Assembly: GCF_022024015.1 (NCBI RefSeq)
Contig: NZ_CP091786.1
Coordinates: 2,790,001-2,854,000, forward strand
Direction: 5' to 3'
Length of the DNA: 64,000 nucleotides
From: Prevotella sp. E9-3
Lineage (GTDB): Bacteria > Bacteroidota > Bacteroidia > Bacteroidales > Bacteroidaceae
In this document: piece by piece, positions 1-64,000 of the stretch
Layout: every line of letters begins with the position of its first letter
Numbering within the stretch: the first letter of the stretch is position 1
Program-made: the position numbers and the translations under genes
The notes under the pieces: generated by a model
Seen by the model: the letters and a program-made list of their open reading frames with translations, nothing else
Told to the model about the DNA's origin: nothing
Databases searched by the model: none

Positions 1-117
1 CTCCAATTGCGGTTTTGCAAACTGCTGTAATGAAGAAACCTGCATGCGCTCCTTCAGCTGTGCAAATGATGTAACTGCTACCATCACAGCTACAAGCATA
101 AGTAAAAACTTTTTCAT
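1..117 (-). CDS. N-terminal fragment of a secreted protein
   Basis: The window edge cuts this gene; only 39 codons are visible. The start MKKFLLMLVAVMVAVTSFAQ is a typical Bacteroidetes signal peptide with cleavage after the A of SFA. Nothing after it is long enough to name a family. It follows the BACON lipoprotein gene by 36 bases on the same strand, so it is probably the next member of the SusC/SusD operon. Function unknown. Confidence 0.7.
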   Translation of the reverse strand, partial: MKKFLLMLVAVMVAVTSFAQLKERMQVSSLQQFAKPQLE

Positions 118-153
118 AAGCATTCTTTTTAAAAAGTTAATGACCTTAGTTAA

Positions 154-1263
154 TTAATATGTAAATTTTAGATTCAAGAATTCATAAGCAATTCCTTTTC
201 TGGCACCTTGTGATGCACCTGTAGGACTACTGAACTTGCAGACAATAATGCCATCTGTACTATAGGTAGCCGCTAATGCGTTGTTGCGTACATAGTTTAA
301 TATAGGCATTGCGTTCTCATCGACCTGCCACTCAAATGCCATACGGTAGGCATTCGTGGCCTGAGTAGTAACGGCAGTGGGGTAGTGGCGGTTGCCTGTA
401 TTGACGTTATATGCGCTCATCAGACAACGCAGCGTGTATGTCGTTTCGTCTTCTGTCAAATTACCAGGTGAGTATCCTGCCGGAACATAGTACTCCACCA
501 TATTCTTGGTACTTGCGTTATAAGTAATCGAAAGGTCCCCTTCGGCCATTAGCCCTTTAATAAGATAGGTGTTCTCTTTCGCGTTATCTGCAACCACAGT
601 GATGTCTTTCTGATACTTGTTACCAGCCTCATCTTCATAGGTTGCCTTGGTGAGAGAGGTGAAAGGCAAATTGGCACCCCATTGGGCGATATTAATGGTC
701 TTTTTGAATTGAGCCGCTTCAAACGACAGCTTGATGCTACCATGACGGTAGTTGCCACTCTCATTGGGATCTACACTAACGGAGTAGCCCTCATCCACTT
801 TTTCTATGTGAATCCAATCATCAGAGACTTCAAAATTGAAGATAATGTTACTCTTGTCAGGAATAATTGCAGATTCATTCATTGACATATCGAAGAGATA
901 TGCATCTTTAGCATTGAGAGCAAGTAGCAGTCCATGCTGAGTTGCTGTAACGTTAGCTGTTTTACCATCGTCAGCAGTAAGAACAATCTTGGCTGAGCGT
1001 GCTTCCATTGAGGCATTCGGTTGTGCCTTTACGGTTACGGTAGATCCATCGGCTGACAGAGTAATCCATTTGGCATCAGTCGCCGCTTTTACCGTTGAGG
1101 TGCTGGCAATAATGCTGCCCTCACCACCGTCTGCGCCGAACAAAACGTCGGCCTTGGTGATGGTCAGTGCTTCAATGCCGTCGTATGTTGCGTCATCTTC
1201 GCCACAGGACATTATCGAAGTAATACCTGCCAGCAATACGAGAAAACAGAATATCTTTTTCAT
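154..1263 (-). CDS. BACON-domain lipoprotein of the Sus-like locus
   Basis: 369-residue predicted outer-membrane lipoprotein: the signal ends in a lipobox with Cys20, followed by acidic residues that in Bacteroidetes favour surface export. Two BACON-like beta-sandwich modules can be read in tandem, about residues 37-110 and 113-195; each ends in the typical small run around Q-H-G or Q-W-G. BACON modules are known in surface proteins of carbohydrate and mucin utilisation loci, usually as spacers or ligand-binding units. The rest (about 200-369) is not recognised. It lies 30 bases downstream of the DUF4302 gene in a tight same-strand row headed by susC/susD, so it likely helps bind or process the same substrate at the cell surface. 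The BACON call rests on pattern only. Confidence 0.75.
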   Translation of the reverse strand: MKKIFCFLVLLAGITSIMSCGEDDATYDGIEALTITKADVLFGADGGEGSIIASTSTVKAATDAKWITLSADGSTVTVKAQPNASMEARSAKIVLTADDGKTANVTATQHGLLLALNAKDAYLFDMSMNESAIIPDKSNIIFNFEVSDDWIHIEKVDEGYSVSVDPNESGNYRHGSIKLSFEAAQFKKTINIAQWGANLPFTSLTKATYEDEAGNKYQKDITVVADNAKENTYLIKGLMAEGDLSITYNASTKNMVEYYVPAGYSPGNLTEDETTYTLRCLMSAYNVNTGNRHYPTAVTTQATNAYRMAFEWQVDENAMPILNYVRNNALAATYSTDGIIVCKFSSPTGASQGARKGIAYEFLNLKFTY

Positions 1264-1293
1264 ATGTGATAGTGTTTCTTAGGGTTATACCAT

Positions 1294-2544
1294 TTATTCT
1301 ACTCTAACAAGGGTGAACGGTGACTCAAACTGTGTTAAGTATCCGGCACGTCCGTCACCTGTTGGGGGATTGTCAGTAAAGGCATAGGTCCACAACTCAT
1401 TGTATTCACCACCAGCGAAGGTGATGGTCAGTGGGGTGGTGGCACTGTTCTTACCCTTGAACTGAATGTTTGGGTCCCACGCCATGGCATTGTCGCCAAC
1501 AGCGATGAGCCAAACGTAGTAGGTGTTGTTAAACATTCCCATGGACTGTGGAGAAATGACAAACGAACCCTTGGTGTACTTATAGTAAGCCGTTACTGTG
1601 CCCTCTACGGCGTCGTCGAGATTCTTGATGGTATAACTTGAACCGTCGCCGTTAGCTGTAATGGTACAGATATGGGCGTTTTCAGCTGTGCCCACATAGT
1701 ACTTGCCTGCCAGGTCTTCATACGAACGCCATCCGTCGGGCAGTTTGCCCACCAATACGCTTGCCTCACTGTCATCGGTAGTGTACGTGTTTTTGCTGGC
1801 ATCATAGGTAAAGCTGTCGAAAGTGCGCTGACCAATGGTGATAGTCTTATAGAGTTTCAGACCTTTGTTGGTCAGTACATAGGCTGTTGACTTGGTCTCT
1901 TCACCGATAGTAATGGAGGCCTGCTGAGTCTCTAAGTCGAGTTCCATGGTCACGTCATCCTTGACAAAAGTCTCATAGAGTTGACCGTCTATAACCTTTT
2001 TGCACTCTGTGATATACTGTGCAGGTGTTGTCTGATTACGATAGAGAACAATCTCGTTGCCTGAGCGGTTGCCCTTCAAGGTAATGGTGTTCTTGTCTTC
2101 ACTGATGTTCATGATAATGAAGATGAAATCACCACCTTTGGCCTCATATTCACCGGCCGATGGAGTAGCATAATAGTGCAGGTACTTGTTGTAGGTGTCA
2201 AAGGAAATACAGGGACCATCCTCGTTAGTCATGGAGTATGTGCTGGTCTCAGCGATAGGCTGGCTACTGCTGTCGTAGTCACCATTGACGAAATAGGCAG
2301 ACACCTGGCTGTCTGTGAATTTCAACACATAGCTGAATCCACCAATGCCTTGCAAGTTGTCCGGATAGTAGTTCATCACCCATCCGTTTTCTGCGCTTGT
2401 CAGTACTTTTCGGGCATTATCCAGATATTCCATAGAGCGGATAGAAGCCGACTTTTCAAAGACATCATCCTGATTCTTCAGGCAAGATGACATCAACAGT
2501 ACGGACATCATCAATAGCAGATATGATATTTTATTCTTGTTCAT
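1294..2544 (-). CDS. DUF4302 family lipoprotein
   Basis: 416 residues with a lipoprotein signal (lipobox MSSC, Cys21). The segment after the lipid anchor, with a serine-rich helix, the motif SAENGWVMNYYP and the following beta-strand pattern, resembles the DUF4302 family, which is found almost only in Bacteroidetes beside SusC/SusD pairs and HExxH lipoproteins. No catalytic motif is visible; the body looks like repeated beta strands with many aromatic residues, which suits a surface ligand-binding protein. The gap to the upstream metallohydrolase gene is 19 bases, so they are almost surely co-transcribed. The biochemical role is not known for the family. Confidence 0.8.
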   Translation of the reverse strand: MNKNKISYLLLMMSVLLMSSCLKNQDDVFEKSASIRSMEYLDNARKVLTSAENGWVMNYYPDNLQGIGGFSYVLKFTDSQVSAYFVNGDYDSSSQPIAETSTYSMTNEDGPCISFDTYNKYLHYYATPSAGEYEAKGGDFIFIIMNISEDKNTITLKGNRSGNEIVLYRNQTTPAQYITECKKVIDGQLYETFVKDDVTMELDLETQQASITIGEETKSTAYVLTNKGLKLYKTITIGQRTFDSFTYDASKNTYTTDDSEASVLVGKLPDGWRSYEDLAGKYYVGTAENAHICTITANGDGSSYTIKNLDDAVEGTVTAYYKYTKGSFVISPQSMGMFNNTYYVWLIAVGDNAMAWDPNIQFKGKNSATTPLTITFAGGEYNELWTYAFTDNPPTGDGRAGYLTQFESPFTLVRVE

Positions 2545-2563
2545 TATGAGTTCTCCTTCTTTT

Positions 2564-3553
2564 TTAGTTAGATGCTTTTTTACTGCTCAATGTCAGGTCG
2601 GTAAGATCAATTTTACCGCTGGTAATATCAAGTTGGCGACGGAGAATGCAGTCACGCAACTCGTCAAGGTCGATATTCCATACCGTATGCATATAGTCAC
2701 GGGTGATGTCCAGCTTTTGCTCGATGAGGACACGACCGGTCTGTGTCTGGTCGGCATCTTCTTCCCATTTAGCCTCAGCAGCTTTCATCTGTGCTTCCCA
2801 CCATTCAGGTGAGTGTGTGACATATACTGACACCATCTCTGCAAAGTCCTCTGCCGTGTTGGTCTGTGCATAGGCACTAATGAAACCACGCTTCAGATAT
2901 GCCGAGAGATAAGGCTCAGAGAACTGGCTGTCACTGACGTATGAACTGGGAGTTACCTGACGGAAGGCTGTCGGATAATCCTTAGTCTGGTTCAGAATAT
3001 GTGTAAACTCGTGGTGAATGGTCTTGATATAATAGTGGTTCAAGTTCTCAGCCACATCGTTGCCAAATTCAAAGGCGAAATCACCAGACTCTTTCTCTCC
3101 TGCCAAAATAGGATTCAGGTAGGTCAGACCTGACAACAGAATCTTGCGACCTCCCTCGGCAGTACCCAGAATGTATGAACCGTTATTCCTGTATTCCCAT
3201 TCTCCAATCAGGAAGAACATCTTGGGGAACTGAGAACGGGTAAACTCAATACCAGCAACCTCATTGTAGGTCTCTACGCAGAGATACTTCACCAGATGGG
3301 CCATCTTTACTGAGGCCTCATAAGTAGCTGGTACGGTGTAGTAGTTCAAGTCACTCTCAATCTCCTCATAACGGTATTTGAAGTCAATGTTATAGGGATT
3401 GCGATAGTTCTCCTCCAACCAGAGGTCGAACTCATTGGGGATATAGTTGTCTACAGAAATGACACTCTCTGACTTGATCTCGTCGTTAGAGCAGGAGACC
3501 AGTCCTAATGCCATGATGACAACAGGCAGTATAAATAAAATATTCTTTTTCAT
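2564..3553 (-). CDS. SusC/D-associated zinc metallohydrolase lipoprotein
   Basis: 329 residues, lipobox LVSC with Cys21. The zinc-protease signature HEFTH sits at residues 181-185, preceded by another His (H180), and the conserved downstream acidic helix containing AEDFAEMVSVY is a good candidate for the third zinc ligand. This matches the Bacteroidetes family described as substrate-import-associated zinc metallohydrolase lipoproteins, which are encoded next to SusC/SusD pairs. A surface metallopeptidase beside a TonB-dependent importer suggests that the imported material is proteinaceous or that cargo must be trimmed first; this is inference. The gene starts 12 bases after the susD stop. Confidence 0.85.
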   Translation of the reverse strand: MKKNILFILPVVIMALGLVSCSNDEIKSESVISVDNYIPNEFDLWLEENYRNPYNIDFKYRYEEIESDLNYYTVPATYEASVKMAHLVKYLCVETYNEVAGIEFTRSQFPKMFFLIGEWEYRNNGSYILGTAEGGRKILLSGLTYLNPILAGEKESGDFAFEFGNDVAENLNHYYIKTIHHEFTHILNQTKDYPTAFRQVTPSSYVSDSQFSEPYLSAYLKRGFISAYAQTNTAEDFAEMVSVYVTHSPEWWEAQMKAAEAKWEEDADQTQTGRVLIEQKLDITRDYMHTVWNIDLDELRDCILRRQLDITSGKIDLTDLTLSSKKASN

Positions 3554-3565
3554 AGGTGTCTTCTA

Positions 3566-5215
3566 TTAAAGGTGATTAACTGCTGCATTACCTGCATTGT
3601 CTTTTCGTGGATTTGGCGTATAACCAGCCTCACGAACCTTTTGTGGAATCTGAATGGCACGACGTGGGTCATCGACAGTCAGCCAGTCTTTGATGTGATC
3701 AGGATTACCAGCGGCATTCATCACACGACGAGGAATCTCAATTCCCCAGCGCTTTATGTCGAACCAACGCTTGCCTTCGTGCAGTGTCTCGTAACGGCGG
3801 CAAGCCAGTACCAGTTGGATAATATTCTCCTGTGTAGAACCCTCTTTGTCAATTGTGAACTTAGGATTCAGGTGCTTCTTCAATGATGACTTGATGTCGC
3901 CCTTAGGCGTGTTCTGCGCATCATCATATGCATAGGGCAGACCACCGATATATTCATTGATACGATCAATCGTCAGCACATAGCCTTTCTTTTTGCTTGT
4001 GTTACGAATCCATACCTGTAGGTCGGCAACAGCCTTGTCATAATCACCAGTCAAAGCATAGGCCTCAGCACGGTTGAGCAGTACTTCGTCGCCGGTGAAT
4101 GCATTATAGACTGTATGACCGTAACCAATTTGAGCTACAGGATCAGTGTACTCGAAGAGATAAGGCATACGCCATTGCGACCAGGCGTTCATGTTAGAAC
4201 CTGAGTAGCGCTTAACTTGCATGGCAAACGTTGTGTAGTCGCCTTCCCATATACCAGCCAAAGCACTAATGGTCTCGTTCTGTCCAAGATATTCGCTATG
4301 AGAATAGCGATGACCTGTTGAGAATCCACCAAAATAGATACCCTGTGCTGAGTAGGAGGTCAATAACAGAAGATTGCAGTTCAGTGTGGCTTCAATGACG
4401 TGGTTGGTGGTAGGTGACTGCTGGAAATCTGATCCGTCAGGCATGTCATTCAATACAGCCCAGTCACGTAACATTGAGGCAGGGTTAGTGCCGAGAACTT
4501 TGTTTGCATACTCAATAGCCTTGTCATACTTCTCGTAATACAGATAGAAACGAGTTGCAAAGGCATAAGCTGCATTTTTGTTGAAATGATATTTGGGAAC
4601 AGTATAATAGCTGTCTCCCACATTGGGAAGAGCTATCTCCAAATCAGCAGCAATATGTGCATAGTTCTCATGTACTGTTTCACGCTGATATTTGGGGTTC
4701 AGTTCTTTTTCAGTCTCTGTGACATAAGATACGCCGAGAGCTGATGAGTTGTTTGCGTCGTAATGTGTGGCAAAGACATTTACCAGCATGAAGTGAGCGT
4801 AAGCACGGCATAGCAATGCTTCAGCCTGTGCCTCACGGAGTGAAGGTGTTGTGGCGCCCCCCATAGACTCAATGCCTTCAAGTGCCATGTTGGCTGTCTC
4901 AATACACTGGTACAAATCCATCCAGTAACGCTCAGGGTCCTGGTTGTCTGTTTCTGTGATATCCGTCCAAGTGTACATCTCGTCCAGAATACGCTCAGTG
5001 TTAGGATTGTTGGCACCCATATCGTCAACATTGTCGCTACCATATTCTGTAAATGCCATATGGTCGTGAGTAGGATAGGCTGACACCAGCAGCTTCTGAA
5101 TCTTCTCCTCTGTGTTTGCCTCTGTACGATTATCCGGCAGCTTGTCAAGGAAATCATCGCAAGAGGTCAGTCCCATGCTCGCTGTAATGAATAATAGTCC
5201 TATATATTTTTTCAT
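3566..5215 (-). CDS. RagB/SusD family nutrient-uptake lipoprotein
   Basis: 549-residue SusD-like lipoprotein (lipobox LTSC, Cys19) that would sit on the extracellular face as a lid over its SusC partner and bind substrate. Family hallmarks are visible: the CDDFLDKLPD start, alpha-helical TPR-like segments (for example ALLCRAYAHFMLVNVFATHY and NRAEAYALTGDYDKAV), and the C-terminal part with YETLHEGKRWFDIKRWG followed by the IPQKVREA and NP segment typical of SusD ends. Length is normal for the family. It lies 41 bases downstream of susC. The substrate cannot be deduced; the neighbouring HExxH lipoprotein argues against a simple polysaccharide locus, as no glycosidase is visible. Confidence 0.95.
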   Translation of the reverse strand: MKKYIGLLFITASMGLTSCDDFLDKLPDNRTEANTEEKIQKLLVSAYPTHDHMAFTEYGSDNVDDMGANNPNTERILDEMYTWTDITETDNQDPERYWMDLYQCIETANMALEGIESMGGATTPSLREAQAEALLCRAYAHFMLVNVFATHYDANNSSALGVSYVTETEKELNPKYQRETVHENYAHIAADLEIALPNVGDSYYTVPKYHFNKNAAYAFATRFYLYYEKYDKAIEYANKVLGTNPASMLRDWAVLNDMPDGSDFQQSPTTNHVIEATLNCNLLLLTSYSAQGIYFGGFSTGHRYSHSEYLGQNETISALAGIWEGDYTTFAMQVKRYSGSNMNAWSQWRMPYLFEYTDPVAQIGYGHTVYNAFTGDEVLLNRAEAYALTGDYDKAVADLQVWIRNTSKKKGYVLTIDRINEYIGGLPYAYDDAQNTPKGDIKSSLKKHLNPKFTIDKEGSTQENIIQLVLACRRYETLHEGKRWFDIKRWGIEIPRRVMNAAGNPDHIKDWLTVDDPRRAIQIPQKVREAGYTPNPRKDNAGNAAVNHL

Positions 5216-5256
5216 AATGTTCTTATTTCTTAAATCTTAATGCTAATAATTATGAA

Positions 5257-8200
5257 TTAGAGTCCAAAGCGCAATGTCAGTGTGAACTGCTTGGGCAGAG
5301 GCACTGCTACACCACCTGTATTGAAGAACTCAGGATCCTGACCGTTCAGTTTCTTGTCAGCATAGATGAGGAAGAGGTTGGTGGCCTGCAACTTCAACGA
5401 CAGACTATTCAGGCTGAGTTTGCTAACAAGGTTCTGAGGGAAATCGTATCCTAAAGAAACTTCCTTCATACGAATGAAGTCACCTTTTGCAATACGTTCG
5501 GTAGAATAGTTGTAGGCATTGTATGCATAGCTCAGACTAATGTCGTTGCGGTTCTGACGTGAAGATGCGATGACAGGAATTGTTGTCGTCGCCTCATCGC
5601 CAGGAACCATCCAACGGTTAGCATATTCCCTAGGCATTGAATTCAGGTCATTATATCTGTTCTTGAATACTGGATCAAGACGTACGACGTTGCCAAATGA
5701 ATAGGTGACAAACACATTAAGCGTAATGCCCTTATATCGGAAGTTGTTGCCAAAAGAACCGACATCAGTGGGATCAACACTACCGCTATATTCCAGGAAT
5801 CCCAGTTTTTCCTTGTCCTGTGTCTGGAAATAGATACCCGTGGTAGTGATATTGCCATCCTGATCAAGGAAGGTTGGCAGACCTTCATTGTTCAGACCCA
5901 TGAAGGGAATAGAGAACAACGAACGTACGGGGTACCCTTCCAGTGCGAAACCAGAGCCGCTAACTAAGTCAATAACGCGCTGGTTATTCTCCAACTCAGT
6001 AACCTCATTGTGGGTATGTGAATAAATAATGTTGGTGCTCCATGTGAAGTCCTTGGTCTTGATGTTGGTGGTGTTGATACTCAATTCCACACCATTAGAC
6101 TTCATAGATGCTACGTTACCGTATTTCATTCCACCCATCTGAGTATTGACAATACCAATCAGATCATAGTTGTTACGCTTATACCAGTCAAACTCAAAGT
6201 TGATACGGTTATTGAGGAATCCTAACTGTAAGCCGAGGTTCAACTCATGTTTCTTTTCAAAGGTCAAATCACCATTGGCACGGTCAGACTCCTGAAGTCC
6301 GCTTTCGCGAAGACCGGCAGAAGGACGCCAGGGGTTATAGCTGCTGATAACAGGCAGTGAGTTGGTAACCCATGATGGGCCACTCTCTGCAGTTAGTGAA
6401 TAAGAAGCCTTGAATGTAGCATGACTCAACACATCCTTGAAAACTTTGTTAAACCAAGGCTCTTCGTGAGCATTCCATGCAGCTGATACGTTCCAAGTGG
6501 GCAGCCAACGGGCATCGCGGCTCTTACCTAATTTATTAGTACCTTCGTAACGTACGGTACCATTCAGTGTATAGCGTCCCTTATAAGAATATGTAGCAGT
6601 TCCGAAGAAAGCGGCGCGGCGCTCATGGGTATTGTTCAGAGTGAAGTAATCGGAGTTGTCCTCTGCACCTTTCTTGAATACTTGATAGGCGTAGTTGGCA
6701 ATCTCACCAAGACTGTACTGCATACCCCAGCCACGGAACCAGTCTGAAGAACGGTCAATGTTGTTCACTTCTATACCGCCATAGAGGTTTACGATATGCG
6801 TATCGTTGGCAAAAGCGTTGTTATAGCTGGCAGTAGTACGGAAATCCCATGCATTCATGTTGTTGGTCGATTTGTTGTAGATACCACCATAAGGAAGTAC
6901 GCTCACTGGCAAGGCAAAAATGTCGTCCGGATCAGTATAGAGGAACGGGTTGGCATTACGTATGGTTGTAGTGGCCATAGAACGGTATGCCTGAGCCTGG
7001 TTGGCTTCGTCCATAATCTGATGGTTCATAGTTGACTGGTTGAACTTATAAGCACCCAGTACAGAAAACTCTAACTGGCGAACCGGCTTGTACTTTAACT
7101 CGCCCTGAACGCGCATGTCAAACACGCTGAGGTCAATGTAGTTGTTGTCCAACTCATGCAGAATATTGAATGGTGCATAGTTGCGAGTGTAGAACGTGTT
7201 CTCATCTAGTGCACGCGAGGTATTCAAAGCGTATGAATACGGGTTGATGTCAAATGAACGATGTACCTCACCAGAAACAACGTCAACTTCTGATGACAGG
7301 GTACCTGGAGCACGCTGCTTACGATAACTAGAGTTCGCAATCATATTGAAGGTCAGCTTCTTTGAAATATTGAACGTGTTGTTCAAATTAGCCGTATAGC
7401 GCTCAACCTTAGACTGCTTAGTCCATCCTGGATCGAACATGGCACTTACCGAAGCGTAGGTCTGTGACTTGTCCGTACCAGTAGAGATGCTCACCGAATG
7501 GTTGTGCTGAATGCTGTTCGAGAACAGAATGTCGAACCAGTCGGTGTTGCGGAACTCAGCCTGACGGAGATAGTTTGCACGAGCCTCTGCAGTATTTGCC
7601 AAACCGAATTGTCCTGAGGTTCGGTCATACTCAGAGAAAAGCTGGTACATCTTACCATATATACCGCTTGAGGCAGCATTAGATGTCTCAGCATAGTTCA
7701 GGTAACCCTTCTGCAGCATTTCCTGATAAATAGACATCTGATCCTGAGAGTTCATGATGTTAAAGGTGGAATAGCTCGGTTTCAGACGCATTGTGTATTC
7801 ACCAGTGTAATTGATGCGAGCTTGTCCGGAACGTCCTTTCTTGGTTGTGATAACAATCACACCAGCCATAGCGCGGGCACCATATATAGAGGTGGCACTA
7901 CCATCCTTCAGAATATCGAAAGTCTCAATATCATCAGAGTTCAAACCTGCAATAGCACTTGAAATCAGCGTATTGGCATCACCAGAAGACAGGTCGTCAG
8001 CACTCACGTCTGTAACATCCTCCATGATGACACCATCAACCACCCAAAGAGGTTTAGAGTTACCATAGATAGAGGTTGCACCACGTATGCGGATTTTGGG
8101 CGCTGTACCGAAAGTACCGCTAACATTTTGAACGGACACACCAGCTGCACGGCCTTCCAGTGAACGTGAAACATCGGGCAAACCGCTTAACTTAGCTTTG

Positions 8201-8577
8201 TCAGCATCAATTTTTGAAGCTGATCCAGTAAACAAGCGCTTATCCTGTTTCACCATACCTGTTACCACTACCTCATCCACCATTGTAGCATCAGAATACA
8301 AGGTAATGGTCATACCGTTCTTCGGCGTAACAGTGGTTTCTTTCATACCAATGTAAGAAACCTTGATTTTCTTTCCCTGGGGAACAATAATAGTAAACTT
8401 ACCATCAATATCAGTAGAAGTACCTGTATTCTTCGTTCCACTGATAATTACTGACGCACCGATAATCGGTTCGCCATCATCATTTGAAATAACAGTTCCT
8501 GTGATTTTGTTTTGAGCGAATGCTGTTCCAACAATCAGGAACAGACACGCAAAAAACGCTGTCAATCTCTTTTTCAT
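5257..8577 (-). CDS. SusC/RagA family TonB-linked outer-membrane receptor
   Basis: 1106-residue TonB-dependent transporter. It has a signal peptide (about residues 1-21), a CarboxypepD_reg-like domain (about 22-105) starting KITGTV and containing the GEPIIGASV motif, a TonB box region around DEVVVTGM, a plug domain (about 120-230) with the SusC signature of Gly-rich RGATSIYGNSKPLWVVDG and SIYGARAMAGVIVITTKKG, and a large beta-barrel ending in the aromatic/hydrophobic LTLRFGL. It imports the substrate captured by the SusD partner using energy from TonB-ExbBD. First gene of the operon; a TAnnTTTG box lies about 175 bases upstream of the start, leaving a long leader. Confidence 0.95.
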   Translation of the reverse strand: MKKRLTAFFACLFLIVGTAFAQNKITGTVISNDDGEPIIGASVIISGTKNTGTSTDIDGKFTIIVPQGKKIKVSYIGMKETTVTPKNGMTITLYSDATMVDEVVVTGMVKQDKRLFTGSASKIDADKAKLSGLPDVSRSLEGRAAGVSVQNVSGTFGTAPKIRIRGATSIYGNSKPLWVVDGVIMEDVTDVSADDLSSGDANTLISSAIAGLNSDDIETFDILKDGSATSIYGARAMAGVIVITTKKGRSGQARINYTGEYTMRLKPSYSTFNIMNSQDQMSIYQEMLQKGYLNYAETSNAASSGIYGKMYQLFSEYDRTSGQFGLANTAEARANYLRQAEFRNTDWFDILFSNSIQHNHSVSISTGTDKSQTYASVSAMFDPGWTKQSKVERYTANLNNTFNISKKLTFNMIANSSYRKQRAPGTLSSEVDVVSGEVHRSFDINPYSYALNTSRALDENTFYTRNYAPFNILHELDNNYIDLSVFDMRVQGELKYKPVRQLEFSVLGAYKFNQSTMNHQIMDEANQAQAYRSMATTTIRNANPFLYTDPDDIFALPVSVLPYGGIYNKSTNNMNAWDFRTTASYNNAFANDTHIVNLYGGIEVNNIDRSSDWFRGWGMQYSLGEIANYAYQVFKKGAEDNSDYFTLNNTHERRAAFFGTATYSYKGRYTLNGTVRYEGTNKLGKSRDARWLPTWNVSAAWNAHEEPWFNKVFKDVLSHATFKASYSLTAESGPSWVTNSLPVISSYNPWRPSAGLRESGLQESDRANGDLTFEKKHELNLGLQLGFLNNRINFEFDWYKRNNYDLIGIVNTQMGGMKYGNVASMKSNGVELSINTTNIKTKDFTWSTNIIYSHTHNEVTELENNQRVIDLVSGSGFALEGYPVRSLFSIPFMGLNNEGLPTFLDQDGNITTTGIYFQTQDKEKLGFLEYSGSVDPTDVGSFGNNFRYKGITLNVFVTYSFGNVVRLDPVFKNRYNDLNSMPREYANRWMVPGDEATTTIPVIASSRQNRNDISLSYAYNAYNYSTERIAKGDFIRMKEVSLGYDFPQNLVSKLSLNSLSLKLQATNLFLIYADKKLNGQDPEFFNTGGVAVPLPKQFTLTLRFGL

Positions 8578-8752
8578 AAAAAATTATATAGACCTTATTA
8601 TATTTTGTATTATCGCTATGATTGATGTTTTGATATCTATGCTTTCTTCTTTTGGATAAATCGTATTACACTTTTCAACACTGTTAAACATTTTTAACCG
8701 CTTTACAGACGGTGAATATTTGTCACTTTATGTAACAGTTTGCAAAAGTAAC

Positions 8753-8760
8753 AATATTTT
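8753..8760 (-). promoter_or_regulatory. Putative -7 box of the susC operon
   Basis: On the minus strand the bases read TACTTTTG, matching the Bacteroidetes -7 consensus TAnnTTTG. A clear TTTG at the -33 position was not found. If used, the leader before susC is about 170 bases. Confidence 0.4.
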
Positions 8761-8947
8761 TCGAAAGTAGAACGATTTTTTAATAAAAACACAAAAAAAA
8801 TACCAATTTCTTGGTAAAAGAGCGATTTTTGTTCAAAAATTACACAACTTTTCCACATTTCATTAACACTTTCTCGGAAGCAAAAAGTCATGTAATCTAC
8901 CATTATTCTTTCGAAATGGTCTGATACTTTTTTAACAGCTATACAAA

Positions 8948-8987
8948 ACTAAGTGCGAGATTGAACAACATCAATCTCGCACTTAGT
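8948..8987 (-). terminator. Hairpin terminator after the coiled-coil lipoprotein gene
   Basis: Perfect 16-base stem (8948-8963 with 8972-8987) and an 8-base loop; on the minus strand it is followed by a short T run. It sits 32 bases past the stop of the lipoprotein gene and would separate that unit from the susC promoter region. Confidence 0.75.
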
Positions 8988-9019
8988 TTCACCTATTATT
9001 ATATATATAGGGGTAAGAT

Positions 9020-9868
9020 TTATTTCACCAATACTACAAGATATTTACTGGTGCTCCAGAACTGTTCAGGATTTGTGATACGCAAAATATACTGTTTGTT
9101 GGCATCACGCTGCAATGTATAGCTGTTGGCCGGATGAGCGGTGAGCACCTCTGCACTGCGTGAATAAAGTTTGATCTCCTTATCCACTCGGATATCAATC
9201 TTGGTGAAGTAGCTCTTGTTGAAGTTCTGTTCCAGCACCTTGCCGTCGTTCAGAATGTTCTGTTCCTTCAGTTCCTTCTTGGTACCAAAAACAAACCATG
9301 CTGTATTCAACTGCTTATCCTGTGAAGTGATGGTTTCTGACTTTGAGGTGCTCTCTTCTTTCAACATTGTCACATCCTCATTCAAACCGGCGATGGTCTC
9401 GTCCAACTCGGCAATGTGAATATCTTTAGCAGCCAGTTCCTCACGCAAGGTACGCAGCTGGGCATCTTTTTCCTCCAACTGAGCAGTAAGATTCTCGATA
9501 GTGCGCTTCAACTGTTCCCCGTTGATTGAACTCTGGCGCAACTGAGTGCGCAGCTTGTTGATCAGTTCACGGTTCTGCTGCATAGTGCTCTGAATGAACT
9601 GCATGTTCTCACGGATACGGGCAGCCGAACTGGTACCCTCTCCACGCTGAGCCACCGACACACGTCCCTGAGCTTCAGTGATTTCGCGGAATCCCTCTTC
9701 GATATCGTTCAAGGTTCCCACCATATCGTTAATCTCATTGTCCTTCTGGGCAATAATCTGATTCAGCGAATCGCGCTGCTGATCCAGTGCGTTCTGCTGT
9801 TGCTTTTTGTTTTCCGTACAGGCAGTCATAGCCATGGCCAAGGCTGCCAAAACAATAATTTTCTTCAT
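9020..9868 (-). CDS. Coiled-coil lipoprotein of unknown function
   Basis: 282 residues. A lipoprotein signal ends at MTAC (Cys17). Residues about 20-185 are Gln/Glu/Lys-rich heptad-like sequence and should form a long coiled coil, with a stretch resembling SMC-like or tape-measure helices; residues about 188-282 form a compact C-terminal part with alternating beta strands ending SKYLVVLVK. Such proteins are common in Bacteroidetes, and I do not recognise a named family. It follows rsmI by 27 bases and may be co-transcribed with it from the rsmI promoter. A periplasmic spacer or envelope-structural role is plausible but unproven. Confidence 0.8.
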   Translation of the reverse strand: MKKIIVLAALAMAMTACTENKKQQQNALDQQRDSLNQIIAQKDNEINDMVGTLNDIEEGFREITEAQGRVSVAQRGEGTSSAARIRENMQFIQSTMQQNRELINKLRTQLRQSSINGEQLKRTIENLTAQLEEKDAQLRTLREELAAKDIHIAELDETIAGLNEDVTMLKEESTSKSETITSQDKQLNTAWFVFGTKKELKEQNILNDGKVLEQNFNKSYFTKIDIRVDKEIKLYSRSAEVLTAHPANSYTLQRDANKQYILRITNPEQFWSTSKYLVVLVK

Positions 9869-9895
9869 AATAAATATGTATTTTCAGATATCTTT

Positions 9896-10597
9896 CTATT
9901 CTTTGTCTTCTTTTTTCTTGCCTTTTTCCTCTTTTCCGGCAAGCACTATAACAATTTCGCCTTTGGGTTCGCGCTCCTTGAAATGAGCTATCACCTCTTC
10001 CAGCGTTCCGCGTACGCTCTCTTCGTGCACCTTCGATATTTCCCGGCACACACTTACCTGTCGGTCGGCACCAAACACCTCAGCAAACTGCTCCAAAGTT
10101 TTCACCACCCTGTAAGGCGATTCATAGAAGATCATCGTACGTTCTTCTTCCTGAAGCGACAAAAGTTTTGTCTGTCGGCCTTTCTTCTGTGGCAGGAACC
10201 CTTCAAAGCAAAAACGGTCGCAGGGCAGTCCGCTGCTCACCAGCGCCGGCACAAAAGCCGTTGCACCAGGCAGGCACTGCACTTCCACTCCCGCCCTCAC
10301 AGCTTCACGCACAAGAAAGAAACCTGGGTCACTGATTCCCGGCGTACCAGCATCGCTGATCAAGGCCACTGTCTGTCCAGCCAACAGGCGTTGCACCACA
10401 CCGGCGCTGGTGCCATGTTCGTTGAACTTATGATGCGAAAGAAGATGGTTGTGAATTTCAAAATGCTTCAAAAGGATGCCCGATGTGCGAGTATCCTCGG
10501 CCAACACCACGTCTGCTTCCTTCAGGATGCGGACTGCACGGTAGGTCATATCCTCCATGTTGCCGACAGGAGTCGGCACAATGTATAGTGTTCCCAT
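9896..10597 (-). CDS. rsmI: 16S rRNA (cytidine1402-2'-O)-methyltransferase RsmI
   Basis: 233 residues, a tetrapyrrole-methylase-fold enzyme that 2'-O-methylates C1402 of 16S rRNA in the ribosomal P site using S-adenosylmethionine. Diagnostic features are the N-terminal LYIVPTPVGNMEDMTYRA, the AEDTRTSGILLKH segment, the Gly-rich SDAGTPGISDPGF loop, LPGATAFVPALVSSGLP and the FEGFLPQKKGR segment. It is a little shorter than the E. coli enzyme (286) because the C-terminal helical extension is missing, as often in Bacteroidetes; the final residues are a Lys/Glu-rich tail. Its promoter lies immediately upstream, back to back with that of tdk. Confidence 0.93.
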   Translation of the reverse strand: MGTLYIVPTPVGNMEDMTYRAVRILKEADVVLAEDTRTSGILLKHFEIHNHLLSHHKFNEHGTSAGVVQRLLAGQTVALISDAGTPGISDPGFFLVREAVRAGVEVQCLPGATAFVPALVSSGLPCDRFCFEGFLPQKKGRQTKLLSLQEEERTMIFYESPYRVVKTLEQFAEVFGADRQVSVCREISKVHEESVRGTLEEVIAHFKEREPKGEIVIVLAGKEEKGKKKEDKE

Positions 10598-10605
10598 ACA
10601 GCATG

Positions 10606-10637
10606 CAAAAATAAGTATTTATTTAATAATAGTCAAA
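10606..10637 (-). promoter_or_regulatory. rsmI promoter with a very short leader
   Basis: Reading the minus strand: TTTG, 20 bases, then TATTTTTG (10613 down to 10606). The -7 box ends only 8 bases before the rsmI ATG at 10597, so the mRNA would begin within a few bases of the start codon. Confidence 0.65.
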
Positions 10638-10652
10638 AAACAGACCAAATCT

Positions 10653-10683
10653 TTGCAATTTTTTATACGTTTTTGTACTTTTG
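10653..10683 (+). promoter_or_regulatory. tdk promoter (TTTG-N19-TACTTTTG)
   Basis: TTTG at 10653-10656 and TACTTTTG at 10676-10683, spaced 19 bases, a near-perfect Bacteroidetes -33/-7 pair. The start codon of tdk follows 20 bases after the box. It diverges from the rsmI promoter. Confidence 0.75.
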
Positions 10684-10703
10684 TCTTCTAAAACTCGAAA
10701 AAC

Positions 10704-11300
10704 ATGTCAGAATATATCACGGGAGAGGCACACCGTCCCGGCAGAATAGAAGTGGTATGCGGCTCAATGTTCTCAGGCAAAACCGAGGAATTGATTCGTC
10801 GCATGCGCCGTGCTAAGTTTGCACGCCAGCGAGTAGAGATTTTCAAACCCAGTATTGACGTGCGTTATTCCGAGGAGGATGTGGTGAGTCACGACCAGAA
10901 CCATATTCTCTCTACTCCCATCGACTCGTCGGCTTCTATTCTCTTACTAGCCAGCGACATCGATGTAGTGGGTATTGACGAGGCACAGTTCCTCGACATG
11001 GGCCTCATCGACGTGTGCAACGAACTGGCCAACCGCGGTGTACGTGTGATCGTAGCCGGTCTTGACATGGACTACAAAGGAGTGCCGTTTGGTCCTATGC
11101 CAGCCCTTTGCGCCATTGCCGATGATGTCACGAAGGTGCATGCCATCTGTGTACGCTGTGGCAGCCTGGCCTATGTCAGTCACCGCAAGGTACAGAACGA
11201 CCGTCGTGTCCTCCTTGGCGAGACAAGTGAGTACGAACCACTTTGCAGGGAGTGCTACCAGAAAGCTATAGAAGAGGACGAAGCAAAAAAAATGCAATAA
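10704..11300 (+). CDS. tdk: Thymidine kinase
   Basis: 198 residues. Type II thymidine kinase that phosphorylates thymidine to dTMP for nucleotide salvage. It shows the P-loop [14 protein letters not shown], the DEAQF motif (Walker B, catalytic Asp/Glu), the lasso region after [15 protein letters not shown], and two Cys pairs (CVRC and CREC) that form the structural zinc site. Length is normal. A long stretch before the P-loop ([16 protein letters not shown]) is typical of Bacteroidetes homologues. It is transcribed alone and precedes tRNA-Lys by about 60 bases. Confidence 0.96.
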
Positions 11301-11359
11301 AATTTGGTTATTCCGAAAAAACATATTACCTTTGCACCCGCTTTCCAAGAGGAAGCAAT

Positions 11360-11432
11360 GATCCGCTAGCTCAGTTGGTAGAGCACAACACTTTTAATGT
11401 TGGGGTCTTGGGTTCGAGCCCCAAGCGGATCA
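11360..11432 (+). tRNA. tRNA-Lys (anticodon UUU)
   Basis: A complete cloverleaf can be drawn by hand: acceptor GATCCGC with GCGGATC (7 pairs), D arm GCTC/GAGC, anticodon arm CAACA/TGTTG with loop CTTTTAA, and T arm TTGGG/CCCAA with loop TTCGAGC. The anticodon TTT reads lysine codons. The discriminator base is A, with no encoded CCA. A strong hairpin terminator follows directly. Confidence 0.95.
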
Positions 11433-11433
11433 C

Positions 11434-11467
11434 AAAAGAGAGACTTTTACGGTCTCTCTTTTTTATT
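11434..11467 (+). terminator. Terminator of tRNA-Lys
   Basis: Stem of AAAGAGAGAC with GTCTCTCTTT around a short loop, followed by a T run and beginning within two bases of the tRNA end. Confidence 0.8.
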
Positions 11468-11537
11468 TCTTGGTGTTCTCACCCAAGGGTTCTTTCAGTC
11501 GCTTCGCTTTGTGAAAGCGAGCAAGCTCGAGCGCGAA

Positions 11538-11583
11538 CCCCAAGCGGATCACAAAAAAGAGGTCTTGATGACCTCTTTTTTGT
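11538..11583 (+). repeat. Duplicated tRNA-Lys 3' end plus second terminator
   Basis: A 19-base exact repeat of the tRNA-Lys 3' end and the bases after it (11419-11437 and 11538-11556) lies 119 bases downstream. It covers the second half of the T stem, the 3' acceptor strand and the discriminator, and is again followed by a hairpin (AAAGAGGTC with GACCTCTTT) and a T run. No 5' half of a tRNA is present. It may be the remnant of a lost tandem tRNA copy or the scar of integration at the tRNA 3' end. Confidence 0.7.
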
Positions 11584-11606
11584 TTTTATGCCAAAGGGAG
11601 GACAAA

Positions 11607-11748
11607 AGAACAAAAACAGCATGCTAAAAGTCTGTCAACTCTGTCCAGTCCGCAAAAGCATTAAAACAAATTATAGCTATAATTATTTCAACCGTTGTAT
11701 TTTTTGAAGTCATATATGCATTCCATTACTTGGTAATAGTTATCTTTT
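11607..11748 (-). repeat. Palindromic intergenic element, short copy (one 16-base palindrome)
   Basis: About 142 bases that match the reverse strand of 36546-36730. The core is the perfect palindrome AATTATAGCTATAATT (11669-11684). The flanking block on the left of this core (minus-strand view), about 49 bases starting ATATATGACTTC, is identical in both copies; the right flank is about 80-85% identical. This copy has one palindrome unit where the other has three. It lies between the tRNA-Lys terminators and the 3' end of the AraC gene and carries no open reading frame. Confidence 0.8.
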
Positions 11749-11797
11749 CACGACTAAGAATAATAGTTACCATGTTTTTTAGGACCAGAGGTACGAG

Positions 11798-12658
11798 TCA
11801 GTTGTCCTGCTTCTTGTACTCCTGAGGATAGATGCCGGTGACGCGCTTGAAGTAGCGACAGAAGTTGCCTGTGGTGGGGAAACCGAGTTCCAAGGCGGTG
11901 GCCTTGACAGACAGGTGAGGGTCGGTGTCCATGATACGCTTGGCCCGGGTGCAGACATGCTGACCAATGTAGTCGAGGGCGGAGATGCCGTGGCTTACCT
12001 TGAGGAAGAGCTTGGAGAAGTAGCGGGTGGAATAACCGAGCTGCGCGGCATAGAATTGCACATCGCGGTGCTCGCGGTGGTGCGCCACCACGAGGTCGCA
12101 GAAGTGGGCGTAGAGGGCTGCCGTCTGGTTGTCGCGCCACTGCCGGTCCTGCTCCTTCCAGTAGTAGTTCACAAACTCATAGCCCACTGCCAATTGCGTG
12201 AGCAACATCTGACGGCGCAGCTGCAGGTCGGTAGTATCGTGCATGGCGATGGCGGCGAGCAGTTTGGCATTGGCCATCACACGGTCGGCCTGCTCGTCGG
12301 TGAGCTGACAGGTGGGGGCGCTGTTAAACTTGTAGGAGTCGTGGCTGAAGAGGTAAGCATTGATGTCCTTGAGCAGTTCCGACGAGACGACGGTGCGGGC
12401 GTATGTAAAGTCATCGGAGCACTCCACAGCCCGCATGAAATGGCCTGGCATCATGACCAACAGGTTGTTCTTTTCAACCGTTATTTCCTGCATATCATAA
12501 ACGAAACGTGCCGTTCCTCGCAGACACAGGTGGATGGCTATGCCAGGAAAGGAGAGGTTTGCACCGGGGAAGGCGAAGCCGTGTATCTCGTTGTTCACAT
12601 CTACCCCCCTCTGCTCAATGTTTTGTATCAGTTTGTTATACTCTGGAAAGGTTCTCAT
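11798..12658 (-). CDS. AraC family transcriptional regulator
   Basis: 286 residues. The N-terminal half (about 25-130) looks like a cupin/AraC sensing domain (HLCLRGTARFVYDMQEITVEKNNL), and the C-terminal 100 residues form the two helix-turn-helix motifs of AraC: the first around RDVQFYAAQLGYSTRYFSKLFLK and the second around VKATALELGFPTTGNFCRYFKRVTGIYPQEYK. It should bind DNA and respond to a small ligand not identifiable here. It is transcribed away from the starch-binding-type secreted protein gene, from which it is separated by 608 bases, so that gene and its small downstream partner are its likeliest targets. Confidence 0.92.
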   Translation of the reverse strand: MRTFPEYNKLIQNIEQRGVDVNNEIHGFAFPGANLSFPGIAIHLCLRGTARFVYDMQEITVEKNNLLVMMPGHFMRAVECSDDFTYARTVVSSELLKDINAYLFSHDSYKFNSAPTCQLTDEQADRVMANAKLLAAIAMHDTTDLQLRRQMLLTQLAVGYEFVNYYWKEQDRQWRDNQTAALYAHFCDLVVAHHREHRDVQFYAAQLGYSTRYFSKLFLKVSHGISALDYIGQHVCTRAKRIMDTDPHLSVKATALELGFPTTGNFCRYFKRVTGIYPQEYKKQDN

Positions 12659-12800
12659 AAGTTGTGTTTCATTACTTTACGGTTGTAAAGTTACGACTAT
12701 TTTGTGAAAAATGCGCTTTTTTCTTACTTTTTGATAACAAAAATGCGAAAATTGGTAGCACTATTACTATAAAAGGATAATGTAGAAAAGAAAAAGACAG

Positions 12801-12985
12801 TATCTTTGTACCCAAAATAAGAAATAAGACTAAACTAGAGTATTACATTCATGCCAACACTCGCCCATGCGCTCGGCTATGCTGAGACCTACAGGACGAT
12901 AACATTTGGCAAATGTAAATGTACTAAAGAGGCACGCGGAAGCTCCATGACGGGCAACTGCGTGCCTCGTGACATATTTGTATAA
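12801..12985 (+). ncRNA. Possible short transcript with 44-codon frame and hairpin
   Basis: A -7-like TATCTTTG (12801-12808) precedes a stretch with an uninterrupted 44-codon frame (12851-12985, beginning MPTLAHALGY and with a CKC motif) and the hairpin GAGGCACGC/GCGTGCCTC. The opposite strand also carries a 28-codon frame through the same hairpin, so coding is doubtful and a structured RNA or repeated intergenic element is as likely. No ribosome-binding site stands before the ATG, and no T run follows the hairpin on this strand. Confidence 0.3.
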
Positions 12986-13059
12986 AAAAAATTAATCGTT
13001 TGCACAGTTTCAGAATCATTTTTAGCACATAAAGCGCTACCACCTATTTAATAATATAT

Positions 13060-13067
13060 TACCTTTG
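13060..13067 (+). promoter_or_regulatory. Putative -7 box for the secreted protein/small peptide cassette
   Basis: TACCTTTG matches TAnnTTTG. It is the last such box before the secreted-protein start at 13267 and leaves a leader of about 195 bases. No clear TTTG was found at -33. Confidence 0.4.
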
Positions 13068-13266
13068 CCCGTTGGAAAATAATTCTAATTGATCACAAAC
13101 GGTGTAACATGAAAGACTATTTACTATCCCTTCACCCATGCAATTCTGTATTGCACACTATTCCGCCCTATTCTATCATGGACATGCGAGCGGGAACCAT
13201 GCTTAGTTATCCCTCTTTTCTCTGAAAACTTACTAACAAAATAAATAACGATTAAAATCTACCAAA

Positions 13267-14556
13267 ATGAAAAAACTTTTACTTATGATGCTCCTCATAG
13301 TGGGAGGAGTGAATGCTGCGAGTGCGTGGGGCGACATGTACCTTGTGTGCGGAGAAAACAACAACTGGAGCACATCAGACAACAATGCTAATTTCAAGTT
13401 CACTTGGATGTCTGAAAATAATTACAAGATTATTGTTCCTGGTAGTTATGTAAACTCAGGAAATTGGTATTTCCGGTTTAGAGACACTTCAAGTGATACA
13501 TGGACAAACATAGGTCCTGCCAGCTCCGCAAATGACGCAGATGTTACAAACACAACTGTGACAACAGATTGGAAAAATTCAAGCAAAGCTTTTTACATAA
13601 CCCAAAACGCTGATGCGAAATGGGTTTCAATTACTATTTCATGGAGCAATGGAAATAATAATTGGGCTGTCAGCGGAAGCTATATAACCGATTATAACAC
13701 GATAGCAATTGTTAGTCCGAATGGCTGGGAAAACACTTATGTTTACACGTATGTTCAAGAATCAGCGAGAGACATACCATCTTCAGGAGTTTGGCCTGGC
13801 ACAAAAATTACAGCCAACAATGGTATTCATATTGCAGAAGTTCCCGCCGGGTCAAAAATTATCATGAACAACGGAACCGGTGGAGAAGGAAATCAATACC
13901 CTTCAAACGGAGGATTTGACGCAACCAATAATGGAGTATATGATAGTAATGGTTTACAAACGACAACAAATGTTTCCGTCAGCTCATACGGCGTGGCAAC
14001 CTTCTGCTCAAATTATCCTTTAGACTTTACAGGCATTGAAGACGTAAAAGCATATACCATTATACGCTCAGACAAAGCAACGGGAGCATTGACAAAAAGT
14101 CAGGTAACTGGTAAAGTTGCGGCTGGTACGGGACTATATCTTGAGGGAACTGCTAATGCAAGCGTGGACGTTCCCACCACTATCTATACTGAATCAGCAG
14201 GTACCAACAGGCTGGTTGGTGTTACCTCTGACACTAATATCAGTCAGACTGACGGCGACTACACCAACTATATCCTAACCGTTAACAAGGTGGGAGGCGA
14301 CGTTGCCACGCCTAAATTCTATAAGGTGAATTCAAAAGGCAATACGGTATTGGCCAACAGAGCTTATCTCCAGATTCCTACTGAGCAGGCATCACGCGAG
14401 TCGTTCTGGTTCGAAGATGGAGTAATAACCGCTATTGAATCAGCCAAGCAGGAGCAGAGCCTCAATGGCGTAGCCTACAATCTTGCAGGCCAGCGCATCG
14501 CCCAGCCAACAAAGGGCCTCTACATTGTGAATGGAAAGAAAATAATTATGAAATAA
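13267..14556 (+). CDS. Secreted starch-binding-type protein with Prevotella C-terminal module
   Basis: 429 residues. The signal peptide ends around NAASA (residue 20). Residues about 23-125 (MYLVCGENNNWS, then many Trp/Asn and short strands) resemble SusE/F-type starch-binding folds; residues about 145-225, with GWENTYVYTYV, VWPGTKI and VPAGSKIIMNNG, look like a CBM26-type starch-binding module. From about 235 to the end runs a module shared with the large LRR protein at 21.8-25.2 kb: GVATFCS, AGTGLYLEG, RAYLQIP, FWFEDG and the terminal YNLAGQRI...KGLYIVNGKKIIMK. That ending resembles a T9SS sorting domain. A small peptide gene follows after 21 bases. Likely a surface or secreted glucan-binding protein; no catalytic residues are visible. 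Confidence 0.8.
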   Translation: MKKLLLMMLLIVGGVNAASAWGDMYLVCGENNNWSTSDNNANFKFTWMSENNYKIIVPGSYVNSGNWYFRFRDTSSDTWTNIGPASSANDADVTNTTVTTDWKNSSKAFYITQNADAKWVSITISWSNGNNNWAVSGSYITDYNTIAIVSPNGWENTYVYTYVQESARDIPSSGVWPGTKITANNGIHIAEVPAGSKIIMNNGTGGEGNQYPSNGGFDATNNGVYDSNGLQTTTNVSVSSYGVATFCSNYPLDFTGIEDVKAYTIIRSDKATGALTKSQVTGKVAAGTGLYLEGTANASVDVPTTIYTESAGTNRLVGVTSDTNISQTDGDYTNYILTVNKVGGDVATPKFYKVNSKGNTVLANRAYLQIPTEQASRESFWFEDGVITAIESAKQEQSLNGVAYNLAGQRIAQPTKGLYIVNGKKIIMK

Positions 14557-14577
14557 AAAAGAAAGGAGAAAATACAT

Positions 14578-14724
14578 ATGAAAAAGATTTATTCTGCCCC
14601 CAAAACGATGATTGTAGGACTGAAAATAGAGTCTTTACTCCAATCATATAGCAATACAGAAGCTGCGGAACGCGCTACATCACTCTCGCGCGGCGGCTCT
14701 TGGGATGATGATGAAGAAGAATAA
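14578..14724 (+). CDS. Small acidic-tailed peptide, cassette partner of surface protein
   Basis: A 48-residue gene with a good ribosome-binding site (AGGAG 9 bases before the ATG) starting 21 bases after the secreted-protein stop. The peptide begins MKKIYSAPKT, has a short hydrophobic stretch ending in a Leu pair (ESLLQS), and ends SLSRGGSWDDDEEE. A second gene of the same layout (MKKTY start, LL-x-x-S, then SRRNNFWDED) lies after the LRR surface protein at 21.6-21.8 kb, which supports real coding. There is no classic signal peptide. Function unknown; a chaperone, a modified-peptide precursor or a regulatory peptide are possibilities. A strong terminator closes the unit. Confidence 0.75.
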   Translation: MKKIYSAPKTMIVGLKIESLLQSYSNTEAAERATSLSRGGSWDDDEEE

Positions 14725-14749
14725 TAGATACAGAATACTCTTACAGTAC

Positions 14750-14791
14750 AAAACAATAGCGGCGATGAATCATTATCGCCGCTATTGTTTT
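14750..14791 (+). terminator. Terminator of the secreted protein/small peptide unit
   Basis: Perfect 17-base stem (14750-14766 with 14775-14791) around an 8-base loop, GC-rich in its upper part (AGCGGCGAT) and ending in TTTT. Confidence 0.85.
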
Positions 14792-14857
14792 GGAATAGAA
14801 CGAGAATAAAAAATCAAAAAATAACAAGGAAAAACGTATTTATCAAAGGAAAATATG

Positions 14858-14865
14858 TATCTTTG
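14858..14865 (+). promoter_or_regulatory. Putative -7 box of parAB operon
   Basis: TATCTTTG matches TAnnTTTG and lies 31 bases before the parA ATG. The -33 region lacks a clear TTTG. Confidence 0.5.
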
Positions 14866-14896
14866 CAGTTCTTAAACTAAAGAAAAGAGATTGGAA

Positions 14897-15661
14897 ATGG
14901 GAAAAATTATTGCTTTAGCCAATCAGAAAGGCGGCGTGGGCAAGACCACTACAACCATTAATCTGGCTGCTTCGCTGGCCACACTTGAGAAATCTGTTCT
15001 GGTGGTCGATGCTGACCCACAGGCCAACGCTTCCAGCGGACTGGGCGTTGACATCAAGGAGGTGGACTGCTCCATTTACGAATGCATTATCGACAAGGCT
15101 GACGTGCGCGATGCTATCTACACCACCGATATCGACGGACTTGATATCATTCCCAGTCATATAGACTTGGTGGGTGCCGAGATTGAGATGCTGAACCTGC
15201 AAAACCGCGAGAAGGTTATCAAACAGTTGTTGGACCCCATCCGTTCAGAATACGACTATATCCTTATTGACTGCTCGCCTTCGTTGGGCCTCATCACGGT
15301 GAACGCCCTGACAGCCGCCGATTCGGTGATCATCCCTGTTCAATGCGAATACTTTGCACTGGAAGGTATTTCTAAACTCCTCAACACTATCAAGATTATC
15401 AAATCGAAACTAAACCCGAGGCTGGAAATTGAGGGCTTCCTGCTCACGATGTACGACTCTCGCCTGCGCCTGGCCAATCAGATTTACGACGAGGTGAAGC
15501 GTCATTTCCAAGAACTCGTGTTCAAAACAGTTATTCAGCGTAACGTCAAACTGTCAGAGAGTCCCAGTCACGGACTACCCGTCATCCTCTACGATGCCGA
15601 CTCTACTGGTTCAAAGAACCATCTGGCTTTAGCAAAGGAAATCATTAACAAGAACAAATAA
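14897..15661 (+). CDS. parA: Chromosome partitioning ATPase ParA
   Basis: 254 residues from the ATG at 14897; an in-frame TTG two codons earlier is less likely. ParA/Soj ATPase that with ParB segregates chromosomal origins. It shows the deviant Walker A motif QKGGVGKTTTTINLA at the N-terminus, VDADPQANASSGLG, and the Walker B-like YDYILIDCSPSLGLITVNAL. It is directly followed by parB with no gap and by three further envelope and stress genes on the same strand. Its length and motifs suit the chromosomal Soj type rather than plasmid ParA with an HTH extension. Confidence 0.95.
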   Translation: MGKIIALANQKGGVGKTTTTINLAASLATLEKSVLVVDADPQANASSGLGVDIKEVDCSIYECIIDKADVRDAIYTTDIDGLDIIPSHIDLVGAEIEMLNLQNREKVIKQLLDPIRSEYDYILIDCSPSLGLITVNALTAADSVIIPVQCEYFALEGISKLLNTIKIIKSKLNPRLEIEGFLLTMYDSRLRLANQIYDEVKRHFQELVFKTVIQRNVKLSESPSHGLPVILYDADSTGSKNHLALAKEIINKNK

Positions 15662-16582
15662 ATGGCAGTACATAAGAAATATGCAAAAGGAGCGGCCGTA
15701 TTGGGCCGTGGACTTGACGATATAGGAAACGGCCGCGGACTCGATGCGCTTATCGACACCAGCGAAGTGAGGCCCCAAGGCTCGTCAAACCTGAACGAGA
15801 TACCCATCAGCCAGATAGAACCCAACCCTGAGCAGCCCCGTCATGAGTTTGACGAGACCGCTCTGAACGAACTGGCTGCCAGTATCCAGATGATGGGTAT
15901 CATTGCCCCTATCACCCTGCGCCAAGTGGCTCCCGACCGCTATCAGATTATTGCCGGTGAGCGTCGTTGGCGTGCCTCGCAACTGGCTGGACTCACTTCT
16001 ATTCCAGCCTACATACGTACCGTTGAAGACGAGAACGTGATGGAGCTGGCGCTGGTTGAGAATATTCAGCGCGAAGACCTGAACGCCATAGAAATAGCTT
16101 TGGCCTATGAGCATCTGGCTGAGACCACAGGTATGACGCAGGAGAAGATTTCTGAACGCGTAGGCAAGAGCCGTACTGCCGTGACCAACTACATGCGCCT
16201 GCTGAAACTGCCTGCCCAGATTCAGATGGCACTGAAGAATCACGAGATTGACATGGGACACGCCCGTGCACTACTGGCACTGGACTCGCCCTCGATGCAG
16301 TTGAAACTGTTCAAGGATGTTCAGAAAAACCAATACTCTGTGCGCAAGGTCGAGGAGATGGTTCAGATGCTGAAAAGCGGTGAGGATGTTCAGTTGGCTC
16401 ACAAGAAAATCGCTTCTAAGGCACAGTTGCCACAGCGATTCAACGAGGCAAAGAAACAACTGTCGGACCTGCTGCAGTCGAAAGTGCAGCTCACCTGCTC
16501 GCCCAAAGGAAAGGGTCGTATCAGCATTCCCTTCGAATCGGAAGAAGACTTGGAAAGAATACTGAAAGCGATTGGAAAGTGA
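15662..16582 (+). CDS. parB: Chromosome partitioning protein ParB
   Basis: 306 residues. CTP-dependent DNA clamp that loads at parS. The ParB nuclease-like N-terminal domain (about 45-135) shows IEPNPEQPRHEF, the GERRWRASQLAG CTP-binding box and VENIQREDLNAIEIA; a helix-turn-helix region follows (MTQEKISERVGKSRTAVTNYMRLLKLP), and the C-terminal dimerisation part ends RISIPFESEEDLERILKAIGK. It starts at the base after the parA stop. I found no parS-like GTTTCACGTGAAAC palindrome in the window. Confidence 0.95.
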   Translation: MAVHKKYAKGAAVLGRGLDDIGNGRGLDALIDTSEVRPQGSSNLNEIPISQIEPNPEQPRHEFDETALNELAASIQMMGIIAPITLRQVAPDRYQIIAGERRWRASQLAGLTSIPAYIRTVEDENVMELALVENIQREDLNAIEIALAYEHLAETTGMTQEKISERVGKSRTAVTNYMRLLKLPAQIQMALKNHEIDMGHARALLALDSPSMQLKLFKDVQKNQYSVRKVEEMVQMLKSGEDVQLAHKKIASKAQLPQRFNEAKKQLSDLLQSKVQLTCSPKGKGRISIPFESEEDLERILKAIGK

Positions 16583-17436
16583 AAAGTAAACAGCAACAAC
16601 AACGACTTCTGGGTATGCGCAGACTGATGTTCTGCGCACTGTTCGTCATGTTGCAAGCCTCGTTCTTCGGTTCCTCGGTGATGGGACAGACAACGGACAA
16701 CGATTCTATTTTATCACAGAAAGAGGAAAACGATTCAGTATTCTCACAAAAAGAAGGGAACGATTCAGTATTCGCACTGAAAGAAGCAAAAGATTCCTTA
16801 TATAGCAAGACGGAGGTAAACGATTCTATCGCTGCCGCCGTCAATTCTATGATTAGTGCCCTTCCACTCATGGAATCGACAACAGGAGCGGAAGACCTTA
16901 AGCCCAAGCGCCAACCGCGCGACTGGAGCACATGGAGGCCCAATCCGCAGCGTGCCCTTTGGCTGGCACTCGTCATTCCTGGCGGCGGACAGATCTATAA
17001 CCGCAAATACTGGAAACTGCCATTGGTCTATGGCGGGTTTATGGGATGTATCTATGCAATGTCGTGGAACAGCATGATGTACAAGGACTATCAGCAGGCC
17101 TATATCGACATTATGGACGATGATCCCAACACGGCCAGTTATAACAAGTTCTTGCACTTAGGCCGCACTATTGACGACTCAAATATTGAACGGTACAAAC
17201 AGATATTCAAGAGTCGTAAGGACAAATATCGCCGTTGGCGCGATCTAAGCTTCTTTGTGATGGTAGGCGTCTATGCCATCTCGGTGATTGATGCCTACGT
17301 GGATGCGGAACTATCTGAATTTGACATATCCAAAGACCTGACTATGAAAGTACGCCCTTCGGTAATGAGCTCGGGCGTAAGTCGCAACCCACTGTATGCT
17401 ACGTCGATAGGCGTCAACTGCAGTCTTAACTTTTAA
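16579..17436 (+). CDS. DUF5683 family membrane-associated protein
   Basis: 285 residues beginning at a GTG that overlaps the parB stop; an internal ATG at 16615 is an alternative start. After an N-terminal hydrophobic segment (about 13-35) comes a low-complexity stretch of degenerate repeats of the type NDSVxSQKE. The C-terminal two thirds has the DUF5683 pattern: RALWLALVIPGGGQIYNRKYWKLP, then YGGFMGCIYAMSWN, and RWRDLSFFVMVGVYAISVIDAYVDA, i.e. two or three membrane segments. The family is common in Bacteroidetes, often between parB and a lytic transglycosylase as here. Role unknown; probably an envelope protein. Confidence 0.85.
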   Translation: MKSKQQQQRLLGMRRLMFCALFVMLQASFFGSSVMGQTTDNDSILSQKEENDSVFSQKEGNDSVFALKEAKDSLYSKTEVNDSIAAAVNSMISALPLMESTTGAEDLKPKRQPRDWSTWRPNPQRALWLALVIPGGGQIYNRKYWKLPLVYGGFMGCIYAMSWNSMMYKDYQQAYIDIMDDDPNTASYNKFLHLGRTIDDSNIERYKQIFKSRKDKYRRWRDLSFFVMVGVYAISVIDAYVDAELSEFDISKDLTMKVRPSVMSSGVSRNPLYATSIGVNCSLNF

Positions 17437-17445
17437 AATCAGAAA

Positions 17446-18789
17446 ATGACATCAAGGAATTATATATATAATATTAAAAGAGGTATTATCGGCAGTCTCA
17501 TCTTCGGTGCTTTCTGGGGCTTTTCTGTCCCGGCTATGGCACAGTACGAAAATGACGAGATTATCGTGACCGACAGTCAAGGCAATGAAGAAGAGATTGA
17601 GTTTCCGGAGGCTATGACCCAAGATTTGGACAGTCTGCTGAGTCTCTACCACTCAAAGACATACCTTTCTGCCGACAACGATTGCCAGACAAGCAATGTG
17701 AACCCCACGTTCGACAAAGAGGTTTACATAGACCGTCTGCGCCGCATGCCCACTGTGATGGAGATGCCCTACAATGCTGTGGTGCAGACCTTCATTGATC
17801 GCTATGCAGGGCGATTGCGCCGCTCGGTGAGCCTGATGCTGGGTGCCGCCAATTTCTACATGCCTATTTTTGAAGAAGCTCTGGAGGCCTATCAGCTCCC
17901 CTTGGAACTGAAATATCTGCCTATCATCGAATCGGCCTTAAACCCTAAGGCGGTATCGCGAGTAGGCGCCACAGGCCTTTGGCAGTTCATGCTTACTACC
18001 GGTAAGGACTACGGACTGGAGGTGAACTCACTGATTGATGAACGCCGCGACCCCGTCCGTGCTTCCTATGCCGCTGCCCACTATCTGAAAGACCTGTACA
18101 ACATCTTTGGCGACTGGAGTCTGGTCATTGCCGCCTACAATTGCGGTCCGGCTAACATTCAGAAAGCCATACACCGTGCAGGAGGCGAACGCACACCCGA
18201 CGGAAAGTTTGCCGGTGAGAAGGACTATTGGAAGATATACCCATACCTCCCAAAGGAGACACGCGGCTACGTGCCCGCCTTCATTGCTGCCAACTATATG
18301 ATGACTTACTATTGCGAGCACAATATCTGTCCGATGCGCTGCGAACTGCCAGCTAAGACCGATACCGTGATGGTGAACAGGAATGTGAATCTGAACCAGA
18401 TAGCCTCAGTGCTCGACATTGATATTGAGATGCTGCGTGCACTGAACCCCGTCTATCGACGCGACGTAGTGCCTGGAGCAACCCACCCCATGCCCATACG
18501 GATGCTGCCCAACGATGTGGTGCGTTTCATTGACCTGCAGGATTCCATTTGCAACTATAATGCTGAACAGTTGTTGGGCAAGCGCGATGTGGTAGAAGTG
18601 AGCGAGCCTGCTGTCAGCACTACCAGGCGAGGCCGTTCGGCTCGCGGTGGCAGGACTGTCACTGTGCGCAAGGGCGACAATCTGGGGGCTATTGCCCGAC
18701 GCAACCACACAACGGTGGCCAAGCTGCGCAGGTTGAATGGCATCAAAGGTACCAACATTCGTGCCGGTCAGAAGCTGAGAGTAAAATAA
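17446..18789 (+). CDS. LysM-containing lytic transglycosylase (MltD-like)
   Basis: 447 residues. The signal peptide ends at about residue 32 (VPAMA). The SLT domain (about 140-290) has the catalytic Glu162 in PIIESALNPKAVS, then GATGLWQFMLTTGKDYGL and VIAAYNCGPANIQKAI, all standard for family 1 transglycosylases that cleave peptidoglycan to 1,6-anhydro products. A degenerate LysM lies around 325-370 and a clear LysM closes the protein (about 403-447, VTVRKGDNLGAIARRN...NIRAGQKLRVK), anchoring it to the wall. It sits 9 bases after the DUF5683 gene and is likely in the same operon. Confidence 0.93.
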   Translation: MTSRNYIYNIKRGIIGSLIFGAFWGFSVPAMAQYENDEIIVTDSQGNEEEIEFPEAMTQDLDSLLSLYHSKTYLSADNDCQTSNVNPTFDKEVYIDRLRRMPTVMEMPYNAVVQTFIDRYAGRLRRSVSLMLGAANFYMPIFEEALEAYQLPLELKYLPIIESALNPKAVSRVGATGLWQFMLTTGKDYGLEVNSLIDERRDPVRASYAAAHYLKDLYNIFGDWSLVIAAYNCGPANIQKAIHRAGGERTPDGKFAGEKDYWKIYPYLPKETRGYVPAFIAANYMMTYYCEHNICPMRCELPAKTDTVMVNRNVNLNQIASVLDIDIEMLRALNPVYRRDVVPGATHPMPIRMLPNDVVRFIDLQDSICNYNAEQLLGKRDVVEVSEPAVSTTRRGRSARGGRTVTVRKGDNLGAIARRNHTTVAKLRRLNGIKGTNIRAGQKLRVK

Positions 18790-18852
18790 AACGGAGATAA
18801 TCTGCTAAACAATAAGAAGATAAGCTGGAAAAAACAATAAGGAGGAAAGATT

Positions 18853-21117
18853 ATGGATGATGAAGTAAAACAAAGGGAAGCTGCTGACGAGAAACTTATT
18901 AACGATGCCTTTCAGAAACTGCTCGACAGTTATCTGAACTCACGCCATCGCAAGAAAATTGATCTCATCACAAAGGCTTTCAACTTTGCCAAACAAGCCC
19001 ATAAAGGTGTGCGCCGCCTGTCGGGCGAGCCCTATATCATGCACCCTATTGCCGTAGCACAGATTGTATGCTCGGAAATAGGATTGGGTTCTACGAGCAT
19101 CTGTGCTGCATTGTTACACGATGTGGTGGAAGATACTGAATACACCGTTGAGGACATCTCAAACATGTTCGGTCCGAAGATTGCCCAGATTGTTGACGGA
19201 CTGACCAAGATTAGCGGTGGTATCTTCGGCGAACAGGCCTCAGCCCAAGCAGAGAACTTCAAAAAGTTGCTGCTCACCATGAGCGAAGACATTCGCGTCA
19301 TCCTTATCAAGATTGCCGACCGTCTGCACAACATGCGCACCCTGGACTCTCAGCCAGCCAACAAGCAGTACAAGATAGCCGGTGAAACGCTCTATCTCTA
19401 TGCACCACTGGCCCACCGTCTGGGACTCTACAAGATAAAGTCGGAACTGGAGAACCTGAGCTTCCGCTTCGAGCATCCGGAGGACTATGCCGCTATTGAG
19501 CGCAAGCTGGCCGACACACAGGTGACACGCCACCAATCGTTCGATCAGTTTACAGCCCCCATTGAGGAGATGCTGAAGCGCATGGGACTGAAATATGAGA
19601 TTCGCGAACGAGTGAAGACGCCCTACTCTATCTGGTCGAAGATGCAGAATAAACATGTGACGTTCGATGAGATCTATGACATCCTGGCCGTCCGCATCAT
19701 CTTTACTCCTACCAGTCGTGAGGCAGAAGCCAAGGAGTGCTTCAACATTTATGTGGAACTGAGCCAGTTGTACCGCAGTCACCCCGACCGTTTGCGCGAC
19801 TGGGTGAACCATCCTAAATCGAACGGCTATCAGGCACTGCACGTTACCCTCATGTCGAAACAGGGTCACTGGATTGAGGTGCAGATACGTTCAGACCGTA
19901 TGGACGAGATAGCCGAGCAGGGACTGGCCGCCCACTGGAAATACAAAGAAGGCGACGAATATACCGAGGACGAGAAAGAGAGCGAACTGAACGAATGGCT
20001 GCACACCATCAAGGAGATTCTGGACGATCCGCAGCCCGATGCCATGGACTTCCTCGATGCCATCAAGCTGAACCTCTTTGCCAGCGAGATATTCATATTC
20101 ACTCCAAAGGGAGAGATCAAGACAATGCCTGCCGGATGTACGGCTCTCGACTTTGCTTTCTCCATCCATACCTTTCTGGGCAGCCACTGCATAGGAGCGA
20201 AAGTGAATCACAAGCTGGTGCCGCTGAGCCATAAGTTGCAGAGTGGCGATCAGGTGGAGATTCTGACCTCAAAGTCGCAACATGTATCGCCGCAGTGGTT
20301 CAACTTTGTTACCACGGCCAAGGCACGCTCCAAGATTCACGCCATTCTGCGCCGCGACAACCGTGAGGTGCTGAAAAAGGGCGAGAGCATCCTGGAAGAA
20401 TGGCTGAAGAAGAACGGCATTCGCCCCTCGCTAGCCATTGCCAAGCAGTTGACGGCCTTCCATGATATGCAGCGCCATGAGGAATTCTATCATGCCTTGG
20501 GCGACAAGGTGATTCTCTTGGGCGAGAAAGACCTTGACGAGCTGACTGGCAAGAAGAGCGACACCAACAGTGGCGGCGGATGGCGCAAGTTTGTACCCTT
20601 TGTGAAATCGAAGAAGAAAGAGCAAGGCGAGCAGACCGAGCTGTTTGTTGTTCCCGACAAGTTCAACCGCAAGAAGCCCATCTTTATCACCGACGACAAT
20701 ATCAGTCAGTATAAGTTCCCCAACTGTTGTCATCCCATTCCCGGCGATGATGTGCTTGGCTATATTGACAATAAGAACCAGATAGAGATTCACAAGCGTG
20801 CCTGTCCGGTGGCCAACCGCTTGAAGACCAGTTATGGAAACCGCATTCTCGATGCGAAATGGGACATGCACAAAACGCTGTTCTTCGACGCTACCATCCG
20901 TCTGGGAGGTATTGACCGCCGCGGACTGGTGAACGAAGTAACCAGCGTCATCTCACGCCAGATGTCGGTGGACATCCGCAAACTGACCTTCACCACTGAA
21001 GACGGCGTGTTCGAGGGTACCATCGACCTTCGTATTCACGACCGCAACGATGTGAAGGAGATTATCGACAAGCTGAAAGAGGTTGACGATCTGAAAGAAA
21101 TCTCACAGATACTGTAA
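18853..21117 (+). CDS. RelA/SpoT-type (p)ppGpp synthetase/hydrolase
   Basis: 754 residues, long-form RSH enzyme controlling the stringent response. Domains in order: HD hydrolase (about 45-200) with HKG at 50 and the catalytic HDVVED at 89-94; the synthetase domain (about 255-365) with TPYSIWSKMQ, YDILAVRIIF and the KSNGYQALHVTLM loop; TGS (about 415-475, FTPKGEIKTMPAGCTALDFAFSIH); a zinc-finger-like or helical region; and ACT at the C-terminus (about 675-754). Both catalytic halves keep their key residues, so it is probably bifunctional. It has a strong ribosome-binding site (AAGGAGG) and follows the transglycosylase by 63 bases. Confidence 0.95.
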   Translation: MDDEVKQREAADEKLINDAFQKLLDSYLNSRHRKKIDLITKAFNFAKQAHKGVRRLSGEPYIMHPIAVAQIVCSEIGLGSTSICAALLHDVVEDTEYTVEDISNMFGPKIAQIVDGLTKISGGIFGEQASAQAENFKKLLLTMSEDIRVILIKIADRLHNMRTLDSQPANKQYKIAGETLYLYAPLAHRLGLYKIKSELENLSFRFEHPEDYAAIERKLADTQVTRHQSFDQFTAPIEEMLKRMGLKYEIRERVKTPYSIWSKMQNKHVTFDEIYDILAVRIIFTPTSREAEAKECFNIYVELSQLYRSHPDRLRDWVNHPKSNGYQALHVTLMSKQGHWIEVQIRSDRMDEIAEQGLAAHWKYKEGDEYTEDEKESELNEWLHTIKEILDDPQPDAMDFLDAIKLNLFASEIFIFTPKGEIKTMPAGCTALDFAFSIHTFLGSHCIGAKVNHKLVPLSHKLQSGDQVEILTSKSQHVSPQWFNFVTTAKARSKIHAILRRDNREVLKKGESILEEWLKKNGIRPSLAIAKQLTAFHDMQRHEEFYHALGDKVILLGEKDLDELTGKKSDTNSGGGWRKFVPFVKSKKKEQGEQTELFVVPDKFNRKKPIFITDDNISQYKFPNCCHPIPGDDVLGYIDNKNQIEIHKRACPVANRLKTSYGNRILDAKWDMHKTLFFDATIRLGGIDRRGLVNEVTSVISRQMSVDIRKLTFTTEDGVFEGTIDLRIHDRNDVKEIIDKLKEVDDLKEISQIL

Positions 21118-21215
21118 TAAGAGAAAAGCCTTTAGATATAGTAATTGAGGGGAAAAGCCCTCATTTACGGTAACGGGGGGAACTCAGAAAAGGGGAAAAA
21201 GGGGGAAAAGAATTT

Positions 21216-21566
21216 TTAAGTCAAGCCGTCAAGTTCATGCTTCAATGCCTGCAGTTCGTCACGAACACTAATCAGGCGGAAAAGCACATCGGCACGGCGG
21301 TCGGCACCGTCACGGTTGGCATGCAGCATCTTCTTGGCTGCGGCCAACTTGAATCCACGCACTTTCACCAAATTGTAGATTAACTTAACCTGTTCAATAT
21401 CCTTCTCAGAATATTGGCGCACATTTGTACCGCTTACAGTCTTAGGCCGCAACATGGGAAATTCCTTCTCCCAGTAACGTAACGTACTCTCGTTCAGGCC
21501 AAACATATCGGCCACCTCCTTGATGGAGTAGTACATTTTCAAGTTTTTGTCGAGGTTAAGTGCCAT
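21216..21566 (-). CDS. MerR family transcriptional regulator
   Basis: 116 residues from the ATG at 21566. A longer frame extends to 21611, but it would start upstream of the -7 box at 21589-21596, so the shorter start is chosen. The MerR winged helix-turn-helix is clear: MYYSIKEVADMFGLNESTLRYWEKEFPMLRPKTVSGTNVRQYSEKDIEQVKLIYNLV. The short C-terminal coiled coil lacks the Cys motifs of metal sensors. Similar solo MerR proteins are widespread in Bacteroidetes next to house-keeping genes; the target is unknown. It faces the relA/spoT gene tail to tail. Confidence 0.92.
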   Translation of the reverse strand: MALNLDKNLKMYYSIKEVADMFGLNESTLRYWEKEFPMLRPKTVSGTNVRQYSEKDIEQVKLIYNLVKVRGFKLAAAKKMLHANRDGADRRADVLFRLISVRDELQALKHELDGLT

Positions 21567-21588
21567 ACGCTTATTTCTTTTTAGTTTA

Positions 21589-21596
21589 CAAAGATA
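21589..21596 (-). promoter_or_regulatory. -7 box of the MerR gene
   Basis: Minus-strand TATCTTTG, 22 bases before the chosen ATG. It decides the start codon of the regulator. Confidence 0.6.
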
Positions 21597-21638
21597 CGAA
21601 ATCTTCAGCAAGCGAACAGCACTTTTTATTTCTTTAAC

Positions 21639-21836
21639 TTAATAACAGTCCTCCCCGTCTTCGTCCCAGAAATTGTTACGACGACTTAAACCTGTATCAA
21701 CCTCGGTATCAGGATCAATTCCTCCTCCATTTTCTGTTTCTCCTTCTTGTAAATAGGAGCCTGCCAGCAGGGGAACTGCCTTGATAAGCAGTTCCCTTGT
21801 GACGGGTTATTGATATGTTTTCTTCATCTGTTTCAT
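21639..21836 (-). pseudogene. Small acidic-tailed peptide gene with in-frame stop
   Basis: A 65-codon frame lies 11 bases downstream of the LRR surface-protein stop and is homologous in layout to the 48-residue peptide at 14.6 kb. From its second ATG (21827) it reads MKKTYQ, then TAA at 21809-21807, then continues in frame as PVTRELLIKAVPLLAGS, a Gly/Glu/Asp-rich middle, and LSRRNNFWDEDGEDCY before the final TAA at 21641. One substitution (AAA or CAA to TAA) explains the break; the rest of the frame is intact and keeps the family's features, so the mutation is recent or the stop is read through. No in-frame start codon is obvious between the stop and the Leu pair. Confidence 0.65.
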
Positions 21837-21847
21837 ACCTTTTAGAG

Positions 21848-24800
21848 TTACTTTATCACGACCTTCTTACCATTCTTAATATAGAGGCCACGTCCAGCCT
21901 TCTCTACGCGTTGTCCCTTCAGGTTATAGAGATGCTCATTGCTGTTGGTGAACAGTTCGAAATCGCTGATATTAGTGGTTATATCAGTTCCATCATCCTC
22001 GAAAGCAATGCTGATAGCACGAGCTTCCTCTGAACCTGACATAAACGAGGTAGGCACCTGCAGGTAAGCCTTTTGGGCTCCAAGCGTTGCCGTCTCCGAG
22101 GGAGCGAAGAATCCATATTCGCCGTCCACCTTGTTGAGCAGGAAGTTGCTCATGTCGCCAGAAGTCTTGGCAATCGAGCTTGCAGTGAGGTTTGCTTTGA
22201 GCATATTCACATAGTAGGCCTGCGAAGTGCTATATGGAATCTTATAGGTCACACCAGCCTCACCCTTCAGATAGAGACCTGTGCCAGCAGGAATGTCATA
22301 GACACGTACCAGAAGCACTACTTTGCTGTTCTTGTTATAACCAGCGGCGATGTAAGCTTTGAGTCCACTGCCGGTGAAGTTCAGGTCTTGAGCGCAACTG
22401 AAGGTACTCACGCCCTGAGCCAGAGTAATGAACTCCTTCGTAGCGTTGAAGGTAGCTACAACAACCACGTTGCCAGTAACATTATGGATAGTGTACTGCC
22501 CGTCAACCACGTATGCAGTCACATCCTCACCGTTCACAGTCAGCGTATTCAGTGTGCGATCCTCGTCTTCGGCAATGGTAATCACCACATCGTCACCATA
22601 CTTAGGATTCATATTGTCGGCACTAACGCCACCACCCGTGATACTTACGGTATAGGTCAGCTCCGTCCAAGTAGCCGTCACCGTCATATTTTCAGCAGGC
22701 ATCGTCTCAGGCAGTTCAGGTGTCCATCCTGCGAAGTTGCATCCAGGCTTTGTAGGATCGTCAGGAGCTGTCACCGTGGTCCCGTAGTCTTGAGTGATGG
22801 GATCAACAGCAGAACCTCCATTACTATCAAACGTGATGGTGTACTTGTTCACCTGCCAGGTAGCGGTGTAGGCCAGATGACCTGTGCTGCCCTGAGCAAT
22901 CGTCACTTCCATCATAGCATCGCCCTCGCCATTCAGCTTCCAGCCCTTGAAGGTATGACCCGTCTTGGTGGGGTTGTTCAGCGTGAAGGTTTCGGTCTCG
23001 ATGGTGTAAGTCGTGGGATTAGCAGGAGTAGCCGTACCGCCATCCATCGTGTACACAATATTATATACAGTAGGTGTCCATGTGGCGGTATATGCCAAGT
23101 GGCCTGTGCTGCCCTGAGCGATGGTGACAGTCATCATAGCCTCGCCTACGCCATTGAGCTTCCAGCCTGCGAAGTCATAACCTGCCTTCGTCGGGTTGTT
23201 CAGCGTGAAGGTCGTTGTCTCGATGGTGTAAGTTTCGGGGTTCGTTGCCGTACCACCGTTCAGCGTTAAGATCAGGTCGTATTTGATGGCAGAGAACGAG
23301 GCGACAACAGTCTGGTCGGCCAGCAGGTTGCTGACGGTGTATTTGCCTTCTGTAGGTGTCTTGGCTTCGCTGTTTACAGTGAAGGTCTTCAACTCATAAC
23401 CTGTGGCAGGAGTAACGGTGAACACAGCATCCGTCTCGCGGTCGATAAGGGTGGTCTTCGTTTCATTGTTGGTAGAGCTAATATCAGCAACAGCCAGCGT
23501 ACCATGAGCCGAAGCTGTGATGCTGACCACAAAGCTGGCGAAATTTTTGTGAGCGAACTCCTTCCAGTTATCAGCTGCCTCGTATGCATCCATTGTTCCG
23601 CCAGGAACCCACAGCGTGGCATTTTCCAACTCGGTGTCGTTGAAAATACCTTCATCTATTGTGATAGGTGTCAGCCAAGGAGTCTTCACGTTGGTCAACA
23701 ATCCTGAGATAGGCGCACTGATCTTGGTCACCTTTGAGCCGAACTCTACACTCGTGGCACTGACGAAAATTGGGTTAACCTCTTCTCCTGTCAGTGTCAG
23801 GTCACGACCAATGTAAATGGTGGTGGCTGGACTCCAGAAAGGACGTTCATACCATGTTCCTGGCATGATCAATGGAGTCTCGCTATCCTCAATGGTGATG
23901 CTGGCCATGCTATTGCAGTTTTGGAATGCAGCATCGCCAATGGTCATCACAGAAGCAGGAATGGTGACGCTGGTTAAACTACTTCCATTAAATGCCTCAT
24001 TGCCAATGGTTGTCAGTTTTGAAGGCAACGTGACGGATTTTATATGAGTACAATCTTTAAAAGCATTTGTGCCGATGCTCGTCACGTTGCTGCCCATCGT
24101 CACCACAGTTTCAGTAACCTCATCTGATTGGCCACATGCAAGAAAAGCCGACTCACCGATGGTGGTTACACCATTGCCAATAATGATGCTTGCCAGTTTG
24201 GAGTTACTATAGAACAACGCAGGATTAATGGTGGTTACTTGCGGGCCAAACTCCACACTGGTGGCATCGTAAGTGAGTGGGTTAACCTCTTCTCCTGTCA
24301 GTGTCAGGTCACGACCAATGTAAATGGTGGTGGCTGGACTCCAGAAAGGACGTTCATACCATGTTCCTGGCATAATCAATGGAGTCTCGCTATCCTCAAT
24401 GGTGATGCTGGCCATGCTATTGCAGTTTTGGAATGCAGCATCGCCAATGGTCATCACAGAAGCAGGAATGGTGACGCTGGTTAAACTACTTCCATTAAAT
24501 GCCTCATTGCCAATGGTTGTCAGTTTTGAAGGCAACGTGACGGATTTTATATGAGTACAATCTTTAAAAGCATTTGTGCCGATGCTCGTCACGTTGCTGC
24601 CCATCGTCACCACAGTTTCAGTAACCTCATCTGATTGGCCACATGCAAGAAAAGCCGACTCACCGATGGTGGTTACACCATTGCCAATAATGATGCTTGC
24701 CAGTTTGGAGCTACTATAGAACAACGCAGGATTAATGGTGGTTACTTGCGGGCCAAACTCCACACTGGTGGCATCGTAAGTGAGTGGGTTAACCTCTTCT

Positions 24801-25240
24801 CCTGTCAGTGTCAGGTCACGACCAATGTAAATGGTGGTGGCTGGACTCCAGAAAGGACGTTCCCACCATGTTCCTGGCATGGTCAATGGAGTCTCGCTAT
24901 CCTCAATGGTGATGCTGGCCAAGCTGCCGCAACTTTGGAATGCAGCATCGCCAATGGTCATCACAGAAGCAGGAATGGTGACGCTAGTGATTCCTGTTTC
25001 ATAGAAACCGCTGGCTCCAACTGCAGTCACCGCATAGTCTACATCCTCGTAGGTCACACTCGACGGGATGACCAGTGCACTGGTGAAGGTAGCCTCGTCA
25101 GCCTTAGCAATTGCAACGTAATGATTTACTTCATCTGTCACCGTATATTTGAAATTACCTTCGGTGAACGTAGTTGGTTCTTGTGCCCATCCGGCTATCG
25201 CCGTGAGAACGAACAGGAATGAAAATAGTAGTCTTTTCAT
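21848..25240 (-). CDS. BspA-like leucine-rich repeat surface protein
   Basis: 1130 residues from the ATG at 25240, which gives a clean signal peptide ending GWA; a frame start at 25297 adds an unlikely leader. Residues about 60-560 hold LRR_5/BspA-type repeats (SLTSVTIPASVMTIGDAAFQ, THIKSVTLPSKLTTIGNEAF) including two nearly identical 169-residue blocks. Then come three InlB B-/Listeria-Bacteroides repeats (about 640-860; GYDFAGWKLNG, GHTFKGWKLNG, GCNFAGWTP). The last roughly 190 residues share the C-terminal module of the 13.3-kb secreted protein: GVSTFSCAQDLNFTG, AGTGLYLKG, KAYLQVPTSF, YNLKGQRVEKAGRGLYIKNGKKVVIK. BspA relatives act in adhesion and some are T9SS cargo. The small-peptide pseudogene follows directly. 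Confidence 0.9.
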   Translation of the reverse strand: MKRLLFSFLFVLTAIAGWAQEPTTFTEGNFKYTVTDEVNHYVAIAKADEATFTSALVIPSSVTYEDVDYAVTAVGASGFYETGITSVTIPASVMTIGDAAFQSCGSLASITIEDSETPLTMPGTWWERPFWSPATTIYIGRDLTLTGEEVNPLTYDATSVEFGPQVTTINPALFYSSSKLASIIIGNGVTTIGESAFLACGQSDEVTETVVTMGSNVTSIGTNAFKDCTHIKSVTLPSKLTTIGNEAFNGSSLTSVTIPASVMTIGDAAFQNCNSMASITIEDSETPLIMPGTWYERPFWSPATTIYIGRDLTLTGEEVNPLTYDATSVEFGPQVTTINPALFYSNSKLASIIIGNGVTTIGESAFLACGQSDEVTETVVTMGSNVTSIGTNAFKDCTHIKSVTLPSKLTTIGNEAFNGSSLTSVTIPASVMTIGDAAFQNCNSMASITIEDSETPLIMPGTWYERPFWSPATTIYIGRDLTLTGEEVNPIFVSATSVEFGSKVTKISAPISGLLTNVKTPWLTPITIDEGIFNDTELENATLWVPGGTMDAYEAADNWKEFAHKNFASFVVSITASAHGTLAVADISSTNNETKTTLIDRETDAVFTVTPATGYELKTFTVNSEAKTPTEGKYTVSNLLADQTVVASFSAIKYDLILTLNGGTATNPETYTIETTTFTLNNPTKAGYDFAGWKLNGVGEAMMTVTIAQGSTGHLAYTATWTPTVYNIVYTMDGGTATPANPTTYTIETETFTLNNPTKTGHTFKGWKLNGEGDAMMEVTIAQGSTGHLAYTATWQVNKYTITFDSNGGSAVDPITQDYGTTVTAPDDPTKPGCNFAGWTPELPETMPAENMTVTATWTELTYTVSITGGGVSADNMNPKYGDDVVITIAEDEDRTLNTLTVNGEDVTAYVVDGQYTIHNVTGNVVVVATFNATKEFITLAQGVSTFSCAQDLNFTGSGLKAYIAAGYNKNSKVVLLVRVYDIPAGTGLYLKGEAGVTYKIPYSTSQAYYVNMLKANLTASSIAKTSGDMSNFLLNKVDGEYGFFAPSETATLGAQKAYLQVPTSFMSGSEEARAISIAFEDDGTDITTNISDFELFTNSNEHLYNLKGQRVEKAGRGLYIKNGKKVVIK
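23771..24985 (-). repeat. 507-base tandem repeats inside the LRR gene
   Basis: The bases TGGGTTAACC recur at 23771, 24278 and 24785, exactly 507 apart. The units 23771-24277 and 24278-24784 differ at only about two bases that I can see (near 23869/24376 and 24203/24710); a partial third unit reaches about 24985. Each unit encodes 169 residues of LRR, so gain or loss keeps the frame. Confidence 0.9.
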
Positions 25241-25315
25241 AATCTCTTTCTTTTTATTTGTTAATATGATTGTGCAAATAAAGCAAAAAAGGGACATATA
25301 GGAACTAACAAAAAG

Positions 25316-25358
25316 CGCAAATCGACTAACAATTGCAAGAAATGTTAGTCGATTTGCG
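25316..25358 (-). terminator. Strong hairpin between kelch-AraC gene and LRR gene
   Basis: Perfect 15-base stem (25316-25330 with 25344-25358), loop of 13. On the minus strand it is followed by CTTTTTGTT, a good intrinsic terminator for the regulator gene, which means the LRR gene needs its own promoter in the following 75 bases. Confidence 0.85.
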
Positions 25359-25378
25359 TCTTTTGTCTCAGTATTCCC

Positions 25379-27034
25379 TTAGGAAACTTGAGTATCCTTC
25401 CACTCCTTAGGTGTCATGCCTAAGTGGGCCTTGAAGGTACGGAAGAACGACATTTCGTTGGCGAAGCCCGATTGCAGCGCAACGGCTGCCACCTTGATGT
25501 CAGGCTGACTGACAAGCAACTGCTTGGCATAGTCAATACGGTAGGCGTTGACAAACTGCGAGAAGGAACAGCCACGTGCTGCCTTGATACAATCTGACAC
25601 GTTACGGCTGTTTGTACCTGCCAGTTCGGCAATGTCGGCCACCTTCAACTCACTGTTCAGATAGGGTTTCTCATTCTCCATCAGGTCGCAGATACGCGCC
25701 AACAACAGATTGTCGGGCAGAGTAGAGTCGTCAGGCACAGCAACAGACTGTGGTTTCCGTTTTCTTCTGAGGAGCCATAAAGCGGCGGCACCGCCCGTCA
25801 ATACGGCAATGAAGAGTAGCGACAGCCAGAGCCAGCCGTTACCGGCCTCTGCCTCAACGTCATCGGTGGTACCAAGGTGGAATCGATACGCAGTAGCAAA
25901 AGGAGTGAAATTATTGTCGGTAATGCCGCCTGTCATCAGCAAATCGCCATCGGGCAGAAGAACAGGAGTAGAGAAAGGCAGGGAATCCTGTAGTTCCGTC
26001 TCATAGAGAGTAAGGCGAGCGGGCTGCTTGTCGTACTCCACAGCAAGGACATACAGATGGAATCTCTCGTCACGCCCCACGACATAGCCTCGGTGGATAG
26101 CACGATCGACTATGACAGACGTGAACCACTCCAAGCGTCCTCCTGCCTTAACGCTCATGGGGATGCTGCAATCGGTAGGCAGCAATTGAAGGTCGGTGCC
26201 CTCCAGTTTGGCTATTGCTGCCTCTTGGCTCTTTTTGTTAAGCACCAAGAGCAGATAGGCGTACTGGCACGAATCCCGACTGATACGACTGGCTTCGGCC
26301 GGTTTGGGAAGCAGCACGGATATGGGATACCACTCGTTGAACAGCGGCATCTGCGGAGCATCGCCTTTCAAGCGATCCACAACTACCGTATCGGAGTTGA
26401 GAGCCATGTTTCCGTCCATACATCCTATGACGAGGGCATCGTCTGAAGCTATCGGGAAGATGAAAGGAGAAGCCCGGAAGACCGACACCGACTTGACGAA
26501 CTTGTTCTGTCGCGAACCATCGAACACCTCCATGCAGTCTTCCTCGTAAGAGTTGCCACTGATGAGCACACGTCCGTCTGCCAGCAGGGCCGATGAAGGG
26601 AAGAAGCGTTTCTTCTCCATGCAGCCGTAGCCCTCAAAAGTGCGTGTCTCAGGATCAAAAAGTTCCACGGAAAAAGTCTGTCCTATGCCTAAGGCTTTCT
26701 CATGACCAGCAGCCAGTAGCACTTTGCCCGATGGAAGTGGCTGGCACAAGCCGTGGTCGTGGGTATAGACCATAGGCAACACATGCCACTCACCGTTCTC
26801 GAAATACTCGGCGGTGGGCGTGGGTACGAAACCCGAAGTATGACCTCCCATGACGTATGGGATGCCATTAATGACCAGCGTGCTTCCTCCACCACGTGGG
26901 ATGTTAAGGTCGGGCAGCCGCTCCACCTGCACCTTTTTCACGGTACAGGATATGGAGGTAGCAGCCTGTTGTTGTGCCTTTGCACCCGAGGCGAGCATCA
27001 GGAGCAACAAGATAAACAAGGTACGCACGTACAT
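25379..27034 (-). CDS. Membrane-spanning kelch-propeller AraC-type regulator
   Basis: 551 residues with an unusual layout. A signal peptide (1-20) is followed by about 370 extracytoplasmic residues with kelch/galactose-oxidase-like blades (VMGGHTSGFVPTPTAEYF, PLPSGKVLLAAGH, ALLADGRVLISG, LLPDGDLLMTGG), one transmembrane helix (about 400-422, then the basic stop RRKRK), and a cytoplasmic AraC DNA-binding domain (about 465-547; LKVADIAELAGTNSRNVSDCIK and VAAVALQSGFANEMSFFRTFKAHLGMTPKEWK). It resembles a hybrid two-component regulator stripped of its kinase. It is probably a one-component signal transducer for an outside ligand; the LRR surface protein just downstream is the likely target. Confidence 0.85.
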   Translation of the reverse strand: MYVRTLFILLLLMLASGAKAQQQAATSISCTVKKVQVERLPDLNIPRGGGSTLVINGIPYVMGGHTSGFVPTPTAEYFENGEWHVLPMVYTHDHGLCQPLPSGKVLLAAGHEKALGIGQTFSVELFDPETRTFEGYGCMEKKRFFPSSALLADGRVLISGNSYEEDCMEVFDGSRQNKFVKSVSVFRASPFIFPIASDDALVIGCMDGNMALNSDTVVVDRLKGDAPQMPLFNEWYPISVLLPKPAEASRISRDSCQYAYLLLVLNKKSQEAAIAKLEGTDLQLLPTDCSIPMSVKAGGRLEWFTSVIVDRAIHRGYVVGRDERFHLYVLAVEYDKQPARLTLYETELQDSLPFSTPVLLPDGDLLMTGGITDNNFTPFATAYRFHLGTTDDVEAEAGNGWLWLSLLFIAVLTGGAAALWLLRRKRKPQSVAVPDDSTLPDNLLLARICDLMENEKPYLNSELKVADIAELAGTNSRNVSDCIKAARGCSFSQFVNAYRIDYAKQLLVSQPDIKVAAVALQSGFANEMSFFRTFKAHLGMTPKEWKDTQVS

Positions 27035-27100
27035 TTCTTATTATTATGCTTTATTACCTGTAGATTTGATGATTAAGAGTCGTTAGAGCCTAATTGTATG

Positions 27101-27108
27101 CAAAATTA
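27101..27108 (-). promoter_or_regulatory. Putative -7 box of the kelch-AraC gene
   Basis: Minus-strand TAATTTTG about 67 bases before the start codon; no clear -33 element at the usual spacing. Confidence 0.35.
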
Positions 27109-27151
27109 CAAAAAATGCATGAGAATGCTTCGCTTATTTGAGAAAAAAGAG

Positions 27152-27159
27152 TAATTTTG
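27152..27159 (+). promoter_or_regulatory. Putative -7 box of alaS
   Basis: TAATTTTG lies 31 bases before the alaS ATG. No TTTG at the standard -33 spacing. Confidence 0.4.
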
Positions 27160-27190
27160 CACGCAAAATTGAAAATAACCCCAATTAATA

Positions 27191-29854
27191 ATGACTGCAA
27201 AAGAAATTCGCGACTCATTCAAGAAGTTTTTCGAGTCGAAACAACATGCCATCGTGCCCTCGGCTCCGATGGTAATCAAGGACGACCCGACGCTGATGTT
27301 CACCAACGCCGGTATGAACCAGTGGAAGGACATTATCCTGGGAACCCGCGACCCTGAGCCTCGCCGTCGTGCCGATACCCAGAAATGTTTGCGCGTCAGC
27401 GGTAAGCATAACGACCTGGAGGAAGTAGGCCACGACACCTACCACCACACCATGTTCGAGATGCTGGGCAACTGGTCGTTTGGTGACTACTTCAAGGAAG
27501 GTGCCATCGACATGGCATGGGAATATCTGGTTGATGTGCTGAAACTAAACCCCGAAGACCTTTACGTGACAGTGTTTGAGGGCGATCCCAGCGAAGGTCT
27601 GGAGCGTGACGACGAGGCTGCCGGCTACTGGCTGAAGCATGTGCCTGCCGACCACATCATCAACGGCAACAAGCACGACAACTTCTGGGAAATGGGCGAT
27701 ACCGGTCCTTGCGGTCCCTGCTCAGAGATCCATGTAGATAGCCGTACTCCTGAACAGAAGGCTGCTTCTGGCAAGAGCGGTCGCGAGCTTGTGAACCAGG
27801 ACGACCCGCAGGTCATCGAAATCTGGAACATTGTGTTCATGCAATACAACCGAAAGGCCGACGGCTCGTTGGAGAAGCTCTCCATGAAGGTGATTGATAC
27901 CGGTATGGGCTTCGAGCGTCTGGTACGCATGCTGCAAGGCAAGCATTCAAACTATGACACCGATGTGTTCCAGCCCATCATCAAGGCTGAGCAACAGATT
28001 ACGGGTCTGAAATATACTACCTTTGAGGAAGAAACCGAGAATCCTGTCAGCAAAGAACAGGATGACATCAACGTGGCTATGCGTGTATGCGCCGACCACT
28101 TGCGCGCCGTTTCATTCTCAATTGCTGACGGTCAGCTGCCCAGCAATGCCAAGGCCGGCTATGTGATTCGCCGCATTCTGCGCCGCGCCGTACGCTATGC
28201 CTATACCTTCCTGGGGCAGAAAGAGGCATTCCTCTACAAGCTCATCCCCACCCTCGTTGAGGAGATGGGCGATGCTTTCCCCGAACTGAAGGCTCAGCAG
28301 CAACTCATTGCCAAGGTGATGAAGGAAGAGGAAGATTCATTCCTCCGCACCCTTGACAAGGGTATCCAGCTGCTCGACAAAGCCATGGAGCAGTTGCGCC
28401 AGGAGAAGAAGACCGAACTGGATGGCGAGCAGGCCTTCCGCATGTTCGATACCTATGGTTTCCCTCTCGACCTAACAGAACTGATTTGCCGTGAGAACGG
28501 TTTCACCGTCAACGAAGAGCAGTTCAATGTTGAGATGCAGAAACAGAAAGACCGTGCCCGCAACGCTGCTGCAGTAGAGAATAGTGACTGGGTAGAACTG
28601 AAGCCCGGCGAGCAACAGTTCGTAGGCTACGACTATTCTGAATACGAGTGCGAGATACTCCGCTACCGCAAGGTAACTCAGAAGAAGAACGAGTTCTACG
28701 AAATTGTTCTCTCTTCTACTCCTTTCTATGGTGAGATGGGTGGACAGGTAGGCGATCAGGGCGTACTCGTTTCTGAGACAGAGACCATCGAAGTGATTGA
28801 CTCAAAACGCGAGAACGGTCAGACCATACATATTGTAAAGCAGTTGCCAAAGGATCCTTCGGCACCTTTCATGGCCTGTGTAGATACCGACAAGCGCGAT
28901 GCCTCGGCTGCCAACCATACCGCTACCCACCTGCTCGACTATGCTCTGAAACAGGTGCTGGGCGACCATGTAGAGCAGAAGGGCTCGTTCGTAAGCCCCG
29001 ACACACTGCGTTTCGACTTCTCACACTTTGAGAAAGTTACTGACGAGCAGTTGCGCGAGGTAGAGCGCATGGTCAACGACATGATTCGTCAGGACCTGCC
29101 ACGCGATGAGCACCGCGACATGCCTATGGACGAGGCCAAGAAACTGGGAGCCATTGCACTCTTTGGCGAGAAGTATGGCGACAAGGTGCGTGTGATGCGC
29201 TTTGGTCCCTCTTGCGAGCTCTGCGGCGGTATTCACGCCACTAGCACCGGTCGCATCGGCTTCTTCAAGATCGTTTCCGAAAGCAGTGTGGCTGCCGGCA
29301 TTCGTCGTATCGAGGCCAAGACCGGCAAGGAATGCGAAGAACTGCTCTATCAGACCGAGGACATGCTGAAGGCCGTGAAGTCGTTCTTTAACAATGCCAA
29401 AGACCTGCAGGGCGTTATCCAGAAATATATTGAGGAACACGACCACATGAAGAAGGAGATTGAGTCGTTCCAGGCTCAGGCCGTTGAGCGCGCTGCTCAG
29501 CAGTTGGTCGAGAAGGCCCGTGAGGTGAATGGTGTGAAGGTGGTATCAGCCCATCTACCTATGACTCCTGCTGCAGCCAAGGACCTTGCCTTCAAGGTAC
29601 GTGCCAATGTAGAGGGTTCACTACTCTGTGTGCTGGGTACCGTACATCAGGACAAGCCACAGCTCACTATCATGATGAGCGACGACCTGGTAAGCGACCA
29701 CGGTCTGAATGCCGGACAGATGGTGCGCGAGGCTGCCAAACTGATTCAGGGTGGCGGTGGCGGACAGCCCCACTTTGCTCAGGCAGGCGGCAAGAGTGCC
29801 GACGGCATCACTGCTGCCATCGACAAAGTGCTGGAACTGGCAAAACTATCATAA
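27191..29854 (+). CDS. alaS: Alanyl-tRNA synthetase
   Basis: 887 residues, close to the usual 870-880. The class II catalytic core occupies the N-terminal half (motif 1 region with [16 protein letters not shown]; motif 2 around [18 protein letters not shown]; motif 3 around [19 protein letters not shown]). The editing domain (about 560-710) keeps the zinc-binding HTATHLL (HxxxH) and CELCGGIHA (CxxxH) motifs that clear Ser- and Gly-mischarged tRNA-Ala. The C-Ala domain ends with [15 protein letters not shown]. Transcribed alone; a hairpin terminator follows. Confidence 0.97.
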
Positions 29855-29860
29855 AACAGC

Positions 29861-29895
29861 AACGGCCTCACAACACACTTGTGAGGTCGTTTTCT
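29861..29895 (+). terminator. Terminator of alaS
   Basis: Stem AACGGCCTCAC with GTGAGGTCGTT (one G-T pair), 9-base loop, followed by TTTCTT. Confidence 0.8.
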
Positions 29896-29933
29896 TATCT
29901 TTCTCTTAACCTTTATCCCTCTTCATTTGCACA

Positions 29934-30003
29934 ATTATGAATTATGAATTATGCATTATGAATTGAGAAAGATTTTTCACTCTTCATTCTTCACTCTTCA
30001 CTC
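29934..30003. repeat. Two adjacent heptamer microsatellites
   Basis: 29934-29964 holds four copies of ATTATGA (one with C in the last place) plus three bases; 29976-30003 holds four copies of TTCACTC (one TTCATTC). The second array runs into the last codons and the stop of dacB. Slippage by one unit would change the reading frame of the dacB end only slightly. Confidence 0.8.
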
Positions 30004-31172
30004 CCCTTGTTTCCACACATCAGACTACAGAGTCGGTCCTGAAAATTGCGGGCCTCCTTGCCGCTCATCACGCCCTGATTGATCACGGCGAAACAGTATT
30101 CATGTCCATTGGCAGCCGTGAGATAGCCGGCCAAAGAGATGATGCCCGTCAGTGTGCCCGTCTTTGCACGCACATTGCCTTCGGCTGGTGTGTTCTTCAT
30201 ACGCTTTTTCAAGGTACCATCCTGTCCGGCAACGGGCAGCGAGGGCAACAGGTGAGCATAGATGCCGGGTTGCTGATAGGCATAGCGCAACAGAGCAGTC
30301 AGCAACTCCGGCGACACATAGTTATACAGTGACAGTCCACTGCCGTCGGCAAGTCGATACCGATCGCTGTCCAGTCCCAAGGTGTTAATCAACTGTTTCT
30401 CCATTGAACGGGCACCAATGGCACTCGCAGGCCTAAGTCCATAGCTGGCAGCCATCTGATAGTACAGACATTCGGCATAGAGATTGTCGCTTTCTTTCAT
30501 CATGCGAAGCAGCAACTGGTCAATACTATGATGAACGACGGCAAGAGGGATGGCATCCAATGGTGGACGATCTTCAAACACAGTAAGGCTGTCTATCACT
30601 ATGCCGATATCGGTCAGTTCAACAATAAAACGTTCCAAAAAGTTTGCCTTCCCATTTACCAACAGAGGCGACAGCGTAGGGTTGTCATCGTCCCAGCACC
30701 ATCCCTCGCCCCAGTGCAGGGTGTCCTTCATCGAACGGTCGGTGACGATAGAGCCACGCAGCGTATCCACCCCCAGCCATCTGAGCCGTTCGGCAAAGTC
30801 GCGCAGGTCGGTATGGTCAAACATAGGGTCCATGCCGCCCGTCAGGTAGATATTTCCTGTCAATGTACTGTCCTTCAGTTCGCCTGAATAGCTTAGCGAA
30901 GTTTTCAACTGATAGTTGCCTCCCAGATAGTGAAGGGCCGAAACTGCAGTCACCACCTTCATGGTAGAAGCCGGACGCATGGTCTGCCTGTGGTTATGGG
31001 TATAGACAGCAGAATCGGCCGTCAGGTCATATACCATTAGTCCCACCTGCGATGTTTCCAACAGCGGTTCACTGGCCAGTAGCGAGTCCAACCGCACCCT
31101 GAGACTATCCTGTGCCCACGCACCGACAGTGCAGCAAAGAAAAAACAGCGATATATAGAAAACTCTTTTCAT
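29991..31172 (-). CDS. dacB: D-alanyl-D-alanine carboxypeptidase/endopeptidase (PBP4-type)
   Basis: 393 residues from the ATG at 31172, which gives a clean signal peptide ending GAWA; the longer frame to 31268 crosses a promoter-like box. Serine peptidase family S13, low-molecular-weight penicillin-binding protein acting on peptidoglycan peptides in the periplasm. The three active-site motifs are visible: SxxK in RPASTMKVV, SxN in KESDNLYAE, and KTG in RAKTGTLTG. It is shorter than E. coli PBP4 (477) because the insert between the first two motifs is reduced, as in many Bacteroidetes. The C-terminus is encoded by a heptamer repeat. Confidence 0.93.
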   Translation of the reverse strand: MKRVFYISLFFLCCTVGAWAQDSLRVRLDSLLASEPLLETSQVGLMVYDLTADSAVYTHNHRQTMRPASTMKVVTAVSALHYLGGNYQLKTSLSYSGELKDSTLTGNIYLTGGMDPMFDHTDLRDFAERLRWLGVDTLRGSIVTDRSMKDTLHWGEGWCWDDDNPTLSPLLVNGKANFLERFIVELTDIGIVIDSLTVFEDRPPLDAIPLAVVHHSIDQLLLRMMKESDNLYAECLYYQMAASYGLRPASAIGARSMEKQLINTLGLDSDRYRLADGSGLSLYNYVSPELLTALLRYAYQQPGIYAHLLPSLPVAGQDGTLKKRMKNTPAEGNVRAKTGTLTGIISLAGYLTAANGHEYCFAVINQGVMSGKEARNFQDRLCSLMCGNKGSEE

Positions 31173-31181
31173 AACTATCTG

Positions 31182-31189
31182 CAAAAGTA
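31182..31189 (-). promoter_or_regulatory. Putative -7 box close to dacB start
   Basis: Minus-strand TACTTTTG ends 9 bases before the ATG at 31172, implying a leader of only a few bases. Confidence 0.4.
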
Positions 31190-31309
31190 CAGAAAAAACA
31201 GAAAAACAGCGCCTCATCTCATCAACTTTTTTGCCATCATCGTCTTTCATGCAATAAAAACGGAACAAAGCCCGTTATTTCATTGTATATACAAACAAAA
31301 AATCCTACG

Positions 31310-31939
31310 ATGATTGAATACATAAAAGGCGAACTGACCGAGTTGACTCCTGCCATGGCTACAGTTGAAGCAGCAGGAGTGGGTTACGGTCTGAATATCA
31401 CCCTTACGACTTATTCTGCTTGCCAGAAATACCTTTCTCACCCTGGCAGTGCTGCCAAAGAGCCTGTAAAGCTTTATATCCATGAAGCCATTCGCGAGGA
31501 CGCTCACGTGCTTTATGGCTTCTATAATAAAAAGGAACGTGAAATGTTCCAGTTGCTCATCACTGTCAGTGGTGTTGGAGCAAACACCGCCCGCATGGTA
31601 TTGTCAGGCATGAGCGTTGCCGAGTTGTGTAATGCCATTTCCACCGGCAATGCCAAACTGATTCAGGCAGTGAAGGGCATTGGCAAGATGACGGCCCAGC
31701 GCATCATCGTTGATCTGAAAGACAAAATCGTAGCACTGGGTATTGCACAAGAGATTCCCGCCGGCGGTTCCATCGCCTCGCCTGTGAACAATGCCGTACG
31801 CGACGAGGCTGTGGCAGCCCTCACCATGTTGGGCTTTGCGCCTGCACCCACCCAGAAGGTGGTGGTGGCCATACTGCAGGAACAGCCTGCCCTACCCGTA
31901 GAACAGGTGGTGAAACTCGCACTGAAACAGATAAAGTAA
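31310..31939 (+). CDS. ruvA: Holliday junction DNA helicase subunit RuvA
   Basis: 209 residues from the ATG at 31310 (MIEYIKGEL), the standard RuvA start; a frame start at 31283 is rejected. RuvA binds four-way junctions and loads RuvB. It has the N-terminal OB fold ([13 protein letters not shown], then [21 protein letters not shown]), two helix-hairpin-helix motifs ([15 protein letters not shown] and [19 protein letters not shown]) and the C-terminal domain for RuvB contact ([10 protein letters not shown]). In Bacteroidetes ruvA is often directly upstream of sprA; here a 4.5-kb minus-strand block lies between them. Confidence 0.96.
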
Positions 31940-31991
31940 CTGAAAGTTAAAGGAGTAAAGGTATAGCCTAACGCGCGTAAAATTAGGATTT

Positions 31992-32867
31992 TCAAAGACT
32001 ATTTTTTTCAGCATCATCAAGATTCTGCTGAAAAAAATAGTAAGTACTGCATCCATAGCCACACCAATAGCCGATGCCTCCTTGAACATTGGTTCGAACG
32101 CCAAGGGGGGAAGAGAAAAACATATTTGTGGAAAGATTCTGATCTTTAAGATAATCGTCCCAAAAATGGAAAGAACACTCATCGACTTGCGCAAACTTTA
32201 TGGTAAGCAACTCACGATCAGAGAAATAAGGTATATAACTATCTCCGATAAGTTGATGGCCCCTATAGACAGGCACTTCTGTAGGGCCGTCAAGTACAAC
32301 GTCGTCAATGCTTCCCAAATAAGATCCTATGAACTGACGACTTTGAGTTCCCTCACGAACAAAGAACTGGTAGTAATTCTTCTCATTAGGATTATCGGTA
32401 AAACAAGCCTTGATATAGTGGAGTGAGTCCGATCCTTCCACCCTTTCCACTTTGAACGAATCAATCTGAGGTGCCTTCGGTATGGTGGTTGTAGCGGTTG
32501 CATAATAGTTGTCATACTCTACCGTGAGATGATATGTTTTTCCCTCTTGACCAATCATATAACCTGTAGTGTAAACATAAGGAGGATAATACCCTTTGTC
32601 AAACTTTCCCGTAAGCACAACACTATTTTCGCCATCAGAAACCGTAACCTTAGCCCATTTAACAAGGAATTCCTGATAATCTTCTATACTCTGATACTCG
32701 CTGGTAATGGGAAGTGTCGTAGTAATTAAAACCACTGGCGGTTCACCATTTTCTATCCATCCCTCTACGACAAGGGCCGATTCAGTTTGTTCAACACCAT
32801 AATCATCACTACAGCCCATTAGCCACATGGTGGTAAAACCTATTATGAAAAGACGAAAGAATCTCAT
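31992..32867 (-). CDS. DUF4249 family lipoprotein
   Basis: 291 residues with a lipoprotein signal (lipobox LMGC, Cys19) and the DUF4249 start VVEGWIENGEPPVVLITTTLPI, followed by an Ig-like beta pattern (YHLTVEYDNYYATATTTIPKAPQIDSF). DUF4249 proteins are Bacteroidetes lipoproteins nearly always encoded beside a TonB-dependent receptor, as here: its start lies 2 bases after the receptor stop. It probably works as a surface partner of that receptor. Substrate unknown. Confidence 0.88.
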   Translation of the reverse strand: MRFFRLFIIGFTTMWLMGCSDDYGVEQTESALVVEGWIENGEPPVVLITTTLPITSEYQSIEDYQEFLVKWAKVTVSDGENSVVLTGKFDKGYYPPYVYTTGYMIGQEGKTYHLTVEYDNYYATATTTIPKAPQIDSFKVERVEGSDSLHYIKACFTDNPNEKNYYQFFVREGTQSRQFIGSYLGSIDDVVLDGPTEVPVYRGHQLIGDSYIPYFSDRELLTIKFAQVDECSFHFWDDYLKDQNLSTNMFFSSPLGVRTNVQGGIGYWCGYGCSTYYFFQQNLDDAEKNSL

Positions 32868-32869
32868 AG

Positions 32870-34912
32870 CTAAAACTTACAATAATAACTGACTGAGGGC
32901 AGAACATCAATAGCAAAAGTCACCGGCTTATAGGCAAACTGGACTCCACCCTTGGTACTGACATAATAGAAGAGTTCATTGCGATGGGCTGTAGCATTAT
33001 AGACTGACAGATTCACACCTTGTTCTTTGAACCATCGTGTGTGCCACTTGTAGTTTACTGAAAGGTCGAGACGCGCATAAGGTTTCAGTCTGCTACCATT
33101 ATGCTCTCCATAGTCAATGAGGAAATTGGTGTTTATAAATGCAATATGACGGGGGGCGGTGAAGGGAGTACCAGTGGCATAGACGAAGGTTGATCCAAAA
33201 CTCCAATGTGGGTTGAGCGAGTAACTGCCGACAAACGTGAGTTCGTGGGGTCTTTCATGAGCTGCTGGAAAATATCCTTTCATATTTTCCTCCTCAAAAG
33301 TGCGTCGGGCTCGCGTAAACGTATAACTCACCCATCCTGTAATATTACCTGTACATTTCTGTAACATTGCACTGTATCCATAGTTATAACCCTTGCCGTA
33401 AATCAGGTTACGCTCAATATCGTAGGTACTGTTAACATAGTCGAGAACTGAACCTTTGTATTCTATCTGGCGATTGATTTGCATATAATAGGCATCAAGC
33501 GACAAACGATATCGGCGACCAAAAAGATAGCGAGAAGCACCTGCAGAATAGATATAAGCATACTGGGGCCTACGTTTATCACTGGACGACAACCAAAATT
33601 CCGACGGAAGCCCTATGTTTGAGAAACCTGTCTGAAACAGATATTGATGTTTTGTAGAGAAACTGACGGAGAGCAATGTCATATAATCATCGTATAACAA
33701 AGCCACAGACGGGTCGGCACTGGTATAAGACTTTTTATCATCATACAGATAGTGACTCCCTTTCAATCCGGCTACCGCCTGCACATTCCCGGCTATTGGC
33801 TGCTGATACTCAACGAAGAGCGATGTTTCAAGAGAATTGGTGGTGGAAGTGTGACCATTGCTTTTATTAAAACTCCCATCAGCCTTTAGCGATTGTGGCT
33901 CCACGTGATGCATAACACTCTCTATGCCATAGTGCCAGCGACGGTAGTTGGCTGTGCTTTTAAGACCAATGTCAATGATACCGGATAGCAATTGAAAATC
34001 TGCATCATTCATTATGAGACTGAACTTGTTGTTGTAGTTAGTCACATAGCCCATAGTATGCATATTAAAGTCTTCCCTACTATCGTAAAACCAATGAAGG
34101 GCAGCCATACTGTTACCCCAATGGTCGCCCATTTCGGCCAAATAGTGGGATTCGTTCATCTCAAGCCTATCATTACCGCTATAGGCATCAAGCACCAACA
34201 AATGACGGTCGTTAATCCGGTGACTAAGAGTAACATTGGCATCATAGAAAGAATAAAGCAACTGCTGATCATCAGCCTTCAGCCATCGACTATAGAGCAG
34301 GTTCATGTAGGAGAGACGTGCAGATGCCGTAAGACCTGTGCGTTGTCCTAATGGTGTGCGGAGGGTGGCTTGTGAGGAGATAAGCCCTAAAGCCAGTTCG
34401 CCTCCCAAAGAGTCAGGTCTGTCAATGGGAAGTTCCATATTCAGTTCACCACCAAGGCGGTTTGAGGTACTGCCCAGTGTTGCATTTCTATGAAGCGAGA
34501 GCGCTTTGTAGTGTGATGCATTGAAAGTAGAGAAGAAGCCCATCAGATGGCTGGCATTGTAGATGGGGGCACCGCCAATAGAAATCAAATTGTGAGAATT
34601 CTCACATCCACGGATATTGATGCCACTCTTATACTCATTATTGGTCTGTATGCCAGGCAGCATCTGTGTGTAATGCAAGGGGTCAGCATTTCCCAATATC
34701 TTGGGAAGGTCATCCATCATCTGCATATCCCAACGTATTGAGCCATCACGCTGGGTCTTCACAGAAGATGTATAGTGGAAGCCACGAACGGTAATACTAT
34801 CTAATGACAAGCTCCACGCTTTTTCTTCCTCTTGCGCAATGGCAGAGAAAGAAAAAGCGCAGAGCATGAATGCAGTCGGAAAGCAGCTTTTGAAAAGGCT
34901 ACACATCGACAT
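32870..34912 (-). CDS. TonB-dependent receptor paired with DUF4249
   Basis: 680 residues. The signal peptide ends SAIA; the plug domain (about 35-160) contains SLDSITVRGFHY, LPGIQTNNEYKSGINIRGCENSHN and the glycine-rich GGAPIYNASHLMGFFSTFN; the rest is a 22-strand-type barrel rich in alternating aromatic strands. It lacks the N-terminal CarboxypepD_reg domain usually present in the DUF4249-associated receptors, so it is shorter than most. Gaps to both neighbours are 2 and 20 bases, giving an operon lipoprotein-receptor-DUF4249. Cargo unknown; small for SusC, so siderophore- or peptide-like substrates are conceivable. Confidence 0.88.
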   Translation of the reverse strand: MSMCSLFKSCFPTAFMLCAFSFSAIAQEEEKAWSLSLDSITVRGFHYTSSVKTQRDGSIRWDMQMMDDLPKILGNADPLHYTQMLPGIQTNNEYKSGINIRGCENSHNLISIGGAPIYNASHLMGFFSTFNASHYKALSLHRNATLGSTSNRLGGELNMELPIDRPDSLGGELALGLISSQATLRTPLGQRTGLTASARLSYMNLLYSRWLKADDQQLLYSFYDANVTLSHRINDRHLLVLDAYSGNDRLEMNESHYLAEMGDHWGNSMAALHWFYDSREDFNMHTMGYVTNYNNKFSLIMNDADFQLLSGIIDIGLKSTANYRRWHYGIESVMHHVEPQSLKADGSFNKSNGHTSTTNSLETSLFVEYQQPIAGNVQAVAGLKGSHYLYDDKKSYTSADPSVALLYDDYMTLLSVSFSTKHQYLFQTGFSNIGLPSEFWLSSSDKRRPQYAYIYSAGASRYLFGRRYRLSLDAYYMQINRQIEYKGSVLDYVNSTYDIERNLIYGKGYNYGYSAMLQKCTGNITGWVSYTFTRARRTFEEENMKGYFPAAHERPHELTFVGSYSLNPHWSFGSTFVYATGTPFTAPRHIAFINTNFLIDYGEHNGSRLKPYARLDLSVNYKWHTRWFKEQGVNLSVYNATAHRNELFYYVSTKGGVQFAYKPVTFAIDVLPSVSYYCKF

Positions 34913-34932
34913 TTTCTCGAAAAACAGAGTGA

Positions 34933-36396
34933 TTATTTATCTTCTTCAATCAGTTTGGCATATTGCTCAACCACACGCTCGAATCTGTCAATGACAGCCT
35001 TGAAATCGTCTCTATCAAAGAATGCTTCCATAGAGAGACTGTAAGAAGTGCCATCATAGAACTGCAATACTGGGTCCATATACCAGTAGGTTCGCTCTGT
35101 CCAATTACCATTATACCAAGTCATTTTCTTATCTGAGAAGCTCTCAAACTTCACAGAAGCCTGCACAGTTGAGGTGTTATCATAATAAGCATTGAGGGTA
35201 GCCAGACTATTAGCCTGCCCCATATATGACTTGAACTTACTTTCTTCATACTTATTATCCTGAGCTTTCTCAAGGTAGCTGGCAAACTTATTGACATCCT
35301 GCACACTACCTTGCAGCTGAAGCATGCCCAACACATCAATCTTGGCAAAGGCATTCTTAACTGAGACATTATCAAAATCAGCCTCACTCTCGTTGCTTAC
35401 CAGTGCCGACAGGTTTGCTTGAGGAATGCCAGACGGATCGGCCGCCACTGATGCCGACAGCAACGGAGTATCATTCTTTGTCAGCGCTACAGATACTGAT
35501 ACCTTTGAATTGGGGGTGTAAGCCACTTGGCTAACATTCACCTTATAACCGTTGTTTAACTCCACCAAGGCAGACAGCGACAAATTACTACTGCTCAGAT
35601 CGAATTCTTCGCCAGCTATACCAGAGAGATCAATCTTCACTGTGGTCTTCACCACCTGCTTGCCGCCTTGGGTCAGTGTCACCACAATCTGCTCAGGCAC
35701 ACCAATAGTTGCATCGGTATAATCATAATAATTGTTTCTGACATACACTACATCAACATTATTCTCATTAAATAGTGTATTAGAATCATAGTGGCGTTCT
35801 TTAAGTTCTCCAATATGTACCTTCTTAACGTTTCCACTTGTAGTCAATTTCAACACACACTCCTGACGATACTGATCGGTAAAGATGAATTCCAAGTCAT
35901 TAGCTGCACTACGTACCCAACGACCATCCTGAGCTCGGAATTGGCTGCAGAAATTTGAAGCCAACAACAATGCCTTATAGTTAGTCATGATATCTTTATA
36001 AATATACATGTACGAATAATCAGAATCTCCATAAGGCCCATAGGTCTCAGTATCAGTTTCAGACACACCCACCATACTACGTGATGCCTTGAAACAATCA
36101 TCTGCCCATTTTTCCACTTCATCCCACTCATACTTATTCACATAAGTGGAATTGATATAAGTTCCTAGGTCTGCTATGGATTTAAAATCATCAGCTTTAA
36201 CCTCATCCATCAACCTGTTAGCCACTTTGTCCAAATAAGCTTTCTGCTCGGAAATTGACTTAGCTTTTCCACTTTCAGGACTTTTTTCTTCATTCTGACT
36301 GGTTTGTGGATCGTCATCGTCATCCCCACAAGAGTTAAATGTTATGCCCATAGCCATCGCCATCAAGGCAGTAACCAGTAAATTAATCTTTTTCAT
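34933..36396 (-). CDS. Lipoprotein of unknown function upstream of TonB receptor
   Basis: 487 residues from the ATG at 36396, with lipobox NSC (Cys23) followed by GDDDDDP, an acidic export-like signal. The upstream extension to 36453 is rejected because it overlaps the promoter at 36451-36481. The N-terminal 150 residues are helical and acidic; the middle is beta-rich with repeated Val/Thr strands (VVKTTVKIDLSG, KVSVSVALTKND); the end is helical. I do not recognise a family. It is the first gene of the operon with the TonB receptor and DUF4249 protein, so it is probably surface-exposed and part of the same uptake or sensing unit. Confidence 0.75.
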   Translation of the reverse strand: MKKINLLVTALMAMAMGITFNSCGDDDDDPQTSQNEEKSPESGKAKSISEQKAYLDKVANRLMDEVKADDFKSIADLGTYINSTYVNKYEWDEVEKWADDCFKASRSMVGVSETDTETYGPYGDSDYSYMYIYKDIMTNYKALLLASNFCSQFRAQDGRWVRSAANDLEFIFTDQYRQECVLKLTTSGNVKKVHIGELKERHYDSNTLFNENNVDVVYVRNNYYDYTDATIGVPEQIVVTLTQGGKQVVKTTVKIDLSGIAGEEFDLSSSNLSLSALVELNNGYKVNVSQVAYTPNSKVSVSVALTKNDTPLLSASVAADPSGIPQANLSALVSNESEADFDNVSVKNAFAKIDVLGMLQLQGSVQDVNKFASYLEKAQDNKYEESKFKSYMGQANSLATLNAYYDNTSTVQASVKFESFSDKKMTWYNGNWTERTYWYMDPVLQFYDGTSYSLSMEAFFDRDDFKAVIDRFERVVEQYAKLIEEDK

Positions 36397-36450
36397 TCTC
36401 AGATAATTTGTTTTTAGTTTACTAATTCGGTTTAAAATAGTTCTACTTTG

Positions 36451-36481
36451 CAAAAATAAATATAATTACACATAATTCAAA
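36451..36481 (-). promoter_or_regulatory. Promoter of the lipoprotein-TonB-DUF4249 operon
   Basis: Minus strand: TTTG (36481-36478), 19 bases, TATTTTTG (36458-36451), a full Bacteroidetes -33/-7 pair. The leader is about 50 bases. Confidence 0.7.
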
Positions 36482-36545
36482 ATATATTAGCACTTTTTTT
36501 TTGTTTTACCTGTATATTTCATCCTTTATTATTGTATTGACTCTC

Positions 36546-36730
36546 AAAACGCTATCTATTACTAAGTAACGGAATATATATATGACTTCAAAAAATACAA
36601 CGGTTGAAATAATTATAGCTATAATTTTCGGAATTATAGCCATAATTTTCAAAATTATAGCTATAATTTGTTTTAATGCTTTTGCAGACTGGATATAACA
36701 GACAGACTATTAGCATGTTGTTTTTGTTCT
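36546..36730 (+). repeat. Palindromic intergenic element, long copy (three 21-base units)
   Basis: Inverse copy of 11607-11748 with about 90% identity outside the array. It holds three 16-base palindromes at 36611-36626, 36632-36647 and 36653-36668 separated by TTCGG and TTCAA; the first and third are perfect AATTATAGCTATAATT, the middle has one C. The period is 21 bases. It lies in the divergent gap between the lipoprotein operon promoter and sprA; the rest of this 405-base gap (36731-36858) shows no clear promoter for sprA. Confidence 0.85.
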
Positions 36731-36858
36731 AAAGTTTTCTTTTAATTGTTCAGGACTTTACCGATTTTCTCCCCGAAAAGCAATAAACAGGCCCCGACTG
36801 GCGTTATAGAGAAAGTGGGCGCGAATGGCTCACACATTATTTTATACAGAAAAGAGAA

Positions 36859-39800
36859 TTGAAGCGTTTAGCCTATATACTGTGCATCTTACTGAGCATT
36901 ACGGCCTTAGCCATACCGCCGCAAGATGACAACACCCAGCCGAAGAAGCCTGCGCCAAAAGCGCAGCCTAAGTCGGTGTCCACAGAGGATGAGAGCATCC
37001 CCGACTCGCTGGTACACACCCGCTGGCGCATTCAGAAAACCGCACCACTGACTACTGAAGATGCCGACAGCAGTGCGCTGGACTTGCACATGCCGGAGAA
37101 CATCAAGCTTGAAACGGTGTACAACGATTCGCTGAACCTCTATTTTCTCGGTTCAAAGATGGGCGACTCGTATCTCAGCGCCCCCATCCTCATGACGCCT
37201 GAGGAGTATATGAAATGGAGCGAACGGAAGGCCCGACAGGCTTTCTTCCGACAGAAAGATGCCGAGAATGCCGCCGCTAAGGGTAAGGAAAAGTTTGACT
37301 TCACCGACATGCACTTTGACCTGGGACCAGCAGAGAAGATATTCGGACCGGGAGGCGTGCGCATCAAGACTCAGGGAACGGCCGAACTGAAACTGGGCGT
37401 CACCATGAAGAATGTGGAGAACCCCTCACTGCCCATCCGCAACAGAAAAACTACGGCTTTCGACTTCGACGAAAAGATAAACCTGAGCGTGAACGGCAAG
37501 GTGGGCGACAAGGTGAACATGACCTTGAACTACAACACCGATGCCACCTTCGACTTTGACACCAAGAACCTGAAACTGCGCTACGAGGGAAAGGAAGACG
37601 AGATAGTGAAACTGGTGGAAGCCGGCAACGTGTCGTTCCCCTCCAACAACTCGCTGGTGACGGGCGCCTCAAGTCTGTTCGGCATTCGCACCGACCTGCA
37701 GTTTGGCAAACTGAAACTGCAGACGGTACTGTCGCAGAAAAACTCTACCTCGAAAAGCGTGCAGAGCAAAGGCGGAAAACAGACTACCCCCTTCGAACTC
37801 AACGTATCGGACTACGAAGAGAACCGACACTTCTTCCTCTCACACCACTTCCGACAGATGTACGACCGCGCCATGCAGTCGCTGCCCAACCTGACCACAG
37901 GCGTCAAGATAAACCGTGTGGAGGTGTGGGTGACCAACAAGAGCGGTACCACGGCCAACTCGCGCAACATTATTGCCTTCACCGACCTGGGCGAGAATGC
38001 GTACATCAGCAATAAAAACTGGAACCCTACAGGACTCAACGTGCCCAGCAACCTGGCCAACAACGAGTATCAGACGCTGGTGGCACAGATCGACTCGGCA
38101 TCTCGCACCTTCGACATCATCACCTCCCGACTGGAGGCCATACCCGAATTTTACGGCGGCAGCGACTATGAGAAGTTGGCTTCAGCCCGACTGCTCTCGC
38201 AGAACGAATATACCGTGAACACCGCCTTGGGATATATCTCGCTGAAAACAGGACTGCAGACTGACCAAGTGCTGGCCGTAGCCTATGAGTACACTTATGG
38301 CGGACAGACCTATCAGGTGGGTGAATTCTCTACCGACCTGACGCAGACCGACAAGGCGCTTTTCGTCAAATCACTGAAGAACACCAGCAACAACCCCTCT
38401 CAGGGCAACTGGCGCCTGATGATGAAAAACGTGTACTACCTGGCCTCAAACGTGGAACGCGACGGATTCCGACTGGACATCAAATACCAAAGCGATACCA
38501 CGGGTACATATTTGAGTTATCTGCCTGAGGCTCAGCTGAAAAGTACCTTATTGCTTCAGGTGATGGGATTAGACCGACTGGACAAAAACATGAAGCCCCA
38601 CGCCAACGGTCAGTTTGACTATGTGCAGGGATATACCATCGACAACGGCCGCGTGTTCCTGCCATCGGCAGAGCCCTTCGGCAGTTATCTGCGCAACTAC
38701 TTGAAACAGAAAGGACTGGAAAGTCTGGCCGACAAATACTGCTTTGACGCACTCTACGACTCTACCAAGACGTATGCCAAGCAGAATGCCGAGAAGAACA
38801 AGTTCATCATGACCGGACAGTTCCGCGGCAGTTCGGCCAACGTGATATCCCTGGGTGCCTACAACGTGCCGCAGGGTTCGGTGGTGGTGACGGCCGGCGG
38901 TGTGGTGCTGCAAGAAGGCAGCGACTACTCGGTAGATTATTCTGCCGGTGAGGTGACCATTCTGAATCAGAGCATCCTCGATGCAGGAACGAATGTGAAC
39001 GTAAGTCTGGAGGACAACACCCAATATGGCATGCAGCGCAAAACGATGTTCGGCATCAACTGGGAATATGACTTCTCGAAGAATTTCACCTTGAGCGGCA
39101 CCCTGCAGCACCTGCAGGAACAGGCCCTCATCACAAAGGTGTCGATGGGCGAAGAGCCGCTGAACAACACCATCTGGGGACTGAGTCTGAACTGGAAAAA
39201 GGAATCGCAGTGGCTCACCAACATGCTGGACCGCCTGCCCCTGCTGCACCTCACGCAGCCCTCGCAGATATCGTTCACAGGCGAGTTTGCACAACTTATA
39301 GCAGGAAAAGCACGTGGAACACAGGACAATGCCTCGTATATCGATGACTTTGAGAACACGAAAAACCTGCTGGACGTGAGTGATCCTAAAGCATGGTTAT
39401 TGTCGAGCGTGCCTTTTATGTTCCCTAATCACGACGACAAGGAGACGGTGAGCAGCGGCTACGGGCGCGCCTTGCTGGCGTGGTACAACGTAGATCCCAT
39501 CTTCACCCGCCGCTCGTCAAGCTTGACCCCAGGCCATATCAAGAGCGACTTGGAACAACTGTCTAACCACTATGTGCGTGAAGTATATGTGCGCGAACTC
39601 TACCCCAACCGCGACCAGTCCAGCTACAACGGCGCCACCTCTACCCTGCCCGTGCTCAACCTGGCCTACTATCCGCAGGAACGAGGTCCCTACAACCTGA
39701 CCACCGACATGAACGCTGACGGAACACTGAAGAATCCAAAGCAGAAATGGGGCGGTATGATGCGACGACTGGAGACAACCGATTTCGAACAGGCCAACAT

Positions 39801-42800
39801 AGAGTACATTGAATTCTGGCTGCTCGACCCTTATATCTATACGCGTAAGAACGGTACGGCAAGCAGTCACGCCGGAGAGTTGTACATCAACTTAGGCGAA
39901 GTGAGTGAGGATGTGCTCTGTGACGGAAAGAAATTCTATGAAAGTGGCATGCCCGTAGATGGCACTTCACAGTTCACCACCACACAGTGGGGAAAAATCC
40001 CTGTGCAGGCCACACAGACCTACGCATTTGCCACAACCAGCGGTTCACGCCAACTGCAGGATGTGGGATTCAATGGACTGAACAACGACGAGGAACGCCA
40101 GTACGGGGCCTACCAACAGTGGCTGAATGCTATCAGTGGTATAGTGACCAACGACTCATTGATTCAGGCTTGGCGCAACGACCCTGCCGGCGATGACTAT
40201 CACTACTTCCGTGGTAGCGACTTCGACGATCAGCAAATGAGCATCATGGACCGTTACAAGCGCATCAACAATCCGCAAGGCAACTCTCCTGCCAGCGATA
40301 ATCAGACAGAAAGCTACGATACCAGTTACAAGACTGGTCCAGATGTTGAGGACATCAATCAGGACTTCACCCTGAACGAATACGAACGCTATTTCCAATA
40401 CCGTATTCCCATCAGCGATGAAGAACTGCAGGCATACAACCGAGGGGCAAAGAGCGCGAAATCCTATATCGTGGACCATCGTGACTACAATGCCAAACTA
40501 CGTAATGGCGACTCGGCTACTGTTCGCTGGTACCAATACCGTATTCCACTGGCAGAATATCAGGACAAGATTGGTACCATCAATGATTTCACCTCCATCC
40601 GCTTCATGCGTATGTTCCTTACGGGATTTGAACAGCCAATCGTACTCCGATTCGGTTCGCTCGACTTGGTTCGCGGTGAATGGCGCCAGTACAAGAAGAG
40701 TCTGCAGACGGCTGTGGGAGCAGAGACTGGACTAATGGAGATGAGTGCCGTGAACGTGGAAGAGAATACCGACCGCACGCCCGTAGCCTATGTGCTGCCA
40801 CCAGGCATCACCCGTGCCACCGATCCCTCTCAGCCTCAGCTTACAGAGAACAATGAGCAGGCATTATGTCTGACGGTGAAGAATCTGAGTCAGAACGAGT
40901 CAAAGGCTGTCTATAAGAACAGCAACCTGGACTTGCGCAACTATCGCCGACTCCAGATGTTTGTACACGCCAACAATCTGGTGCCCAACGAAACTCAGTT
41001 GGAAGACTACCAGTTGGCAGTATTCATCCGCTTGGGCAGTGACTACAAGAACAACTATTACGAATACCTGATTCCGCTGAAACTGACGCCCGAAGGACAG
41101 TATCGCTGGAACGTTCCCAACGACCGTATTCTGGTATGGCCGGAGGAGAACATGCTCGACATCGACTTGCGCATCTTCACCCAACTGAAGAAGGCACGCA
41201 ACATGGCACGAGCCAATGGCACAGGCAGTTACACAGAGCTGTTCAGCGACTATGACCCAGAAAAGCCCAACAACCGCATCAGTATTATGGGTAACCCCTC
41301 GCTGGGAGAAGTAAAGACCATGATTATCGGTGTGCGCAACCTGTCGAATTCAGCTAAATCGGGTGAGGTGTGGGTCAACGAGCTTAGACTGCGCGAAACC
41401 AACAATGAGGGCGGATGGGCCGCTTCGGGCACCATGAACGTCCAGTTGTCGGACTTCGGTTCGGTGAACGTAACAGGCCGCTATATCACAGACGGATTCG
41501 GCGGACTGGAAGACGGAATCATGCAGCGTAGCACCGACACACAGAAATCGTATGCAGTAACGGCCAATCTGGAAATGGGTAAGTTCTTCCCAGATAAGGC
41601 AAAGGTTACGCTGCCAGTTTACTACTCTTACTCGAAAGAGATTATCAGTCCGAAGTACAACCCACTGGACTCAGACATGGAACTTGACGACGCACTGGCT
41701 TCGGCAAAGGACAGTCATGAGCGTGATTCTATAGAGAGTATCGCACAGACACGCAATATCACACGAAACTTCTCAGTATCGAATGCCCGTGTGGATATTA
41801 AGAACAAAAAGCATCCTATGCCTTATGATCCGGCCAACTTCTCAGTAAGCTATAGCCATGCCCACCGTAAGACTACTGGTGAGACTACCGTTTGGGAAAC
41901 CGACGACCAGTGGCGCGGTGCTTTGAACTATACCTACTCTCCCGTACTGAAGACATGGGAACCGTTCAAGAAGGTAAAGGGCAAGTCTAAATGGCTGAAC
42001 TTCCCCAAGGCTATCGGCTTCAACTTCCTGCCACAAAACATTGCCTTCGGCTCAGAGCTTACCCGTACCTACTACGAACTGCAGGAGCGTGACTTGGAGA
42101 ACACTGTAAATCCGAACCTGCCACTCTCGTTCAGTGAGCAGTTCCTCTTCAACCGTGACTTCCAGTTGCGCTGGGACTTCACCAAAAACCTGCACATGAA
42201 CTTCCAGTCGGCCACTCATGCCGAGATTGAGGAACCTTACACTCCCATCAATAAGGATCTTTACCCCGACCACTATTCAGCATGGAAGGATTCGGTATGG
42301 ACCAGCATCAGGCACTGGGGTGTACCCCTCGACTATCAGCAGTCGTTTACCATGAGCTATCAGTTGCCTATCGACAAGTTGCCCATCACTGACTGGGTGA
42401 AGACCGATGCCTCCTACAATGCCAGCTACTCATGGCAGCGAGGCACAGAACTAGACGATGGCACCTCACTGGGCAACACCATCTCAAACAACAGCAATCT
42501 GACCATCAACGGTGCCTTCAATATGGAGACGCTCTACAATCACTTTGAATTCCTGAAAAAGACCAACGAGCGCTTTAAGAAGCAGAACCGCAGACCAGAC
42601 GCCAAGAAAAAGCCTAAGCGCCCGGAAACAAAGAATGCCAAGACCAAGGAGGGTGAACAGGCCGCAAAGGACGATGCCAAGGAAACAAAGGCACTGCCCA
42701 AGAACAAAAACACCTTCCAGCGTGAGCTGTCGCTACAGGCCGACACGGTGATTGAAGTGATGCACGCCAAGAAATCCAAGCGCCTCATTGTATCGTTCAA

Positions 42801-44409
42801 GGACAGCAAAGGAAAGGCCGTCAACCTGAAATGGAAGGTGATAGATGAAAACAAGATCAAGGTATGGGGCACTGACAGCATGAAGGTGAAAATCAGCGTG
42901 ATGCCCAAGGAGCCCTATGAGAACCAGTGGTGGTATTCACCGGCACAATACACCGCCCGACTGCTGATGATGGTTCGCAACATCAATATCTCCTATCGCC
43001 AGCAGCGCTCCATGACTCTCCCCGGATTCATCCCCAATGTAGGCGATGCCTTCGGACAGCGCACCGGCAGTGTGCTCTCGCCAGGACTTGACTTCGCTTT
43101 CGGACTGGCAGGTGAGAGTTACCTGCAGAAAGCACTCGACAACGACTGGCTGCTCTGCAACGACAGTGTGGCCACACCTTCAACCATGTCGAAAACGGAA
43201 GACCTGCAGCTGAAGGCCACCCTCGAGCCTGTCACCGATCTGAAGATTGACCTCACGGCTTCGCGCACCATGACACGCACCAAGAGCGTACAGTTCATGT
43301 ATGAGAGCTCGCCCACCACACAGAGCGGTTCCTTCAACATGACCACCATTTCTATCCGCAGTGCCTTCGAAGGCATGGGCGACGCTTCCAACGGCTACTA
43401 CTCGGCCTCGTTCGATGAGTTCCGCAACAAGATAGAAGGGTTCCGCCAAAGGGTTCAGGCACAATACGGAAATGCACGTCCGTCAATCGTCAATGCCGAC
43501 GGAACACCCGTGGCTGTGAATCCCATCGATCCCTACTCATCGGATGTGCTCATCCCTGCTTTCCTCAGCACTTACACAGCAGGAGGCTCGTCATCGCTCA
43601 GCATATTCCCTGCACTGACCCGACTACTGCCCAACTGGACGGTGCGCTATAGCGGACTCTCCAAGCTGCCTTGGATTGCCGACCACTTCAAGAGCGTGAA
43701 CCTGAACCACGGCTATAAGTCGGTGTTCAGCATCGGTTCCTACAATAGCTATAGTTCGTGGCTCGAGTACATGGGCGACCTGGGTTTTGTGAAGGCAGCC
43801 GACGGTAGTTATACCCCCTCTTCGATGTACAACGTCTCTACGGTAAGCATCAATGAGGCTTTCTCGCCATTGTTCGGCGTTGATGTCACATTGCACAATA
43901 ACATGACCTTTAAGGTGGAGTACAAGACCACTCGTGTGCTGAACCTCTCCATGACAAGTGTACAGATCAACGAAGCACTCTCAAAGGACTGGGTGATTGG
44001 TATGGGCTACAAAATCTCCAACCTCAACATCTTCGGCATGGGCAACAGCCGTAAGGTAAAAGGTAGTAACAAGAATAACGGAAAAGACAACAACGATAAC
44101 AACAAGAATCAGCAACAGTCACGCCAAAGCAACAAGGGTGGCATTAACCACGACCTGAACACCCGCGTGGATGTGTCGTTCAGAAATCAGGCAGCCATCA
44201 CCCGTGATATTGCCTCAGGAGTTTCATCTGCCAGCAGCGGAAATCAGGCATTGAAGATTTCTTTCTCGGCAGAATACACACTCTCACGCTATCTGAGCAT
44301 GAGTGCCTACTACGAGCGGCAGACCAACACGCCACTGCTCTCGGCCAACAGCTATCCTACTACCACGCAAGACTTCGGTGTATCACTGAAATTCTCTTTG
44401 ACCCGATAG
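36859..44409 (+). CDS. sprA: T9SS outer-membrane translocon SprA (Sov)
   Basis: 2516 residues, the size of SprA/Sov, the giant 36-strand barrel that exports type 9 secretion cargo. Supporting segments: the early repeat-like FDEKINLSVNGKVGDKVNMTLNYNTDATFDFD, KLRYEGKEDEIVKLVEAGNVSFP and SSLFGIRTDLQFGKLKLQTVLSQ, a long middle with FDDF-type jelly-roll strands, and a C-terminal barrel ending DFGVSLKFSLTR. Two low-complexity inserts stand out: Lys/Ala/Glu-rich (about 1905-1955) and Asn/Gln/Lys-rich (about 2400-2425). The start is TTG; I found no in-frame ATG nearby and AAAAGAGAA precedes it. The signal peptide is about 1-18. It implies that the cell exports proteins carrying C-terminal sorting domains. 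Confidence 0.93.
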   Translation: MKRLAYILCILLSITALAIPPQDDNTQPKKPAPKAQPKSVSTEDESIPDSLVHTRWRIQKTAPLTTEDADSSALDLHMPENIKLETVYNDSLNLYFLGSKMGDSYLSAPILMTPEEYMKWSERKARQAFFRQKDAENAAAKGKEKFDFTDMHFDLGPAEKIFGPGGVRIKTQGTAELKLGVTMKNVENPSLPIRNRKTTAFDFDEKINLSVNGKVGDKVNMTLNYNTDATFDFDTKNLKLRYEGKEDEIVKLVEAGNVSFPSNNSLVTGASSLFGIRTDLQFGKLKLQTVLSQKNSTSKSVQSKGGKQTTPFELNVSDYEENRHFFLSHHFRQMYDRAMQSLPNLTTGVKINRVEVWVTNKSGTTANSRNIIAFTDLGENAYISNKNWNPTGLNVPSNLANNEYQTLVAQIDSASRTFDIITSRLEAIPEFYGGSDYEKLASARLLSQNEYTVNTALGYISLKTGLQTDQVLAVAYEYTYGGQTYQVGEFSTDLTQTDKALFVKSLKNTSNNPSQGNWRLMMKNVYYLASNVERDGFRLDIKYQSDTTGTYLSYLPEAQLKSTLLLQVMGLDRLDKNMKPHANGQFDYVQGYTIDNGRVFLPSAEPFGSYLRNYLKQKGLESLADKYCFDALYDSTKTYAKQNAEKNKFIMTGQFRGSSANVISLGAYNVPQGSVVVTAGGVVLQEGSDYSVDYSAGEVTILNQSILDAGTNVNVSLEDNTQYGMQRKTMFGINWEYDFSKNFTLSGTLQHLQEQALITKVSMGEEPLNNTIWGLSLNWKKESQWLTNMLDRLPLLHLTQPSQISFTGEFAQLIAGKARGTQDNASYIDDFENTKNLLDVSDPKAWLLSSVPFMFPNHDDKETVSSGYGRALLAWYNVDPIFTRRSSSLTPGHIKSDLEQLSNHYVREVYVRELYPNRDQSSYNGATSTLPVLNLAYYPQERGPYNLTTDMNADGTLKNPKQKWGGMMRRLETTDFEQANIEYIEFWLLDPYIYTRKNGTASSHAGELYINLGEVSEDVLCDGKKFYESGMPVDGTSQFTTTQWGKIPVQATQTYAFATTSGSRQLQDVGFNGLNNDEERQYGAYQQWLNAISGIVTNDSLIQAWRNDPAGDDYHYFRGSDFDDQQMSIMDRYKRINNPQGNSPASDNQTESYDTSYKTGPDVEDINQDFTLNEYERYFQYRIPISDEELQAYNRGAKSAKSYIVDHRDYNAKLRNGDSATVRWYQYRIPLAEYQDKIGTINDFTSIRFMRMFLTGFEQPIVLRFGSLDLVRGEWRQYKKSLQTAVGAETGLMEMSAVNVEENTDRTPVAYVLPPGITRATDPSQPQLTENNEQALCLTVKNLSQNESKAVYKNSNLDLRNYRRLQMFVHANNLVPNETQLEDYQLAVFIRLGSDYKNNYYEYLIPLKLTPEGQYRWNVPNDRILVWPEENMLDIDLRIFTQLKKARNMARANGTGSYTELFSDYDPEKPNNRISIMGNPSLGEVKTMIIGVRNLSNSAKSGEVWVNELRLRETNNEGGWAASGTMNVQLSDFGSVNVTGRYITDGFGGLEDGIMQRSTDTQKSYAVTANLEMGKFFPDKAKVTLPVYYSYSKEIISPKYNPLDSDMELDDALASAKDSHERDSIESIAQTRNITRNFSVSNARVDIKNKKHPMPYDPANFSVSYSHAHRKTTGETTVWETDDQWRGALNYTYSPVLKTWEPFKKVKGKSKWLNFPKAIGFNFLPQNIAFGSELTRTYYELQERDLENTVNPNLPLSFSEQFLFNRDFQLRWDFTKNLHMNFQSATHAEIEEPYTPINKDLYPDHYSAWKDSVWTSIRHWGVPLDYQQSFTMSYQLPIDKLPITDWVKTDASYNASYSWQRGTELDDGTSLGNTISNNSNLTINGAFNMETLYNHFEFLKKTNERFKKQNRRPDAKKKPKRPETKNAKTKEGEQAAKDDAKETKALPKNKNTFQRELSLQADTVIEVMHAKKSKRLIVSFKDSKGKAVNLKWKVIDENKIKVWGTDSMKVKISVMPKEPYENQWWYSPAQYTARLLMMVRNINISYRQQRSMTLPGFIPNVGDAFGQRTGSVLSPGLDFAFGLAGESYLQKALDNDWLLCNDSVATPSTMSKTEDLQLKATLEPVTDLKIDLTASRTMTRTKSVQFMYESSPTTQSGSFNMTTISIRSAFEGMGDASNGYYSASFDEFRNKIEGFRQRVQAQYGNARPSIVNADGTPVAVNPIDPYSSDVLIPAFLSTYTAGGSSSLSIFPALTRLLPNWTVRYSGLSKLPWIADHFKSVNLNHGYKSVFSIGSYNSYSSWLEYMGDLGFVKAADGSYTPSSMYNVSTVSINEAFSPLFGVDVTLHNNMTFKVEYKTTRVLNLSMTSVQINEALSKDWVIGMGYKISNLNIFGMGNSRKVKGSNKNNGKDNNDNNKNQQQSRQSNKGGINHDLNTRVDVSFRNQAAITRDIASGVSSASSGNQALKISFSAEYTLSRYLSMSAYYERQTNTPLLSANSYPTTTQDFGVSLKFSLTR

Positions 44410-44429
44410 TCAGGATATGACTACCTTTG
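44397..44429 (+). promoter_or_regulatory. Promoter of uraA
   Basis: TTTG (44397-44400) inside the last codons of sprA, 21 bases, then TACCTTTG (44422-44429). The start codon of uraA follows 38 bases later. Confidence 0.65.
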
Positions 44430-44467
44430 TAGGCAAATAATTAATATACGAAAAAGAAATATTCAAT

Positions 44468-45808
44468 ATGATGAACTCTATCACTGAAAAAGAAGGCATT
44501 AGAGATGCCAAAGAACTGGGTATGCCCAAGTATATCATCCTGGGTATCCAACATTTGTTTGCCATGTTTGGTGCCACCGTGCTGGTACCTGTATTAACCG
44601 GACTTTCTGTGTCGTCAACATTGCTGTTTGCAGGTATCGGCACATTAGTCTTTCATTGTGTTAGCAAGTTTCAGGTGCCTGCCTTCCTGGGGTCCTCATT
44701 TGCCTTTCTGGGCGGTTACCTGTCGGTGAAGGCACTCGGCATAGAGCAGGGCATGAGCGAGACGTTGGCTCTGAGCTATGCATGTATCGGTGTTTTCTTT
44801 GCTGGGCTTTGCTATTTCGCGATGGCAGGACTCATCAAGTCGTTTGGCATTGAGAAGATACTGCACTTCTTCCCGCCCTTGGTTACAGGTCCCATGATTA
44901 TCGCTATCGGACTGGTGCTCTCGGGTAGTGCTATTCAGAACTGTACCACTAACTGGTCTTTGGCTATCATAGCGTTGGTAACGGTGATTTTTGCCAGTGT
45001 GAGTGGTAAGGGTATCATCAAGATTGTTCCTATTCTGTTGGGCGTGGTGGTCAGCTATCTGACGGCCGTGATAATGGGAGAAGTAGATTTCTCGCCGTTG
45101 AGTGAGGCATCATGGATTGGCCTACCGTTCACCAGAGAGCAGACCGTCTTGGCAGTCCTCGACAATATGGATACAACTTTTCTTATCTCTACCATCATTG
45201 CCATTATGCCTATTGCCATTGCAACCATCATGGAGCATATCGGTGATATGTGTGCCATTTCCTCTACTGTGGGCAAGGACTTCCTGAAGGAGCCAGGCCT
45301 TCATCGCACGCTAATGGGCGACGGACTGGCTACAGCTTTAGCATCGCTGTTCGGTGCCCCTGCTAACACTACGTACGGCGAGAATACTGGCGTGCTGAAT
45401 CTGACAAAGGTGTTCGACCCTGCTGTCATCCGTTTGGCAGCTTGCTTTGCCATTCTGCTATCGTTCTGTCCTAAGTTTGCCTGCCTCATAGGCTTGATGC
45501 CTGCTGCCACGATAGGCGGTGTAAGCCTGATTCTCTACGGTATGATATCGGCTGTGGGTGTACGCAATCTGATAGAGGACAGCGTTGATTTCAATTCTTC
45601 TCGAAATGTGTTTGTAGCAGCGTTGATTCTGGTGATTGCCATCGGCGTAAAATATGGTGCCAATGACAATGTATTCATTGGTCCCATTCATTTTTCGGGT
45701 TTGGCACTTTCTGCTATCGTTGGTGTGACTCTCAATGCCGTTCTGCCTGGCAAATTAGGTATGAAGGTGAAAAGTGTTCACGGCAAAGAGAAAAAAGAGC
45801 AACATTAA
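44468..45808 (+). CDS. uraA: Uracil permease, NCS2 family
   Basis: 446 residues; two adjacent ATG codons open the gene. NCS2 (UraA/PurP) nucleobase:proton symporter with about 14 membrane segments. Family features: the N-terminal LGIQHLFAMFGATVLVPVLTGLSVSSTLLFAGIGTL, the AFLGSSFAFLGG segment, the GPMIIAIGLVLSG helix, the conserved acidic site in MEHIGDMCAISS, and the NTTYGENTGVLNLTKV loop typical of uracil transporters. Transcribed alone and converging on the DUF5020 gene, sharing a bidirectional terminator. Confidence 0.93.
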   Translation: MMNSITEKEGIRDAKELGMPKYIILGIQHLFAMFGATVLVPVLTGLSVSSTLLFAGIGTLVFHCVSKFQVPAFLGSSFAFLGGYLSVKALGIEQGMSETLALSYACIGVFFAGLCYFAMAGLIKSFGIEKILHFFPPLVTGPMIIAIGLVLSGSAIQNCTTNWSLAIIALVTVIFASVSGKGIIKIVPILLGVVVSYLTAVIMGEVDFSPLSEASWIGLPFTREQTVLAVLDNMDTTFLISTIIAIMPIAIATIMEHIGDMCAISSTVGKDFLKEPGLHRTLMGDGLATALASLFGAPANTTYGENTGVLNLTKVFDPAVIRLAACFAILLSFCPKFACLIGLMPAATIGGVSLILYGMISAVGVRNLIEDSVDFNSSRNVFVAALILVIAIGVKYGANDNVFIGPIHFSGLALSAIVGVTLNAVLPGKLGMKVKSVHGKEKKEQH

Positions 45809-45832
45809 TAACGCCTTTTATCCAATCAAAAT

Positions 45833-45875
45833 AAAAAGAGGCCGTGTCAAAAGTAACAGACACGACCTCTTTTTT
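45833..45875. terminator. Bidirectional terminator between uraA and DUF5020 gene
   Basis: Stem AAAAAGAGG-C-CGTGTC with GACACG-A-CCTCTTTTTT (one mismatch), 10-base loop, flanked by an A run on the left and a T run on the right, so it can stop transcription from both sides. Confidence 0.8.
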
Positions 45876-45901
45876 ATGATATATAATTAGTGATCTTGGG
45901 T

Positions 45902-46612
45902 TTAGAAATTCCACTTAACGGCCAGTGTGGGGTTGACGAAGAATGTCTTTGAGCTTGTTGGATCTGTATTATATACGAAATTGTTAGAGAACTCCCACTC
46001 AGTACCAACGCTGAAATGATTGTTGAAGTTGTACCACAGCTGGGGCTCAGAGAGCACTACGAGACATCCGTGGCCATTGGCTTTCTCACCACGCCAGAAG
46101 TCAATAAATCCTGCAAAGGATAGTTTTTTGTCAAGGAAGTTCAATCCCCACACACCTGTTAGCTGAGCACTAGCATAAGAATGTGTATTATTATAGCTTT
46201 TTAAGAAATGCTTGTACATCAGCTGCACTGACCATGTCTTTGAGAAGTCGGCAGTGTGTCCGTTATACGCTGCACCGATGAGACCTGCCTGTTGGAAGCT
46301 ACCGCTCTTGGAGAGTCCGCCATCGTACTCCACGTGGGCTGCGAAAGGAGAATTCTTGCCCAGATTAAATTCACGTGAAATCTCAGTGTAGGCACTCTCT
46401 GTGAAATGGCGCGACATATCCACGTCAACGAAATAGAACCAAGAGCCCCACTGGTCGGCCTTGAACTGCTCAAGGGTTACTGTCAACTTCTGGCGACCAG
46501 CTTCCTCACCTGTGTATATATTGCGACCAAAGTCGTAGTGTAACTGAATGTTTTGTGCATTGGCGCTCAAGGCCGCAACAGCCATGAGTGCAATCGTCAT
46601 GATTTTTTTCAT
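45902..46612 (-). CDS. DUF5020 family outer-membrane protein
   Basis: 236 residues. The signal peptide ends SANA; the mature part is all beta with aromatic girdles (WGSWFYFVDVDMSRHF, FAAHVEYDGG, LWYNFNNHFSVGTEWEF) and ends ...NPTLAVKWNF, with a terminal Phe as in outer-membrane barrels. It matches the Bacteroidetes DUF5020 family, whose fold resembles the nucleoside channel Tsx. It starts 23 bases after a purine permease gene, so passage of nucleobases or nucleosides through the outer membrane is a reasonable inference. Confidence 0.8.
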   Translation of the reverse strand: MKKIMTIALMAVAALSANAQNIQLHYDFGRNIYTGEEAGRQKLTVTLEQFKADQWGSWFYFVDVDMSRHFTESAYTEISREFNLGKNSPFAAHVEYDGGLSKSGSFQQAGLIGAAYNGHTADFSKTWSVQLMYKHFLKSYNNTHSYASAQLTGVWGLNFLDKKLSFAGFIDFWRGEKANGHGCLVVLSEPQLWYNFNNHFSVGTEWEFSNNFVYNTDPTSSKTFFVNPTLAVKWNF

Positions 46613-46635
46613 ATTCTAAAAAATATTATTAAAGA

Positions 46636-47949
46636 TTACAGAAATGCATAGCGGCAAATGAAGAGGATAGCCAGCAGGATGGTTCCCCAGTTGATGTCGT
46701 TGCGGGCATCGCGGTCCTTCATGGTGAAAGACAACAGGTGGATGAGTACATAGGAGATAACACCCATGAGGATACCGTCAGAGATACTGTAGGTGAGCGG
46801 CATGAGCACGATACACATGAAGCAGGGGATAGCTGTCACATAGTCAGAGAAATCGACCTTACGGATATCGTACATCATCATGACACCTACCAGCACAAGG
46901 GCCGATGCCGTAGCCTGACCTGGAATGGAGAGGAATAGCGGAGCAAAGAGCAGAGCCACTGCAAAGCAAAGGGCTGTTACTAGACTGGTAAGTCCAGAGC
47001 GGCCACCGGCATTCACGCCCGATGCACTCTCTACATAGGTCGTAACAGTAGATGTACCCAGTATGGCACCAACGGTAGTACCCACGGCGTCAGCCATGAA
47101 AGCCTTGTTGAGGTTCTTCACGTTGCCATCGTCATCCACCATGCCGGCACGGTTAGACACACCGATGAGTGTGCCGATAGTGTCGAACATATCGATGAAC
47201 AGGAAGGTGAGAACCACGATAAACATATCGACAGTGAAAATGTTATGCCATTCAAACTGCCATAAAATAGGGGTAATGGAGGGAGGAGTTGACATAATGC
47301 CACCAAAGTGGGTTACACCTAAGGGGATGCCCACAACCGTAGTTACCAAAATACCGATAAGCAATGCACCCGTAACGTTCTTAACCAACAGGGCAGCAGT
47401 GAGCAGAATACCAAAGATTGCCAGCAGTACCGCCGGATCACGCAAGTTGCCCATCGTAACGAATGTAGCATCAGAAGGACCTACAATACCTGCACTCTTC
47501 AGGCCGACAAAGGCGATGAAGAGTCCAATGCCCGGACTAATGGCACGCCTCAATACCAACGGGATGGCATTGACGATATAACTGCGCAGTCCCGTAATGG
47601 TGAGCAGAATAAAAATGAGACCTTCGATGAATACAGCTGTCAGCGCGAACTGCCATGAATAGCCCATAGTAAGCACCACTGTGAATGCAAAGAAGGCGTT
47701 GAGACCCATGCCGGGAGCCAGTGCGAAAGGCAGTTTGGCATACAGGGCCATCACTACGGTAGCCACAACGGCAGAGATGCAAGTAGTTGTAAACACGGCC
47801 CCCTTGTCCATGCCGGTAGCAGAAAGGATGTCTGGGTTAACGGCCAAAATATAGGCCATTGTAAGGAAAGTAGTAATGCCACCAATGATTTCCTTACGAA
47901 TAGTCATAGTAGTAGCATCAAATCCAAGCAAATTTAATAAGTTTTTCAT
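46636..47949 (-). CDS. AzgA-type adenine/guanine/hypoxanthine permease
   Basis: 437 residues from the ATG at 47949. NCS2 AzgA/PbuG branch: N-terminal LGFDATTMTIRKEIIGGITTFLTMAYILAVNPDILS, the conserved GMGLNAFFAFTVV helix and the LFIDMFDTIGTLIGVSNRAGM signature, then GTSTVTTYVESASGVNAGGRSGLTSLV. About 12-14 membrane segments. Purine:proton symporter for salvage. It lies 26 bases downstream of nadB and 23 bases upstream of the DUF5020 gene; with uraA on the other side, this forms a nucleobase uptake cluster. Confidence 0.92.
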   Translation of the reverse strand: MKNLLNLLGFDATTMTIRKEIIGGITTFLTMAYILAVNPDILSATGMDKGAVFTTTCISAVVATVVMALYAKLPFALAPGMGLNAFFAFTVVLTMGYSWQFALTAVFIEGLIFILLTITGLRSYIVNAIPLVLRRAISPGIGLFIAFVGLKSAGIVGPSDATFVTMGNLRDPAVLLAIFGILLTAALLVKNVTGALLIGILVTTVVGIPLGVTHFGGIMSTPPSITPILWQFEWHNIFTVDMFIVVLTFLFIDMFDTIGTLIGVSNRAGMVDDDGNVKNLNKAFMADAVGTTVGAILGTSTVTTYVESASGVNAGGRSGLTSLVTALCFAVALLFAPLFLSIPGQATASALVLVGVMMMYDIRKVDFSDYVTAIPCFMCIVLMPLTYSISDGILMGVISYVLIHLLSFTMKDRDARNDINWGTILLAILFICRYAFL

Positions 47950-47975
47950 CTTGATTAATTTGTATGTAAATGATC

Positions 47976-49559
47976 TCACTTGTCGTAGGCGTGGACAGGA
48001 TAGTCGGTTGTAAAGTGCAGTCCACGACTTTCCTTACGCTCTATGGCGAAACGGGTGATGAGATAACCCACATTAATCATATTGCGAAGTTCGCATATGT
48101 CACGGGTTGCATGCACACGCTTAAAGAGTTGCTCAGTTTCTTCATAAAGAGTATCAAGACGTACCCAAGCGCGCTTCAAACGAAGGTCTGAACGCACTAT
48201 GCCTACATAGTTGGACATAATCTCACCCACCTCCTTTACACTTTGGGTGATGAGAACTTTCTCCTCATTAGTCATTGTTCCCTCATCGTTCCATTCAGGC
48301 ACCTTTTCATTGAAGTCGTACAGATCGACATGCTCAAGCGAGTGCTTAGCAGCAGCATCGGCATAAACGACGGCCTCAATAAGTGAGTTGCTGGCCAAAC
48401 GATTTCCGCCATGAAGTCCTGTGCACGAGCATTCACCGATAGCATAAAGGCGATCAATGCTTGACTGGCCATTCAAGTCAACCTTGATACCACCACACAT
48501 ATAGTGCGCAGCTGGACGCACAGGAATATAATCGGTAGTGATATCAATACCCATCGACAGACATTTCTGATAGATATTGGGGAAATGACGCCGAGTTTCA
48601 GCAGGATCTTTATGTGTTACATCCAAACAAACATGGTCAAGGCCATGAATCTTCATTTCCTTATCAATGGCTCGTGCCACGATATCGCGTGGTGCCAATG
48701 ACAGGCGCTCGTCATATTTCTCCATAAATGACTCACCATTGGGCAATCGAAGAATGCCGCCATAGCCGCGCATTGCCTCAGTGATAAGGAAAGCGGGATG
48801 GGTCTCGCCAGGAGAATAGAGTGCCGTGGGGTGGAACTGTACAAACTCCATATCCTGAACGGTTCCCTTGGCGCGGTAAACCATTGCCTCGCCATCGCCT
48901 GTGGCAATAACAGGATTGGTAGTAGTCTGATAAACCGCGCCACAGCCTCCGGTACACATCAGGGTGACTTTCGAAAGGTAAGTATCCACCTTCTCTTCCG
49001 GATTCAGGACGTAGGCACCATAACAGTTAATATAAGGTGTACGACGAGTAACCTTGGCACCCAAATGATGCTGGGTGATGATTTCTACTGCAAAGTGATT
49101 CTCCTTCACCGTAATATCCGGACAGGCACGCACAGCCTCCATCAGTCCACGCTGAATCTCAGCACCCGTATCATCAGCATGGTGAAGAATACGGAACTCA
49201 GAGTGACCGCCCTCACGATGCAAATCAAATGTGCCATCGTCCTTACGGTCGAAATTGACGCCCCACTCCACCAGTTCCCTAATCTGTTCGGGAGCATTGC
49301 GCACCACCTGTTCCACAGCAGCCCGATCAGAGATATAATCACCTGCTATCATGGTGTCCTCAATATGTTTGTCGAAATTGTCAACAAGCAGGTTTGTAAC
49401 ACTTGCCACGCCACCCTGAGCAAAAGAAGTATTAGCCTCATCGAGACTTGTTTTGCAAATGATACAAACAGAACCTTTCTTGGCTCTTGCCACTTTAAGA
49501 GCATAGCTCATACCAGCTACGCCCGCTCCAATAATCAGAAAGTCGTATTTATAGACCAT
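47976..49559 (-). CDS. nadB: L-aspartate oxidase NadB
   Basis: 527 residues from the ATG at 49559; the longer frame to 49643 crosses the promoter box. FAD enzyme making iminoaspartate for NAD synthesis. Features: the N-terminal dinucleotide fold YDFLIIGAGVAGMSYALKVA, the NTSFAQGGVASV loop, HHADDTGAEIQRGL, the VQFHPTALY active-site strand, and the HYMCGGIKVDLNGQS and LHGGNRLASNSLIEAVVYA segments shared with fumarate reductase. It follows the cobS stop by 80 bases and has its own promoter. Confidence 0.95.
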   Translation of the reverse strand: MVYKYDFLIIGAGVAGMSYALKVARAKKGSVCIICKTSLDEANTSFAQGGVASVTNLLVDNFDKHIEDTMIAGDYISDRAAVEQVVRNAPEQIRELVEWGVNFDRKDDGTFDLHREGGHSEFRILHHADDTGAEIQRGLMEAVRACPDITVKENHFAVEIITQHHLGAKVTRRTPYINCYGAYVLNPEEKVDTYLSKVTLMCTGGCGAVYQTTTNPVIATGDGEAMVYRAKGTVQDMEFVQFHPTALYSPGETHPAFLITEAMRGYGGILRLPNGESFMEKYDERLSLAPRDIVARAIDKEMKIHGLDHVCLDVTHKDPAETRRHFPNIYQKCLSMGIDITTDYIPVRPAAHYMCGGIKVDLNGQSSIDRLYAIGECSCTGLHGGNRLASNSLIEAVVYADAAAKHSLEHVDLYDFNEKVPEWNDEGTMTNEEKVLITQSVKEVGEIMSNYVGIVRSDLRLKRAWVRLDTLYEETEQLFKRVHATRDICELRNMINVGYLITRFAIERKESRGLHFTTDYPVHAYDK

Positions 49560-49582
49560 AGTCTTACGTATGTTTAGCGATG

Positions 49583-49612
49583 CAAAAGTACATAAAAAAA
49601 TCGACTTACAAG
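49583..49612 (-). promoter_or_regulatory. Putative nadB promoter
   Basis: Minus strand: TTG, 18 bases, TACTTTTG (49590-49583), 23 bases before the nadB ATG. Confidence 0.5.
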
Positions 49613-49639
49613 CCTGTCGTCCTGAAAAACTGCTATTTA

Positions 49640-50437
49640 TCAATAAAAAGCAGAAATGTAATAGGATACCACGAAATAGCCTGTCAGTTCCGTCAACAGA
49701 AAGAGTGCGCCACAGCAGTCACCTGTATATCCTCGTAATCGGTTCCAAATAAAAAGGTATAAAAAGTACATAGTCAGACAAGGCATAAAGATCATCATCC
49801 TCCAATCCACAAGGTCTCTCATCCACCAGAGGTACAGTCCTATGGGCAACAATCCCTGAACAGCGAGAGCAATGCCTGATGAAACAGGCATTTTCCTGTA
49901 AACAGTTCTATTCTTTGCTGTTTCCTCGCTGCGAGCATACGGCATCATCTGAATAATCTGAGCACTTAGCATCTTTGCATATGGATCCACAGCAAGAATG
50001 GTCAAGGAGGCATAGACAGGAGGCATGGAATAAAGAGTCAGGAACAGTAACGCCATATATGCGATAAGCGATAATACCCCATAAGTCCCGATATTAGAAT
50101 CTTTCATAATGCTAAGGATGCGCTGGCGGTCAGTTCCCCCACCGCCGAACCCGTCAAAGAAATCGGCTAGTCCATCCTCATGAAGAGCCCCCGTTAGTAG
50201 AATACGACTGATGATAGCTAACACGACAGCCATCTCATAACTAAACACTAATGAGCAACCATAAAGAACGCCTGCCATCACGCCTGCCGTAATCCATCCT
50301 GCCAATGGCCAGAACTCGACCACACCTTGATAAGCTTCTTTCGGAGGCTGATAGATTCGCCAAAAGGGTAAACGGGTAAAAAACATCCATGCAGCCCAAA
50401 GACGATCGTACCACTTACTTGTTTGTTCATTATTCAT
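49640..50437 (-). CDS. cobS: Adenosylcobinamide-GDP ribazoletransferase CobS
   Basis: 265 residues from the ATG at 50437; an in-frame TTG two codons upstream is less likely. Integral membrane cobalamin-5'-phosphate synthase that joins GDP-cobinamide and alpha-ribazole. Visible motifs: FTRLPFWRIYQPP, the acidic HEDGLADFFDGFGGG (metal/phosphate site), RILSIMKDSNIGTYG, and several hydrophobic helices to the end. It starts 2 bases after the cobT stop and is the last gene of the eight-gene cob operon. Confidence 0.94.
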   Translation of the reverse strand: MNNEQTSKWYDRLWAAWMFFTRLPFWRIYQPPKEAYQGVVEFWPLAGWITAGVMAGVLYGCSLVFSYEMAVVLAIISRILLTGALHEDGLADFFDGFGGGGTDRQRILSIMKDSNIGTYGVLSLIAYMALLFLTLYSMPPVYASLTILAVDPYAKMLSAQIIQMMPYARSEETAKNRTVYRKMPVSSGIALAVQGLLPIGLYLWWMRDLVDWRMMIFMPCLTMYFLYLFIWNRLRGYTGDCCGALFLLTELTGYFVVSYYISAFY

Positions 50438-50439
50438 AG

Positions 50440-51474
50440 TCAAAAGTACTTTGTAATCTTAGCAGTATCAAAATTATTCATCTCGTTCATCATACGCACG
50501 GCAGAATCGAGAATGGGGAAAGCGCATAGTGCGCCCGTTCCCTCTCCCAGTCGAAGTCCTAATGACAGTAATGGACGAGCCCCCATTGCATCCAGCATTC
50601 TCCTGTGTCCGCTTTCATCGCCACAATGTCCAAATATCATATAATATTGTGCTTCAGGATATAGTTGACAGGCAGCAAGAGCGCAGGCCGTCATGATGAA
50701 GCCATCTACCAATATGACAATATGCTGTTCGGCAGCGCGAAGCATGGCCCCAATGGCAGTAATCATCTCAAAGCCCCCAAAGTACCAGAGCGATGCTTGT
50801 GGTGAAGGGAGTACTGCATTCTCCATTGCCTGGCGAAGTACCTTGTACTTATGTTGTATGCCTGAAGCATCAAGTCCTGCTCCGGCACCAATACACTCTT
50901 GAAGAGGAATATGGCAAAACAAACTCATCCATATACTCGAAGGAGAGGTATTTGCAATACCCATCTCGCCTATACAAATCACCTTACAGTCTTCAGCTAC
51001 ACAATCGTCAACCAACGATGATCCTATCTCTATGGCTTGTTCAAACTCTGCTTCAGTCATTGCGGGTTCATAAAGGAAGTTGCGCGTGCCACGGGCTATC
51101 TTTTTGTGAATGATTCCGTCAATATGAGAGAGATCGTAATCTACACCCACGTCCACAATTCTCAATTTGAATCCGTGCTGTCTGCAAAACATATTCACCC
51201 CGCCACCGCCACGTGTGAAATTAATCATCTGCTGCCAAGTTACCTCACGTGGCGATACACTCACCCTCTCACGCTCAATACCATGGTCGCCACCTAATAA
51301 CAGATGACAGGGATTAGCCAACGATGGAGTAAGCGTCTGTTGAATCAGACACACCTGCATAGCCAGTTCTTCTAATCGCCCTAATGAATTTTTGGGCTTA
51401 TTCAGATTGTCTATTTTATCCTGAATGGATATGCGTATGGCCTCATCGGGGCGTTCTATCTTAAAATCTCTCAT
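50440..51474 (-). CDS. cobT: Nicotinate-nucleotide-dimethylbenzimidazole phosphoribosyltransferase CobT
   Basis: 344 residues, usual length. It makes alpha-ribazole phosphate, the lower-ligand nucleotide of cobalamin. Motifs: LNKPKNSLGRLEELA near the N-terminus, LLGGDHGIERERVSVSPREVTWQQMINF, VICIGEMGIANTSPSS and the C-terminal LSLGLRLGEGTGALCAFPIL with the catalytic Glu region. The first 60 residues replace the DHG motif's usual context with GGDHGIERE, a small variation. It lies 32 bases after cobU. Confidence 0.95.
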   Translation of the reverse strand: MRDFKIERPDEAIRISIQDKIDNLNKPKNSLGRLEELAMQVCLIQQTLTPSLANPCHLLLGGDHGIERERVSVSPREVTWQQMINFTRGGGGVNMFCRQHGFKLRIVDVGVDYDLSHIDGIIHKKIARGTRNFLYEPAMTEAEFEQAIEIGSSLVDDCVAEDCKVICIGEMGIANTSPSSIWMSLFCHIPLQECIGAGAGLDASGIQHKYKVLRQAMENAVLPSPQASLWYFGGFEMITAIGAMLRAAEQHIVILVDGFIMTACALAACQLYPEAQYYMIFGHCGDESGHRRMLDAMGARPLLSLGLRLGEGTGALCAFPILDSAVRMMNEMNNFDTAKITKYF

Positions 51475-51506
51475 TGGATTGTTCTATCTTTTAAAAACTC
51501 TCATCA

Positions 51507-52019
51507 CTATTCACCTTTCACTTTTACAGGTATTCCGCTAACCATCAGCACCACCTCATCGGCTTTACTTGCCACATACTGGTTCATCCATCCCTGCAAA
51601 TCTGTAAACTTACGTTGAACAGCATTCTCGCTTACGCCGCCCATACCTATCTCGTTGGTGACAAAAATAAAAGTAGCATCGTGAGCCGTAAACTTATCAA
51701 ATTCTGTTTTCAATGCCTCTAATGCCATTTCAGCATTCTGTTGTTCAAAGAAGAAATTGGTACACCATAGTGTGATACAATCAATAAGCGCCACTCGCCC
51801 TGTCAGGTCGTACTTACTCAGTTGTTTTTCTTCCTCTATGTTTGTCCATTCAGACCCTCGTCGTTCCTGATGTTTTCTAACACGCTGAGCGAACTCTTCA
51901 TCCCATATATGGGCAGTAGCCACATAAACAGGATTCTTGCTCAATTCGAGTGCCAGCTGCTCGGCATATTGACTTTTACCTGAGCGGGCTCCACCTGTTA
52001 TAAGTATAATCTTCTTCAT
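51507..52019 (-). CDS. cobU: Adenosylcobinamide kinase/guanylyltransferase CobU
   Basis: 170 residues from the ATG at 52019, which overlaps the cbiB stop in an ATGA arrangement; a TTG two codons earlier is possible. It converts adenosylcobinamide to its GDP form. The P-loop ILITGGARSGKSQYAEQLA, the guanylylation His region in VRKHQERRGSEW, the FVTNEIGMGGVSENAVQRKF segment and the final VVLMVSGIPVKVKG are all diagnostic. Confidence 0.94.
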   Translation of the reverse strand: MKKIILITGGARSGKSQYAEQLALELSKNPVYVATAHIWDEEFAQRVRKHQERRGSEWTNIEEEKQLSKYDLTGRVALIDCITLWCTNFFFEQQNAEMALEALKTEFDKFTAHDATFIFVTNEIGMGGVSENAVQRKFTDLQGWMNQYVASKADEVVLMVSGIPVKVKGE

Positions 52020-52993
52020 AGGCAATAAACAACAATTATAATGACAATAGCAAGAATCTCAGAAATTCGATTCACACAAACAGCTTTTTCCATATCAGCA
52101 GTTGTCAATGGTCGGGGATTCTCACCTATATACGGTTTATAGAAGATTTCTCCAAAATAGTAATGCGGTCCGCCAAACTGACAATCGAGGATACCTGCAA
52201 GCGCAGCCTCTGGATATCCGCTATTGGGAGAAGCGTGGTTCCGTCCATATCTGCGAATGAACGAAAAAAGAGAACGATGATTTGCGGATGGTGTAACGAA
52301 AGCAGAGCCCATCATCAGTAGAGCAGTAAGACGGGCAGGAATATAGTTAGCCACATCATCAATATGAGCCGCCCAACAACCAAAATCCTTATATCTCTCT
52401 GTCTGGTAGCCTATCATCGAATCGAGAGTATTTACCATTTTATAGGCCATCATAGCCGGAACTCCGCCAACTGCCAACCAGAACAGGGGGGCAACAACGC
52501 CATCACTCAAGTTCTCGGCAAGAGTCTCCAAAGCCGCAGTTCTGATTTCCTGGGCAGAGAGTTCTGATGTATCACGCCCTACGATACGTGCCACCTGCTT
52601 ACGCCCTTCTTCCAAAGAGCGGTCAACAGCCTTAAATACTTGTTTGACTTCACGGATAAGTGTTGTGCCTGCCAAGCAATAGAAAATGGCTATCACATCA
52701 AAGAGAAGTCTCAGACCTGTTTCACCGCCAAAGGGGGATGGGAGCAAAAAAAGCGCCTTACGTATTACCCATGTCACAACAAAAATGAAGGTGATAAGAA
52801 AGCAGGCCGTCAGAGCCCCTTTCATTTTACGTGCCCCTCCTTTGTTCAGTCTTTTCTCACTAAAAGAAATCATTTTCCCAAAGCCTACTACAGGATGTGG
52901 CAACCATACGGGGTCACCCATCAGAAGGTCAAGCAGCCAACCGACAAGAAGTGCAATCGGGAGAGCGAAGAGTGACAAATCGGTTATTTCCAT
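52016..52993 (-). CDS. cbiB: Adenosylcobinamide-phosphate synthase CbiB
   Basis: 325 residues. Membrane enzyme that attaches aminopropanol phosphate to adenosylcobyric acid. It has the N-terminal DLLMGDPVWLPHPVVGFGKMI, AALETLAENLSDGVVAPLFW, AYKMVNTLDSMIGYQTERYKDFG and the RNHASPNSGYPEAALAGILDCQFGG block typical of the family, with four to five membrane helices. It overlaps the cobD-like gene by 10 bases. Confidence 0.95.
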   Translation of the reverse strand: MEITDLSLFALPIALLVGWLLDLLMGDPVWLPHPVVGFGKMISFSEKRLNKGGARKMKGALTACFLITFIFVVTWVIRKALFLLPSPFGGETGLRLLFDVIAIFYCLAGTTLIREVKQVFKAVDRSLEEGRKQVARIVGRDTSELSAQEIRTAALETLAENLSDGVVAPLFWLAVGGVPAMMAYKMVNTLDSMIGYQTERYKDFGCWAAHIDDVANYIPARLTALLMMGSAFVTPSANHRSLFSFIRRYGRNHASPNSGYPEAALAGILDCQFGGPHYYFGEIFYKPYIGENPRPLTTADMEKAVCVNRISEILAIVIIIVVYCL

Positions 52994-53952
52994 ACCTGTT
53001 CCTCCACAATACTCTTTATGGCTGCCACCAATTCATCATTTTCATTGGGTGCCTGTGATGCTACTCGAAAATGATGGGGTGTAAGTCCTTCGAAATTAGA
53101 AGCATCCCGAATCAGTATTCCATAATCTTTTGCCAAGCGTTCCTTCAGTTCTGCTGCCGTGCAAGACTGAATTTCACAAAGCATGAAGTTGGTCTTTGTT
53201 TCTCTTACGTTAACATAGCCTGTACTTCGAAGCATCTGAACCAGTCGCTGCGCTTCATTCAAATCGGGCTTAAGATTAACACCATTCGTAAGAAGGAATT
53301 TTCCTGCCTCAATAGCTAAGGTATTAACCGACCAAGGACGCAAGAACTTACGAATTTCTTCTGTAAGTTGGGCAGAGGCTGTAATGTATCCTATACGCAA
53401 TCCTGGGATGCCATAGGATTTTGTCAGGGAATGCAACTGAATCACGTTTCCCATTTCTATTGCCTCTCTGACACTAAGCATCGGTGCATCAGTATAATCC
53501 TCATACGACTGGTCGATAACCACGAGATGGTATTTCTTTGCCAATTCATCAATATCAGCAATACTAAGCACTTCGCCTGTAGGATTATTTGGATTACAAA
53601 GCCAGAGACCAGTCAACGGACTTTGCTGAGGGTACATCGAAAGTGCATCTTTATATTCGCTGAAGGATGGTGCAGGGAGCTGAAAATGATATCGGAAAGT
53701 CTGTGCTAACAGATAGATGGCTTCAGTAGCGCCATTGGTCACAACGACACACTTTTCAGAGACGCCCTCTTCTTGGGCTATCATCTTTTCCAAAGACCAT
53801 GCTTCTGGTTCTGGATAATTAGCTATCAAATCAAGATGAGCAGAAAGATGTGCCTTCAGCGTTTCAAGACCTGCATGATGACAGATGTTCGAACTGAAAT
53901 TCATTCGAATATTGTCATACTGGTATATATCATCTCCGTGCCCGTTAATCAT
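52984..53952 (-). CDS. cobD: Threonine-phosphate decarboxylase CobD (class I aminotransferase fold)
   Basis: 322 residues from the ATG at 53952 (MINGHGDDIYQYDNIRMNFSSN); the frame reaching 54045 lies inside cobQ and is rejected. PLP enzyme that makes aminopropanol phosphate for the nucleotide loop. The start GHGDDIY resembles the GHGGN of CobD; LCNPNNPTGEVLS, DQSYEDYTD and SLTKSYGIPGLRIGY (PLP lysine) mark the fold-type I core. Somewhat shorter than Salmonella CobD (364). Its place between cobQ and cbiB supports the decarboxylase over a histidinol-phosphate aminotransferase role. Confidence 0.9.
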   Translation of the reverse strand: MINGHGDDIYQYDNIRMNFSSNICHHAGLETLKAHLSAHLDLIANYPEPEAWSLEKMIAQEEGVSEKCVVVTNGATEAIYLLAQTFRYHFQLPAPSFSEYKDALSMYPQQSPLTGLWLCNPNNPTGEVLSIADIDELAKKYHLVVIDQSYEDYTDAPMLSVREAIEMGNVIQLHSLTKSYGIPGLRIGYITASAQLTEEIRKFLRPWSVNTLAIEAGKFLLTNGVNLKPDLNEAQRLVQMLRSTGYVNVRETKTNFMLCEIQSCTAAELKERLAKDYGILIRDASNFEGLTPHHFRVASQAPNENDELVAAIKSIVEEQVWK

Positions 53953-55423
53953 TATTTTGCAGAATTTGATAGATTCGTGACATATCAACATGCTTGCGCA
54001 CATGATCAGCCAACAGATCATATTGTTGCTCCTTGAAATCGGCATAGCTCTGCATCACACAATTCTCCTTCACTTTGCCTTTCAACAAATGCTCAATAAC
54101 GGGAGCATTATCCAGGAAACCATGAATATAGGTTCCAATGCAATGATCTGTTTGAAGAATAGCCTGATCAGTATCGCTTACACCTTGATGGATTTCATAG
54201 CCTTGACAGACCTTTCCATCAAACTGAAAGTTCACCTGTCGGGTGGTTTTCTCTGCAGTCATGGTGGTATTTATTGGAAGGATTCCAAGACCCGGCAAAC
54301 TGACGATTGTCCCCTCGATACCCATTGGGTCGCTAATGCTTTGTCCCAACATCTGATATCCGCCACAGATACCCACGATGGTCTTTCCATCGCGATATGC
54401 GCGCTGAATAGCCTGTGCGCAACCATTTCTGCGCAGTTCCAGTAAGTCATCGAGTGTTGCTTTGGTTCCAGGAAGAATGATTATATCTGCCCTACTGATA
54501 TCCGAAACATTATTAGTATAGAACAGATTCACTCGTGCATCTCGCTCCAGCACATCAAAATCAGTAAAATTTGAGATATGGCGCAATAGCACAACAGCAA
54601 TATTCACTTTCCCTTCTGCCAACTCATGTTGCTTCTTTTCAAGGCTTACAGAGTCTTCTTCTTCAATATAAATGTCCTTAAAATAAGGGACGACACCCAG
54701 AACAGGAATGCCACAGATTTCTTCCAACATTCGTCTGCCATCTTCGAAAAGACGCATATCGCCACGGAACTTATTGATGATGATTCCTTTGATGAGGCGC
54801 TTGTCTTCAGGAGTTTGCAAGGCAATACTCCCATATACCGAAGCAAACACCCCTCCCCTATCTATATCGCCTACAAGAATCACATCAGCATTGGCATGCC
54901 TTGCCATCGGCATGTTTACGATATCGGTCTCACGCAGATTGATTTCTGAAATACTGCCTGCGCCCTCCATCACAATGGGATTATAGCGAGCCGCCAAGCG
55001 ATCAAAAGCGTCACAGACTTCTTTCCTAAAGTCAATTACTTCTGAAGTACATTTCTTTCCTTCCTTCTCACTCAAGGAAGAACTTCGAGAAGGTCTTCTC
55101 CAATAGTCGTACGCATTCTTGTTTCCAATAGGCTTACCATTAAGCACCACCTGACTGGTATGATCACTTTGAGGTTTCAGCAACAACGGATTCATATCCG
55201 TATGACAGGGGATGCCTGCCGCCTCTGCTTGTACCGCCTGTGCGCGCCCTATCTCCAAGCCTTCAGGAGTGGCGTATGAGTTCAGGGCCATATTCTGAGC
55301 CTTGAAAGGAGCTGGCAGGTATCCGTCCTGTTTGAAGATACGACAGAAAGCTGCAGCAATAATGCTCTTGCCTACATCGCTACCGGTACCGGCAAACATA
55401 ATGGGATGGAGCGTTTGTTTCAT
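53945..55423 (-). CDS. cobQ: Cobyric acid synthase CobQ
   Basis: 492 residues, normal length. ATP-dependent amidotransferase that amidates four side chains of the corrin ring. The N-terminal synthetase domain has FAGTGSDVGKSIIAAAFCRIFKQDG and PFKAQNMALNSYATPEGLEIGRAQ; then MEGAGSISEINLRETDIVNM; the C-terminal glutaminase-like domain has ILPGTKATLDDL, the nucleophile Cys in VGICGGYQMLG, and the terminal His in GTYIHGFLDN. It overlaps both neighbours (ATGA with the adenosyltransferase gene and 8 bases with cobD). Confidence 0.96.
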   Translation of the reverse strand: MKQTLHPIMFAGTGSDVGKSIIAAAFCRIFKQDGYLPAPFKAQNMALNSYATPEGLEIGRAQAVQAEAAGIPCHTDMNPLLLKPQSDHTSQVVLNGKPIGNKNAYDYWRRPSRSSSLSEKEGKKCTSEVIDFRKEVCDAFDRLAARYNPIVMEGAGSISEINLRETDIVNMPMARHANADVILVGDIDRGGVFASVYGSIALQTPEDKRLIKGIIINKFRGDMRLFEDGRRMLEEICGIPVLGVVPYFKDIYIEEEDSVSLEKKQHELAEGKVNIAVVLLRHISNFTDFDVLERDARVNLFYTNNVSDISRADIIILPGTKATLDDLLELRRNGCAQAIQRAYRDGKTIVGICGGYQMLGQSISDPMGIEGTIVSLPGLGILPINTTMTAEKTTRQVNFQFDGKVCQGYEIHQGVSDTDQAILQTDHCIGTYIHGFLDNAPVIEHLLKGKVKENCVMQSYADFKEQQYDLLADHVRKHVDMSRIYQILQNND

Positions 55424-55920
55424 TCTTTTTCGTTGGCTAATACAAAAAGATAGTCAGACAGTCGGTTCATCATCACAAGGATTGTCTCGTCGATAGCATA
55501 CTGACGGGACAGCGACCATAACCGACGTTCTACAGTACGAGTTTGCGTACGGGCCAGATGGATAAATGCCGATAGTGTTGAACCATTGCCTGGAACAACG
55601 AAGCCACCTTCCTTCTGAGTTTCATCAATTGCTTGTTCCATTTGCTGAGTCAGACGTTCAGTATGAAGTTGACGAGGATTGCTATTTCCTTCTGGCGTTG
55701 CCACATGGCTCATAATGGTCATCAGTTCACATTGAATGGCATGAATCAATTCACGAGCTGCCTCATCATCGCCCAATTGCGAACGGACTATTCCCAACTG
55801 CGCATTCAATTGGTCAATCTGTCCGTTGACTTCAATACGAAAATCGTCTTTTGCCACTCGCACGCCATTGCGAAGACCTGTTTCTCCCTTGTCGCCTGTT
55901 TTGGTATAGATTCGCTTCAT
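55420..55920 (-). CDS. PduO-type ATP:cob(I)alamin adenosyltransferase
   Basis: 166 residues. Adds the 5'-deoxyadenosyl group to cob(I)alamin or a corrinoid precursor. The PduO/MMAB type is shown by MKRIYTKTGDKGETGLRNGVRV (ATP-binding N-terminus), the central EVNGQIDQLNAQLG, the FVVPGNGSTLSAFIHLARTQTRTVERR helix and a C-terminal NRLSDYLFVLAN. It overlaps cbiA and cobQ with ATGA junctions, so it is translationally coupled in the cob operon. This replaces the CobA type used by enterobacteria in the same step. Confidence 0.94.
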   Translation of the reverse strand: MKRIYTKTGDKGETGLRNGVRVAKDDFRIEVNGQIDQLNAQLGIVRSQLGDDEAARELIHAIQCELMTIMSHVATPEGNSNPRQLHTERLTQQMEQAIDETQKEGGFVVPGNGSTLSAFIHLARTQTRTVERRLWSLSRQYAIDETILVMMNRLSDYLFVLANEKE

Positions 55921-57194
55921 AACTGGTACAAATGTGTGTAACTGGCCAATACATTTTTATATTTGAGCACAGGTGTCGGCACTTGGTTTCCCTTAGCGTC
56001 ATACACCTGAACAATACTTTCTGGCACCTGTCCTAAGAATTGGGTATAGTGAAACTCATGACCTCTATACTCTTTTCCATCGAGAACAAACTGGCGATAA
56101 CCTAATGAAAGTTTTCTGTCGGCTTTTCGTGCTGAAATGGTATAAGGAAGAACGCCACACATACAGTACTCTCCATTCTCCGGGTCTTCCCTTTCGTCAG
56201 TCACAATAGCTTTGCACAGATACATCATTCCGCCACATTCAGCAACAATCCGCCCTCCTTGTTCGGCATATTCCTTGACTGCCTTCCTGCAGCGTTCGTT
56301 CTTTTCCAAATCAGCCAAATGTTTTTCAGGATAGCCTCCTGGCAGGTAGAGTAAATCAATATTTTCGAAAGAAGGGACATCCTTTTCAGGGTCAAAGAAA
56401 CTAACTTTCTCGAACCTATCCAAGGTCTCTTGATAAAGGAAAGAAAAACTCTCATTGTTCCTGGCTATCAATACAGAGTGTGTTTCATTAGAACGCTCGG
56501 AGTGTTTAGCCGAAACGCTCGGAGTGTTCAATTGAGATGCTGAGAGCGATAATAATCTTTTCCAGTCAATCTTTGAATCAAGGGTCTGAATCAAAGTCCT
56601 ATCATCTGATTCTGTTGAGAAATCCAAACCTAAATAGCGCGAGCTCTGTTCAAAGGCTGCTGATTTGGGCAGATAGCCCAGACATTCAACGCCCAAATCG
56701 TCACACACCTGCTTAAGCATTTGGAAATGTCTTTCCGAACCTACCTTATTATATATAATACCGGCGAACCGAATATCTTTTTTAAAATTCAGAAAACCCG
56801 ACAACAAGGCAGCCATGGAATAGGCTGCCGACTTAGCATCGACCACCAACACAACAGGTAAATTCAATAATCTGGCTATTTCATAGGAAGAACCTTTCTC
56901 CCGGTCATAGCCATCAAACAGTCCCATCATACCCTCTACCACACATACCTCAGCATCAGCTGCATAGTATTCAAAACACTCACACACATGTTGTGGCGTT
57001 GTCATAAAAGTGTCAAGATTTATGCTGGGCCTTCCACATACCGCTTGGTGGAATTTCGTGTCAATATAGTCCGGTCCACACTTGAATGGTTGGACCTTGA
57101 ATCCCTTTTCGCTCAGCAAAGCCATCAGTCCTCTGACAATTGTTGTCTTGCCAGAACCACTTGTTGGAGCTGCTAAAAGGAATTGTGATTTCAC
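55917..57194 (-). CDS. cbiA: Cobyrinic acid a,c-diamide synthase CbiA
   Basis: 425 residues from the GTG at 57194. A TTG further upstream (57209) lies before the -7 box at 57199-57206 and cannot be the start if that promoter is used. Glutamine-dependent amidation of cobyrinate or its cobalt form. Motifs: P-loop FLLAAPTSGSGKTTIVRGL, KPQPF-like QPFKCGPDYIDTKFH, VVEGMMGLFDGYD, and the glutaminase Cys in IVAECGGMMYL with the C-terminal HEFHYT. First gene of the eight-gene cob operon, divergent from the btuB riboswitch unit. Confidence 0.94.
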   Translation of the reverse strand: MKSQFLLAAPTSGSGKTTIVRGLMALLSEKGFKVQPFKCGPDYIDTKFHQAVCGRPSINLDTFMTTPQHVCECFEYYAADAEVCVVEGMMGLFDGYDREKGSSYEIARLLNLPVVLVVDAKSAAYSMAALLSGFLNFKKDIRFAGIIYNKVGSERHFQMLKQVCDDLGVECLGYLPKSAAFEQSSRYLGLDFSTESDDRTLIQTLDSKIDWKRLLSLSASQLNTPSVSAKHSERSNETHSVLIARNNESFSFLYQETLDRFEKVSFFDPEKDVPSFENIDLLYLPGGYPEKHLADLEKNERCRKAVKEYAEQGGRIVAECGGMMYLCKAIVTDEREDPENGEYCMCGVLPYTISARKADRKLSLGYRQFVLDGKEYRGHEFHYTQFLGQVPESIVQVYDAKGNQVPTPVLKYKNVLASYTHLYQL

Positions 57195-57198
57195 TTTG

Positions 57199-57206
57199 CA
57201 AAAGTA
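57199..57206 (-). promoter_or_regulatory. Putative -7 box of the cob operon
   Basis: Minus-strand TACTTTTG ending 4 bases before the GTG of cbiA; the transcript would be almost leaderless. No riboswitch can fit on this side. Confidence 0.45.
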
Positions 57207-57226
57207 CAATTTATTTTCTAAAAAGA

Positions 57227-57256
57227 TTGTTTATTTCCAAAATATTCATACCTTTG
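57227..57256 (+). promoter_or_regulatory. Promoter of the btuB/cbiK unit
   Basis: TTG (57227-57229), 19 bases, TACCTTTG (57249-57256), directly before the cobalamin riboswitch. Confidence 0.65.
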
Positions 57257-57263
57257 CAGCCGA

Positions 57264-57436
57264 AATGGCAATTAGGTGGCTGTAGTCGCCTAGTGTAAGG
57301 GAATCCGGTGAAAGCCCGGAGCTGTACCTGCAGCTGTAACCCCCTTTGAAAAGAATTTGTTAGTATAACGCCACTGGCTAAAAGCTGGGAAGGTATAACA
57401 GATTGGGGAAGCCAGAATACCTGCCTTTCAGAGAAT
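57264..57436 (+). ncRNA. Cobalamin riboswitch
   Basis: The leader before the btuB-like gene carries the conserved parts of the cobalamin aptamer in order: AAGGGAATCCGGTGAAAGCC (57298-57317), the stem GAGCTGTACCTGCAGCTGTAACCCCC, GCCACTGGC, GCTGGGAAGGTA and the B12 box GAAGCCAGAATACCTGCC (about 57409-57425). It should bind adenosylcobalamin and reduce expression of the receptor/chelatase genes when cobalamin is plentiful. The sequence between the box and the ATG (57426-57484) holds a small hairpin GTACCCGTGTAC that may be the expression platform. Confidence 0.93.
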
Positions 57437-57484
57437 TAGTACCCGTGTACAGGAATATACTCGAGGGAAAGCAAACTTGTTTTT

Positions 57485-59677
57485 ATGATAAAAAAGATTG
57501 CGACGTTGGCCACCTTCTTGATGGCAGGTCTGACAGCGGAATCACAAACGGTGGAGAGAGAAGACTCACTCCATGAAGTGGTTGTAACAGGTACTGGTAC
57601 CCAGCACTTGCTGAAGAATGCGCCTGTCCAGACAGAGGTCATCACTCAGAAGATGCTTCGACAGTATGGAGGAAAAAGTCTGGAGGATATTCTCTCTGGT
57701 CTTACTGCTTCGTTTGCTTTCAGCGAGGGCGATATGGGTAGTCAGATGCAATTGAATGGTCTTGGCAACAACTATATCCTGATACTCATCGACGGCAAGC
57801 GTATTCACGGCGATGTGGGAGGTGAGAACGACCTTGGCCTTATTGATCCACAGAATATTGAAAAGATTGAGATAGTAAAAGGTGCACAGAGTGCGCTTTA
57901 TGGTAGTGACGCTATGGCTGGCGTTATCAATATTATTACCAAGAAGCATGCCCAAAAGGGACTATTCGTTGACAATAGCACCCGATATGGCTCGCACAAC
58001 GACCTTCGCCAGCACAACACCTTAGCCTTCTCGCTCGGCCAGTTCTCTTCACAGACAAATTTTCAGATTCAACGAAATGACGGTTGGCAGAACACCAAAG
58101 AGGAATTTGCAGAAGCTACGGTGCTTACCGACAGCAAGAACAAGACTGTAAACAAATTCCACAACTGGCAACTCTCAGAACGCCTCACTTATCGGCCTAC
58201 TCCCCATAGCGAATTATATGCAGAAGGAACTTACTACAAGAAGAACATCCTGCGTCCTCAGGATGGTACACATCCCAGTTGCGATGTCTATACTTACAAC
58301 CTGCGCTATAACAATGCTTCGGCTGCTATCGGCAGTAAATGGCTATTAGGCAGCAATTCTTCTAAATCCGAGAACCATCATCAGAATACCATCACCCTTG
58401 ATATTGACTGGAACAAACATGCTTACTACTACGATTACACCCAAAGAACTTACGAATATATCTTGTTGAAAGGCGAGGAATTTGGCAATCTTGACGGAGA
58501 ATGGTATTCCGTTTTGATGAAACCAGGGCAAAGCAAACTACAGAGCGATCAACAGCGTGTGATGGGACTTTTAAAAGGAGTGTTCTACCTGCCTTATGGC
58601 AACACGCTGAATACAGGCATTGAATACCGTTATGACTATCTGAAGGCTCCCGATCGCACAGAAACGGGAACAGCCAGCGACCGTACATCGTCCTTTTATG
58701 TTCAGGACGAGTTCAACCTGATGGAATGGCTGAACATTACAGCCGGACTTCGTCTGGTTGACAATCGTAGTTTCGGATTGCGCCTCACGCCAAAGTTGAG
58801 TGCCATGTTATCTGCTGGCGATTTCCGTTTCCGCTTAGGATGGAGCCAAGGATTCAAAACGCCTACCGTGAAGGAATTGCACTATCGCTATCTGCATGTT
58901 ATGGGCAGCAGCACCTTCTTCAATATCGGCAATACTCATCTTGATCCTCAAACCAGTAATTACTATTCTGCTAATATTGAATACCGTGGTCGGAAACTTA
59001 CTGCTTCCGTCACCGGCTATCTGAACCGACTTGACCACATGATAGCTTTGGTAAACGTTCCTGTAGGCGAGATTCCTTCAGGCATCACCACTGCCTATCT
59101 GGGCGATGGAAGCAATAATGTTCAGGCACGCATGTATAAGAATATGGACGATGCCCGCACCTGTGGCATTGATGCCACCCTTTCCTATAAGGTGATGAAA
59201 GGACTCACGCTAAACACCGCCTATAGCTACCTTGACACAAAGGCACATCTCTATGACGAGAAGAAAGAACAGATGACTACCGTCACCATCGATGGAACGG
59301 CCCACCACAAATGGAGCGCATCGGCTATGTACAGTCATTCTTTTACTCCCACCTATGCCCTTGGCATCAGTCTCTCAACCCGTGGCAGCAGTACCCGATT
59401 CTACCAGAACAACCGAAACGGAAAAGCCTTTCAATTATGGCGCATCAACACCACCCATGATATTGGCAGACAAGACCGTATGCTGAGCTACAAGATTGAC
59501 TTGGGCATAGACAACATCTTCAATTATATTGACCGTACTATGCGCCCCTACCATCTGGGCAACAACACCCCTGGCACTACGGTGTATGGCACATTCGCTA
59601 TCAAATTCAATTATGGCAAGCGATTTAACAAACATAATTTATCAACAAAACAAAATGTTTACAATGAAGAAAATTAA
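57485..59677 (+). CDS. BtuB-like TonB-dependent receptor
   Basis: 730 residues. The signal peptide ends at about residue 20 (ESQT); a TonB-box-like DSLHEVVVTGTG follows, then the plug (about 40-150) with QTEVITQKMLRQYGGKSLEDILSGL, LNGLGNNYILILIDGKRIHGD and KGAQSALYGSDAMAGVINIITKK, and a barrel that ends with GTFAIKFNYGKRFN and a hydrophilic tail. Under the cobalamin riboswitch, so very likely a corrinoid or cobalt-complex importer. Its last 14 bases overlap the start of the CbiK gene. Confidence 0.9.
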   Translation: MIKKIATLATFLMAGLTAESQTVEREDSLHEVVVTGTGTQHLLKNAPVQTEVITQKMLRQYGGKSLEDILSGLTASFAFSEGDMGSQMQLNGLGNNYILILIDGKRIHGDVGGENDLGLIDPQNIEKIEIVKGAQSALYGSDAMAGVINIITKKHAQKGLFVDNSTRYGSHNDLRQHNTLAFSLGQFSSQTNFQIQRNDGWQNTKEEFAEATVLTDSKNKTVNKFHNWQLSERLTYRPTPHSELYAEGTYYKKNILRPQDGTHPSCDVYTYNLRYNNASAAIGSKWLLGSNSSKSENHHQNTITLDIDWNKHAYYYDYTQRTYEYILLKGEEFGNLDGEWYSVLMKPGQSKLQSDQQRVMGLLKGVFYLPYGNTLNTGIEYRYDYLKAPDRTETGTASDRTSSFYVQDEFNLMEWLNITAGLRLVDNRSFGLRLTPKLSAMLSAGDFRFRLGWSQGFKTPTVKELHYRYLHVMGSSTFFNIGNTHLDPQTSNYYSANIEYRGRKLTASVTGYLNRLDHMIALVNVPVGEIPSGITTAYLGDGSNNVQARMYKNMDDARTCGIDATLSYKVMKGLTLNTAYSYLDTKAHLYDEKKEQMTTVTIDGTAHHKWSASAMYSHSFTPTYALGISLSTRGSSTRFYQNNRNGKAFQLWRINTTHDIGRQDRMLSYKIDLGIDNIFNYIDRTMRPYHLGNNTPGTTVYGTFAIKFNYGKRFNKHNLSTKQNVYNEEN

Positions 59678-60809
59678 ATCTTTCATGCTGGCAACAATGG
59701 CATTTGCATTGGCTGCCCCAGTATTCACATCGTGTGGCGATGATGAAACAAAAGTGGAAACGGTTGAAAAAATTATCGACAACATCGTTTCCGAGTATTC
59801 GGTCAACGACAATATGGTGGCCGATCAGAAAGCTAAGTCGGGCAAGAACACAGCCGTGCTGCTGGTAGCCTTCGGCTCTACTTGGAACAATGCCTTTCAG
59901 GCTTTTGACGCTACGAAGAAAGCCTACGAGAAGGCTTTTCCTGAAGCCGATGTCTATCTTTGTTTCTCAAGCGACATCTGTATCAACCGTGCCAGCGTAG
60001 GTGAGAATACCGATGATGAAGGCAAGATCGTAAAACGTGACTATTACGAACCACGCTATCTGCTGCACGCCATCGGTGCCGCCAAGTACGGCAAAATCTA
60101 CGTGCAGTCGTTGCAGGTTATCCCTGGAGAGGAATTTGCTGCTGTAGTGGCCAGCGTAAAGAAATTCATGAACAATGGTTTCCTTGCCAACGCTCACCTG
60201 GACGACAAGTATTTGTCTAAGTTGGCTGAGGATGAAGCCATCTTCTTGGGTATGCCTCTTTTGAACGACTCTATCGAAGACATTAATGAAGTGGCCAAGC
60301 AATTGAACGAAAAGTGCAAGTCAGAAATTTCCGATGGTGTTGTGGCTTTCATGGGACACGGCAATCCCGACAAGTATGACACTTTCAAGGCCAACATACG
60401 TTACCGTCAGTTGGAGACTGCTCTGCAGAAACTCAATCCCAACTATTTTGTAGGAACGGTAGATATGGAGAACAACTATAAGCAGGACGTGATGGATCGC
60501 ATGAAGAAGAAGGGTATTACAAATGGAAAAGTTTATCTGCATGCCCTGATGTCTATCGCCGGCGACCACGCTCACAACGACATGGCTGGAGAGGGTGAAG
60601 AGTATTGGGATGAAGAAGACCCCGAGAGCGAGGATAACAGTTGGTTCGAGTACTTCACCAACAACGAATACACTCCTGTTGTTCCTGCCGTCAACAACCA
60701 TCCACAGGGTCTTCTCGAAATTCCCGGCATCCTGGAAGTATGGATCAACCACACCAAGAATGCAAAATTCCTTGAAGATGCCTACCATAGCATGTATCCT
60801 GAAGAGTAG
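59664..60809 (+). CDS. cbiK: Lipoprotein-type sirohydrochlorin cobaltochelatase CbiK
   Basis: 381 residues from the ATG at 59664, overlapping the receptor gene end by 14 bases; an ATG three codons earlier is possible. The C-terminal 320 residues match CbiK (class II chelatase, Co2+ into sirohydrochlorin): LLVAFGSTWNNAFQAF, YVQSLQVIPGEEF, the metal-site His in FMGHGNPD (H232) and VYLHALMSIAGDHAHNDMAG (H302/H304). Unusually it starts with a lipoprotein signal (FTSC, Cys24) and has an acidic insert (about 308-327, EGEEYWDEEDPESEDNSW) after the His motif. Periplasmic CbiK forms are known in Desulfovibrio. Between two receptors, it may act outside the cytoplasm on imported or captured tetrapyrrole or cobalt. 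Confidence 0.85.
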   Translation: MKKIKSFMLATMAFALAAPVFTSCGDDETKVETVEKIIDNIVSEYSVNDNMVADQKAKSGKNTAVLLVAFGSTWNNAFQAFDATKKAYEKAFPEADVYLCFSSDICINRASVGENTDDEGKIVKRDYYEPRYLLHAIGAAKYGKIYVQSLQVIPGEEFAAVVASVKKFMNNGFLANAHLDDKYLSKLAEDEAIFLGMPLLNDSIEDINEVAKQLNEKCKSEISDGVVAFMGHGNPDKYDTFKANIRYRQLETALQKLNPNYFVGTVDMENNYKQDVMDRMKKKGITNGKVYLHALMSIAGDHAHNDMAGEGEEYWDEEDPESEDNSWFEYFTNNEYTPVVPAVNNHPQGLLEIPGILEVWINHTKNAKFLEDAYHSMYPEE

Positions 60810-60835
60810 AACTACTTACCTCTATAATATATATT

Positions 60836-62905
60836 GTGAAGAAACTGATTATTCTTTTTTCGGTGGCACTCCTTTCCGGGGGTGCCGCTTTCTCTCAAAT
60901 CCATAAAATGGAACATCGCGACTCTTCGGTCGTTAGTCGCACATACAATCTGAACCCTGTTGTCATTACCGGTTCAGGCCATCACCAGCGTCTGAAGTCA
61001 ACAGCTACGCCCGTCCACGTCCTATCAGCGCAGGAAATTCGTGAACAAGGCATTACCACTTTCGATGCCGCTCTTACACGCATGATGCCACAAGTATCAA
61101 TGGCCCCCAATAGTATGGGAACCTTTCTTCGTTTAAATGGATTGGGCAACAAATACATTCTGATTCTCATCAATGGTCAGAAACTTTCAGGCGACATCTC
61201 CAGTAATGTTGATTTGAACCGAATCAACATGAGCCGGGTAAAGCGCATCGAAGTACTCGATGGTGCAGCCTCATCACTATACGGCTCGGATGCCATTGCA
61301 GGTGTCATCAACATCATTACCGACCAGCCTACTGATGCGGTGTGCAGTATTTCCAACGATACTCACGTCAGCGGGCACGGTGTACTGACAGAAAATGTCA
61401 ATATTGATATTTTCAAGAACGGTTTCGGTTCCTACACTTCTTTCTCTCACGACCGTGCCGACAGTTATCAAAACAACAGTTTGGAATACAAGAAAGGAAG
61501 CGATACAGGAACACAACAAACCATTGCTCCTTTTTTCACAGGCTACCGTTCAAACATCATCGGACAGAAATTCACCTATACCCCCCTTCAACAGTTGGCA
61601 CTGAATGCAGGTATAGACTATTCATACAAAATCACCGACCGTCCAGAGACTCAATCCGACATCACGGGTGGCACCGACTATGAGATGCGTTACAAAGGAC
61701 TGAGATGGAATTTAGGCGGCATCTACAAATTCACCAAAAGAAATTCTCTGCAAGCCAACTTCACCGTTGACCGTTTCCACTATGGCAAGGAATACGATGT
61801 AGAGACCAAGACCAACGCTATTGGCGACTATGTTCAGTCTAAGAAACAACGCTCTATGGAGGGAGAGTTGAGGGCAATTCTCGGATTGAGCAAAAACAGC
61901 ACCACCATCTTTGGTTCCGACTGGCGAAAGGACTATCTCACAGCCTCTTCAGGCAATATCGACGAGCATGTATATACCATGGCTGTCTTTGCCCAGCACG
62001 AGCAAACACTCTTCAAGGACTTTACAGCAACTGTTGGTTTGCGACTCACCCATCACCAAACGTTCAACCAGCACCTCACTCCAAAAGTTGCCATGATGTA
62101 TGCCCCGGGTAATTTCCGTTTCCGTGCCACCTACTCAGCCGGATTCCGTGCTCCAGGTCTGGACGAACTGTACTATCACTATTTTTCCGTGAATCGTGGC
62201 AAACCTCAGATTATTTTCGGCAATCAAGACCTTTCACCCGAGAAAAGCCACTACTTCTCTTTGAATGCCGAATATCGTACCCAGCAGGTTGCTTTCAGCA
62301 TTACAGGTTATTTGAACCGTATCAGCGATATGGTGGTTCGACAGAACATCGATGTTGACAACGCCTCCATGACCATGCTTCGAAAGGAGTTTCCTGAAAT
62401 GACTGATGCTCAAGCAGCCAAACTCGAGCGCTATTCGCTCTATACGAATAGTGACAAGGGCGATGTAAAAGGATTTCAGGTAAACATTTCCTCCAACATC
62501 GTTCAGGGATTTAATCTCTCTGCCAACTATGTCTATACCTATGCCAGAACCAAGAGCGGCGACGAATGGAACGTATTGGAGCGCAGTATCCGTCATACTG
62601 CCACCATTGCAGCCAACTATCATCACAGTTGGGGGAGATATGGTCTGAACATTAATCTGAACGGCCGTTTGCAGTCTAAGACCTACTATCCCGACTACGA
62701 AGATGCACCCGGCTATGGTGTATGGAACCTGCATACCACACATTCTTTCGATGTAGCGAAGTGGGCCTTCATCGAACCGAGTATCGGTATCGACAACCTT
62801 TTCGACAAGGCCGACCGTCGCATCGACTCCTCTAATCGTAAATATGCCCTATACAGTCCTGGCCGCATGCTGGTAGCAGGGCTGAAAGTGAAGTTTAAGC
62901 ACTAA
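60836..62905 (+). CDS. Second TonB-dependent receptor of the cobalamin region
   Basis: 689 residues from a GTG (MKKLIILFSVALLSGGAAFSQ gives a good signal peptide). Same architecture and clear relation to the receptor at 57.5 kb: LNPVVITGSGHHQRLKSTATPVHVLSAQEI, LNGLGNKYILILINGQKLSGD and LDGAASSLYGSDAIAGVINIIT in the plug, and a barrel ending GRMLVAGLKVKFKH. It follows the CbiK gene by 26 bases and is probably co-transcribed from the riboswitch promoter. Substrate may be a different corrinoid, heme-like compound or metal complex. Confidence 0.88.
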   Translation: MKKLIILFSVALLSGGAAFSQIHKMEHRDSSVVSRTYNLNPVVITGSGHHQRLKSTATPVHVLSAQEIREQGITTFDAALTRMMPQVSMAPNSMGTFLRLNGLGNKYILILINGQKLSGDISSNVDLNRINMSRVKRIEVLDGAASSLYGSDAIAGVINIITDQPTDAVCSISNDTHVSGHGVLTENVNIDIFKNGFGSYTSFSHDRADSYQNNSLEYKKGSDTGTQQTIAPFFTGYRSNIIGQKFTYTPLQQLALNAGIDYSYKITDRPETQSDITGGTDYEMRYKGLRWNLGGIYKFTKRNSLQANFTVDRFHYGKEYDVETKTNAIGDYVQSKKQRSMEGELRAILGLSKNSTTIFGSDWRKDYLTASSGNIDEHVYTMAVFAQHEQTLFKDFTATVGLRLTHHQTFNQHLTPKVAMMYAPGNFRFRATYSAGFRAPGLDELYYHYFSVNRGKPQIIFGNQDLSPEKSHYFSLNAEYRTQQVAFSITGYLNRISDMVVRQNIDVDNASMTMLRKEFPEMTDAQAAKLERYSLYTNSDKGDVKGFQVNISSNIVQGFNLSANYVYTYARTKSGDEWNVLERSIRHTATIAANYHHSWGRYGLNINLNGRLQSKTYYPDYEDAPGYGVWNLHTTHSFDVAKWAFIEPSIGIDNLFDKADRRIDSSNRKYALYSPGRMLVAGLKVKFKH

Positions 62906-62907
62906 AC

Positions 62908-62939
62908 TTTGGCTCTTTGCCATATAAACATTATCTTTG
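62908..62939 (+). promoter_or_regulatory. Promoter of the CobJ-CbiC gene with short leader
   Basis: TTTG (62908-62911), 20 bases, TATCTTTG (62932-62939), ending 8 bases before the ATG. Confidence 0.6.
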
Positions 62940-62947
62940 CTCACAAT

Positions 62948-64000
62948 ATGGGAAAGATTATCATTGCCGGCATTGGTCCTGGCAGCAAGAACGACATCAC
63001 TCCCGCCGTACTCGAAGCAGTACGTCAGGCCGATGTGATTGTTGGCTACAAATACTACTTTCAGTTCATCGAACCGTTTGTGCCAGCAAATTGCGAGTGT
63101 ATCGACACTGGTATGAAAAAAGAGCGAGAGCGTGCCGAACATGCTTTCCGACTGGCAGAAGAAGGCAAGACGGTGGTGGTCATCTCTTCGGGCGATGCAG
63201 GTATCTACGGCATGGCGCCACTCATCTACGAGATGCAACAAGAACGGGCTGCCCTTCATTCTTCTGCCGACATCGAAGTTGTTTCTTTACCTGGCATCTC
63301 GGCTTTCCAAAAAGCTGCATCATTGCTGGGTGCTCCCATTGGCCACGACATGTGTATCATTTCCCTTAGCGATCTTATGACCCCATGGTCTGTCATTGAA
63401 CGGCGCATCAAGGCTGCAGCCGTCGGCGATTTCGTAACAGCCATTTATAATCCGAAATCGCACGGACGCTATTGGCAACTATACCGTCTGCAAGAGTTGT
63501 TTCTGCAGGAGCGTAGTGCCAACACCCCAGTGGGCTATGTACGTCAGGCAGGCCGCGAAGAGCAGGAAGTGAAACTGACAACCCTCGGTGATTTTGACCC
63601 GGAAGATGTAGATATGTTTACCGTTGTACTGATTGGCAATTCGCAGTCGTACATAAGCCTCACCCCCGCCCCCTCTCCAAAGGACGAGGGGCGTAAGATC
63701 TTTATTACACCACGCGGGTACTACCGAGAGGAGAAGCAGGAAGACGTAAAGCCCGGCCAGTCTATCATGATGGAAAGCTTCCGCACGATACGTTCCGAGA
63801 TGCAACATCCTGATGTGCCAACGTGGCGTCTATGGCCGTTGCTGCACGCCATTCATACCACGGTTGACTTCGGCATGGAAGAGTGTCTTTGGATGGATGA
63901 ACGTGCTACGGAGATACTATATAAAAAGGTGGTTGACGGCAGTCTGAAACATATCGTTACCGACGTCACGATGGCTGCCAGCGGTATCCGTAAGGGGGCT
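62948..64000 (+). CDS. Fused precorrin-3B C17-methyltransferase and precorrin-8X methylmutase (partial)
   Basis: 351 codons visible; the gene runs off the window. Residues 1-240 are a tetrapyrrole methylase of the CobJ/CbiH type: IIIAGIGPGSKNDITPAVLEA, VVVISSGDAGIYGMAPLIYE, LPGISAFQKAASLLGAPIGHD, FVTAIYNPKSHGRYWQL and TVVLIGNSQSYI. From about 268 begins a CbiC/CobH methylmutase: SFRTIRSEMQHPD, the His-containing HAIHTTVDFGMEE and HIVTDVTMAASGIRKG. The two halves catalyse contraction of the corrin ring and a later methyl shift. The linker contains a short run (LTPAPSPKDEGR) encoded by a C/G-rich palindrome. No symbol is given because of the fusion. Confidence 0.88.
   Translation, partial: MGKIIIAGIGPGSKNDITPAVLEAVRQADVIVGYKYYFQFIEPFVPANCECIDTGMKKERERAEHAFRLAEEGKTVVVISSGDAGIYGMAPLIYEMQQERAALHSSADIEVVSLPGISAFQKAASLLGAPIGHDMCIISLSDLMTPWSVIERRIKAAAVGDFVTAIYNPKSHGRYWQLYRLQELFLQERSANTPVGYVRQAGREEQEVKLTTLGDFDPEDVDMFTVVLIGNSQSYISLTPAPSPKDEGRKIFITPRGYYREEKQEDVKPGQSIMMESFRTIRSEMQHPDVPTWRLWPLLHAIHTTVDFGMEECLWMDERATEILYKKVVDGSLKHIVTDVTMAASGIRKGA
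63658..63693 (+). repeat. C/G-rich palindrome inserted in the CobJ-CbiC linker
   Basis: The bases CCCCTC-TCC ... GGA-C-GAGGGG (63670-63691) form a near-perfect hairpin inside the coding frame. Similar CCCCTCTCC...GGAGAGGGG sequences occur as intergenic repeats in other Bacteroidetes; here it adds about 12 residues in frame. Confidence 0.55.

Follow-up and report, generated by a model that had tools for sequence, protein, structure and literature searches.

Gene pairs in which a module-bearing surface protein is followed directly by a short, acidic-tailed protein form a strongly supported two-gene unit in gut bacteria of the Prevotella type, and the pairing suggests that a small partner not described so far takes part in the making of surface proteins. 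The window analysed here is the whole stretch of 64,000 nt from Prevotella sp. E9-3 (NZ_CP091786.1, positions 2,790,001-2,854,000, forward strand), which holds two copies. The first, unit 1, has a putative type IX secretion (T9SS) cargo gene at its head:

13267..14556, + strand: putative T9SS cargo gene of 429 aa (open reading frame, profile match)
13963..14412, + strand: penultimate domain of the cargo, with a predicted beta fold (profile match)
14428..14553, + strand: short CTD-type C-terminal signal, TAIES...YNLAGQR...KGLYIVNGKKIIMK (motifs B, D and E; a seed of the 108-match profile)
14562..14568, + strand: Shine-Dalgarno-like AAAGGAG, 9 nt ahead of the small-gene ATG (sequence reading)
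14578..14724, + strand: small partner gene of 48 aa, MKKIYSAP...LSRGGSWDDDEEE (open reading frame, pattern match, placement)
14749..14792, + strand: 20-bp terminator-like hairpin 3' of the unit (-33 kcal/mol, z -8.4)

The short gene of unit 1 is real. The initial annotation had proposed a 48-codon gene 21 bases behind a secreted protein, and re-reading the open frames, the 21-nt gap and the AAAGGAG bears this out; a database search also returned five homologues of the small protein at 92-96 percent identity. Since a few members already stand in databases as 'hypothetical protein', the further suggestion that annotation misses the peptide does not hold universally. The cargo runs from a signal-like start (judged by eye) through a variable region into the penultimate beta domain and the short C-terminal signal, and it matches none of the Pfam and NCBIfam families at E 0.1, T9SS sorting models included. 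The strong terminator claimed for the end of the unit is borne out as a 20-bp hairpin, but a terminator scan of 14500-14900, which needs a T tract after the stem, listed none.

The second copy lies on the opposite strand:

21639..21827, - strand: small partner gene with an in-frame stop at codon 7 (frame reading)
21848..25240, - strand: putative T9SS cargo gene with LRR_5, List_Bact and InlB-type repeats and the penultimate domain (profile matches)
21851..21976, - strand: short CTD of this cargo (profile match)

The end of this cargo is related to the module of unit 1 (38 percent identity over residues 235-429 of the unit 1 cargo, E 2.4e-18), and to that extent unit 2 repeats the arrangement, as first claimed, but its peptide is interrupted. 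The small gene reads M-K-K-T-Y-Q and then stops, with the remaining frame open to 21639; an intact M-K-K..Y..P type start is present in 44 of the 47 homologues found with the post-stop part of the peptide.

Each copy also has an AraC-type regulator beside it, which had been taken as a member of the cassette:

11798..12658, - strand: AraC-type regulator divergent to unit 1, HTH_18, with a weak AraC_binding match (profile matches)
25379..27034, - strand: AraC-type regulator in tandem upstream of unit 2, HTH_18, with weak Kelch matches (profile matches)

AraC-type regulators do not regularly accompany the unit. Their orientation differs between the two copies, and within the 5-12 kb fetched around each of the 18 sister units of the genome, a profile built solely from the two window regulators found an AraC-type HTH frame near just one.

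Across this genome, the small gene is predicted by the domain in front of the C-terminal signal, not by the signal alone. The pattern MKKxYxxP has 14 matches genome-wide (its reverse has none), and 12 of these sit 15-50 nt behind a module-bearing gene, an outcome with a probability of 1.7e-35 under a simple placement model. The short signal itself has 108 profile matches, with the small gene next in 20 cases and intact in 19; the lowest-scoring small genes among these 20 units are L040 (20 bits), L067 (17) and L049 (14). A beta domain of about 160 residues precedes the signal in all 20 small-gene units, scored by leave-one-out, vs 7/88 other signal genes, the profile for the domain having been built from cargo that has the peptide, a bias that leave-one-out removes for the positives only. 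The same profile matches in 29 places in the genome, and the 18 strongest matches, 17 of which are seeds of the profile, all precede a small gene, the interrupted copy included. The seven domain-bearing genes without a small gene, together with the interruption of copy 2, indicate that some cargo can do without the partner.

The same placement recurs in other species. Just behind a cargo-type gene lie 103 of 105 assessable pattern matches in other genomes (97 when read strictly), a count made up of 94 of 113 open matches assigned by script and 9 of 11 from the untruncated rest; of the 94 script-made assignments, 13 score less than 25 bits with the profile, and the tails of six (L220, L274, L277, L285 and L287 twice) do not look like a normal CTD. 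Translational coupling with the cargo is suggested by six of the nine additional small genes, which overlap the stop of the cargo gene (gap -4 or -1). Of 80 genomes sampled from the genus, 70 have the family, and in a phylum-wide sample the pattern matches in 8 of 392 genomes, namely the window's own, G340 and six with DNA that appears unlike the family. A functional unit had at first been proposed from the two copies in the window, with absence of conservation, or of a preference for positions behind the module, named as what would count against it. The family is conserved and has that preference, and the proposal now draws on 20 of 108 signal genes here as well as on the other species.

The small protein is typically about 56 residues long, with a basic MKKxYxxP start, an amphipathic stretch that ends hydrophobic and in most cases has serine at about residue 24, then a polar linker of variable sequence, and finally a Trp with an acidic tail behind it. 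In the set of 157 peptides, the search patterns themselves dictated or restricted M1, K2, K3, Y5, P8, the Trp and the residue after it, as well as the next acidic residue in one share of the set (a sample, among the matches listed), so that only other positions count as conservation; constrained positions of this kind were found. Pooled pN/pS over 14 pairs, the comparison of synonymous and nonsynonymous change that the initial annotation had called for, is 0.37 at the level of the family, and the family is coding and under purifying selection. Shine-Dalgarno-like 4-mers precede 47 of 155 small genes, vs 22 expected. A 15-residue window of hydropathy above 1.6 occurs in only 8 of the 157 proteins, and inspection by eye revealed no signal peptide or CTD. 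A scan of 38 members against Pfam, NCBIfam and PHROGs gave no such family above cut-off (seven families were matched, each by one or two members, at E 0.012 or worse), and a literature search found no paper describing this partner gene.

The connection of the cargo to type IX secretion is made by its tails and by the translocon, which is encoded in the window itself:

37078..44400, + strand: SprA/Sov, T9SS outer-membrane translocon (TIGR04189, 2622 bits)

SprA was the component searched, and it shows T9SS machinery in this genome. The cargo tails of the 108 profile matches carry motifs B, D and E with a basic end; a report on Prevotella intermedia describes short CTDs with a Y-x-x-x-G motif B, a GxY/GxN motif D and a basic motif E (PMC11969387). 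Signal-like N-termini are seen by eye in most of 18 cargo translations, with L033 and L049 lacking one from the first Met. Among genomes of the family, the pattern matches in 48 of 157 SprA-positive vs 7 of 92 SprA-negative ones (p 1.4e-5, a hand comparison), a contrast that is confounded by the relatedness of the genomes and in which frames were read only for matches with a fetched locus. The SprA-negative matches in G431, G443, G494 and G605 have closed frames and the SprA-positive match in G522 (L168) stops before the Trp; dropping only the four closed SprA-negative matches yields p 2.8e-8, which is hence flattering. At the level of the pattern, G397 is a counterexample to the T9SS tie, having seven matches but none to SprA. 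Related peptides are also encoded beside fimbrillin-like lipoproteins, by L015 in this genome and by L134 in G340. Like the partners described above, these have an MKKxYxxP start, small residues near position 24 and an adjoining surface-protein gene, but they lie upstream of that gene and lack the W-D-D-E tail, and no SprA was found in G340. Since one of these peptides comes from a genome in which SprA was not detected, the superfamily as a whole is not tied strictly to the T9SS.

Our best reading, which we consider plausible though somewhat short of probable, is that the small protein is a dedicated, probably cytoplasmic helper made together with its cargo, by a mechanism that we infer as follows. 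The small protein would be translated from the message of the cargo just as the last domain of the cargo leaves the ribosome and, having no evident export signal, would most likely stay in the cytoplasm. Its extended N-terminal half could then attach to the penultimate domain or to the signal beside it, perhaps by contributing an extra beta strand, and the bound partner would keep the C-terminus of the cargo export-competent until Sec takes the protein. It is also possible that the acidic Trp tail hands the cargo to a common factor. Cargo without the domain would need no partner.

Structure prediction counts against this proposal, and co-divergence over the wider set of pairs counts for it. 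With AlphaFold2 on a joined chain (58 rows), the domain and signal are predicted to fold, most 10-residue blocks of the domain having pLDDT above 80; the small protein stays at about 50-63, with no strand and no docking predicted. Over 66 pairs, divergence of the small protein correlates with that of the domain (r 0.33) and of the CTD (r 0.35), with 0 of 2000 permutations as high; in this genome the correlation is weak (r 0.18, a value reached in 84 of 2000 permutations). Divergence of the domain tracks that of the CTD in the same cargo no more closely (r 0.26 over the 66 pairs, 0.02 in this genome), and linked inheritance alone could produce the co-divergence. A bolder form of the helper proposal, which we regard as speculative and on the whole improbable, holds that a widespread class of Prevotella-type T9SS cargo depends on cognate micro-chaperones of about 56 residues, encoded beside the cargo and synthesised along with it, that recognise the penultimate beta domain before the cargo leaves the cytoplasm, and that sister peptides serve fimbrillin-like lipoproteins likewise.

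The alternative that survives best, though we think it unlikely, is a regulatory or feedback peptide that, free or bound to cargo, would signal the state of cargo synthesis or secretion to the translation machinery or a regulator and so match production to need. The lack of an evident export signal is consistent with this role, the strong hairpin behind the small gene closes unit 1, and the same kind of peptide adjoins another class of surface protein, the fimbrillin-like lipoproteins. The AraC-type search, however, placed such a gene beside only 1 of 18 units, and a tie to one cargo domain is unexpected for a general sensor.

Less likely still is a leader-type precursor, in which residues 1-24 (MKKxYxxP...LLAxS) would form a recognition leader and the remainder would be cut off, modified and exported. 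YxxP leaders serve recognition by lasso-peptide enzymes, and the small proteins resemble lasso-peptide precursors in having YxxP in an N-terminal, leader-like stretch, although YxxP is present largely through selection by the search pattern. A small residue such as serine near position 24 and a variable middle would also suit a leader-type role. Two of 38 members weakly match the lasso-peptide family NF033524, but the best E value, 0.014, is near chance for 38 members; the leader protease family PF13471, which matches in 2 of 14 control genomes (one above cut-off), has no match in this genome, and the W-acidic end does not resemble a variable core. We give equally little credence to a partner that leaves the cell with or after its cargo and joins the displayed structure: the pairing with surface-type proteins would suit it, but low hydropathy, the want of a signal peptide or CTD by eye and the undocked AlphaFold2 prediction argue against it. 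A hitch-hiker of little function of its own, carried along with a duplicated or swapped C-terminal cassette of the cargo, would account for the co-divergence through linked inheritance and for the inner stops in copy 2 and four other listed matches, but is made very doubtful by the pN/pS of 0.37, the constrained positions outside the search pattern and the presence of the family in 70 of 80 genomes.

If the small protein assists export, a cargo-specific step is added to the T9SS, and the domain and small gene together mark a class of cargo; micro-chaperones, if the bolder proposal is true, would give type IX secretion a cytoplasmic stage of its own. A regulatory role would mean that bacteria of the rumen and gut control their surface proteins in a novel way. 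Under either reading, a family of defined context enters the catalogues of small proteins.

Chaperones of type III secretion are small, acidic and cytoplasmic and are encoded beside one cargo. The proposed helper may work in a like manner, by analogy, although the secretion route is another and the C-terminus of the cargo, not its N-terminus, is implicated here. The closest likeness on the cargo side is the short-CTD cargo of P. intermedia, for which the available part of the report describes a signal some 42 residues long that has motifs B, D and E and is preceded by T/G-I, LRR and adhesin-like proteins, and SprA; that part mentions no small gene behind the cargo, and what is new here relative to it is the small gene together with the domain ahead of the signal (PMC11969387). 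A T9SS cargo gene with a dedicated partner gene also has a parallel in Type B CTD cargo, which, in the available text of a review, is usually clustered with a cognate PorP/SprF gene whose product is linked to the cell surface (PMC10202324). The partner described here differs in being a soluble-looking protein of about 56 residues, and its cargo carries a CTD of the short pattern (PMC11969387).

The repeated element is a gene pair, a surface-type cargo gene with a short partner gene directly downstream. Two such units lie in the window, which also encodes SprA, the sole component of the type IX secretion system (T9SS) that was searched for:

13267-14556, +, cargo ORF of unit 1, 429 codons
14578-14724, +, small gene of unit 1, a short ORF 21 nt behind the cargo ORF
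21639-21827, -, small gene of unit 2, with an in-frame stop at codon 7
37078-44400, SprA, the T9SS translocon (2622 bits)

The initial annotation placed a short ORF with a ribosome-binding site 21 nt behind a secreted-protein gene in unit 1, and ORF, spacing and an AAAGGAG 9 nt ahead of the ATG were all found. The strong terminator reported there holds in part: a 20-bp hairpin lies 3' of the small gene (14749-14792, -33 kcal/mol, z -8.4), but it is absent from a terminator scan that requires a T tract after the stem. The reported second copy belongs to the same family, but it reads MKKTYQ and then meets the stop at codon 7, which had gone unmentioned; the remaining frame is open to 21639. A query with the portion beyond the stop returned 47 proteins of up to 96 percent identity. 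Because 44 of these 47 have an intact start of the M-K-K..Y..P type, the unit 2 small gene is a disrupted copy within a conserved lineage. Other inner-stop matches listed by the small-family profile in genus genomes are in G645, G829 (two) and G707. An AraC regulator, previously taken as a shared element, does not recur consistently: the two AraC genes of the window are of different types, and the stretches fetched around 18 sister units hold an AraC-type HTH frame in one case. By this comparison the AraC genes are not a constant part of the unit. Two further features were seen: the unit 2 cargo contains, in its LRR region (23800-25000), internal repeats that are nearly identical and spaced by about 507 bp, and a cobalamin riboswitch lies at 57249-57442 (+).

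Units of this kind are numerous in the E9-3 genome. A codon pattern for MKKxYxxP matched 14 places, as against none for the reversed pattern, and for 12 of the 14 the preceding gene, 15-50 nt away, encodes a C-terminal module of the YxLxGxR..GLYIxNGKKVVxK type. The remaining two are L015, discussed below, and L022, which is probably a chance match. A profile of the C-terminal signal (CTD), built from the C-termini of the twelve module-bearing genes, matches 108 places. Reading the DNA downstream of all 108 revealed a small-family member behind 20, of which 19 are intact and one is the interrupted unit 2 copy. Eight of these units are absent from the initial twelve, the lowest small-gene scores among them being 20 bits (L040), 17 bits (L067) and 14 bits (L049). 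The suggested preference for positions behind the module is thus borne out.

The 20 cargos have in common a stretch of about 160 residues ahead of the CTD (W/G-x-T-F-x-x-P...AGTPYLL...RAYLxxP...AR...FxDDxTTGI), and this stretch predicts the small gene. With leave-one-out scoring (E below 1e-4), this domain was found in 20/20 small-gene cargos versus 7/88 CTD genes without a small gene. With a domain-only profile built on 17 of these cargos, 29 genomic copies were detected; each of the 18 strongest (the 17 seeds and L034) precedes a small gene, which for one of them is the interrupted unit 2 gene. AlphaFold2 predicts a confident beta fold for the domain, with no convincing match among the solved structures compared. 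The region N-terminal to it varies (LRR_5, Big_2, InlB-type repeats, CBM26 or no Pfam match), in a scan that outside the window covered 17 of 18 units, the 2149-residue cargo of L044/L349 being left out.

The short frame is conserved in related genomes, as had been anticipated. A 38-sequence profile (E 0.001 or better) matches 70 of 80 genus genomes, the window's own included. Among 30 loci fetched from genus genomes, 23 satisfy the CTD expression (one from the window's own genome), three have a CTD by eye (L368, L369, L379), L362 has a different C-terminus, and no CTD was seen in L363, L370 or L372. A stricter pattern (MKKxYxxP type plus W-D-D/E), when applied to titled contigs of bacteria and archaea, matched at least 120 stretches; the 80 listed come mostly from rumen-type Prevotella, Prevotellaceae or Bacteroidaceae bins. 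Among the matches listed, 113 of 123 are open frames, and by script a CTD-type frame ends within 150 nt upstream in 94 of the 113. Eight of the other 19 listed frames are truncated at the stretch boundary, leaving eleven to assess. A CTD protein lies upstream of nine of these, at distances of -4 to +352 nt and with six overlaps (gaps -4 or -1); for L179 and L293 there is none. CTD-type cargo therefore lies upstream in 103 of 105 assessable matches among those listed, or 97 of 105 once six doubtful C-termini are removed (L220, L274, L277, L285 and two in L287). In a phylum-wide sample, a first version of the stricter pattern matched 8 of 392 genomes; beyond the window's own genome and G340, the matched DNA is unlike the small family. 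In L277, L285, L287 and L362 the small gene follows proteins with another C-terminus (..NGKxxIxKNGxKYNAxGA..) in place of the usual CTD, and at L293:1166 it follows one whose C-terminal repeat looks dockerin-like by eye; L252 and L218 carry two small genes in tandem.

The proposed synonymous versus nonsynonymous comparison shows that the family is coding and under purifying selection. In 14 pairs, each sequence used once, dN/dS was below 1 in 11; two had saturated synonymous sites and a pN much lower than pS, and the remaining pair, formed by two copies in L287, gave 1.7. Pooled pN/pS was 0.37. The 151 non-redundant members span 43-75 residues (mean 56), with constraint outside the search patterns (V/I/L at 12, 13 and 15; L/I/M at 21, 83 percent; S at 24, 68 percent) and a variable middle rich in G/S/D/E/T. 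Net charge runs from about +2 in residues 1-12 to about -4 from the W onward, partly imposed by the search patterns. Because a hydrophobic stretch occurs in only 8 of 157 members, an export signal is unlikely.

Is the association one with T9SS? Among 249 genomes of the taxonomic family, 55 have the pattern and 157 SprA; the pattern occurs in 48/157 SprA-positive versus 7/92 SprA-negative genomes (Fisher p 1.4e-5, a hand comparison confounded by relatedness). Four of the seven SprA-negative matches (G431, G443, G494, G605) are chance, because their frames are closed; a match in SprA-positive G522 likewise ends before the Trp. The others are in G340, G604 and G397. Near-complete G397 has seven pattern matches but lacks a SprA match, although SprA is present in other listed members of its genus; it is an apparent counterexample to the link. 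In the E9-3 genome, L015 (1441206, -) encodes an MKKxYxxP peptide lacking the W-D-D-E tail directly upstream of a lipoprotein that we call fimbrillin-like and that has no Pfam match; the order recurs for a second MKKxYxxP peptide at L134:1501-1686 in G340, where a search found no SprA. A wider peptide superfamily therefore accompanies at least two surface-protein classes, which cautions against a pure T9SS role.

We propose that the small protein would act as a dedicated partner of one cargo type, probably translated from the same message. The genomic data fit such a partner because of the single cargo type, the probable shared message, the overlapping or close starts and the lack of an evident export signal. 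Across the 66 well-scored pairs out of the 94 in other genomes (among the matches listed), distances between peptides correlate with those between domains (r 0.33) and between CTDs (r 0.35), values that none of 2000 permutations reached; for domain against CTD of one and the same protein r is 0.26. The E9-3 genome alone shows a weak trend (r 0.18 and 0.19; 84 and 167 of 2000 permutations as high). Linked inheritance alone could explain this co-divergence. A docking test folded one continuous chain, running from the cargo end through the stop (replaced by glycine) and the spacer into the small protein, together with 57 relatives, 19 of which were joined in this way. Domain and CTD were confident, and the small protein (pLDDT ~50-63) formed no strands and showed no docking. 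Folded alone, its first 20 residues reach pLDDT ~85 as neither strand nor helix, a profile that an unbound strand might show but that is no evidence of binding. For these reasons, linked inheritance and the lack of docking, a helper role drawn from genomics is a tentative reading, possible rather than probable.

The small protein has no family in Pfam, NCBIfam or PHROGs, and we recognised no paper on such a gene in the open-licence literature searched; the claim that annotation misses it is too broad, as a few members carry the public label hypothetical protein. The unit 1 cargo has no NCBIfam match, which leaves the motifs and SprA as the basis of the CTD assignment. One report describes short CTDs of Prevotella intermedia T9SS cargo with a Tyr- and Gly-containing motif B, a GxY or GxN motif D, a basic motif E and cleavage near T/G-I (PMC11969387); the module here resembles these motif for motif and is a putative short T9SS CTD. 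We regard the units as T9SS cargo genes paired with a small partner that had not been described before. A review of T9SS cargo (PMC10202324) describes type B cargo as likewise paired with a cognate, clustered partner.
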